Under the pieces are notes generated by a model that was not told the origin of the DNA, did not search any database, and worked only from the letters and a program-made list of their open reading frames with translations. A stretch of 30,272 nucleotides of DNA from a virus: positions 1 through 30,272 of the IMG/VR virus record IMGVR_UViG_3300030012_001957; one strand, 5' to 3'. Position numbers and translations under genes: made by a program. Shown here piece after piece: positions 1-30,272 of this stretch. Numbering within the stretch: position 1 is the first letter of the stretch; every line of letters begins with the position of its first letter.

Positions 1-347
1 ATATTTATAAAGGAGAAGAGTTTATAACGGTAACTACAGGAACAACAAATCCAGGAACAAGCATTCTAAAAGGCGGATTCAAAAGATATAACAGAGTAGG
101 CGCAGCAGTTGTTAAATCCAATGAATGGTATTACGATATTTATAAATACGGATTACATAACAGAAAGATGGAAGCATTAAGGCAGAGATCATCTAAGCCA
201 ATCTTATATTATAGAGATGGAGATATGGATGGAAAGAGCGAAGAGAAAGGCAAACTTGAAAGCGGAGTTATTTATACAAACTTTCATGGATCAACTTACA
301 GAAAAGGATCATTATTAGAAAGAGATAATATTAACGGATGGTCAGCA
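1..347. repeat. Terminal overlap, left copy (matches 29926-30272)
   Basis: These 347 bases match the right end without gaps at about 96% identity. The 13 mismatches are at 35, 104, 107, 137, 155, 179, 194, 221, 236, 275, 278, 299 and 344. All fall at third codon positions of the lysin-like gene and all are synonymous. This supports a circular map or a circularly permuted genome assembled from at least two close strains. Confidence 0.9.
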
Positions 348-452
348 GGCTGTTTAGTATGCAATAAAAATGCTGAGTATGAAGCGCTGATAAAAATGTT
401 TAAGGATAGCAAGCAGAGATATTTCAGCCTTTGCCTGATCAAAGAATTTTAA
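1..452 (+). CDS. Putative cell-wall lysin, C-terminal part (start lies off the window)
   Basis: The open frame runs in from base 3 with no start; the other end of the window carries the matching 5' part (29787-30272), and joining the two gives a 196-residue protein. An ATG at 168 is internal. In the joined numbering there is a His at 142 in an N-F-H-G-S context and a Ser-Ala-Gly-Cys at 161-164. This resembles the His ... Ser-x-Gly-Cys signature of YkuD-type L,D-transpeptidase folds, although the His-to-Cys spacing is longer than usual. It follows three small membrane or coiled-coil proteins, which fits a role in host lysis by cutting peptidoglycan. No signal peptide is evident, so export would depend on a holin. 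The enzyme class is inferred from a short motif only; a structural protein with a similar fold is possible. Confidence 0.45.
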   Translation, partial: IYKGEEFITVTTGTTNPGTSILKGGFKRYNRVGAAVVKSNEWYYDIYKYGLHNRKMEALRQRSSKPILYYRDGDMDGKSEEKGKLESGVIYTNFHGSTYRKGSLLERDNINGWSAGCLVCNKNAEYEALIKMFKDSKQRYFSLCLIKEF

Positions 453-462
453 ATTAAATAAT

Positions 463-786
463 ATGTTTAACATGAAAAATGCAATAAAGCCTATTGAGGT
501 TAATGTAGATACAAAGAACTTTGATGTTCAATTTGTAAGAGATAAGAAGAAAGGAAAAACGTATATCGAAATCGATACAGATTCTGTCGATATTGTTTAC
601 CAAAAAAACGGAGATGTCAAGATCTTTAAATTAGATACTGAAAGCGATATTCTGGATATTGAAATCAAAACAGATAAGGATGGAACAAAAGTAGATGTTT
701 CTTCCAAAGTTAATTGGATTGGAAAAGTCGTTAGTTGGTTCTTAACAAGAAAAGCAAGAAGATTAGCAAAGAAGGCTAAAAAATGA
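463..786 (+). CDS. Small protein with basic amphipathic C-terminus, unknown function
   Basis: This is a 107-residue protein I do not recognise. Residues 1 to about 80 are rich in short alternating hydrophobic and charged segments, suggesting beta structure. The last 25 residues change sharply to a tryptophan-containing, strongly basic amphipathic segment (W-I-G-K-V-V-S-W-F-L followed by Arg/Lys repeats and A-K-K-A-K-K). That tail could bind membrane, nucleic acid or an acidic partner. The gene starts 10 bases after the lysin-like gene and overlaps the phosphoesterase start by ATGA, so the three are probably co-transcribed. A second ATG at 472 is also a possible start. The lysis-cassette neighbourhood makes a membrane role worth considering, but nothing proves it. 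Confidence 0.75.
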   Translation: MFNMKNAIKPIEVNVDTKNFDVQFVRDKKKGKTYIEIDTDSVDIVYQKNGDVKIFKLDTESDILDIEIKTDKDGTKVDVSSKVNWIGKVVSWFLTRKARRLAKKAKK

Positions 787-1655
787 AAGTCGAAAGGATA
801 AGCAAAAACATAGCGCAGTTTTTAACAGATAAACAAAAAAATAAGGTTGCTATATTAAGCGATTTGCATTGGGATAATCCTCATTGCAATAGAGAACTTT
901 TAAAAGCGCATCTTGATTATTGTTTAGAGCATAACATTCCTGTATTTATTAATGGAGACATGTTTTGCTTGATGCAAGGGAAAGGCGACAGAAGAGGAAA
1001 TAAATCTGATGTAAGGCCTGAACACGCATTCAATAATTATTTTGATTCAATAATAAAAACTGCGGTTGATTGGTTTACGCCATATGCTCATATAATTAAG
1101 TTGATTGGTTACGGAAATCACGAAACATCAATTATCAAGCATCAGGAAACAGATATAATTGCCAGGTTTGTAGATCTTCTAAATTACAAATGTAATTCAA
1201 ATGTTTTAACAGGAGGTTATGGGGGTTGGATTTGGTTTGCTTATCGCAATGGCAACATGAGAAAAGGAATAAAGATGAAATATTTTCACGGAGCAGGCGG
1301 AGGCGGAGCAGTAACTAAAGGAGCAATTAATCTGACAAGAGCGCTTGCAATGTATGAAGCGGAAATCTTTACAATGGGGCATATTCACGAGAACGCAGCG
1401 AGAACTGACGCAAAAGAGATCCTGCAATTTTCTAAAAAAGGATGCGAAATTAAACATCAATATATTCATTCCATGATTACAGGAACATATAAAGATGAAT
1501 ATAGTATTGGGAATTCTGGATTTCATATAGAAAAAGGAAGGCCAATAAAAATATTAGGAGGTAGAATTTTAACATTAAATTTTCAAAGAAAATATATAAA
1601 CAATATCAGAGTATTAAATTGCGCAATTGATTCGCATCAATTTCCGATAAGTTAA
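783..1655 (+). CDS. Calcineurin-like metallophosphoesterase
   Basis: The 290-residue protein carries the metal-binding blocks of the calcineurin-like phosphoesterase fold in order: Asp27-x-His29 (S-D-L-H-W-D), Gly58-Asp59, Gly111-Asn112-His113-Glu114, His169 in F-H-G-A-G, and Gly199-His-Ile-His202. All expected ligands for a two-metal centre are present, so it should be an active hydrolase of phosphomonoesters or phosphodiesters. The substrate cannot be told from sequence; phage relatives are variously proposed to act on nucleic acids or nucleotides. The start is set by an ATGA overlap with the preceding gene. It is the last gene before a terminator at 1712-1744, so it probably ends the late operon. 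The approximately 60 C-terminal residues beyond the metal motifs match nothing I recognise. Confidence 0.88.
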   Translation: MKVERISKNIAQFLTDKQKNKVAILSDLHWDNPHCNRELLKAHLDYCLEHNIPVFINGDMFCLMQGKGDRRGNKSDVRPEHAFNNYFDSIIKTAVDWFTPYAHIIKLIGYGNHETSIIKHQETDIIARFVDLLNYKCNSNVLTGGYGGWIWFAYRNGNMRKGIKMKYFHGAGGGGAVTKGAINLTRALAMYEAEIFTMGHIHENAARTDAKEILQFSKKGCEIKHQYIHSMITGTYKDEYSIGNSGFHIEKGRPIKILGGRILTLNFQRKYINNIRVLNCAIDSHQFPIS

Positions 1656-1656
1656 T

Positions 1657-1664
1657 TATATTTG
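1657..1664 (+). promoter_or_regulatory. Bacteroidota -7-like element TATATTTG
   Basis: The octamer fits the Bacteroidota -7 consensus TAnnTTTG and follows the phosphoesterase stop at once. I see no TTTG at the usual -33 distance. A terminator begins about 48 bases downstream, so a transcript from here would be only about 75 bases unless it reads through. A near-identical arrangement occurs at 8913. Confidence 0.4.
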
Positions 1665-1711
1665 TATTGCAAATTAAGGGGCCAAAAGCCTAATATTTGC
1701 GGATTATGTGT

Positions 1712-1744
1712 AAAGCCCTATCATTAATTTGGTAGGGTTTTTTT
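1712..1744 (+). terminator. Rho-independent terminator after the lysis/phosphoesterase genes
   Basis: CCCTATC at 1716-1722 pairs with GGTAGGG at 1731-1737 (one G-U pair) around the loop ATTAATTT, followed by seven T. Flanking AAAG/TTTT extends the stem. The loop is identical to that of the terminator at 8954-8986. Confidence 0.85.
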
Positions 1745-1772
1745 AATTTCTTAATGTTTTTTTGTCAAAAAG

Positions 1773-1803
1773 TTTGTTTTATTGTTGAAAATAATTATAT
1801 TTG
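1773..1803 (+). promoter_or_regulatory. Host-type Bacteroidota promoter (TTTG, 19 bases, TATATTTG)
   Basis: TTTG at 1773-1776 and TATATTTG at 1796-1803 are separated by 19 bases, matching the known Bacteroidota -33/-7 layout. Transcription would start near 1809-1812, giving a leader of about 20 bases before the ATG at 1830. It lies just past a terminator and heads the early/replication genes, so it is the best early promoter in the window. Confidence 0.75.
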
Positions 1804-1829
1804 AGTTCAAATTATTAACAATATAGAAT

Positions 1830-2042
1830 ATGTATAAAGAAGAAAACATCAAAAGAGTAATCCATGAAACTCAATATTGGGCAGAATGGTTAGAAAAGCA
1901 AAGATCAGAATTATCTAATAATACTGCTCAAATGTCAGGATCTGAGAAATATCCTATTGAAGCAGGAGGATTATCTTCAATGCTGCAAACTGCAATATTT
2001 AAATTAAATCAAGTAGAAAAAATATTAAACGATGAAATGTAA
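1830..2042 (+). CDS. Small helical protein, unknown function
   Basis: A 70-residue protein, first gene of the early operon behind the host-type promoter. It is predicted to be mostly helical, with a Trp/Glu-rich first helix and a second helix ending in N-Q-V-E-K-I-L-N-D-E. There is no membrane segment or cysteine. Its stop overlaps the start of the Dam-type methylase by one base (TAATG), so the two are translationally coupled. First early genes of phages often interfere with host functions, but that is only positional reasoning here. Confidence 0.7.
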   Translation: MYKEENIKRVIHETQYWAEWLEKQRSELSNNTAQMSGSEKYPIEAGGLSSMLQTAIFKLNQVEKILNDEM

Positions 2043-2461
2043 TGAAAAATAGAAATCTAAATCATAGCGATAATTGGGAAACGCCTAAAGAACTTTTTGA
2101 TAAGTTAAACAATGAGTTTAATTTTAACTTTGATCCATGCCCAATAAATCACGATACTAATAAATGGGATGGCTTACAAATAGAATGGAAAGAAAAAAAT
2201 TTTATTAATCCTCCTTATAGCAGAAAACTAAAAGAATTATTTGTTAAAAAAGCAATAGAAGAATCAAAAAAAGGTAAACTATGTGTATTGCTTTTGCCAG
2301 TATCAACAAGCACTAAATTATTTCATGAACATATTTTGCCAAATAAAAAAGAAATAAGATTTATAAAAGGCAGGGTAAAATTTATAGGTTACAATACATT
2401 CGGAGAAAAAGTTACAAATAAAGCAGGAATGCATGATAGCATGATAGTAATATTAAAATAA
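2042..2461 (+). CDS. dam: Phage DNA N6-adenine methyltransferase, Dam type
   Basis: The 139-residue length and motif order match the short phage Dam family (Pfam Dam, PF05869): W-E-T-P at 12-15, F-D-P-C-P at 30-34 and the catalytic N-P-P-Y-S at 56-60. It should transfer methyl from S-adenosylmethionine to adenine N6. The family's characterised members act on GATC, and GATC is frequent in this genome, so self-methylation against host restriction is a reasonable role. The start is fixed by the TAATG overlap with the upstream gene. This is one of four methyltransferases in the window; no cognate endonuclease is seen beside it. Sequence specificity is inferred, not shown. Confidence 0.85.
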   Translation: MKNRNLNHSDNWETPKELFDKLNNEFNFNFDPCPINHDTNKWDGLQIEWKEKNFINPPYSRKLKELFVKKAIEESKKGKLCVLLLPVSTSTKLFHEHILPNKKEIRFIKGRVKFIGYNTFGEKVTNKAGMHDSMIVILK

Positions 2462-2467
2462 AATAAG

Positions 2468-2653
2468 ATGAACATTAATATAGAAACGCCAGGAGGATCG
2501 CATTACTTTCAGATACTTGAATTTCAAGGCGAAAAATTATACAGAAGGCAATCTTATTATTATAAATTATTTAGATGCGTTCCTGCATTCGTATTTGAAT
2601 CAGAAGAGGAATTTTTAAAGGAGTTAAATAAATATAAAGCAAAAGAAATATGA
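2468..2653 (+). CDS. Small hypothetical protein
   Basis: A 61-residue protein I do not recognise. It begins six bases after the Dam-type gene and overlaps the winged-helix gene by ATGA. The sequence is aromatic-rich (R-R-Q-S-Y-Y-Y-K-L-F-R) in the middle and ends in an acidic-to-basic helix (E-E-E-F-L-K-E-L-N-K-Y). Composition suggests a small alpha/beta domain; there is no membrane segment. The tight spacing on both sides supports it as a real gene. Confidence 0.65.
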   Translation: MNINIETPGGSHYFQILEFQGEKLYRRQSYYYKLFRCVPAFVFESEEEFLKELNKYKAKEI

Positions 2654-3033
2654 AACCTAAAGTAAAGAATTGGATTAAACAATTAGAGAACGGAAACATC
2701 AAAACGAACACAACTAAGATCCTTTATGCGATTTGCAAACATACCTATCGAGGAAAAGGATATACAAACGTAAATCAACTAAGAACAGAACTTAATTTAC
2801 CGCATCAAACATTGACTGCAATTTTAAGCATGGTTCAGGATGAAGGCATGATTGATATGTTTGGAGAAGTAGAAATCAATAAAAGCAAATATCAAAAAAT
2901 TAGATATGCAAAGCCTGGAGAAAGAGAAGCGCTGATCTATAACAGAAGAATAGATAAGTTCAATCAATGGCTTAAAAGAGGAACTGAAGGAGAATACAAA
3001 GATCTATTTATTAATTATTTAAAATCAATATAA
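2650..3033 (+). CDS. Winged-helix DNA-binding protein
   Basis: The 127-residue protein has the look of a winged helix over residues 20-85: helix (T-T-K-I-L-Y-A-I-C-K-H), a helix-turn-helix around N-V-N-Q-L-R-T-E-L-N-L-P-H-Q-T-L-T-A-I-L, then a hydrophobic strand-turn-strand (D-M-F-G-E-V-E ... Y-Q-K-I-R-Y). The spacing resembles phage replication initiators and MarR-like regulators. It lies between Dam and the DnaA-like gene, so it may control early transcription or help replication start. The start is set by ATGA overlap with the previous gene. The DNA-binding fold is a moderate-confidence reading; the target is unknown. Confidence 0.6.
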   Translation: MKPKVKNWIKQLENGNIKTNTTKILYAICKHTYRGKGYTNVNQLRTELNLPHQTLTAILSMVQDEGMIDMFGEVEINKSKYQKIRYAKPGEREALIYNRRIDKFNQWLKRGTEGEYKDLFINYLKSI

Positions 3034-3035
3034 TC

Positions 3036-3221
3036 ATGAGAAAAGAAGATAAGATTAAGAAGTTAGTTTTAGGAGAAAACAAATTCAATAAACTAAAAGA
3101 AAATAAGGAGAACATCCTGATCACAAAAGAAGAAGCGGAAAAGATTAAGCAATTAACTGAAGCAGCAAAATATTGGGATAATTTTAATTTTGATTTGTAT
3201 TTAAAAAGGTTTGAATCATGA
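3036..3221 (+). CDS. Small charged helical protein
   Basis: A 61-residue, very lysine- and glutamate-rich protein with heptad-like spacing, so probably a helix or short coiled coil. It starts three bases after the winged-helix gene and overlaps the next by ATGA. A minus-strand frame over the same bases has unlikely codon use and is ignored. I recognise no family. Confidence 0.6.
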   Translation: MRKEDKIKKLVLGENKFNKLKENKENILITKEEAEKIKQLTEAAKYWDNFNFDLYLKRFES

Positions 3222-3436
3222 AAGTTTATAAAATAACATACAAGGCGAAAGATCATTCAGGCGCTTGGAGGAAGAAGTTTTCATTGAGATATGCGAACAC
3301 AGAAGATGAAGCAGTTAGCCAAATAGATGCGCATCATTCTTTGATCATCCAAGTTGAGTTCTTAGGATATAAAGTAGAAAGGAAATCAAAGGATTCAAAA
3401 GAATCATTATCTTCTGATTATCCTGGTAAAAAATAA
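3218..3436 (+). CDS. Small hypothetical protein
   Basis: A 72-residue protein beginning with an apparent beta hairpin (M-K-V-Y-K-I-T-Y-K-A-K), then a helix around T-E-D-E-A-V-S-Q-I and another strand. The layout resembles small ferredoxin-like folds found in many phage early proteins. The last 20 residues are polar and probably disordered. The start overlaps the preceding stop (ATGA). It ends just before a promoter-like element at 3438, so it probably closes this transcription unit. Function unknown. Confidence 0.6.
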   Translation: MKVYKITYKAKDHSGAWRKKFSLRYANTEDEAVSQIDAHHSLIIQVEFLGYKVERKSKDSKESLSSDYPGKK

Positions 3437-3437
3437 T

Positions 3438-3445
3438 TATATTTA
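3438..3445 (+). promoter_or_regulatory. Promoter-like element TATATTTA before the DnaA-like gene
   Basis: TATATTTA is one base from the Bacteroidota -7 consensus TAnnTTTG and shares the flank TAATTATATTT with the elements at 1657 and 1796. It opens a 112-base gene-free gap (3437-3548). I see no good -33 element and no clear DnaA box or iteron in that gap. Confidence 0.35.
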
Positions 3446-3548
3446 GCAGCATTTTTTTCATCCTGCAAAAGAACAAAAATTTGATATGGCTGATATAAAT
3501 GGATCATAAAACAAAAGAAAATTACAAATTAATACTTAATAAAATTAT

Positions 3549-3977
3549 ATGAAATTACTTATAGAAGAGGATTATTTTAACAAGGTTCTTGATATCATAA
3601 ATGATTATCAATTAATCAAACAAGATAGAAAAGCGAATAAGGTTTATCAACGGGCTTATTTATACCATTATCTTTATTCTAAGGGCATGACTCTTCAGGA
3701 GATAGGCAAACTATTCAAACGCAATCATGCAACGATTATGAACGGCTTAAAAGTATATAAGCAGATGATGGAAACAAATAACAAAGGATTTGAATTTGCA
3801 GTTATTGAGATTGCAAATCAATTGAAAGGAGATAATATATTTGAAGATCCGTTAGTTATGGATATTCATAAAGCATTATCATTGAATAGTTGCATAGAAT
3901 GCAAGAAAATTCTTAGAACATTATTTAAGAGTTTAACAGGAGTAAGCCATCGTAAAATTCAAAAATTATTAAATTAG
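3549..3977 (+). CDS. DnaA domain-IV-like DNA-binding protein
   Basis: Residues 46-68 (G-M-T-L-Q-E-I-G-K-L-F, then R-N-H-A-T-I-M-N-G-L-K) closely match the signature helix-turn-helix of DnaA domain IV, which reads DnaA boxes. The family pattern is x-I-G-x-x-F followed by H-x-T-V/I. The 142 residues lack the DnaA ATPase domain, so this is a stand-alone origin- or promoter-binding domain. The remaining C-terminus (about 75-142) is helical with two cysteines (C-I-E-C). Next come a replisome-organizer-like protein and a DnaB-like ATPase, so it probably marks the phage origin or recruits host initiation factors. A transcriptional role is the alternative. Confidence 0.72.
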   Translation: MKLLIEEDYFNKVLDIINDYQLIKQDRKANKVYQRAYLYHYLYSKGMTLQEIGKLFKRNHATIMNGLKVYKQMMETNNKGFEFAVIEIANQLKGDNIFEDPLVMDIHKALSLNSCIECKKILRTLFKSLTGVSHRKIQKLLN

Positions 3978-3991
3978 CAAAAACATAGAAT

Positions 3992-4561
3992 ATGGAAAAC
4001 AAAAAATCTTTCATCTTATATGCTGATATTCATTCAACGATTCAGCATCTAACAGATGAGAAAGCAGGAGAATTATTTAAACTAATCCTGGCATATGTAA
4101 ATGATGAAGATCCTGAAGTCAATGATATTGTTTTAAAGATCGCATTTGAACCGATTAAACAACAATTAAAAAGGGATTTAACCATTTGGAAGAACAAAAG
4201 AAACATCAGAGCAGAAGCAGGAAGAAAGGGCGGTTTAGCAAAATCAAGCAATGCTAGGCAAAAGTTAGCAAACCTGCCTGTTAATGTTAATGTTAATGTA
4301 AATGATATATCTAAAGATATATATAGGGAGTTTAATCATCTTTCAATTTCTATGGATGAATACATGAAATTATTGGAGCATTATAAAAAAGAAAACATTG
4401 ATGATGTTTTGGATTCAATTGAAAATTATAAGCAGAATAAAAAATATAAATCATTATATTTAACGGCAAAGAATTGGTTGAAAAGGGATTACAAGAAACA
4501 AGAATCATCCGTTGATCCATTAGTTAATTATGTTAAAAGCCAAATGAATGATAATAAATAA
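3992..4561 (+). CDS. Replisome-organizer/helicase-loader-like protein (DUF6291-type N-terminus)
   Basis: Residues 5 to about 75 ([12 protein letters not shown] ... [10 protein letters not shown]) match the DUF6291 type of N-terminal domain common in phage and prophage replication proteins. A basic segment with A-G-R-K-G-G-L-A-K follows. Then comes a linker with four Val-Asn pairs encoded by a GTTAAT hexanucleotide repeat, and a helical C-terminal domain with [12 protein letters not shown], like helicase-loader tails. The family is associated with bringing the replicative helicase to the origin. It sits between the DnaA-like gene and the helicase-like gene and overlaps the latter by 14 bases. 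The role is inferred from domain style and context. Confidence 0.65.
4280..4303 (+). repeat. GTTAAT hexanucleotide repeat inside a replication gene
   Basis: Three exact GTTAAT units (4280-4297) are followed by GTAAAT, encoding Val-Asn four times in the protein linker. Unit length is a multiple of three, so copy-number change would lengthen or shorten the linker without breaking the frame. Confidence 0.8.
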
Positions 4562-5408
4562 AGGAGCATCAATATCTTACCTGGAAGATTATAAGGAAGG
4601 AAGAATTAAATTAGGTTTAGGAATTGGAGCAGCATTAGATGATTATCTTAGATTTAAAAGAAAGCAATTAAACATAATTTTAGGACATGACAACGTTGGT
4701 AAGACATACTGGTTTCAATGGTATATGCTAAATTTAGCATTAAGGCATGGTTTAAAGTTCTGCATTTGGAGTGGAGAGAATCAATCAGGGCAAGTTCTAA
4801 GAGATCTGATTCAAATGTATAGAGGAAAGCATTTCAAAGATTTAAGCCTTCAGCAGATAAGATCTTCTTCTGCATATTTAGAGCAGTTCTTTACATTCGT
4901 AGATAACAGAAAATTATATAAGCCTGAAGAGTTATTAAAAATATTTAAGGATGTTGAATGCGATGCTTGTATTATTGATCCATTTACAGGATTAGATCGA
5001 TCAATGACTTATGAAGGTAATTACAAATTCTTAAATATATGCAGGCAATTCTGCAACATAACAGGCAAAACAATTTATATTGCATCTCATCCAAATACGG
5101 AATCAGGAAGAAGCGGAAATCTTTACCCTGAAAATCATGAGTGGAAAGGGCATCTCAAACCGCCATTAAAAGATCACATTGAAGGTGGTAAGAGTTTTTT
5201 AAATCGTTGCGATGACATGATTGTTATTCATAGACTGATAAAACACGAAACAATGAAATATGAAACAATGATATCAACTGAAAAGATAAAAGATAAAGAT
5301 TCAGGAGGAGCATTAACGGAATTAAATATGCCAATTTTACATAACTTTAACTCAGGATTAGGATTTAAAGTTCATGGAGTTGATCCTTTAGAACAATTTA
5401 GAATATAA
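4548..5408 (+). CDS. DnaB-like replicative helicase / RecA-fold ATPase
   Basis: The 286-residue protein has a Walker A motif at 46-53 (G-H-D-N-V-G-K-T), a S-G-E-N at 75-78 whose Glu77 sits where DnaB-family enzymes keep the catalytic glutamate, and a Walker B at 138-144 (C-D-A-C-I-I-D). A later I-A-S-H-P and a [11 protein letters not shown] segment match the H4 loop and following region of DnaB/Twinkle-type helicases. No primase and no DnaB N-terminal domain is present, so it is a minimal helicase core; the preceding gene may load it. It should unwind the phage fork 5' to 3' if it follows its family. The start overlaps the upstream gene by 14 bases. Confidence 0.8.
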
Positions 5409-5421
5409 TAAAACAAAAAAT

Positions 5422-5715
5422 ATGATAGAATTAATTAATGCAAAAATAGGATTAGAAAAGGTATTTCTCAGGGCAAAGAATACATTAGAAGAATTAAAAG
5501 AGAAGCATCCAAACAGAAAGGATCTAATTGATAAACAGGAAGATTCATTGGAGGAATTGGCTAATGCTAAATATATCCTGCATCGAATGGATTTAAGATG
5601 CATGAGTTTATCTTCTGAATTATATCGGAATAATAGAATGCTCCTGGAAATGCAAACAGAAATCAAAGAACTAAAAGAAATAAATCAAAAATTAATAAAT
5701 CAAATAAAAATATGA
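5422..5715 (+). CDS. Coiled-coil protein, unknown function
   Basis: A 97-residue protein that is almost entirely helical with heptad spacing (E-E-L-K-E-K ... D-S-L-E-E-L-A-N-A-K ... I-K-E-L-K-E-I-N-Q-K-L). It probably forms a dimeric coiled coil. It lies 13 bases after the helicase and overlaps the next methyltransferase by ATGA. An accessory role in replication is possible from position alone. The minus-strand frame here is a shadow. Confidence 0.65.
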   Translation: MIELINAKIGLEKVFLRAKNTLEELKEKHPNRKDLIDKQEDSLEELANAKYILHRMDLRCMSLSSELYRNNRMLLEMQTEIKELKEINQKLINQIKI

Positions 5716-6341
5716 ATATAACAAATGAAGATAATATGCAACTAATGTCAAGGTATGAAGATAATTACTTTGATTTGGCTATTGTTGACCCTCCATATGG
5801 TATAGGAGCAGACAAAGAAAAAGTAACTCCGAAGAACCATACTTGGAAGAATAAAAAAAATAAAGGCTATAAGGCTAAAGGCTGGGATAAAAATATACCT
5901 ACGGATAAATACTTTAAGGAACTAAAAAGAGTTTCAAAAAATCAGATTATTTGGGGTGGTAATTATTACGGATTAATTGGTGGTTATATTTTTTGGAATA
6001 AAAAAGAAACAATGCCAACTTATTCTAAGGGAGAACTTGCTTGGACTTCATTATTTAATAGGGTTGATTTATTTGAAATGTTATGGAGTGGATACAAGAA
6101 AGAAGTACAAGAAAAACGGATACACCCAACACAAAAGCCTGTTAAACTTTACGAATGGCTTTTAATGAATTACGCAAAGGAGGGAGATAAGATTTTAGAT
6201 ACTCATTTGGGGAGTGGCTCAATAGCAATAGCCTGCCATAACTTAGGATATGATTTAACTGCTTGCGAATTAGATGAAGAATACTATAATAAAGCAATTA
6301 AAAGATTAAATAATCATACTGCTCAATTAAGAATCTGTTAA
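5712..6341 (+). CDS. DNA (N4-cytosine/N6-adenine) methyltransferase
   Basis: The 209 residues carry D-P-P-Y-G at 26-30 (catalytic motif IV), H-P-T-Q-K-P at 138-143 and D-T-H-L-G-S-G-S at 163-170 (cofactor motif I). Catalytic-before-cofactor order is the beta-class arrangement of the N6_N4_Mtase family (PF01555). At 209 residues it is short but has every core motif, so it should be active. A W-G-G-N-Y-Y segment and the H-P-T-Q-K-P block are shared with the ParB-methyltransferase at 10231. The gene contains no GATC that I can find and uses GGT, AGT and GAC more than its neighbours, suggesting recent import. No restriction partner is adjacent. Target sequence unknown. Confidence 0.85.
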   Translation: MNITNEDNMQLMSRYEDNYFDLAIVDPPYGIGADKEKVTPKNHTWKNKKNKGYKAKGWDKNIPTDKYFKELKRVSKNQIIWGGNYYGLIGGYIFWNKKETMPTYSKGELAWTSLFNRVDLFEMLWSGYKKEVQEKRIHPTQKPVKLYEWLLMNYAKEGDKILDTHLGSGSIAIACHNLGYDLTACELDEEYYNKAIKRLNNHTAQLRIC

Positions 6342-6352
6342 AAATATAAATT

Positions 6353-6883
6353 ATGCCAAGATGTAAAAATTGTAAAGAGAAGTTTGAAGCAATGCATTTT
6401 AATCAAAAATATTGCGCTAAAGATGAATGCATGGATGCATGGATTAAATCAGCAAAGGAGGTTCAATGGAAGAAGAAGAAAAAGCGAATGAAAGAAGAAC
6501 TTAAAACAATAAGCGATTACATTAAAGAAGCGCAGAAATGGGTTAATCGATTTGTTAGGTTAAGAGATAAGGATAAGAATTGCGTAAGTTGTAATTCTCC
6601 ATTAACAGGAAAGTTTGATGCAGGCCATTTCTTTTCCGCAGGAGGGCATGGATCAGTTAGATTTGATGTTAGAAACATACATGGGCAGTGTGTTTATTGC
6701 AATCAATATGAGCATGGCAATCTGTTTAAATATCATAAGGAACTATTAAACAGAATAGGATCAGAAGAATTTAATAAATTAGAGCAAAAAAGCAAAGGAG
6801 TTCATAAATGGGATAAGGAAGAACTCAAAAATATCATAAAAGAATTTAAAGAAAAATGCAAAATTATTGAGGATAATTCATAA
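6353..6883 (+). CDS. ninG: NinG-like recombination protein
   Basis: The 176-residue protein matches the lambda NinG family (PF05766). It has an N-terminal zinc-binding cluster (C-x2-C at 4-7, then C and C about 15-20 residues later), a lysine-rich linker, and a central C-V-S-C ... D-A-G-H-F ... G-Q-C-V-Y-C-N block that resembles an HNH-like zinc fold. In lambda, NinG (Rap) acts in recombination and Holliday-junction processing. It is directly upstream of the ERF annealing protein and the exonuclease, so the three form one recombination module. The start is the first ATG after the preceding stop. Nuclease activity is a family-level expectation. Confidence 0.85.
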   Translation: MPRCKNCKEKFEAMHFNQKYCAKDECMDAWIKSAKEVQWKKKKKRMKEELKTISDYIKEAQKWVNRFVRLRDKDKNCVSCNSPLTGKFDAGHFFSAGGHGSVRFDVRNIHGQCVYCNQYEHGNLFKYHKELLNRIGSEEFNKLEQKSKGVHKWDKEELKNIIKEFKEKCKIIEDNS

Positions 6884-6934
6884 ATTATTCTTAATTTTAT
6901 CAACATAAAGGAATATTAATTAAAAACAAGTTAT

Positions 6935-7543
6935 ATGAGCAAAACAACTGACAAGGTCATTGACCTTATGGAAAAGGATAATGCTGCATCCTTAAATAGC
7001 AGCCTTCCAAAAGATAACATTTACAAAAGCCTGGCAGCATTCCAACAAGAATGCCCTGTAGTTTATAAAGGAACTAAAGGATATGGCTATTCATATGCAG
7101 ATCTTCCTGCAATATTTGAGGTTATCATGCCATTATTAAAGAAGCATAACTTAGGCTTTACTCAATTAGTGGAAGGAACAGAATTAAGAACAATCTTATT
7201 TCATACAAAATCAGGCGCTAAAATAGAATCATGCTCTGCAATTCCGCAGGATGTTCAATTAAAAGGCATGAATGCATTCCAAGTTTATGGATCTGCAATT
7301 ACTTACTTTCGTAGATACGCATTGTCAAGCATTCTTGGAATCGTTACTGATAAGGATACAGATGCTTCAGGAGAGCAAATCAATTCAGAAAAACCAAATA
7401 TTAAATTTAAAAAAGGCGCTTTAACTGATATGCAATTTGCAAGAGCAATTGAAAGCATAAAATCAGGCGATTACTCAAAGGAACAATTGCTTAAAACATT
7501 TAAATTAAACGCTAATCAAAAAAACGAATTGGAAAATGTATAA
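6935..7543 (+). CDS. erf: ERF-family single-strand annealing protein
   Basis: The 202-residue protein matches the ERF superfamily (PF04404): G-Y-G-Y-S-Y-A-D-L-P-A-I near residues 49-60, a following helix (V-I-M-P-L-L-K-K-H-N-L-G-F), and G-S-A-I-T-Y-F-R-R-Y-A-L near 118-130, the family's best-conserved block. ERF proteins bind single-stranded DNA and anneal complementary strands, often for genome circularisation or repair. The next gene is a PD-(D/E)XK exonuclease, giving a lambda Red-like pair. The C-terminus after about 150 is a separate lysine-rich helical region. It overlaps the exonuclease gene by eight bases. Confidence 0.88.
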   Translation: MSKTTDKVIDLMEKDNAASLNSSLPKDNIYKSLAAFQQECPVVYKGTKGYGYSYADLPAIFEVIMPLLKKHNLGFTQLVEGTELRTILFHTKSGAKIESCSAIPQDVQLKGMNAFQVYGSAITYFRRYALSSILGIVTDKDTDASGEQINSEKPNIKFKKGALTDMQFARAIESIKSGDYSKEQLLKTFKLNANQKNELENV

Positions 7544-8234
7544 AGCAAGATGTTCTTCTATTGGATTGATCATGACTAATCCAAGAAGTAAAAAAGAAAA
7601 GTTATCTCAAACAACTAAGAATCATATTAAGGAGATAATTATCCAAGATAAGTTTGGAAAATACAAAGATTTTTGGAGCAAATATACAGACAAAGGGAAC
7701 GAGGTTGAGGAAGATGGCATACAATTATGCAATGAGGTTCTTGATTTTGATTTTTTATATAAGAACCATGAGAAATTTGAGAATGATTGGATCAAGGGAA
7801 CGCCTGATGTAAACACGAATGAAACGCTTATCGATATTAAAAGCAGTTTCGATGCCTTTACATTTCCATTTTTTGAGGATAAGATTCCAAATAAGAATTA
7901 CATGTTTCAGTTGCAAGGGTATATGTGGCTTACAGGCAAAAGCAAATCATATCTTTGCTATTGTTTGCTTGATACTCCTGAGCAGATGATCGAGGATGAA
8001 ATCAGAAGAGAACATTGGAAGCATAAATCAATCGATGAAGATCCTAAGATCAGAGAATACGTTGAAAACAATCATACATTCGGAAACATTCCAGGAGAAT
8101 TAAGAGTTAAAACTTTTGAAATCGATTTCGATCCTGAAATAATAGAACAGATTAAGGCAAGGATTGAGGATTGCAGAGAATATTATGATCAGTTAAATGA
8201 GTTATTAACAATTAAAGATGTAGAAAATGCCTGA
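7536..8234 (+). CDS. PD-(D/E)XK exonuclease (YqaJ/lambda-Exo type)
   Basis: The 232-residue protein shows G-T-P-D (residues about 88-91), then I-D-I-K-S-S about 10 residues later, and Y-M-F-Q-L-Q-G-Y-M-W further on. These are the GxPD, (D/E)xK and Q-xxx-Y elements of YqaJ/lambda-exonuclease-like nucleases. An N-terminal S-S-I-G pattern, also typical of the group, is present near residue 7. The probable role is to resect double-stranded ends 5' to 3' to give the ERF protein its substrate. It overlaps the ERF gene at its start and the next small gene at its end. All catalytic residues appear intact. Confidence 0.82.
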   Translation: MYKARCSSIGLIMTNPRSKKEKLSQTTKNHIKEIIIQDKFGKYKDFWSKYTDKGNEVEEDGIQLCNEVLDFDFLYKNHEKFENDWIKGTPDVNTNETLIDIKSSFDAFTFPFFEDKIPNKNYMFQLQGYMWLTGKSKSYLCYCLLDTPEQMIEDEIRREHWKHKSIDEDPKIREYVENNHTFGNIPGELRVKTFEIDFDPEIIEQIKARIEDCREYYDQLNELLTIKDVENA

Positions 8235-8454
8235 TAATCCAAAAGAAGAAACGAAAATCTTCATTGAATATCCTGAAGTTCATTCTTATCAATTCGATAA
8301 AAAAGCGAATGATATTTATATTACATTTTATGATGATATAATGGAGAAAGAATATACTATGCTGATGGAAGCGCAGAAGTTCATCGAATGGTTTGGATCA
8401 AAAGAGATCGCAGAGATAAAAGAAAACACAATAAAAATAATAGAAAAGTTATGA
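8227..8454 (+). CDS. Small hypothetical protein
   Basis: A 75-residue acidic protein starting within the end of the exonuclease gene (eight-base overlap). It has a beta-rich middle (D-I-Y-I-T-F-Y-D-D-I) and a helical C-terminus (K-E-I-A-E-I-K-E-N-T-I-K-I-I-E-K-L). I recognise no family. Its position inside the recombination/single-strand module suggests an accessory role, without direct evidence. Confidence 0.6.
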   Translation: MPDNPKEETKIFIEYPEVHSYQFDKKANDIYITFYDDIMEKEYTMLMEAQKFIEWFGSKEIAEIKENTIKIIEKL

Positions 8455-8642
8455 GCGAAGAGAAAAAAAGCCTTGTCACTCAAGCAGAGGAAAGAGATCG
8501 AACTATCGGTTATCTTTTAGGAATTCAGGATGCAAATAAGATCCTGATGGATTTGGTTGAAAATAATCCAAATGACAAGCAGTTAGGAAAAGAAGTTAGA
8601 AGAATAATGTTAAATAAGAAAAATAAAAAAGATGGAAAATAA
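8451..8642 (+). CDS. Small helical protein, start revised to 8451
   Basis: A longer frame starts at 8388 but would overlap the previous gene by 67 bases with an extremely basic, low-complexity N-terminus. The ATG at 8451 makes the standard ATGA overlap and leaves a plausible 63-residue protein (M-S-E-E-K-K-S-L-V-T-Q-A-E-E). It contains G-Y-L-L-G-I-Q-D-A-N-K-I-L-M, a helix, and ends in a lysine-rich tail. It overlaps the next gene by 11 bases. Function unknown. Confidence 0.6.
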   Translation: MSEEKKSLVTQAEERDRTIGYLLGIQDANKILMDLVENNPNDKQLGKEVRRIMLNKKNKKDGK

Positions 8643-8907
8643 CTATCAGAACAAAGGCGTTGCCTTCAAGAACAAATGGAAAAAAACGGATCGCCATCCT
8701 GATTATAAAGGGAAAGGAAATTTCAAAGGAGTAGAATTTGAATTTGCTGCATGGAAAAAAAACGGAGAAGAAGATCAAATCAACTTTACTTTTTCAGAAC
8801 CATATGTTAAAGAAGAACCAACGATCAAAGAATATGCAGAGAATAAATCTGAAAAGCAGATATATGAAGATAAAATAATCAATCAATCTGATGGATTACC
8901 ATTTTAA
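8632..8907 (+). CDS. Small protein with SSB-like acidic C-terminal tip
   Basis: A 91-residue protein. Residues 8 to about 55 (G-V-A-F-K-N-K-W-K-K ... H-P-D-Y-K-G-K-G ... F-E-F-A-A-W-K-K) resemble a small beta-barrel domain seen in many phages. The extreme C-terminus is D-G-L-P-F, very close to the D-D-L/I-P-F tip by which single-stranded DNA-binding proteins recruit partners; an acidic, probably disordered linker precedes it. It is the last gene of the ERF-exonuclease operon. The reading is that it binds single-stranded DNA or imitates an SSB hub. It lacks a recognisable full OB fold of normal SSB length, so this is an inference. Confidence 0.6.
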   Translation: MENNYQNKGVAFKNKWKKTDRHPDYKGKGNFKGVEFEFAAWKKNGEEDQINFTFSEPYVKEEPTIKEYAENKSEKQIYEDKIINQSDGLPF

Positions 8908-8912
8908 ATAAC

Positions 8913-8920
8913 TATATTTG
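8913..8920 (+). promoter_or_regulatory. Bacteroidota -7-like element upstream of the sigma gene's terminator
   Basis: TATATTTG matches TAnnTTTG and shares the flank ACTATATTTGTATT with ATTATATTTGTATT at 1657. No clear -33 TTTG. The terminator at 8954 lies about 35 bases downstream, between this element and the sigma gene. Confidence 0.45.
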
Positions 8921-8953
8921 TATTTCATATTCTATGTTTTATTGATTAATAAG

Positions 8954-8986
8954 AAAGGCCTGACATTAATTTGTTAGGCTTTTTTT
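8954..8986 (+). terminator. Rho-independent terminator directly before the sigma gene
   Basis: GCCTGAC (8958-8964) pairs with GTTAGGC (8973-8979), with one G-T pair, around the loop ATTAATTT, followed by seven T and extended by AAAG/TTTT. Only 13 bases separate it from the sigma start codon. It ends the recombination operon and may also gate sigma expression. Confidence 0.85.
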
Positions 8987-8999
8987 ATACCTTTACATT

Positions 9000-9596
9000 G
9001 TGGAATGGTTCAAACAGATAACAAAATACCATCATGAATGGGTTGCAATCATAAAAAGTTTTGGCGCTAAAGATCATGCAGAGGATATAGTTCAGGAGGT
9101 TTACATTAGATTATTAGATAGAGCAGATAAAGATAAACTATTTAATGACGGAAAATTAAACAAGGCATTTATATATTTTGCATTGAGAAATACATGGATT
9201 GATATTAAAAGAAAACAGAGAAGCAACAGAGAAAATAAAAACAGAATAGAATTGGTTTATTTTAAGCAATATAAAAACGATCCTAAATACAAAGAAGATA
9301 ATTTTTTAAGCATGGAAATAGAGGAATTAAATCAAAAGCAGAAGCATAATAAATACGAAATCATATTAAACAAGATCAATGAAGAGATTGATTCCTGGCA
9401 TTGGTACGATTCAATGTTATTTAAAGAATATGTATCTTCAGGAAAGAGCATTAGAACATTAGCAAAGGAAACAAAGATTTCAAGAGATTCAATCTTCCAA
9501 ACTTTAAAGAATTGCAAAACACGAATCAAGAATGTAATTGGAGAAGATTGGGAGGATTTCAGAAACAAGGATTATCACTTAATTAAAGCAGAATGA
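9000..9596 (+). CDS. Phage sigma-70-family (ECF-like) RNA polymerase sigma factor
   Basis: The 198-residue size and two-domain layout fit ECF-like sigma factors. Region 2 is visible at about 22-75: A-E-D-I-V-Q-E-V-Y-I-R-L at 27-38 is a typical 2.2 helix, and F-I-Y-F-A-L-R-N-T-W-I-D-I-K-R-K fits 2.3/2.4. Region 4 lies near 148-180 (S-I-R-T-L-A-K-E-T-K-I-S-R-D-S-I-F-Q-T-L), a helix-turn-helix for the upstream promoter element. It should redirect host RNA polymerase to phage promoters; the elements before late genes at 13563, 21030, 22417 and 24767 are the natural candidates. The start is GTG at 9000; no ATG upstream is possible because of the terminator, and no ribosome-binding site fits between them. 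Confidence 0.8.
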   Translation: MEWFKQITKYHHEWVAIIKSFGAKDHAEDIVQEVYIRLLDRADKDKLFNDGKLNKAFIYFALRNTWIDIKRKQRSNRENKNRIELVYFKQYKNDPKYKEDNFLSMEIEELNQKQKHNKYEIILNKINEEIDSWHWYDSMLFKEYVSSGKSIRTLAKETKISRDSIFQTLKNCKTRIKNVIGEDWEDFRNKDYHLIKAE

Positions 9597-9751
9597 AAAC
9601 ATATTATTTTTACATAAAAAATGATCAGGATAAAGAACCAATTAACATTATTAGAGCGGTTGATCTTCATGAAGCAATACGATTATTTTGTATGCAGAAG
9701 CAATTGGAAGAAGAGGATTTTTTAGAAATATATCAAGTAGAATTAAATTAA
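9593..9751 (+). CDS. Small hypothetical protein (52 aa)
   Basis: This gene starts with an ATGA overlap on the sigma stop and encodes 52 residues (M-K-T-Y-Y-F-Y-I-K-N ... I-Y-Q-V-E-L-N). A strand-helix-strand order (Y-F-Y-I-K, then V-D-L-H-E-A-I-R-L-F, then E-I-Y-Q-V) is suggested. Codon use matches the backbone. The coupling to the sigma gene hints that it could act with it, for example as a small regulator, but nothing in the sequence proves this. Confidence 0.6.
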   Translation: MKTYYFYIKNDQDKEPINIIRAVDLHEAIRLFCMQKQLEEEDFLEIYQVELN

Positions 9752-9753
9752 TT

Positions 9754-9891
9754 ATGATCGAAAGCATTAAACATCTTTTAGGAATATGCGGAGAACCGCA
9801 TATAAATATATTTAGCGGAGCGCTTATTATATTAATAACTTTTATTATTTATAAATTAAAATTAAAACAATGGCAAAAAAGAAAGCAGTAA
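9754..9891 (+). CDS. Small single-pass membrane protein (45 aa)
   Basis: Start placed at the ATG two bases after the previous stop. A start at 9688 in the same frame would overlap the upstream gene by 64 bases with an unconvincing sequence. Residues about 19-37 (I-F-S-G-A-L-I-I-L-I-T-F-I-I-Y) form one transmembrane helix, followed by a short basic tail (K-L-K-L-K-Q-W-Q-K-R-K-Q), so the C-terminus is probably cytoplasmic. It overlaps the next gene by 22 bases. Function unknown. Confidence 0.6.
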   Translation: MIESIKHLLGICGEPHINIFSGALIILITFIIYKLKLKQWQKRKQ

Positions 9892-10256
9892 AAAAGAAGA
9901 GCGAAGGATTGGGAGATACTATTGATAAGATCACAACAAAAACAGGCATAAAAAAATTAGTCAAATTTGTTGCAGGAGAAGATTGCGGATGCGAAGAGCG
10001 CCGCAAAAAATTAAATTCATTATTCAGTTATGCTCCAACAATTGAATGCTTGCAGGAAGATGAATATCATGTTTTGAACGGATGGTTTGCAATCGAAAGG
10101 AACACTTGTTCGCCTTCAGAGCAGGCAGAATTAAGAAAGATATATAACAGAGTATTTAATAAAAGAACATCTCCATCAAGTTGTTCATCATGCGTTAGAG
10201 ATATGATTGACAGATTGAGATCAGTATATAATGAGTATGAAGGTAAAAACGTATAA
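9870..10256 (+). CDS. Cysteine-containing hypothetical protein upstream of packaging genes
   Basis: The 128-residue protein has a lysine-rich N-terminus (A-K-K-K-A-V-K-K-K-S), then G-I-K-K-L-V-K-F-V-A-G-E-D-C-G-C-E-E-R-R near 26-45 and a later S-C-S-S-C-V-R-D-M-I. The C-x-C and C-x2-C pairs could bind a metal ion. I recall this arrangement (G-E-D-C-G-C-x-x-R) from Bacteroidota phages next to ParB-methylase and terminase genes, but it has no assigned function that I know. The overlap of 26 bases with the following gene supports co-expression. A DNA-binding or packaging accessory role is a guess. Confidence 0.6.
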   Translation: MAKKKAVKKKSEGLGDTIDKITTKTGIKKLVKFVAGEDCGCEERRKKLNSLFSYAPTIECLQEDEYHVLNGWFAIERNTCSPSEQAELRKIYNRVFNKRTSPSSCSSCVRDMIDRLRSVYNEYEGKNV

Positions 10257-11346
10257 AATAAAAAGCAATCCTAACAATCCTCGATTGATTAAGGATGATA
10301 AATTCAGGAAGTTAGTTAAGAGCATTAAGGATTTTCCTGAAATGTTAGAGAAGCGGCCTTTAGTTTGCTCAACAGATGAAGAAGGCAATTACATTGTATT
10401 AGGCGGCAATATGCGATTAAAAGCATCTAAGGAAGCAGGATTAAAAGAGATGCCAATTATACTTGCTGATGATTGGAGCGAAGAGCAGAGGAAAGAATTT
10501 ATCATAAAAGACAATGTTGGATTTGGGGAATGGGATTGGGACGATCTTGCAAACGAATGGAATCTTGAAGATTTACAAGATTGGGGATTGGATCTTCCTG
10601 GAGATTTAACATTTGAAGAACTCGAAGCAGAGGAGGATGATTATAAAATGCCTGATGAAATAAAAACGGATATTGTTAAAGGCGATATAATAGAAATCGG
10701 AGAGCATCGATTAATGTGCGGAGATAGTACAAATTCAGATGATGTTGCAAAGTTAATGAATGGAGAAAAGGCAGATATGGTTTTTACTGACCCTCCTTAT
10801 GGAATGAACGCAGTAAGTAAAAGTGGTGTTTTAAGTAAGAATTATAAAACCGATATTTTAGGAGATGACGATACTGACGCAGCAAAAGATTCATTTAATT
10901 TAATTTATAATTTATTTCAAAACGCTTTGCATATTTGGTGGGGTGCAAATTATTATTCTTCTTGTTTACCAGATTCTGAATGTTGGATAGTTTGGGATAA
11001 AAACAACGGACAAAGTGACCAAACTGACTGTGAACTTGCTTGGTCAAACGCAAGAAGTGTAGTAAGACAATTTACAAAAGCATCTGAAAAAACAAATCGT
11101 GTACATCCAACACAAAAACCTTGTGAACTTATTTCTTGGTCAATTAATAAATTTAAAAGCGAATCAAAAATAATTGCAGACTTTTTTCTTGGTAGTGGTT
11201 CAACAATGGTAGCAGCACACCAACTAAAAAGGAAATGTTACGGAATGGAACTTGATGAGAAATACTGCCAAGTAATCATTGACAGAATGTTAAAACTTGA
11301 TGAAGATTTAGAAGTAAAAATAAACGGAAAGACATATGGCAAATGA
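10231..11346 (+). CDS. ParB-domain / DNA methyltransferase fusion
   Basis: The 371-residue protein begins with a ParB/sulfiredoxin-like domain (about 10-120; G-G-N-M-R-L-K-A near 58-65 occupies the position of the ParB G-x-R-R-x-x-A motif). It continues into a beta-class DNA methyltransferase with D-P-P-Y-G at 187-191, H-P-T-Q-K-P at 292-297 and D-F-F-L-G-S-G-S-T at 317-325. Such fusions are common next to phage terminases and may link DNA methylation with packaging or plasmid-like DNA handling. Base use changes near 10780, close to the D-P-P-Y codons: upstream has GATC and backbone codons, downstream has none that I see and more GGT, TGT, GAC. The start could also be the second ATG at 10237. 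Target specificity unknown. Confidence 0.85.
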   Translation: MSMKVKTYKIKSNPNNPRLIKDDKFRKLVKSIKDFPEMLEKRPLVCSTDEEGNYIVLGGNMRLKASKEAGLKEMPIILADDWSEEQRKEFIIKDNVGFGEWDWDDLANEWNLEDLQDWGLDLPGDLTFEELEAEEDDYKMPDEIKTDIVKGDIIEIGEHRLMCGDSTNSDDVAKLMNGEKADMVFTDPPYGMNAVSKSGVLSKNYKTDILGDDDTDAAKDSFNLIYNLFQNALHIWWGANYYSSCLPDSECWIVWDKNNGQSDQTDCELAWSNARSVVRQFTKASEKTNRVHPTQKPCELISWSINKFKSESKIIADFFLGSGSTMVAAHQLKRKCYGMELDEKYCQVIIDRMLKLDEDLEVKINGKTYGK

Positions 11347-11668
11347 AGAAAATTTAATTCCTTTTAAAAAAGGGCAAAGCGGCAATCCTAAAGGAAGACC
11401 AAAAGGATCAAAGAACAGATCAACAATTGCAAAGAAATGGTTAGAGATGACAGAGAAGGCAAGGAATCCAATAACAGGCGAAGAAGAGATTTTAACGCAA
11501 GAGGATTTGATATCATTAGCGCAATTGAAAAAAGCAAGGAACGGAGATCGATACGGATATGATAAACTGATGGATTCAGCATACGGATCTCCAATTCAGC
11601 AGATAGATCAAAACATAACAGAGCAGCCATTATTTCCTGATGTTCAAGAGGACGAAAGCGATCAATAA
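11336..11668 (+). CDS. Small terminase-like protein (DUF5681 type)
   Basis: The 110-residue protein has the DUF5681 signature F-K-K-G-Q-S-G-N-P-K-G-R-P-K-G at 10-24, a glycine/proline-rich basic DNA-contacting motif, then a helical region and an acidic C-terminus. Proteins with this start routinely lie just before TerL in phages and are taken as small terminase subunits. It overlaps the ParB-methyltransferase by 11 bases and terL by 29 bases, so coupling in one packaging operon is likely. It would bind the packaging start on the concatemer and load the large subunit. The subunit role is from context and motif, not from a full fold match. Confidence 0.7.
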   Translation: MANEENLIPFKKGQSGNPKGRPKGSKNRSTIAKKWLEMTEKARNPITGEEEILTQEDLISLAQLKKARNGDRYGYDKLMDSAYGSPIQQIDQNITEQPLFPDVQEDESDQ

Positions 11669-12797
11669 AATACTTGCTTTAAAAAAGCGAATTAAGATAG
11701 TTCAGGGAGGAACATCCGCAGGAAAAACCTACGGCATAATTCCGATACTTATAAACAAGGCAATACAAACGCCAGGCTTAGAAATATCAATTGTATCAGA
11801 AAGCATTCCGCATTTAAGGAGAGGCTGCCTAAAGGATTGCATTAAGATCTTAAAAGATACAAACAGATATAATGAGAATCAATATAACAGATCGCTTCTG
11901 AAATATAGATTTCTAAATGGATCATATATCGAGTTTTTTTCTGTTGAAGATTCAAGTAAATTACGAGGAGCAAGAAGAGATATTCTTTACTGCAATGAAG
12001 CAAACAATATTTCATTTGAAGCATTCAACGAATTATCTGTAAGAACAAAAAAGGAGATATATTTAGATTACAATCCTGCAAATGAGTTTTGGGTACATGA
12101 GAACATTCAGAATGATCCTGATGCTGATATGATAATTCTAACATATAAGGATAATGATGCATTAGATAAGCGAATAGTTAAGGAGATAGAGAAGGCAAAG
12201 GAGAAAGCAGAAACAAGCGCTTATTGGGCTAATTGGTGGCGAGTGTATGGATTAGGGGAAATCGGACGATTGCAGGGCGTTGTTTTTTCTAATTGGAAGC
12301 GCATTGATAAGATTCCAACAGAAGCAAAATTGATTGGATTAGGAATTGATTTCGGTTATACAAACGATCCAACGGCTATTGTTGAGGTTTATAAATGGAA
12401 TGATAAACGAATAGTAAACGAATTATGTTATCAATCAGGATTAGTAAATTCAGAGATAGCGAAGAAACTGCCTGATGGTTTAATCTGTTATGCTGATTCG
12501 GCAGAACCAAAATCAATTGCTGAGATCAGAATGCATAACAAGATGATTAAGGGAGCAGCAAAAGGAAAGGATTCAATTCTGCATGGAGTTCAATTGATGC
12601 AATCTCAGGATTACCTTGTAACATCTCAGAGCGTTAATCTGATTAAAGAACTTAGATCATATATTTGGGATGTAGATAAAGCAGGAAAAACATTAAACAA
12701 GCCAAAGGGCGGATTAGATCATCTCATTGATGCATTGAGATATCATGAAAGCGAATCATTAGGCAATAAGAATTACGGACAATATTTTATTAAATAA
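11640..12797 (+). CDS. terL: Terminase large subunit (ATPase-nuclease packaging motor)
   Basis: The 385-residue protein has Walker A G-G-T-S-A-G-K-T at 23-30, Walker B D-I-L-Y-C-N-E-A at 114-121 with catalytic Glu120, and an RNase-H-like nuclease domain with acidic residues Asp237 (G-I-D-F-G-Y-T-N-D-P), Asp286 (Y-A-D-S-A-E-P) and Asp364 (D-H-L-I-D-A-L-R-Y). This is the PBSX/Terminase_3 layout; length is slightly short but complete. It pumps DNA into the prohead and cuts concatemers. The first ATG lies inside the preceding gene. Unlike most siphoviruses it is followed by a methyltransferase and tail genes, not by the portal. Confidence 0.93.
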   Translation: MFKRTKAINKILALKKRIKIVQGGTSAGKTYGIIPILINKAIQTPGLEISIVSESIPHLRRGCLKDCIKILKDTNRYNENQYNRSLLKYRFLNGSYIEFFSVEDSSKLRGARRDILYCNEANNISFEAFNELSVRTKKEIYLDYNPANEFWVHENIQNDPDADMIILTYKDNDALDKRIVKEIEKAKEKAETSAYWANWWRVYGLGEIGRLQGVVFSNWKRIDKIPTEAKLIGLGIDFGYTNDPTAIVEVYKWNDKRIVNELCYQSGLVNSEIAKKLPDGLICYADSAEPKSIAEIRMHNKMIKGAAKGKDSILHGVQLMQSQDYLVTSQSVNLIKELRSYIWDVDKAGKTLNKPKGGLDHLIDALRYHESESLGNKNYGQYFIK

Positions 12798-12798
12798 T

Positions 12799-13557
12799 AT
12801 GATGATTGATTTATATAAAGGAGACTGTTTAGAAGTAATGAAGCAAATTGAAAGCCAAAGTATTGACGCTATAATAACAGACCCGCCTTACGGAACTACT
12901 GCGTGTAAATGGGATAGCGTGATAGACTTTGAATTAATGTGGGAACAGTTAAACAGGATTATTAAGCCAAACGGTGCTATAGTGTTGTTTGGCTCAGAAC
13001 CTTTTAGTTCTGCTTTACGTATGAGCAATATTAAGGACTATAAATACGACTGGATATGGGAGAAACAACAAGGCGCAAATTTTGCTAATGTTAATTATCA
13101 GCCCTTTAGAGTAAGCGAGAATGTATCTGTGTTTGGTAACTTTGCTACTTCATTTAATAGAAAAAAACCAAAAAATTATAATCCTCAAAAAACAAACGGA
13201 AAGCCCTACTCAAGTGTTTCAGGAAGTCAAAAGCATAATACTTTGAATAATGGAAGCGCCAAAAATGGTAATTTTAAGACTAATAGCGACGGTAAGAGAT
13301 ACCCAAGAAATATAATAAAATTTTCTCATGATAGAGACAAACACCATCCAACGCAGAAACCTATTAAATTAATGGAATACTTAATAAAAACATACACTAA
13401 CGAAAACGAAACAGTATTAGATTTTACAATGGGCTCAGGAAGTACAGGAGTGGCCGCAAAAAATTTAAAAAGAAACTTTATAGGAATAGAGCAAGACGAA
13501 AAGTATTTTGAAATAGCAAAGCAAAGAATAAATAATGCAACTAACTTATTTAGTTAA
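12799..13557 (+). CDS. DNA methyltransferase (N6_N4 type), fourth in the window
   Basis: The 252-residue protein has D-P-P-Y-G at 28-32, H-P-T-Q-K-P at 183-188 and D-F-T-M-G-S-G-S-T at 208-216, the beta-class order. It differs from the other two in its middle (V-L-F-G-S-E-P-F-S-S and a Gly/Asn/Ser-rich target-recognition-like stretch, about 120-170), so it probably has another target. It is wedged between terL and the tail genes, one base after the terL stop. It contains no GATC that I can find and has more GGT, GAC and AGT than the surrounding genes, suggesting a moron-type insertion. The first of two consecutive ATGs is used. No endonuclease accompanies it. Confidence 0.87.
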   Translation: MMIDLYKGDCLEVMKQIESQSIDAIITDPPYGTTACKWDSVIDFELMWEQLNRIIKPNGAIVLFGSEPFSSALRMSNIKDYKYDWIWEKQQGANFANVNYQPFRVSENVSVFGNFATSFNRKKPKNYNPQKTNGKPYSSVSGSQKHNTLNNGSAKNGNFKTNSDGKRYPRNIIKFSHDRDKHHPTQKPIKLMEYLIKTYTNENETVLDFTMGSGSTGVAAKNLKRNFIGIEQDEKYFEIAKQRINNATNLFS

Positions 13558-13562
13558 ATAGT

Positions 13563-13586
13563 ACAAATCCAAAAAAATACGTTTAT
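13563..13586 (+). promoter_or_regulatory. Late-promoter candidate 1 (ACA, 12 bases, TACGTT)
   Basis: ACA at 13563-13565, 12 bases, TACGTT at 13578-13583, then 8 bases to the ATG at 13592. The same layout recurs at 21030, 22417 and 24767. It sits in the 34-base gap before the tail block. Transcription from it would be almost leaderless. Confidence 0.65.
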
Positions 13587-13591
13587 ATATT

Positions 13592-14341
13592 ATGGAAACT
13601 AAAATTAAAATTCCAACAGAATTAAGCGAAATATCATTAGGAGATTATCAGCGCTTCGTTGATGTATCTGAAAAATCAAATGATGATACATTCATATTTG
13701 AGAAGATGGTTGAAATATTCTGCAATATTCAATTGATGGAAGTAATCCAAATCAAATGGACGGATGTTCAATATATAGCAGGAAAGATTACTCAAGCATT
13801 TCAGAAGAAGCCTGAATTTAAGAACAGATTTAAAATCAAAGATATTGAGTTCGGATTCATTCCAAGCCTGGAAGACATCAGTTTCGGAGAATTTATTGAT
13901 ATGCAAAATAACATTGATAAGATTGAAGATTTTCACAAAGCAATGGCGGTAATGTATCGACCAATAGTTGAAAGCAGAAAAGATAAATATTTGATTGAGG
14001 ATTATGTTTCTTCGGCTAATTATGCGGAGGTAATGAAATTTGCTCCTGTTGATGTTGCATTAGCAGCAAAGGTTTTTTTTTGCGATTTGCAAAAAGAATT
14101 ATTGAGCAGTACAATTATTTATTTGAAAGATCTGATGATGAAGGAGGATTCGGAGAGTTTTCGGAAAGAGTTCAGTTTGCAAAACAATGGGGTTGGTATT
14201 CAAGCGTTTATGGAATCGCAGGTGGAGATCTACAGAAATTTAGAAGCGTTACAAAATTGCCCGTACATGACTGCCTTACCTTCCTATCTTTTGAAAAGCA
14301 AAAGCGAAATATCGAGAATAATGAGATACAACGACAATTAA
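13592..14341 (+). CDS. Tail assembly chaperone, zero-frame product (gpG-like)
   Basis: The 249-residue protein begins P-T-E-L-S-E-I-S-L-G-D-Y-Q-R-F, a start I associate with Bacteroidota phage tail-region proteins. Its position before the neck and tail genes, and a second frame opening at a nine-T run (14073-14081), match lambda G/T-type tail assembly chaperones that keep the tape measure soluble. The zero frame stays open for 86 codons past the run, so both frames are read across the same DNA. Its codons there (TCG, CGG, GGG, CCG) are rarer in this genome than those of the -1 frame. Function is by analogy. Confidence 0.65.
   Translation: METKIKIPTELSEISLGDYQRFVDVSEKSNDDTFIFEKMVEIFCNIQLMEVIQIKWTDVQYIAGKITQAFQKKPEFKNRFKIKDIEFGFIPSLEDISFGEFIDMQNNIDKIEDFHKAMAVMYRPIVESRKDKYLIEDYVSSANYAEVMKFAPVDVALAAKVFFCDLQKELLSSTIIYLKDLMMKEDSESFRKEFSLQNNGVGIQAFMESQVEIYRNLEALQNCPYMTALPSYLLKSKSEISRIMRYNDN
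14073..14081 (+). promoter_or_regulatory. Slippery nine-T run for -1 ribosomal frameshifting
   Basis: In zero frame the codons are GTT TTT TTT TGC, offering a T-TTT-TTT slippery heptamer. Slipping back one base gives TTT TTT TTG CGA and enters a frame that opened at 14053, just after a TGA at 14050-14052. I did not resolve a downstream stimulatory structure. Confidence 0.7.
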
Positions 14342-14355
14342 AAAAACCTATTTAA
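14080..14355 (+). CDS. Tail assembly chaperone, -1 frameshift extension (gpT-like)
   Basis: A 91-codon open frame in -1 phase to the preceding gene and overlapping its last 87 codons. It contains W-G-W-Y-S-S-V-Y-G-I-A-G-G-D and V-T-K-L-P-V-H-D-C-L-T-F-L, matching a pattern I associate with phage tail-chaperone second halves, and it uses normal backbone codons. The frame has no ATG from its opening at 14053 to its stop; the only start-like codon is TTG at 14080, inside the T-run. Expression by -1 frameshift at 14073-14081 is therefore the simplest reading and gives a fusion of about 254 residues. Independent initiation at TTG is the alternative. The coordinates given are the unique-frame part. 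Confidence 0.72.
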   Translation: MRFAKRIIEQYNYLFERSDDEGGFGEFSERVQFAKQWGWYSSVYGIAGGDLQKFRSVTKLPVHDCLTFLSFEKQKRNIENNEIQRQLKKPI

Positions 14356-14814
14356 ATGAGTTATTATAATATATTAAATAAGATCAAAACAGAATTAGAT
14401 GCTGATCCTTTTACAAATACAACAACAGAAGGAGATCTTAATTCAGTTGATTTATCTAAACAAACCATTTTTCCGCTTACGCATATTATAATAAATAATG
14501 CAACATTCAGAGGAAATGTTATTCAATATAACATGAGCATCTTAGCAATGGATATTGTTGATTTTGATAAGGATGAAACAACGGATAAATTCAGAGGTAA
14601 TGATAATACTCATGATATTTTTAATACTCAGATATCTCTTCTAAATAGATTATATGAGAAGTTAAGAAGAGGAAATCTTTACGATGATAATTATCAGGTT
14701 GATGGAGATCCAACGCTTGAACCATTTACTGACAGATTTGAAAATACTTTATGCGGGTGGACATTAACAATGAATATATTAATTCCTAATGATATGACCG
14801 TTTGCGATGTTTGA
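14356..14814 (+). CDS. Neck/tail protein, tail-terminator candidate
   Basis: The 152-residue protein follows the chaperone pair directly. It has a mixed beta pattern and a distinctive end (F-T-D-R-F-E-N-T-L-C-G-W-T-L, then I-P-N-D-M), which I recall from structural proteins of Bacteroidota phages. Size and position suit a tail terminator or tail-completion protein, which caps the tail tube and joins it to the head. The start is one base after the frameshift-product stop, and the end overlaps the next gene by eight bases. The family is recalled, not proven; some other neck protein is possible. Confidence 0.55.
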   Translation: MSYYNILNKIKTELDADPFTNTTTEGDLNSVDLSKQTIFPLTHIIINNATFRGNVIQYNMSILAMDIVDFDKDETTDKFRGNDNTHDIFNTQISLLNRLYEKLRRGNLYDDNYQVDGDPTLEPFTDRFENTLCGWTLTMNILIPNDMTVCDV

Positions 14815-15343
14815 TAATACTGAAATATTAGAAACGATTGAGAAATTCAAGGCGCTTGTTATTGAAGAAGCAAAAGGCAATCTTCAAAAAATGAATAAAG
14901 ATACATCAGGCAAATTATCTAATTCAATAAAAGGAGAAACAAAGGTAATGAAGAATTCAATCAGGATTTCATTTGATATGGAAAATTATGGATGGTTTCA
15001 AGATTTAGGAGTTAGCGGAAGAAGAACCGTAAGAACAGATACTCCATTCAGTTACAGAACGCAGCCTCCTCCATCAAGAGCATTAGAGAAATGGGCAAAA
15101 AGAAAACAGATAAAAGGAAGAGATAAAAAAACAGGAAGATTTATATCTTATAAAAGCCTATCATATTTGATTGCGCAGAGCATTTTTAGAGATGGAATCA
15201 AAGCATCATTATTCTTTACAAAGCCATTTCAAAAGCATTACAAAACATTAGGAAAAGAATTACAAGAAAAATACGGATTATCCATGATAAAATTATTTGA
15301 TGATATCATGCAGGAAAGTTTAAAAAAATTTAAAAACAATTAA
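14807..15343 (+). CDS. HK97 gp10-like neck/tail-completion protein candidate
   Basis: The 178-residue protein has a helical N-terminus, then G-K-L-S-N-S-I-K-G, Y-G-W-F-Q-D-L-G-V-S-G and a late S-L-S-Y-L-I-A-Q-S-I-F-R-D-G-I-K segment followed by F-F-T-K-P-F. The order (N-terminal helix, Y-x-x-F-Q-D-L-G, C-terminal helix) is that of HK97 gp10-type proteins that seal the neck. Overlap with the preceding terminator-like gene supports a head-tail joining role. Highly basic overall. Function is inferred from motif style and gene neighbours. Confidence 0.55.
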   Translation: MFDNTEILETIEKFKALVIEEAKGNLQKMNKDTSGKLSNSIKGETKVMKNSIRISFDMENYGWFQDLGVSGRRTVRTDTPFSYRTQPPPSRALEKWAKRKQIKGRDKKTGRFISYKSLSYLIAQSIFRDGIKASLFFTKPFQKHYKTLGKELQEKYGLSMIKLFDDIMQESLKKFKNN

Positions 15344-15345
15344 CA

Positions 15346-16485
15346 ATGCCAAATATATTTGCAAGATCTCCATATATTATTGAAGTAGATGAAACGTCAG
15401 TTGTTGGATCGCAGTTAGATCTAACTTTTTATTATCCTGGAACATCGCCAGGAACTGCCCAATATACGCTTAATAAAAAAATTCCTGCATCTAATAATCT
15501 GAAGATGTATTATGATATATCTCCATATTGCAGGGAATATTTAAAGTTTACAACAAGGCAAAGCATAATTGGAACGCTTCCAACAACAAGCGGAATTGTT
15601 GCAAGTAATAACGATCAATATGTATTATTGAGAGTTCAGAGATATAAAGAAACAACAACAGGCCAATTTGCATTATTAGATACAACAACATATTATTGTT
15701 TTGATGGTTATGGATATTATTCAGAAGGCAGCAATCCAACAAATGCAGATTATATTTTTAGCGGATCTAAATATGCAACATTAAAAGAAGGAACATATAA
15801 TTATAAATATTCAGCGCTTGGAAATCCAACAGCAAATGCAGATGATAGAGCAGGAATTTTAGGAGTATTCGGCGCATCAACTTTAGATTCAGTTAAATAT
15901 ACAGATCTTGTAACAGGATCATCAACAACATTTACAACTCCTTTTGCAAGCGCGCAAATTTTATACGATGTCCCAAGCGTTTGGGCAGGATATTATGCTA
16001 ACGGAAATAAGTTGGAGATATGGCAAAACATAAGCGTTCCTTCAGCAGTTCTTTTAGGAACATGGATTTTTAAACCTGTATGCGAACCTAAATATACTCC
16101 TGTAATGATTGACTTTGTGAACAAGTTTGGATATTGGCAAAGGGAGTTCTTTTATAAAGCATCCAGAGATAGCATAAGCGTTCAAGAAACGGAATATAAT
16201 TTGATGCAATCTAATTCATTGAGTTACTCAACATTAGAGGGCCAAAGAAGAGCATTCAATATCAACGGCCAAGAATCAATTGTTTGCAATACAGGATTCG
16301 TTGATGAAGGTTATTCAGAAACAATTCAGCAGATCCTATTATCTGAAAAAATATTATTAGATAATTTGCCTGTTACAACATCAACTAAAAGCATTGACAA
16401 GATAAAAGGAGTAAATGCAGAAAAGCCAATCAATTATCAGATCAGTTTTAAATATTCCTTTGAGGCAATTAATTCTGTAATATAA
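15346..16485 (+). CDS. Tail structural protein, unknown role
   Basis: A 379-residue beta-rich protein starting M-P-N-I-F-A-R-S-P-Y-I-I-E-V, with many Thr, Ser and Tyr. A start of this form, followed by a large tail protein, recurs in Bacteroidota phages. It has no coiled coil or membrane segment. Lying between the neck genes and the large hub-like protein, it is probably a tail-tip or baseplate component, possibly surface-exposed and adhesive. The stop overlaps the next ATG by one base (TAATG). I cannot assign a fold. Confidence 0.55.
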   Translation: MPNIFARSPYIIEVDETSVVGSQLDLTFYYPGTSPGTAQYTLNKKIPASNNLKMYYDISPYCREYLKFTTRQSIIGTLPTTSGIVASNNDQYVLLRVQRYKETTTGQFALLDTTTYYCFDGYGYYSEGSNPTNADYIFSGSKYATLKEGTYNYKYSALGNPTANADDRAGILGVFGASTLDSVKYTDLVTGSSTTFTTPFASAQILYDVPSVWAGYYANGNKLEIWQNISVPSAVLLGTWIFKPVCEPKYTPVMIDFVNKFGYWQREFFYKASRDSISVQETEYNLMQSNSLSYSTLEGQRRAFNINGQESIVCNTGFVDEGYSETIQQILLSEKILLDNLPVTTSTKSIDKIKGVNAEKPINYQISFKYSFEAINSVI

Positions 16486-18899
16486 TGAAAAGAAGCATTC
16501 AAATATATGTAGAGGGAGTTAAGTTAGATTTATTCAATGATGAGCAGATTCAAGTTAATTCCACGGTTCAGAATATATCTGATATATCCAAAGTATATTG
16601 CGATTTCAGTCAGTCTTTTTCTGTTCCTGCAACTCCAAATAATAATAAGGTATTTAGCCATTTTTATAATTCAGAGGTATTCAAATATAACTCAACTCAG
16701 TTTGATGTTAATGTAAGAAAAGATGCGCAGATTGATATTAATTTAACGGCATTTAGAACAGGTAAGATTCAACTTGAAAAAGCAAATATAAAAAAGGGTA
16801 AGCCTGAAAGTTATCAGATTACATTTTACGGAGATATCACAAGCCTTAAAGATAAGTTTGCAGAGGATCTTTTAGGAGATGTTGATCTTTCTTCTTTAGA
16901 TCATCTATATAATGGAACAGAAGTATTTAATAGGATAACAGATAACTCAACTAATTATGAAGTTAGATATCCATTAATCAGTTCAAAAAGAAATTGGGTT
17001 TATGGAGGAGGATCAGCAGATGACATTACAGATTCAACAGGCAGGATTGATTATCTTGAATTATTTCCTGCGGTTAAAATATCATCTCTTTTTAATGCAA
17101 TTGCATCTCATTATGGATTGACTTTTAACGGAACATTTTTATCAGATCAGAGATTTACGGATTGCTTTTTATGGGGAAAAACTACAAACGCTAATACGCT
17201 TGATTTCATAACGCAGCCGCAAAGAGTTGATTTTGTTTTAGGATTTGCAGATGGAGGAGTTATCAATGTTCCATTTGATTTTGCAAATGATACTCTTTCA
17301 TATTCTGATCAATTCTTTTTTTTAGCAAATACATCTTATCCATCTCCATATTTTAACAGAAGATTCAGAACAAGATTTACAATATATGATATATCTTCAG
17401 CAACTGCAACATGGTATATTGATTTATATAAGGATGGAGTATTATATTCAACAACGCAAGGAACAGGAAACTCAACGCAAACATATACGCTTTTAGAAGA
17501 AGCAGCAGCGCCAGGATTAAACACAACTTTATATATGGAGGTTAGATCATCAGAGCAGATGAGTTTTAAAACAAGAGTTTATTGCGATGAATTATATGAT
17601 TACAATGATACATCAACAACAGGAGTTCCTATTATTTCAACTGATGTTTTTACGGTTGCATCTTATGGGCCTTCGCAAACATTAACAGGAAATTCTAATT
17701 TAGCAGGATTAGTTCCTGAAATGAAGGTTGCTGATTTCTTTTCAGGCATCTTAAAAGTTTTTAATTTAACTTGTTATGGAACGGCTGCAAATACTTTTCA
17801 GATTGAACCATTGGATATATGGTATCAAGTAGGAGATATTCATGACATAACTAAATATACAGATATTGATTCAATCGATGTTGATCGAGTTCCTTTATAC
17901 AAAAGGATTAAATTGAAATATCAAGAAAGCGATTCAATTTTAAACAAACAATACAAGGCATTATTTCAAAAAAATTATGGAGATGATGATCAGGATTTTT
18001 CATATGATGGAAGCGAATTCAATGTTGAATTGCCATTTGAGAATTTGATGGGCCAAAGATTTGATAATACTACAACGCAGGTTGCCTATGCATTAACTGA
18101 AAATTTAGATCCATATACTCCAAAGCCATGTTTATTTTATATGTATGAAAGGCAGGCAACAGATGTAAAATTATATAATGGATCATCAGTTGTTGATTTG
18201 GTTAATTATATGCCATTCGGCCAAGATCTTCTTTTTAATGGAGTAGATAATTACTCTTTAAATTTTGGGCCTGCAATGAGTACGTTTTTATTGCAGCCTG
18301 TTCAAGATGGATTAACGAAAACCTATTACATTAGTTATCTTCTAAATTTATATGATCTTCAAAACAGATTGGTTTCTGTTAAAACGCAATTACCGATTTC
18401 TTTGCTTACTAAATTGAGATTAAATGACAGGCTAATTATCAGAGATAAGCGATACGTTATAAATGAGATGAAGAGCAATCTAACATCAGGAGAAGTCAAT
18501 TTTACATTGCTTTTAGATTTCAGAGATGTATTGCCTGTTACAGTTATTCCATCTCCTTCAGGAGCAGGATGCGTTGATGTTCCTATAAATCTTCCAAATG
18601 GAGTTTGTTCAGCAGCAATTGCAACATCAACTCCAGGAGTAACAATAACTCCTTCATCAGTTACATCATCTCAGATCATTGAAGTATGCGTTCCTGCAAA
18701 TGCTAATCCGCAAACTTTTATTGTAACAGAAGATACTAATTTATTATTTCCGCCTATTCTTTATAAGTATGTAAATACGGAAGATAATTTTAGAATAGTA
18801 ACAGAAGGAAGCGCAAATCAAACAATAGTTTTAACCGTTACATTTACATATTGCAACGGAGCAGTAGATGATCAAACAATCGTAATTCAGCAACCATGA
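16485..18899 (+). CDS. Large tail-tip/hub-like structural protein
   Basis: The 804-residue protein opens with a beta-rich N-terminus containing D-F-S-Q-S-F-S-V-P-A-T-P-N-N near 41-54, a pattern I recall at the start of large tail proteins in Bacteroidota phages and prophages. The middle (about 130-640) contains numerous aromatic and glycine-rich strands. The last 110 residues (from A-G-C-V-D-V-P near 694) have three or four cysteines and look like an Ig-like or BACON-like adhesion domain. A hub or distal-tail function with surface-binding C-terminus is likely. It precedes the tape-measure gene, the reverse of most siphoviruses. Exact role unproven. Confidence 0.6.
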   Translation: MKRSIQIYVEGVKLDLFNDEQIQVNSTVQNISDISKVYCDFSQSFSVPATPNNNKVFSHFYNSEVFKYNSTQFDVNVRKDAQIDINLTAFRTGKIQLEKANIKKGKPESYQITFYGDITSLKDKFAEDLLGDVDLSSLDHLYNGTEVFNRITDNSTNYEVRYPLISSKRNWVYGGGSADDITDSTGRIDYLELFPAVKISSLFNAIASHYGLTFNGTFLSDQRFTDCFLWGKTTNANTLDFITQPQRVDFVLGFADGGVINVPFDFANDTLSYSDQFFFLANTSYPSPYFNRRFRTRFTIYDISSATATWYIDLYKDGVLYSTTQGTGNSTQTYTLLEEAAAPGLNTTLYMEVRSSEQMSFKTRVYCDELYDYNDTSTTGVPIISTDVFTVASYGPSQTLTGNSNLAGLVPEMKVADFFSGILKVFNLTCYGTAANTFQIEPLDIWYQVGDIHDITKYTDIDSIDVDRVPLYKRIKLKYQESDSILNKQYKALFQKNYGDDDQDFSYDGSEFNVELPFENLMGQRFDNTTTQVAYALTENLDPYTPKPCLFYMYERQATDVKLYNGSSVVDLVNYMPFGQDLLFNGVDNYSLNFGPAMSTFLLQPVQDGLTKTYYISYLLNLYDLQNRLVSVKTQLPISLLTKLRLNDRLIIRDKRYVINEMKSNLTSGEVNFTLLLDFRDVLPVTVIPSPSGAGCVDVPINLPNGVCSAAIATSTPGVTITPSSVTSSQIIEVCVPANANPQTFIVTEDTNLLFPPILYKYVNTEDNFRIVTEGSANQTIVLTVTFTYCNGAVDDQTIVIQQP

Positions 18900-19066
18900 T
18901 AGAAAACATAATGAATATGCTCAAATTAACGGAGCATTTAGGAGAAACAGATAACATTGAAATAGCCAAAGGAAAGTATAAACTTTATTCAGGAATTAAG
19001 GATATATACAAACAAGAAAAAAGAAACAATCATTTTAAAAAATTGAAAGATGGCAGAAAATTATAA
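18896..19066 (+). CDS. Small basic protein between hub and tape measure (56 aa)
   Basis: The ATG overlaps the hub stop (ATGA) and the frame runs 56 residues, ending 17 bases inside the tape-measure gene. It has a helical N-terminus (M-N-M-L-K-L-T-E-H-L-G) and a lysine/arginine-rich end (K-R-N-N-H-F-K-K-L-K-D-G-R-K-L). It fills an otherwise empty 150-base gap, has backbone codon use and is coupled on both sides, so it is probably a real gene. Its function is unknown; a tail-assembly helper is possible. Confidence 0.65.
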   Translation: MIENIMNMLKLTEHLGETDNIEIAKGKYKLYSGIKDIYKQEKRNNHFKKLKDGRKL

Positions 19067-21038
19067 TCTTAATTTTGATATAAACTCAAACGGAGTTAAT
19101 GACGCAGAAGAAAAATTCCTGGCATTAGGTAAATCTATTGATAAAGCAAGGCAGGAACTTGATCAAATGCGAGATGCTAACGAACAAGGATCAGCAGCAT
19201 TTCAGCAACAGAAGCAAGAACTTGAACAAATGGAAAGCGCCTTTAGAGATCTCAATAAAGAGATGAAAGGAGTTGATGCAACATTTGAAGAAGTTTACGG
19301 AGAAGTTCAGCCATTAACAACTGCATTAGGAGAAGCAGAAGATCGGCTATACCAATTAGCATTAGCAGGAGATACAACATCAAAAGAATATCAAGATCTT
19401 TTAGATAAAGTTACAAGATATAGAAAAGTTCAAATTCAAACAGATCAAGTAGTTGATGCATCTGCTACAACATTTAGTCAAAAATTAGGCGGAGCGCTAT
19501 CAGGAGCAGCAGGAGGATTCTCAGCAGTTCAGGGAGCAATGGGTTTATTTGGCGCTGAATCAGAAGCATTAGAATCAACTTTATTGAAGGTTAATTCAGC
19601 AATGGCATTGGCTCAAGGAATTGAAGGATTAAAGGAAGGCGCTAAAAGTTTTAAATTATTAGGATTATCAGCAACAAAAGCATTTAAAGGAATGAAAGGC
19701 GCATTTCTTGCAACAGGGATTGGAGCGTTTGTTGTTACTTTAGGAGTTGTTGTTGCTTATTGGGATGATATAAGCGAAGCAATTGGTTTTGGAACAGATG
19801 CAGTTGAAGATCAAGAGGACGCAGTAAAGAATCTTCAAGAAGAAACTAAAAAACAACTTGACATCATGAATGATATAGTAAATAATAATCAAAATTATAT
19901 CAACAGGCAAATAGATCAAATAAAAAACGAAGAAGAAATAAAAAATTTACAAGCGCAGGGCGGAGACAATCAAGAACGCATAAACGAATTGCAAAGAGCG
20001 AACATACAAATAGAACTACAAAATTTAAGGGTGCGCCTTGAAAGCACAAAAGAATTATTGACGCAAACGGAACTGCTTGAATTGCAGGGCCAAATTTACC
20101 GCAAAGAACAAGAACTGCAAAGAACAGAAATTAAAAAAACAAGAAGATCTCACAGAAGCCATAGAAGAGCAGTTAAAAAAGAAATGATTTCAGAATTGGA
20201 TTTTGCTCGAATGATTGAAGATTTGAAATTAGAACAATTAGATGCATCAACAGAAAGCGAAATTGAAAGATTAAACGTTAAATATGATCGCATTATTGAA
20301 GATATTAAGAGAAATGAAAAGTTAAAAGAGGAACAAAAAACTGCATTAATTAATGAACAGGAAAAAATCAGAGAACGACAATTATTTAAAATACAAAGAG
20401 ATGGATTGAATTCTGAATTTACAATGAAAATTCGCAAAACTAAAGAAATTGAAACTGCAAAAACAGAATTAATCATTGATGAAGAAAGAATCAGAAATGC
20501 AGAGATTGAAAGATTGGCAGTTGAAAGAAGAGAAAAGGCAAAAGAGAATGCAGCCATAATTGCGCAGATGTCAATCGATGGTTTAAGATTGGTTTCTGAT
20601 GTTGCTCAACTATTTGCAGGTAAAAGCGAAAAAGCAGCAAGAAGAGCGTTCAATATAAAGAAAGCGGCAGATATTGCAGAAGCAACAATGAGCGGATATA
20701 AAGCAGTATTATCAACTTATGCAAATGCTCCAGGCGGCCCTGTTCTTAAAGGTATTGCAGCAGGTATTGCAGGAGGATTCGCAGCGGTACAAATTGGAAA
20801 GATAGCATCAGCCCAATTTCAAAGCGGAGATTCAGGAGGAGGAGGAGATCTTAATTCTGATATTCCAACAGGAGGAGATGTAGCAGCAGCAGCGCCGCAA
20901 TTTAATGTTGTTGGAGATACAGGCGCATCTCAGTTGGCCCAAATTCAGCAGCAGCCAATGCAAGCATTTGTTGTTTCAGGAGATGTTACATCAGCGCAAA
21001 GCCTTGATCGAAACAAAATACAAAACGCAACAATCTAA
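19050..21038 (+). CDS. Tail tape measure protein
   Basis: The 662-residue protein has an N-terminal coiled coil (to about 140), a Gly/Ala-rich hydrophobic stretch (about 155-245, including A-T-G-I-G-A-F-V-V-T-L-G-V-V-V-A, a transmembrane-like segment), a long charged coiled coil (about 255-500) and a Gly/Ala-rich C-terminus ending with Q-F-N-V-V-G-D-T-G-A-S. This is the usual tape-measure architecture. At roughly 0.15 nm per residue the tail would be about 100 nm, a siphovirus length. It sets tail length and may enter the host membrane during DNA injection. It lies downstream of the hub-like gene and is separated from the chaperone pair by five genes. Confidence 0.82.
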   Translation: MAENYNLNFDINSNGVNDAEEKFLALGKSIDKARQELDQMRDANEQGSAAFQQQKQELEQMESAFRDLNKEMKGVDATFEEVYGEVQPLTTALGEAEDRLYQLALAGDTTSKEYQDLLDKVTRYRKVQIQTDQVVDASATTFSQKLGGALSGAAGGFSAVQGAMGLFGAESEALESTLLKVNSAMALAQGIEGLKEGAKSFKLLGLSATKAFKGMKGAFLATGIGAFVVTLGVVVAYWDDISEAIGFGTDAVEDQEDAVKNLQEETKKQLDIMNDIVNNNQNYINRQIDQIKNEEEIKNLQAQGGDNQERINELQRANIQIELQNLRVRLESTKELLTQTELLELQGQIYRKEQELQRTEIKKTRRSHRSHRRAVKKEMISELDFARMIEDLKLEQLDASTESEIERLNVKYDRIIEDIKRNEKLKEEQKTALINEQEKIRERQLFKIQRDGLNSEFTMKIRKTKEIETAKTELIIDEERIRNAEIERLAVERREKAKENAAIIAQMSIDGLRLVSDVAQLFAGKSEKAARRAFNIKKAADIAEATMSGYKAVLSTYANAPGGPVLKGIAAGIAGGFAAVQIGKIASAQFQSGDSGGGGDLNSDIPTGGDVAAAAPQFNVVGDTGASQLAQIQQQPMQAFVVSGDVTSAQSLDRNKIQNATI

Positions 21039-21054
21039 ATTTTATACGTTAATA
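21030..21054 (+). promoter_or_regulatory. Late-promoter candidate 2 (ACA, 12 bases, TACGTT)
   Basis: ACA begins at 21030, overlapping the end of the tape-measure gene; TACGTT is at 21045-21050, with exactly 8 bases to the ATG at 21059. Both spacings are identical to the sites at 13563 and 24767. Confidence 0.65.
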
Positions 21055-21058
21055 TACC

Positions 21059-22300
21059 ATGAAAATAATTGAATTAATATTAAATGAGGAAGATGAGAAA
21101 TCAGGAATTGATGCAATTTCTGTAGTTGAATCTCCTGCAATAGAAAGCGACTTTATTGCTTTAAATAAGCATCAGATTGAATTGAAAACAATCGATGATG
21201 AAAAGAAGATCTTGATGGGATTGGCATTAGTTCCAATGAAACAGATTTACAGAAAGAATGAAAAAACTAATGAAGAATACTACATATATTTTTCTAAAGA
21301 AACTATCAGAAAAGCAAGTCAATTATTCTTGAAAAATTCTAATCAGAATAATGCAACATTAGAGCATCAAACAAAAATAGATGGGATGACAATTGTCGAA
21401 TCCTGGATTGTTGAAGATGCAAAGAAAGATAAATCTGCATTATATAATTTTAATGCTCCTGTCGGTTCTTGGATGGTTAGCATGAAAGTAGATAATCCTG
21501 AGATATGGAAAAAAGTAAAATCAGGAGAAGTAAAAGGATTTAGCATTGAAGGGTATTTCGCTGAGAAGGTTGAAGCAAGCAAGCAAGAATTTAAATCAGT
21601 TGTAATTGATGATGATCTTGCAATTATAGATGATCGGATTGCATATTCAACTAAAGAAAAAGCAATCCTTGTTTCTAAAGATATGGGATGCGAAGGATAT
21701 CATGAACACGAATTTGAAAATAAGGTTTGGTTTATGCCATGCGAAACGCATGAATTAAATGAACAGATTCCAACTATTGATTTGAAAAAACCATGTCAAA
21801 GCGGATACGAAATGATTGGCTTCAAAAGAAAAGGAGGCCGCAGAGTTCCTAATTGCGTTCCAATAAAAAACTCAACTGAATTAGAATCTTATGCAGATTA
21901 TCCTGATGCAGTTAAGAACAATGCCAAAAGAGGAATTGAACTTAATGAAAAGAACAATAATAAATGCGCAACGCAAACAGGCAAAGTAAGAGCGCAGCAA
22001 TTAGCAAATGGCGAAGCAGTAAGCGAAGAAACAATCAAAAGAATGTATTCATATTTAAGCAGAGCGAAAACATATTATGAAGATGCTGATACAAATGATT
22101 GCGGAAATATATCTTATTTACTTTGGGGAGGATTGGCAGCGCTTAGATGGAGCGAAAGCAAGTTAAAAGAGTTGGGCAAATTAGAAGCAGCCAAACAAGA
22201 AAGAGATCAAGAGATTATTGCAGAGTTAAAAGACTTAATTTTAGATTATGAGAAAAAACGAAAAAAGAAAAAAAAGAAGAAAAAACGCTACACCAAGTAA
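21059..22300 (+). CDS. Prohead protease (XkdF-like) with extra C-terminal domains
   Basis: The 413-residue protein starts with an XkdF-like serine protease domain (PF14550) over about 1-175: Y-F-S-K-E-T-I-R-K-A, then A-T-L-E-H-Q with a conserved His, then V-E-S-W-I-V and G-E-V-K-G-F-S-I-E-G, where Ser is the likely nucleophile. A cysteine/histidine segment (about 217-240) and a P-C-Q-S-G-Y-E ... R-V-P-N-C-V-P block follow. From about 285 there is a further helical domain (P-D-A-V-K-N-N-A-K-R-G-I ... Y-L-L-W-G-G-L-A-A) that I recall from many Bacteroidota phage proteins. The last 17 residues are nearly all Lys/Arg because they overlap the next gene. It should process scaffold and capsid proteins. 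Confidence 0.78.
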   Translation: MKIIELILNEEDEKSGIDAISVVESPAIESDFIALNKHQIELKTIDDEKKILMGLALVPMKQIYRKNEKTNEEYYIYFSKETIRKASQLFLKNSNQNNATLEHQTKIDGMTIVESWIVEDAKKDKSALYNFNAPVGSWMVSMKVDNPEIWKKVKSGEVKGFSIEGYFAEKVEASKQEFKSVVIDDDLAIIDDRIAYSTKEKAILVSKDMGCEGYHEHEFENKVWFMPCETHELNEQIPTIDLKKPCQSGYEMIGFKRKGGRRVPNCVPIKNSTELESYADYPDAVKNNAKRGIELNEKNNNKCATQTGKVRAQQLANGEAVSEETIKRMYSYLSRAKTYYEDADTNDCGNISYLLWGGLAALRWSESKLKELGKLEAAKQERDQEIIAELKDLILDYEKKRKKKKKKKKRYTK

Positions 22301-22406
22301 AACATCTCCTCAAGGCGGAACAAGGGGATGCCTTTGCGAAGATAATACTTATCATCCTGAATGTTGCGATGGAACAATCCATGCTCAAGGAATAGGCAAA
22401 ATTTAG
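22248..22406 (+). CDS. Cysteine-rich small protein overlapping the protease gene (52 aa)
   Basis: The frame starts at ATG 22248 inside the last 53 bases of the protease gene and ends at 22406. Its N-terminus is Lys/Arg-rich; the remainder has R-G-C-L-C-E-D-N-T-Y and E-C-C-D-G followed by Q-G-I-G. The C-x-C plus C-C pairing could bind zinc. I recall this pattern in small proteins of Bacteroidota phages at this site. It lies before scaffold and capsid genes, so a capsid-associated role is possible but unproven. Confidence 0.7.
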   Translation: MRKNEKRKKRRKNATPSKTSPQGGTRGCLCEDNTYHPECCDGTIHAQGIGKI

Positions 22407-22416
22407 AGAAAATCCG

Positions 22417-22440
22417 ACAGAAGAAAAAAATTACGTTTAT
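22417..22440 (+). promoter_or_regulatory. Late-promoter candidate 3 (CCGACA, TACGTT)
   Basis: CCGACA at 22414-22419 and TACGTT at 22432-22437 are 12 bases apart. The six-base upstream part is identical to that at 24764. Here 23 bases, with AAAAAAGG, separate it from the scaffold ATG at 22461, unlike the 8 bases at the other three sites. Confidence 0.65.
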
Positions 22441-22460
22441 TAGAAAAAAGGAAAATTAAA

Positions 22461-23117
22461 ATGAATACAACTGAAATATTAACAAAGATCAAAACTCTTT
22501 TAGGAGTTGAAGCAGAAGAGGTTTGCCTGGCGCAAATGAAATTAGAAGATGGTTTAACAATCGTTGAATCTGATTCTTTCTCAGCAGAAGAAAGCATTGT
22601 AATTGTAACAGAGGATGGAAAAGTTCCATTACCTGAAGGAGATTACAAATTAGAAGATGGCAGAATGCTTGTTGTAAAAGAGGAAGGCGTTATCTTTGAG
22701 ATTAAAGAGGAAGAGAAAGAAGAAGAGGTTGCAGAAGAAGTTGAAGAAGAAGCAAAATCAGAAGAAGAGGAATACATGGAGAAAGAAACATCTAATGCAA
22801 CTCCTAAGAAAATTGTTGAATCAATAACTAAGGAATCATTCTTTTCAGAAATTGAAAAATTAAAAGAAGAGAACGAATCTTTAAAGAAAGAACTTGAAGA
22901 TCTTAAATTAAGTTCAGTTGAAAAAACGGAAGAAATTAAAGAAGAAAAAACAGAGGAGAAAACAGAAGAAACAACTGAAGTTGAATTATCAGTTGAAGAA
23001 GAAGTTAATCCAATTGTTCACAATCCTGAAAACAAAAAAGAAATTGAAGGATTTAAATATGCTCAAAACAGAAGCGAAACAACTCTTGATAGAGTAATCA
23101 AAAGAATTAACAAATAA
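22461..23117 (+). CDS. Capsid scaffolding protein candidate
   Basis: The 218-residue protein directly precedes the major capsid gene. Residues 1-78 form a small beta domain (L-E-D-G-L-T-I-V ... P-L-P-E-G-D-Y-K-L-E-D-G), a form recalled from Bacteroidota phage scaffolds. From 79 to about 185 it is extremely Glu/Lys-rich with long coiled-coil potential (about 125-150). A conserved-looking end follows (K-K-E-I-E-G-F-K-Y-A-Q-N-R). Acidic coiled-coil proteins at this place are normally scaffolds that guide procapsid assembly and are removed by the protease encoded just upstream. Confidence 0.75.
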   Translation: MNTTEILTKIKTLLGVEAEEVCLAQMKLEDGLTIVESDSFSAEESIVIVTEDGKVPLPEGDYKLEDGRMLVVKEEGVIFEIKEEEKEEEVAEEVEEEAKSEEEEYMEKETSNATPKKIVESITKESFFSEIEKLKEENESLKKELEDLKLSSVEKTEEIKEEKTEEKTEETTEVELSVEEEVNPIVHNPENKKEIEGFKYAQNRSETTLDRVIKRINK

Positions 23118-23144
23118 ATAAATTTTAAATCATAAATTTTAAAT
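23118..23144 (+). repeat. Tandem 13-base AT-rich repeat before the capsid gene
   Basis: ATAAATTTTAAAT occurs twice, at 23118-23130 and 23132-23144, separated by one C, filling the whole gap before the ATG at 23146. The leader has no Shine-Dalgarno sequence; A/T-rich unstructured leaders favour initiation in Bacteroidota. Confidence 0.85.
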
Positions 23145-23145
23145 A

Positions 23146-24075
23146 ATGGCAAATCCAGTAACAACAGGAACATCGTATAACGGCGAATTCGCAGGTAAAT
23201 ACATTTCCGCAGCGCTTTTAAGCGCATCAACATTAGATAAAGGGCTTATAACAATAATGCCTAATGTTAAACATAAATCAGTAATTCAAAAAGCAGCATA
23301 CGGAGATATCGTAGCAAATGCAAGTTGTGATTTTACTGCATCAGGAACTTTAACTCTTACTGAAAGAGTAATCGAACCTGAAGAGTTCCAAGTAAACATC
23401 CAATTGTGCAAAAAAGACTTGCATGACACGTGGCAGGCGGCTGAAATGGGCTTCAGCGCATACAGCGAATTACCTGCATCTTTCGAAGATTTTGTAATTG
23501 CTCATACAGCAGAAAAAGTTGCTGCAAAATTAGAGTCTACAATTTGGGAAGGAGCAGATGCAAACGCAGGAGAATTTGCAGGATTTTCTCACTTATTAAA
23601 TAATGACGGAGATGTTGTTGACGTAACAGGAACAACTATTGATGCAAGTAACGTTATTACGGAGATGGGTAAGACAGTAGATGCAATACCGTCAGCCGTG
23701 TATGGGAAAGAGGACTTATTCATTTACGTTGCGCCAAACGTTGCGCGTGCATACATCAGAGCGTTAGGCGGATTCGGATCTCAAGGATTAGGCGCAAATG
23801 GAGTAAACGCTCAAGGTACAACATGGTTTAGCAACGGAGCGTTATCATTCGACGGTATTCCAGTAGTTGTAGCGCAGGGGCTTGGATCTAACAAAATGGT
23901 TGCAGCGCAAAAATCTAACTTATTCTTCGGTACAGGACTGTTAAATGATTCTAATGAGGTGAAACTTTTAGATATGAGTAACCTCGATGGAAGTCAGAAT
24001 GTGCGCGTAATTATGAGATATACTGCATCAGTTCAAACAGGAATTGGCGGAGACATCGTTTGGTACAAAGCATAA
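23146..24075 (+). CDS. Major capsid protein
   Basis: The 309-residue protein is in the position and size class of HK97-fold major capsid proteins: after protease and scaffold, before a strong terminator. The start (M-A-N-P-V-T-T-G-T-S-Y-N-G-E-F-A-G) is an E-loop/N-arm type region; a later V-A-P-N-V-A-R-A-Y-I-R-A-L-G-G-F-G and G-I-P-V-V-V-A-Q-G-L are typical P/A-domain strands recalled from Bacteroidota capsids. Its codons (GCG, AAC, TAC, GAC, GTA) differ from the neighbours in the way expected of a very highly expressed gene. The tandem repeat leader and the terminator behind it fit heavy transcription. Confidence 0.85.
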   Translation: MANPVTTGTSYNGEFAGKYISAALLSASTLDKGLITIMPNVKHKSVIQKAAYGDIVANASCDFTASGTLTLTERVIEPEEFQVNIQLCKKDLHDTWQAAEMGFSAYSELPASFEDFVIAHTAEKVAAKLESTIWEGADANAGEFAGFSHLLNNDGDVVDVTGTTIDASNVITEMGKTVDAIPSAVYGKEDLFIYVAPNVARAYIRALGGFGSQGLGANGVNAQGTTWFSNGALSFDGIPVVVAQGLGSNKMVAAQKSNLFFGTGLLNDSNEVKLLDMSNLDGSQNVRVIMRYTASVQTGIGGDIVWYKA

Positions 24076-24083
24076 TAATATTC

Positions 24084-24111
24084 AGGGAGGGGAAAGTCTC
24101 CTCCCTTTTTT
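24084..24111 (+). terminator. Terminator after the major capsid gene
   Basis: GGGAGGGG pairs with CTCCTCCC (one G-T pair) around a five-base loop, followed by six T. No promoter is visible between it and the next gene, so the tail-protein gene at 24133 probably depends on partial read-through. Confidence 0.88.
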
Positions 24112-24132
24112 AACTTTTAAAAACTTAAATCC

Positions 24133-24693
24133 ATGAGTTGTGACATAATTGGCGGACGCACTGAGCAGTGTAAGGACGCCGTAAGCGGACTACACGCTAT
24201 ATATATGATCAATTACGGAGATTTGGATATCCCTTCTGTTGTAACATATGGAACAGGAGATAATACAGATCAAATCACCGCAATAACAGGAGGAACAACA
24301 AGCCTGTATAAATTCGAACTAAAGGGTAATAATTCATTCGAGCAAACGATTAATTCAAGTCGTGAGAATGGAACAACATTTTTTCAGCAAGATCTTTCAA
24401 TTCAATTAAAACGCCAGGATGTTAAATCTACAAAGAATATCAAACTGATTTCTTACGGCAGACCAAGAATAATAATTCACGCAAGAGGAGATCAGTTCTT
24501 CTTAATGGGATTAGATCAAGGTTGCGATGTAACGGCAGGAACAATTTCAAGCGGGTCGGCCTTGGGTGATTTTAATGGGTATTCTCTTACGATGACGGCA
24601 ATGGAAGAATTACCTGCGAACATGATAAACTGTACAACTGAAGCAGAATTAGTTACGCTAATGGGCGGATCAGTTGTTGTAACATCTTCATAA
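24133..24693 (+). CDS. Major tail (tube) protein candidate
   Basis: The 186-residue protein starts M-S-C-D-I-I-G-G-R-T and contains F-E-L-K-G-N-N-S-F-E-Q, N-S-S-R-E-N-G-T-T-F-F-Q-Q and F-F-L-M-G-L-D-Q-G, all recalled from an abundant structural protein type in Bacteroidota phages. Its size, beta-rich nature and its own terminators on both sides, next to the capsid gene, suit the major tail tube subunit. An alternative is a capsid decoration protein. Being next to the capsid gene and far from the tape measure is unusual and consistent with strong expression being needed for both. Confidence 0.6.
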   Translation: MSCDIIGGRTEQCKDAVSGLHAIYMINYGDLDIPSVVTYGTGDNTDQITAITGGTTSLYKFELKGNNSFEQTINSSRENGTTFFQQDLSIQLKRQDVKSTKNIKLISYGRPRIIIHARGDQFFLMGLDQGCDVTAGTISSGSALGDFNGYSLTMTAMEELPANMINCTTEAELVTLMGGSVVVTSS

Positions 24694-24731
24694 GATATTC
24701 CTTTATCCTTATATTTCATATAACTAAAAAC

Positions 24732-24760
24732 AAAGGGGGTTGTTCTAACTCCCTTTTTTT
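24732..24760 (+). terminator. Terminator after the major tail protein gene
   Basis: AAAGGGGGTT pairs with AACTCCCTTT (one G-T pair) around the five-base loop GTTCT, running into seven T. Just four bases later the CCGACA half of late-promoter candidate 4 begins. Confidence 0.88.
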
Positions 24761-24766
24761 ATTCCG

Positions 24767-24790
24767 ACAATTTTGTAATTTTACGTTATC
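24767..24790 (+). promoter_or_regulatory. Late-promoter candidate 4 (CCGACA, TACGTT)
   Basis: CCGACA at 24764-24769, 12 bases, TACGTT at 24782-24787, 8 bases to the ATG at 24796. It follows a terminator immediately, so the portal, connector, appendage and lysis genes would need this promoter. Confidence 0.7.
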
Positions 24791-24795
24791 TTATT

Positions 24796-25152
24796 ATGAT
24801 AATATTAAAAGTCGATACTAATCCCCAAACATTTAAGTTCATTCCAAGATCCAAAACTTATGATGGATTATTCATAAGAGATGAATCGGAGAATATAGAA
24901 ACGCAGATAACAATATCATCTTCATCATCTAATGATTATTATGAATCGATTACTGCAACATTTCATGTCGTTTCTCCTGCATTTACTTTGGTTGAGAATA
25001 GGTTTTATCGATTATTAATAAAAAACGGAACAGAGGTAGTTTATAGAGATCGCATATTTGTAACAAATCAAACTGATCTTTCTAATTATTCAGTTAATAA
25101 TGGAGTTTATAATTCAAACTCTTCAACAAATGAATTTATAATTTATGAATAA
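24796..25152 (+). CDS. Small beta-rich protein upstream of portal
   Basis: The 118-residue protein is predicted to be nearly all beta strands (I-I-L-K-V-D ... T-F-K-F-I-P ... A-T-F-H-V-V-S ... F-Y-R-L-L-I-K-N-G). It ends with a Ser/Asn-rich segment and F-I-I-Y-E. I recall similar small proteins in Bacteroidota phages near structural genes, without a known function. It overlaps the portal gene by eight bases. A minor head or decoration protein is possible. It is the first gene behind late-promoter candidate 4. Confidence 0.6.
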   Translation: MIILKVDTNPQTFKFIPRSKTYDGLFIRDESENIETQITISSSSSNDYYESITATFHVVSPAFTLVENRFYRLLIKNGTEVVYRDRIFVTNQTDLSNYSVNNGVYNSNSSTNEFIIYE

Positions 25153-27040
25153 TAATACTCACATATTAAACTTGGCAGCATATGAAGCGCCTGAAGTAGT
25201 TGAATCAACAAAACGAGATTGGGTTCTTTACGGAGATGATAATTCTTACTTTGATTTCCTTATTGATACTTACAAAAATTCAACAAGCAACAACGCAATA
25301 ATTAATAATATCTGTAAATTAGTTTACGCAAAAGGATTAAATGCCTTAGATGCTTCTAAAAAGCCCAATGAATATGCTCAGGCAATCATGTTATTTGATG
25401 CAGATGATCTTAAAAAGATTATTCTTGATTATAAAATGTTAGGGCAAGCAGCATTTCAAGTTCATTATTCTAAGGATCATAAGAAAATAATCAAAGCAAT
25501 GCATATTCCGATTCAATTAATTGCGCCTGAAAAATGCAATGAAGACGGAAAAATCGAAGCATACTATTATTCTGATAATTGGAAGGAGATTAAAAAATTT
25601 CCGCCTAAAAGAATTCCATCTTTTGGAACATCTCAAGAGCAGATTGAAATCCTTTGTTTTAAGAACTATACTCCTGGCATGAAATATTATTCAGCAGTTG
25701 ATTATGTTGGAGGAATTTCATATGCAACGCTTGAGGAAGAAATAAGCGATTACTTGATTAATGATGTTCAAAATTCTTTCAGTTCAACGAAGGTTGTCAA
25801 TTTTAATAATGGCATACCTACAGAGGAGCAACAAAGATTGATCAGTTCTAAGGTAATGAATAAGTTGACAGGCGCAAATGGTCAGAAGGTAATTGTTTCA
25901 TTTAATGCAGATGAGCAATCAAAAACTACAATCGATGATATTCAGTTAAATAATGCTCCTGAGCATTACCAATATTTGGCTGATGAATGCATGAGAAAAA
26001 TCATGGTTTCTCATAACGTAACATCTCCTTTACTTTTTGGTATCGCATCAAAGAACGGATTCTCATCAAATGCTGATGAGTTAAAAGATTCATATATTCT
26101 TTTTGACAACATGGTTATTAAACCAATTCAAAATCAAGTAATAGATTCTTTAAATAAGATTTTGGCTTTTAATGGCATATCATTAAAACTGAGATTTGAA
26201 GAATTGCAGCCATTAACGGCTCAAGGAGATCTCACAAAAACAGATGAAGCAGAAGATATTATTAACGGAATTAATAATTTATCTCCATTGGTTGCAAATA
26301 AGGTTCTTGAAAATATGTCGCCAGAAGAGATTCGTTCATTAGTAGGATTGAAAAGCGCATTAAAAACAACGCCTGTTGAAGAAGGAGTTAATCTAAAGCA
26401 TGAGCATATCTTATCAGATGAAGATAAAGATCATCTTTTAGAAAACTTAGAAGGAGAAGTTATTGATCTTGAAGAATGGGAATTAGTTGATAAAAGAGAA
26501 GTTGATGAGGATAATGAAAGTATTGAGGATTGGGCAAATAAATTAATCAAGCCTAAAAAATCAGCGCTTACAAAATTAGCAGATTTCGTAAAGAGTTATC
26601 CAAACAAGAAATCATCATTGGATAAAGATATTTATAAGGTCAGATATTCATATGAGCGAATTGCTAAAAGTTCTAAGACAGGAAAGAGCAGAGATTTCTG
26701 CAAAAGAATGGAAGCAAGAACTGCAAAAGGAGTTGTTTACAGAAAAGAAGATATTGATCAAGCATCATTCCAGGGAGTAAATAATTCATTCGGCCATAAA
26801 GGGCAAAATTATTCTATCTTTAAATTCAAAGGCGGCGTTAATTGTCATCATGTATGGAAAGAAAATCTTTACAGATTAAAGAAAAAAACGGATGGAGATT
26901 ATTATAAAGATAAATCATTGAGCAGTTCAGAAGAAGTTAATTCTGTTCCTTATTCAGTTAATCCATCAGGAAACAAAGATTCAAAAATAGCGCCAATAAA
27001 TATGCCTAATCGAGGCCATCATCCAAACTATAAAAAATAA
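25145..27040 (+). CDS. Portal protein with MuF-like C-terminal domain
   Basis: The 631-residue protein is longer than a usual portal (about 400-500). Residues 1 to about 400 show portal features: W-V-L-Y-G-D-D-N-S-Y near the start, a clip/stem region with N-N-A-P-E-H-Y-Q-Y-L-A and T-S-P-L-L-F-G-I, and a long helix (about 300-350). After an acidic linker (about 400-485) comes a domain with Y-K-V-R-Y-S-Y-E-R-I, D-F-C-K-R-M and G-G-V-N-C-H-H-V-W, the style of MuF/gp7 head-morphogenesis proteins. The portal ring is the DNA entry point; the MuF part may travel in the capsid. It lies downstream of the capsid gene, an inverted order for siphoviruses. Confidence 0.8.
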   Translation: MNNNTHILNLAAYEAPEVVESTKRDWVLYGDDNSYFDFLIDTYKNSTSNNAIINNICKLVYAKGLNALDASKKPNEYAQAIMLFDADDLKKIILDYKMLGQAAFQVHYSKDHKKIIKAMHIPIQLIAPEKCNEDGKIEAYYYSDNWKEIKKFPPKRIPSFGTSQEQIEILCFKNYTPGMKYYSAVDYVGGISYATLEEEISDYLINDVQNSFSSTKVVNFNNGIPTEEQQRLISSKVMNKLTGANGQKVIVSFNADEQSKTTIDDIQLNNAPEHYQYLADECMRKIMVSHNVTSPLLFGIASKNGFSSNADELKDSYILFDNMVIKPIQNQVIDSLNKILAFNGISLKLRFEELQPLTAQGDLTKTDEAEDIINGINNLSPLVANKVLENMSPEEIRSLVGLKSALKTTPVEEGVNLKHEHILSDEDKDHLLENLEGEVIDLEEWELVDKREVDEDNESIEDWANKLIKPKKSALTKLADFVKSYPNKKSSLDKDIYKVRYSYERIAKSSKTGKSRDFCKRMEARTAKGVVYRKEDIDQASFQGVNNSFGHKGQNYSIFKFKGGVNCHHVWKENLYRLKKKTDGDYYKDKSLSSSEEVNSVPYSVNPSGNKDSKIAPINMPNRGHHPNYKK

Positions 27041-27045
27041 AAAAA

Positions 27046-27546
27046 ATGGCAGAAGCATTATTAATTTCAAGATCAGATATTGTTAAATTTACATCCATGA
27101 ACGGATCAGTAGATACTGATAAATTTATTCAATACATTAAGATCGCTCAGGACACGCATATACAGAACTATTTAGGAACAGATTTATTAGAGAAAATCCA
27201 GGCAGATATCATTGCAGGATCATTAGCAGGGAATTATTTAACATTGCTAACTAAGTATATTAAGCCAATGTTAATTCATTACGCAATGATGGAGTATTTG
27301 CATTTTGCAGCCTTCAGCATTTCGAACAAAGGAGTTTATAAACATCAGGCAGAGAATTCAGTAACGGCAACATCAGAGGAGATTAATGATCTTGTTGCTT
27401 CAGAAACTAAAATTGCAGAGCATTATTCTCAAAGATTTGTAGATTACATTTGCAATAATTCAAGTTTGTTTCCTGAATACAATTCGAATAGTAACGGAGA
27501 TATGTATCCATCTTCTGATGTAAATTACACTAATTGGTATATATGA
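27046..27546 (+). CDS. Head-tail connector (adaptor) candidate
   Basis: The 166-residue, largely helical protein directly follows the portal. It opens M-A-E-A-L-L-I-S-R-S-D-I-V-K-F and has Y-I-K-I-A-Q-D-T-H-I-Q-N-Y-L-G near 30-44 and a Y-I-K-P-M-L-I-H-Y-A-M-M helix near 70-82. The pattern (helix with N-Y-L-G-T, then long helices) matches Bacteroidota phage adaptor proteins of the DUF6712 kind. It would dock under the portal. The gene ends in an ATGA overlap with a small downstream frame. Assignment is from position and helix pattern. Confidence 0.55.
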   Translation: MAEALLISRSDIVKFTSMNGSVDTDKFIQYIKIAQDTHIQNYLGTDLLEKIQADIIAGSLAGNYLTLLTKYIKPMLIHYAMMEYLHFAAFSISNKGVYKHQAENSVTATSEEINDLVASETKIAEHYSQRFVDYICNNSSLFPEYNSNSNGDMYPSSDVNYTNWYI

Positions 27547-27656
27547 AAAAAATAATAACGAGAAAGCCAAAGGCGAAAAACATTATTAAATTAAAAAAAT
27601 ATTTAAACAATTATGGCAGAAAAGAAAATATCAGGGCTAACTGCAAAGGGAAGTAA
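27543..27656 (+). CDS. Possible small basic protein (37 aa)
   Basis: ATGA overlap with the connector stop; 37 residues, strongly basic (M-K-K-I-I-T-R-K-P-K-A-K-N-I-I-K-L-K-K-Y-L). The last 44 bases overlap the next gene. It would explain the 66-base gap otherwise left here. The coding case is weak: low complexity and AT-rich sequence can give such a frame by chance. Confidence 0.35.
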   Translation: MKKIITRKPKAKNIIKLKKYLNNYGRKENIRANCKGK

Positions 27657-28062
27657 TTTAGAAGAAACTGATTTATTTATTATATCTAAATCTGATGGAT
27701 CAGGAGGATATGATACTAAATCAATAACAGGAGCAGAATTAAAAAACTTTACAATAAATACTCAAACAGATACTTATACATTTGTTCTAACTGATGCCAA
27801 TAAATTAGTTGAATTAAATAATGCTGCAACAAAAACTTTTAGTTTGCCTTTAAGCGGAACGGCTGATTTTCCTATTGGCACAGAAATAAAAGTTGCTCAA
27901 ATAGGCGCAGGGCAATTAAGAATTTCTGCATTGGCAGGAACAGGAGCGCAAACATTAAGATCATCAGGCGGCAAAACTAAAATTGCAGCGCAATATGGAG
28001 TTGCTACATTAATAAAAAGAGCAACAGATGAATGGTATTTATTCGGAGATTTAACAACTTAA
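27613..28062 (+). CDS. Structural/appendage protein candidate
   Basis: The 149-residue protein starts M-A-E-K-K-I-S-G-L-T-A-K, a start common in phage fiber-associated proteins. It continues with E-E-T-D-L-F-I-I-S-K-S-D-G-S-G-G and a beta-rich C-terminus (about 60-149) ending in W-Y-L-F-G-D-L-T-T. The C-terminal half looks like a carbohydrate- or trimerisation-type beta domain. It precedes the LamG protein and probably belongs to the same tail-fiber or capsid-fiber set. No catalytic motif is seen. Confidence 0.55.
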   Translation: MAEKKISGLTAKGSNLEETDLFIISKSDGSGGYDTKSITGAELKNFTINTQTDTYTFVLTDANKLVELNNAATKTFSLPLSGTADFPIGTEIKVAQIGAGQLRISALAGTGAQTLRSSGGKTKIAAQYGVATLIKRATDEWYLFGDLTT

Positions 28063-28072
28063 AAATTAAATT

Positions 28073-28885
28073 ATGAGCGATTGGGGACAAGGCGTTGTAA
28101 ACAATACAATAGAATGGGGAAGAGGCGGAACTAACAATACGATTGATTGGGGAGCAGTTTATGCAGATTCTCCTTCAGGAGATACGGCATTGAATGCTGC
28201 AACATTTAGCAATACTTATTCAGTAAGTTTTGATGGCGCAGATCAATATGTTAATTGCGGAGATATAAGCGGATTAGATGGAGCAACGCAAGCGAGTTGG
28301 AGTTGTTGGCTATATATAGATGATAGCGGAGATAATTATGTCTTATCTCAATGGGATGGAAGCAGCGCAGCAAGCAATAATTTTATGCTATATGTTAAAC
28401 CAAGCGCAAACAGATTTGATGTATATTGCGGTTCAAGTATTTCATTTAGAAGAACTGACATAACTATTGCAACAGGTCAATGGCATCATGTAGCAGTTAC
28501 ATATAATGCAAGTAATACAGCAAAGCAAAGGGTAATTTTATATTTAAATGGAACGCAATATTTACAAACGCTTTACAATGGTCCAACAAGTTTAAAACCA
28601 TCGCCTGCAAGCGATTTTCTAATTGCTAAAAGAGGCGGTTTTGCATTTTATCCATTTGAAGGAGAAATTGATGAAGTAGCAATCTTTAATATTGAATTAA
28701 GCCAAAGCCAAGTTACTGCATTAAGTTCAACGCCAATAGATTTAACAGGTCATTCAGGAATTATTCATTGGTGGAGAATGGGCGACAATGATGGAGGAAC
28801 AGGATCAACAATAACTGATCAAGTAGGAAGCAATAACGGAACATTAACAAATTCTCCTGTATTTAGTACAAACGCGCCAACATAA
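28073..28885 (+). CDS. LamG/concanavalin-like lectin protein, receptor-binding candidate
   Basis: The 270-residue protein begins with two copies of a W-G-x-G-x-x-N-N-T-I motif (residues about 3-25), probably the anchor to the virion. From about 45 to 225 it has a LamG-like jelly roll: Y-S-V-S-F-D-G-A-D-Q-Y-V-N, then S-W-S-C-W-L-Y-I, W-H-H-V-A-V-T-Y-N near 140, L-Y-L-N-G and G-E-I-D-E-V-A-I-F-N near 200. This is the LamG_3 pattern of sugar-binding lectins. A final W-W-R-M-G-D-N-D-G segment follows. Because it is in the appendage block, it is a good candidate for host glycan binding. A head-decorating lectin is the alternative. Confidence 0.78.
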   Translation: MSDWGQGVVNNTIEWGRGGTNNTIDWGAVYADSPSGDTALNAATFSNTYSVSFDGADQYVNCGDISGLDGATQASWSCWLYIDDSGDNYVLSQWDGSSAASNNFMLYVKPSANRFDVYCGSSISFRRTDITIATGQWHHVAVTYNASNTAKQRVILYLNGTQYLQTLYNGPTSLKPSPASDFLIAKRGGFAFYPFEGEIDEVAIFNIELSQSQVTALSSTPIDLTGHSGIIHWWRMGDNDGGTGSTITDQVGSNNGTLTNSPVFSTNAPT

Positions 28886-28891
28886 AAAATT

Positions 28892-29149
28892 ATGGAATAC
28901 AACAATTTTACATACGCAACAATTAGCATCGATGATTTGCCAAAAGTAGTTTTTAAAGAAGTCAATCAAACAAGTTTAGAAACAATTAGAAGATCATTGA
29001 ATTTAACGATGTTTTTATTAAGTTGGGAAAGAACTCCAACTTTTATTGAAGATGAATCAATTATTCCAATAGGAATTTATGATCATAAAGAAATATTAGA
29101 AGTAATGCTAACTGATGAATGGACTCCAATAGAATCAGATGAAGAATAA
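28892..29149 (+). CDS. Small hypothetical protein after the lectin gene
   Basis: An 85-residue acidic protein six bases after the lectin gene. It contains S-L-N-L-T-M-F-L-L-S-W-E-R-T-P-T-F and Y-D-H-K-E-I-L-E-V-M-L and ends in an acidic tail. I recall similar small proteins after appendage genes of Bacteroidota phages; they have no assigned role. It overlaps the holin-like gene by 11 bases. It may be a fiber chaperone or an attachment factor. Confidence 0.55.
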   Translation: MEYNNFTYATISIDDLPKVVFKEVNQTSLETIRRSLNLTMFLLSWERTPTFIEDESIIPIGIYDHKEILEVMLTDEWTPIESDEE

Positions 29150-29321
29150 AAGCCATATATATTTTTTTGGTTTAATTGTTTTTTGCAGCGCAATTTTAAC
29201 AGGAACATCCTTAATATTAGGATCTCCTTATTATAAATTTTTTGGAGGCATATTAATAATTGGTTATACATTATTACAAATGTTAGTTGGAATAGAAAGA
29301 GATGAAAGAGAAAATATTTAA
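29139..29321 (+). CDS. Holin candidate, two membrane helices
   Basis: A 60-residue protein with two hydrophobic segments (about 8-28 and 34-51) separated by a short turn (G-S-P-Y-Y-K), a short N-terminal basic tag, and a charged C-terminal tail (G-I-E-R-D-E-R-E-N). Two helices with both ends on one side is the class II holin form. It is the first of several small membrane proteins directly before the putative lysin. It overlaps the following gene by 20 bases. There is no family match, so it stays a candidate. Confidence 0.5.
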   Translation: MKNKSHIYFFGLIVFCSAILTGTSLILGSPYYKFFGGILIIGYTLLQMLVGIERDERENI

Positions 29322-29547
29322 TATTGGATTTAGGCAGTTTTTAAGAACGCCATTTAGTTTGATCTTCTTCCTGGCATTGATCGGTCTTTGTTGGTTAGGA
29401 AAATATTTGTTGGTATCAAAGGAGAATGTTATATTGGAACAAAAAGAAAGAATTAAGGATTGCGATGAAGAAAGAAAACATGATAAACAATTGCTTCAGG
29501 ATCTTGTATTTGAAAAGAAAAGAAATGAAGAGTTAAACAAAAATTAA
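29302..29547 (+). CDS. Inner-membrane spanin-like protein
   Basis: An 81-residue protein with one membrane helix (about 17-37, F-S-L-I-F-F-L-A-L-I-G-L-C-W-L-G) and a long charged coiled coil behind it (about 40-81). This is the layout of i-spanins (Rz-like), which span the periplasm and complete lysis of Gram-negative hosts. The basic N-terminus points to the cytoplasm. It is between the holin candidate and another N-terminally anchored coiled-coil protein, so the set resembles a lysis cassette. Alternatively it could be the holin itself. Confidence 0.5.
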   Translation: MKEKIFNIGFRQFLRTPFSLIFFLALIGLCWLGKYLLVSKENVILEQKERIKDCDEERKHDKQLLQDLVFEKKRNEELNKN

Positions 29548-29548
29548 A

Positions 29549-29824
29549 ATGGATAACAAGTATGTAATAATAGCAGCATTGATAAGTTTAGTTGGAGCAT
29601 TATTTGAACCTAAATTAGAGGTAAATCACAATAAGCCAATTAAAAGCGATATAACGAACGAAGCAGAGCATTATATAGATTCCATTAGATTGATTAATGA
29701 TAGTTTATTACATGGCCTTAAAATGGAAAATAAGGCATTAATTAAGGATAAGATAAAGTTAGAAAAAAAAATAAAAAGGTTAAAGCATGGTAAGATCATA
29801 TACAGACAAAGAACTCCTCGATAG
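29549..29824 (+). CDS. Second spanin-like or secreted coiled-coil protein
   Basis: A 91-residue protein with a short hydrophobic N-terminus (about 5-18, Y-V-I-I-A-A-L-I-S-L-V-G-A-L) that could be a signal anchor, and a C-terminal coiled coil (about 40-85) ending in a very basic tail (I-Y-R-Q-R-T-P-R). No lipobox cysteine is present, so it is not a classical o-spanin. It overlaps the lysin start by 38 bases, similar to nested Rz/Rz1-type lysis genes. Function is inferred from the cassette. Confidence 0.5.
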   Translation: MDNKYVIIAALISLVGALFEPKLEVNHNKPIKSDITNEAEHYIDSIRLINDSLLHGLKMENKALIKDKIKLEKKIKRLKHGKIIYRQRTPR

Positions 29825-30272
29825 AGTTCAAGCGCTTGATTCATTTGATTCATTTCCTGAAGGATATTGGATTCTTGCAGTCAGAAGCAAAGCAGATAAG
29901 CCAAATAAATTTGATGATAAATTCTATATTTATAAAGGAGAAGAGTTTATAACGGTAACAACAGGAACAACAAATCCAGGAACAAGCATTCTAAAAGGCG
30001 GATTCAAAAGATATAACAGAGTAGGCGCTGCCGTTGTTAAATCCAATGAATGGTATTACGACATTTATAAATACGGATTGCATAACAGAAAGATGGAAGC
30101 ATTGAGGCAGAGATCATCAAAGCCAATCTTATATTATAGAGATGGCGATATGGATGGAAAAAGCGAAGAGAAAGGCAAACTTGAAAGCGGAGTTATTTAC
30201 ACTAACTTTCATGGATCAACTTATAGAAAAGGATCATTATTAGAAAGAGATAATATTAACGGATGGTCGGCA
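29787..30272 (+). CDS. Putative cell-wall lysin, N-terminal part (runs off the window)
   Basis: The frame starts at ATG 29787, inside the end of the preceding gene, and is open to the last base (162 codons). It continues in the left-end copy (1-452), giving 196 residues in all. The first 46 residues, not present at the left end, contain S-Y-T-D-K-E-L-L-D-R-V and E-G-Y-W-I-L-A-V-R-S, a helix then strand. The catalytic-looking His142 is included here; the sequence stops just before Gly163-Cys164. Function as described for the left-end part. Confidence 0.6.
   Translation, partial: MVRSYTDKELLDRVQALDSFDSFPEGYWILAVRSKADKPNKFDDKFYIYKGEEFITVTTGTTNPGTSILKGGFKRYNRVGAAVVKSNEWYYDIYKYGLHNRKMEALRQRSSKPILYYRDGDMDGKSEEKGKLESGVIYTNFHGSTYRKGSLLERDNINGWSA
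29926..30272. repeat. Terminal overlap, right copy (matches 1-347)
   Basis: Gapless alignment to the left end, with 13 synonymous third-position differences. A true exact terminal repeat, or one assembled from a single clone, would be identical, so this copy derives from a sister strain or from a diverged duplicate. Confidence 0.9.

Follow-up and report, generated by a model that had tools for sequence, protein, structure and literature searches.

The late genes of a phage of Bacteroidota-type bacteria are preceded by four copies of a two-part element. Judging from their sequence and placement, these are very probably late promoters for the host core RNA polymerase acting with an ECF-like sigma factor of the phage itself (9000..9596, + strand), with RNA predicted to start ~0-4 nt 5' of the ATG at P1, P2 and P4. 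The window analysed, a single strand, comprises positions 1 to 30,272 of the record IMGVR_UViG_3300030012_001957. The element (ACA, 12 bases, TACGTT) occurs exactly four times in it (13563, 21030, 22417 and 24767), only on the + strand, as a preliminary description of this DNA had reported. A shuffled window is expected to hold 0.05 copies, and none of 100 shuffles reached four. A relaxed two-box scan of the window found no fifth site of equal quality. The preliminary description had listed only four other TACGTT hexamers. The window in fact holds 12 in total, including minus-strand copies at 558, 2767, 10248 and 26015; the accompanying statement about ACA stands, as it is absent from all eight non-site copies.

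All four sites are at late-gene starts, in agreement with their earlier placement in or across the gaps before late structural genes. Predicted promoter P1 (13563..13583, +), with ACA as the -35-like half and TACGTT (13578-13583) as the -10-like half, lies 8 bases 5' of the ATG at 13592 of the first tail-region gene. It would serve the tail genes up to a tape-measure-like gene (13592..21038, +). Predicted P2 (21030..21050, +) overlaps the 3' end of this 662-aa tape-measure-like gene, whose stop codon ends at 21038, and lies 8 bases 5' of the ATG at 21059 of the head maturation protease gene (PF14550; predicted unit 21059..22300, +). Predicted P3 (22417..22437, +) is separated by 23 bases from the ATG at 22461 of the scaffold/capsid operon, a probable unit (22461..24693, +) of a scaffold-like gene, a capsid-like gene (PHROG 11320 / 1623) and a 186-aa gene. 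Predicted P4 (24767..24787, +) is directly 3' of an intrinsic terminator (24732..24764, +; stem AAAGGGGGTT..AACTCCCTTT, T-rich tail; -12.4 kcal/mol, z -2.9) that most relatives have in the same position. It lies 8 bases 5' of the ATG at 24796 of the gene before the portal gene, and its presumed unit (24796..28885, +; 3' extent provisional) includes this 118-aa gene, the portal gene and downstream genes. The 8-base gap reported for three sites is therefore correct (13592, 21059 and 24796), as is the CCGACA half common to 22417 and 24767. The bases after TACGTT are TA, AA or AT at the four sites.

The phage sigma gene has a GTG start and encodes a 198-aa protein with regions 2 and 4. Region 2 matches PF04542 (27.0 bits, cut-off 24), and region 4 has no separate Pfam match. 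Residues 7-178 align to positions 7-163 of 165 in TIGR02937 (E=2e-10) with a score of 40.5 bits, just below the curated cut-off of 42.9; thus, we call the protein ECF-like and place it in no named ECF group. Its profile matches ECF SigL. A structure model has a second helical domain at 109-188, and its first matches, along the whole length, are ECF sigmas. The layout is that of ECF (group IV) sigmas, with region 4 but neither region 1 nor region 3, and a length of ~200 aa. When bacterial genomes were scanned with an alignment of the sigma, the matches listed had weak ECF similarity, mostly over region 2, and came from bacteria outside Bacteroidota, so no prophage or host was assigned from that scan. 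The position of the gene before ParB-methylase/terS/terL is conserved.

For ECF-type promoters, we looked for a CGT core in the -10 and an AAC-type -35 at about 15-17 bases. The CGT core is present at all four sites. The distance of 14-16 bases from ACA to CGTT that is seen across the relatives is at the short end for ECF promoters. ECF promoters of Flavobacterium are distinguished by a CGT box at -10 (PMC9723704). The sites in F. psychrophilum SM6 resemble ours in the CGT core of the -10 region and the Bacteroidota host, but they serve chromosomal genes, e.g. type IX secretion, and are attributed to host ECF sigmas (PMC9723704).

Host-type promoter boxes do occur elsewhere in the window. The only exact + strand match to the host-type promoter (TTTG-N19-TATATTTG; 1773..1803, with the -7 box at 1796) is 5' of the early operon starting at 1830. 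A host-type -7 box, TATATTTG (8913..8920, +), lies upstream of the sigma gene. Between it and the sigma start codon is a strong hairpin with a T-run (8950..8986, +; -19.9 kcal/mol, z -7.2), a putative terminator or attenuator conserved in L085-L089. Among 34 unique sequences upstream of the sigma gene in divergent relatives, 29 have TTG-N18..20-TAHHTTTG, with the -7 box ~23-24 nt 5' of the start codon.

The four sites could instead be read by the host primary sigma, with TACGTT as a variant -7 box (TAnnTTTG), but we consider this very unlikely. The TA and TT of such a box are correctly placed, and Flavobacterium has weak -33 boxes in any case (PMC6847099). However, F. johnsoniae -7 boxes, whose consensus TAHHTTTG has no G at the variable positions, are virtually without G at either of them (PMC6847099), and all our sites have CG there. 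The terminal TTG is also absent, host promoters lack the ACA that the sites hold at a fixed place, and many relatives lose the TA (AGCGTT, TTGTTT, AAAGTT) in step with their sigma. The likeness to the Bacteroidota -7 box noted in the preliminary description is thus superficial; its remark on the missing -33 box holds, as no TTTG is found 19 bases before the -7 position at any of the four sites. We rejected this reading on the CG and the missing -33 TTTG.

The signals at late genes are kept at almost exactly the same place in ~100 related virus sequences, whose records are mostly fragments. Relative to the ATG, the element keeps its register, with GTT at -11 to -9 and ACA near -30, and it usually sits just 3' of an intrinsic terminator. 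It is in register at orthologous late genes at more than 70 loci, with protein identity down to 32%. Of 901 genes in 20 records, 33 have a CGTT whose first base is exactly at -12, compared with 0-5 at other offsets. Two flavobacterial phages with no sigma match showed no such excess, nor did unrelated low-GC viral loci (549 genes). The P1 element also precedes the orthologue of its gene in L086, L089, L011, L026, L272, L293, L313 and others, and 27 non-redundant regions orthologous to that of P4 have ACA in all 27 and NGTT at -12 in 24. The -35-type half reads AACA, GACA or TACA and lies 14-16 bases away from CGTT, some lineages carry AGTT or TGTT instead of CGTT, and one sigma-bearing record, L022, is without GTT at -12. 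TACGTT itself is a single lineage's variant of a broader element, ACA(AA), 14-16 bases, (C/A/T)GTT, 8 bases, ATG. Lack of the elements at these genes in relatives had been named beforehand as an outcome that would refute the promoter claim; the result was strongly the opposite.

The conserved block might be a translation-start signal (a Kozak-like context) and no promoter: A at -3 aids initiation in Flavobacterium (PMC6847099) and is common at these sites. This is extremely improbable. The P3-type element is kept at a variable distance from the ATG (L006, L007, L008, L010, L023, L026, L011), and P3 and its orthologues hold the same block 21-25 bases or more from it, on which ground the reading was rejected. 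The ACA half is also beyond any start context, at P4 it follows an intrinsic terminator, and the block is missing from most of these phages' other genes.

Presence of the element tracks the sigma gene, as the preliminary description had proposed to check. When 2.9 million viral contigs were scanned blind with an extended pattern, the phage family accounted for 38 of 80 loci, compared with 2 of 80 for a control with the hexamer reversed, and we therefore rejected a chance origin. An ORF of at least 60 aa begins at the matched ATG in 40 of 42 family matches and in 3 of 42 others. Of 23 unrelated records with chance element matches, none encodes the sigma. It is encoded in every examined family record of ~26 kb or more, with the exception of a single contig that looks chimeric. 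This contig, G006 (52 kb, L014), was not taken as a counter-example despite lacking the sigma: its similarity to the phage record G012 (99.4%) is confined to the first 8.4 kb, and nothing in the remainder is shared with G012, hence the chimeric appearance. Four other candidates, G063-G066, have an AACAAA..CGTTAATA match without a sigma match; these matches are antisense to structural genes and were therefore treated as chance. G027 (25 kb) and records of 12-21 kb without the sigma were treated as fragments.

Promoter and sigma also vary together. Copies within one phage share a private -10 variant, and their spacer is nearly flat. Sites of different genes have an identity of 0.67 within a phage and 0.54 between phages (0 of 2000 permutations, which ignore phylogeny). 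Promoter similarity follows sigma similarity when corrected for the head protease (partial Mantel r=0.27; 0 of 2000 permutations, again ignoring phylogeny), and the reciprocal value for protease and promoter given the sigma is -0.11. The claim of a phage sigma regulon is thus supported by this covariation and the concerted variation within phages, together with co-occurrence and the ECF-type sequence and structure; the sites, their in-register conservation and their late-gene placement were likewise computed here.

The same variation bears on a host ECF sigma as the reader of the sites. Flavobacterium host ECF sigmas do use a CGT -10 box (PMC9723704), but each phage has a private variant that tracks its own sigma, the phage ECF-like sigma is family-wide and mostly has its own host-type promoter, and it would be left without a visible regulon; we give a host ECF sigma very little probability. 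Much the same low probability applies to the blocks being sites for a phage activator or antiterminator working with another sigma. Many genes of the phage are without known function and such a regulator could be missed, but a sigma directly explains the two-part spacing, the ECF-like -10 core and the fixed distance to the predicted start, and the covariation is with the sigma (the sole regulator compared).

For the phage ECF-like sigma as reader, we infer binding, activity, start positions and timing as follows. Region 4 would contact ACA(A), the -35-type half, and region 2 would contact TACGTT, the -10-type half with the CGT core. Host primary-sigma promoters (TTTG-N19-TAnnTTTG type) would drive the early genes, and in most of the divergent relatives also the sigma gene; the phage sigma would then activate head and tail genes in a two-step cascade. 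With 8 bases from the -10 to the ATG at P1, P2 and P4, RNA should start ~0-4 nt 5' of the start codon, and the geometry (CGTT at -12) predicts leaderless or nearly leaderless mRNAs there. P3 would give a short leader of ~15-19 nt. In F. psychrophilum, leaderless mRNAs are 5.5% of those mapped (PMC9723704), and thus the hosts do not generally favour them. The near-leaderless late programme, if true, would run in hosts where such mRNAs are rare, and the fixed 8-base gap makes their translation testable in hosts without Shine-Dalgarno signals.

A phage sigma with its own late promoters is an already known kind of system. In the text on Salmonella phage 7-11 (PMC8948821), the sigma SaPh711_gp47 recognizes late promoters GTAAtg-(16)-aCTA. 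As in the window, it has region 4, the bipartite promoters are 5' of late genes, and the host sigma serves early genes with the host core polymerase; starts lie 6-9 bases from the -10-type element. The window likewise has copies 5' of late genes that co-occur with a phage sigma. Phage 7-11 differs in promoter sequence and lineage, no fixed start-codon distance is described in that text, and its system has been demonstrated in vitro and in vivo, whereas that of the window is a prediction. The same text describes phiEco32, whose sigma gp36 also steers the host polymerase towards middle and late genes (promoters tAATGTAtA), but with single-element promoters, no region 4 homology and an extra co-regulator, gp79 (PMC8948821).

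For Bacteroidota phages, we found no report of such a late-promoter regulon or cascade in the open-access literature searched. The predicted cascade would lead from host sigma to phage ECF-like sigma to late genes. On balance, we think these phages represent a Bacteroidota phage lineage with a fixed, near-leaderless, genome-wide late programme, in which the ECF-like sigma co-evolves with the -10 box. The many natural sigma/promoter pairs, with different -10 boxes (CGTT, AGTT and TGTT), could readily be used to learn how DNA is recognized by ECF sigmas.

A tblastn search with the window sigma in a phage collection gave no match, because the counterpart in the isolated Nonlabens phage P12024S (NC_018271), gp33, is too divergent. 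We found no earlier report in the open-access literature of the P12024S element copies as promoters. In this phage, a Sigma70_r2 gene (gp33) occupies the locus that corresponds to the sigma gene of the window. Its late genes carry six copies of the element, which have CGTT at -12 and a spacer that exceeds that of the window by one or two bases. The two sigmas share ~18% identity in the alignment, yet the promoters are alike, and P12024S is an isolated phage in which the cascade prediction is testable at once.

The 30,272-base window contains four copies of the motif ACA-N12-TACGTT, against 0.05 expected, and all are on the + strand. These predicted late promoters lie upstream of the first tail-region gene (P1, 13563), the head maturation protease (P2, 21030; PF14550), the scaffold/capsid operon (P3, 22417) and, directly behind an intrinsic terminator, the gene preceding the portal gene (P4, 24767). 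TACGTT is separated from ATG by 8 bases at P1, P2 and P4, and by 23 bases at P3. The preliminary description was accurate on the sites, on the constant gap at three of them and on their position before late structural genes, but it left out four minus-strand TACGTT hexamers. It is unlikely that the sites are host -7 boxes, as the G at their variable position argues against this (PMC6847099); their CGT core fits the ECF motif known from Flavobacterium (PMC9723704). A second strong terminator (24084-24106), with no late promoter 3' of it, lies between a capsid-like gene (ending at 24075) and the gene at 24133, and perhaps sets how much capsid mRNA is made relative to the mRNA downstream.

Relatives were collected from viral contigs by portal search (80 loci) and sigma search (61 loci), and are strongly syntenic (tblastn). 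Aligned from the ATG, upstream regions of orthologous genes share one block with the window's sites (ACA or AACAAA near -30, GTT at -11 to -9, ATA-like bases, ATG), kept in relatives whose downstream proteins range from 97% to 32% in identity. Conservation at the same genes had been named beforehand as one of the points on which the prediction could fail. Upstream of the 24796 orthologue, ACA falls in the expected interval in 27 of 27 non-redundant regions and NGTT exactly at -12 in 24; an intrinsic terminator precedes the block in most cases. An isolated relative, the Nonlabens phage P12024S (34% portal identity), carries the element six times with CGTT at -12, upstream of gp01, gp05, gp08, gp41, gp44 and gp45. 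At divergent-clade loci from the sigma search (L094, L107, L141 and others), ACA...AGTT apparently lies inside the last terL codons, upstream of the 13592 orthologue, so that these bases would serve as promoter and coding sequence at once.

Among 901 predicted genes of 20 records, CGTT starts at -12 from the predicted start codon in 33, compared with 0-5 at every other offset from -40 to -4; AGTT is likewise maximal at -12 (25). CGTT/AGTT stands at -12 in 0 and 1 genes of P12002L and FCL-2, flavobacterial phages without a sigma hit, and in 1 of 549 genes from unrelated low-GC viral loci (mean at other offsets, 4.7). A blind scan of 2.9 million viral contigs for ACA-N12-TACGTT-N4-TA-N2-ATG used no protein information; 38 of the 80 loci listed were in phages with homologous structural genes, compared with 2/80 when the hexamer was reversed. 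Among the matches listed, those in this family opened an ORF of at least 60 aa in 40/42 cases and those elsewhere in 3/42. Most relatives' records are fragments.

The phage does appear to carry its own ECF-like sigma factor, as had been proposed. The 198-aa protein (9000-9596, +) contains sigma-70 region 2, over the Pfam cut-off, aligns along its length to the ECF superfamily model (E=2e-10, with a score slightly below the curated cut-off) and has a profile match to the ECF sigma SigL. Its predicted structure (mean pLDDT 78) first matches the ECF sigmas SigH, sigma-E and SigL. These matches have E ~3e-3 and low TM-scores, the likely reason being that the two domains have no fixed relative orientation. 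Presence of the element tracks the sigma gene, a check proposed earlier: sigma occurs in all examined family records of at least ~26 kb, bar one apparently chimeric contig, and in 0/23 unrelated records with chance element matches. P12024S encodes a Sigma70_r2 protein, gp33, at the matching locus. The public contig L014 (IMGVR_UViG_3300030380_004731; 52,016 bases) matches the L026 phage record in its first 8.4 kb alone (99.4%) and shares nothing with it in the other 43 kb; it is probably a two-phage chimera.

Copies before different genes of one phage carry a common private variant: for example, three copies in L011 read (A/T)ACGTTCATGTAAT, three in L026 AGCGTTATA, three in L025 TTGTTTTTA, and three in each of L313 and L338 TACGTTATATTA. 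Copies at different genes have an identity of 0.67 over the -16 to -3 block when they come from one phage and 0.54 when they come from two (0/2000 permutations, kinship ignored); the spacer, an internal control, scarcely differs (0.446 vs 0.416; 32/2000). Promoter similarity still tracks sigma similarity when protease similarity is controlled for (partial r 0.27; 0/2000 permutations, kinship ignored); with sigma in the comparison, protease similarity contributes nothing further (-0.11). The private variants and this covariation suggest that a trans-acting factor reads the sites.

Host holoenzyme would read the early genes: the early operon at 1830 is preceded, at 1715-1803, by a terminator-like sequence and then by an exact host promoter of Bacteroidota type, TTTG-N19-TATATTTG (1773). 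The holoenzyme may reach the sigma gene directly or via read-through. Of 34 unique regions upstream of that gene, 29 have a host-type promoter, TTG-N18..20-TAHHTTTG. In the clade to which the window belongs, a TATATTTG box (8913, a host-type -7 box) and then a very stable T-run hairpin (8950-8986; z -7.2; kept in L085-L089) lie 5' of the sigma GTG, and the hairpin is possibly an attenuator delaying sigma expression; in divergent relatives the order is reversed, terminator then complete host-type promoter. Host core polymerase with the phage sigma would then open the late promoters, a system that, judged from sequence, works like the 7-11-type phage sigma/late promoter pair. PMC8948821 places start sites of phages 7-11 and phiEco32 6-9 bases from the promoter element; by analogy, starts at P1, P2 and P4 are predicted at ~-3 to +1 of the ATG, and P3 would give a short leader instead. 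In F. psychrophilum, leaderless messages make up only 5.5% of the mRNAs mapped (PMC9723704), which would make a phage programme that relies on them unusual. No description of the regulon was found in the open-access papers searched (subscription papers and preprints were not among them), which is not proof of novelty.

The 30-kb genome has three DNA methyltransferase-like genes (5712-6341, 10231-11346 and 12799-13557), one of which, shortly 3' of the sigma gene, has a ParB-like N-terminal part. The gene at 12799-13557 lies between terL and P1; it is absent from L086, L088 and L089, where P1 directly follows the terL stop, and thus looks like an insertion that left P1 intact.
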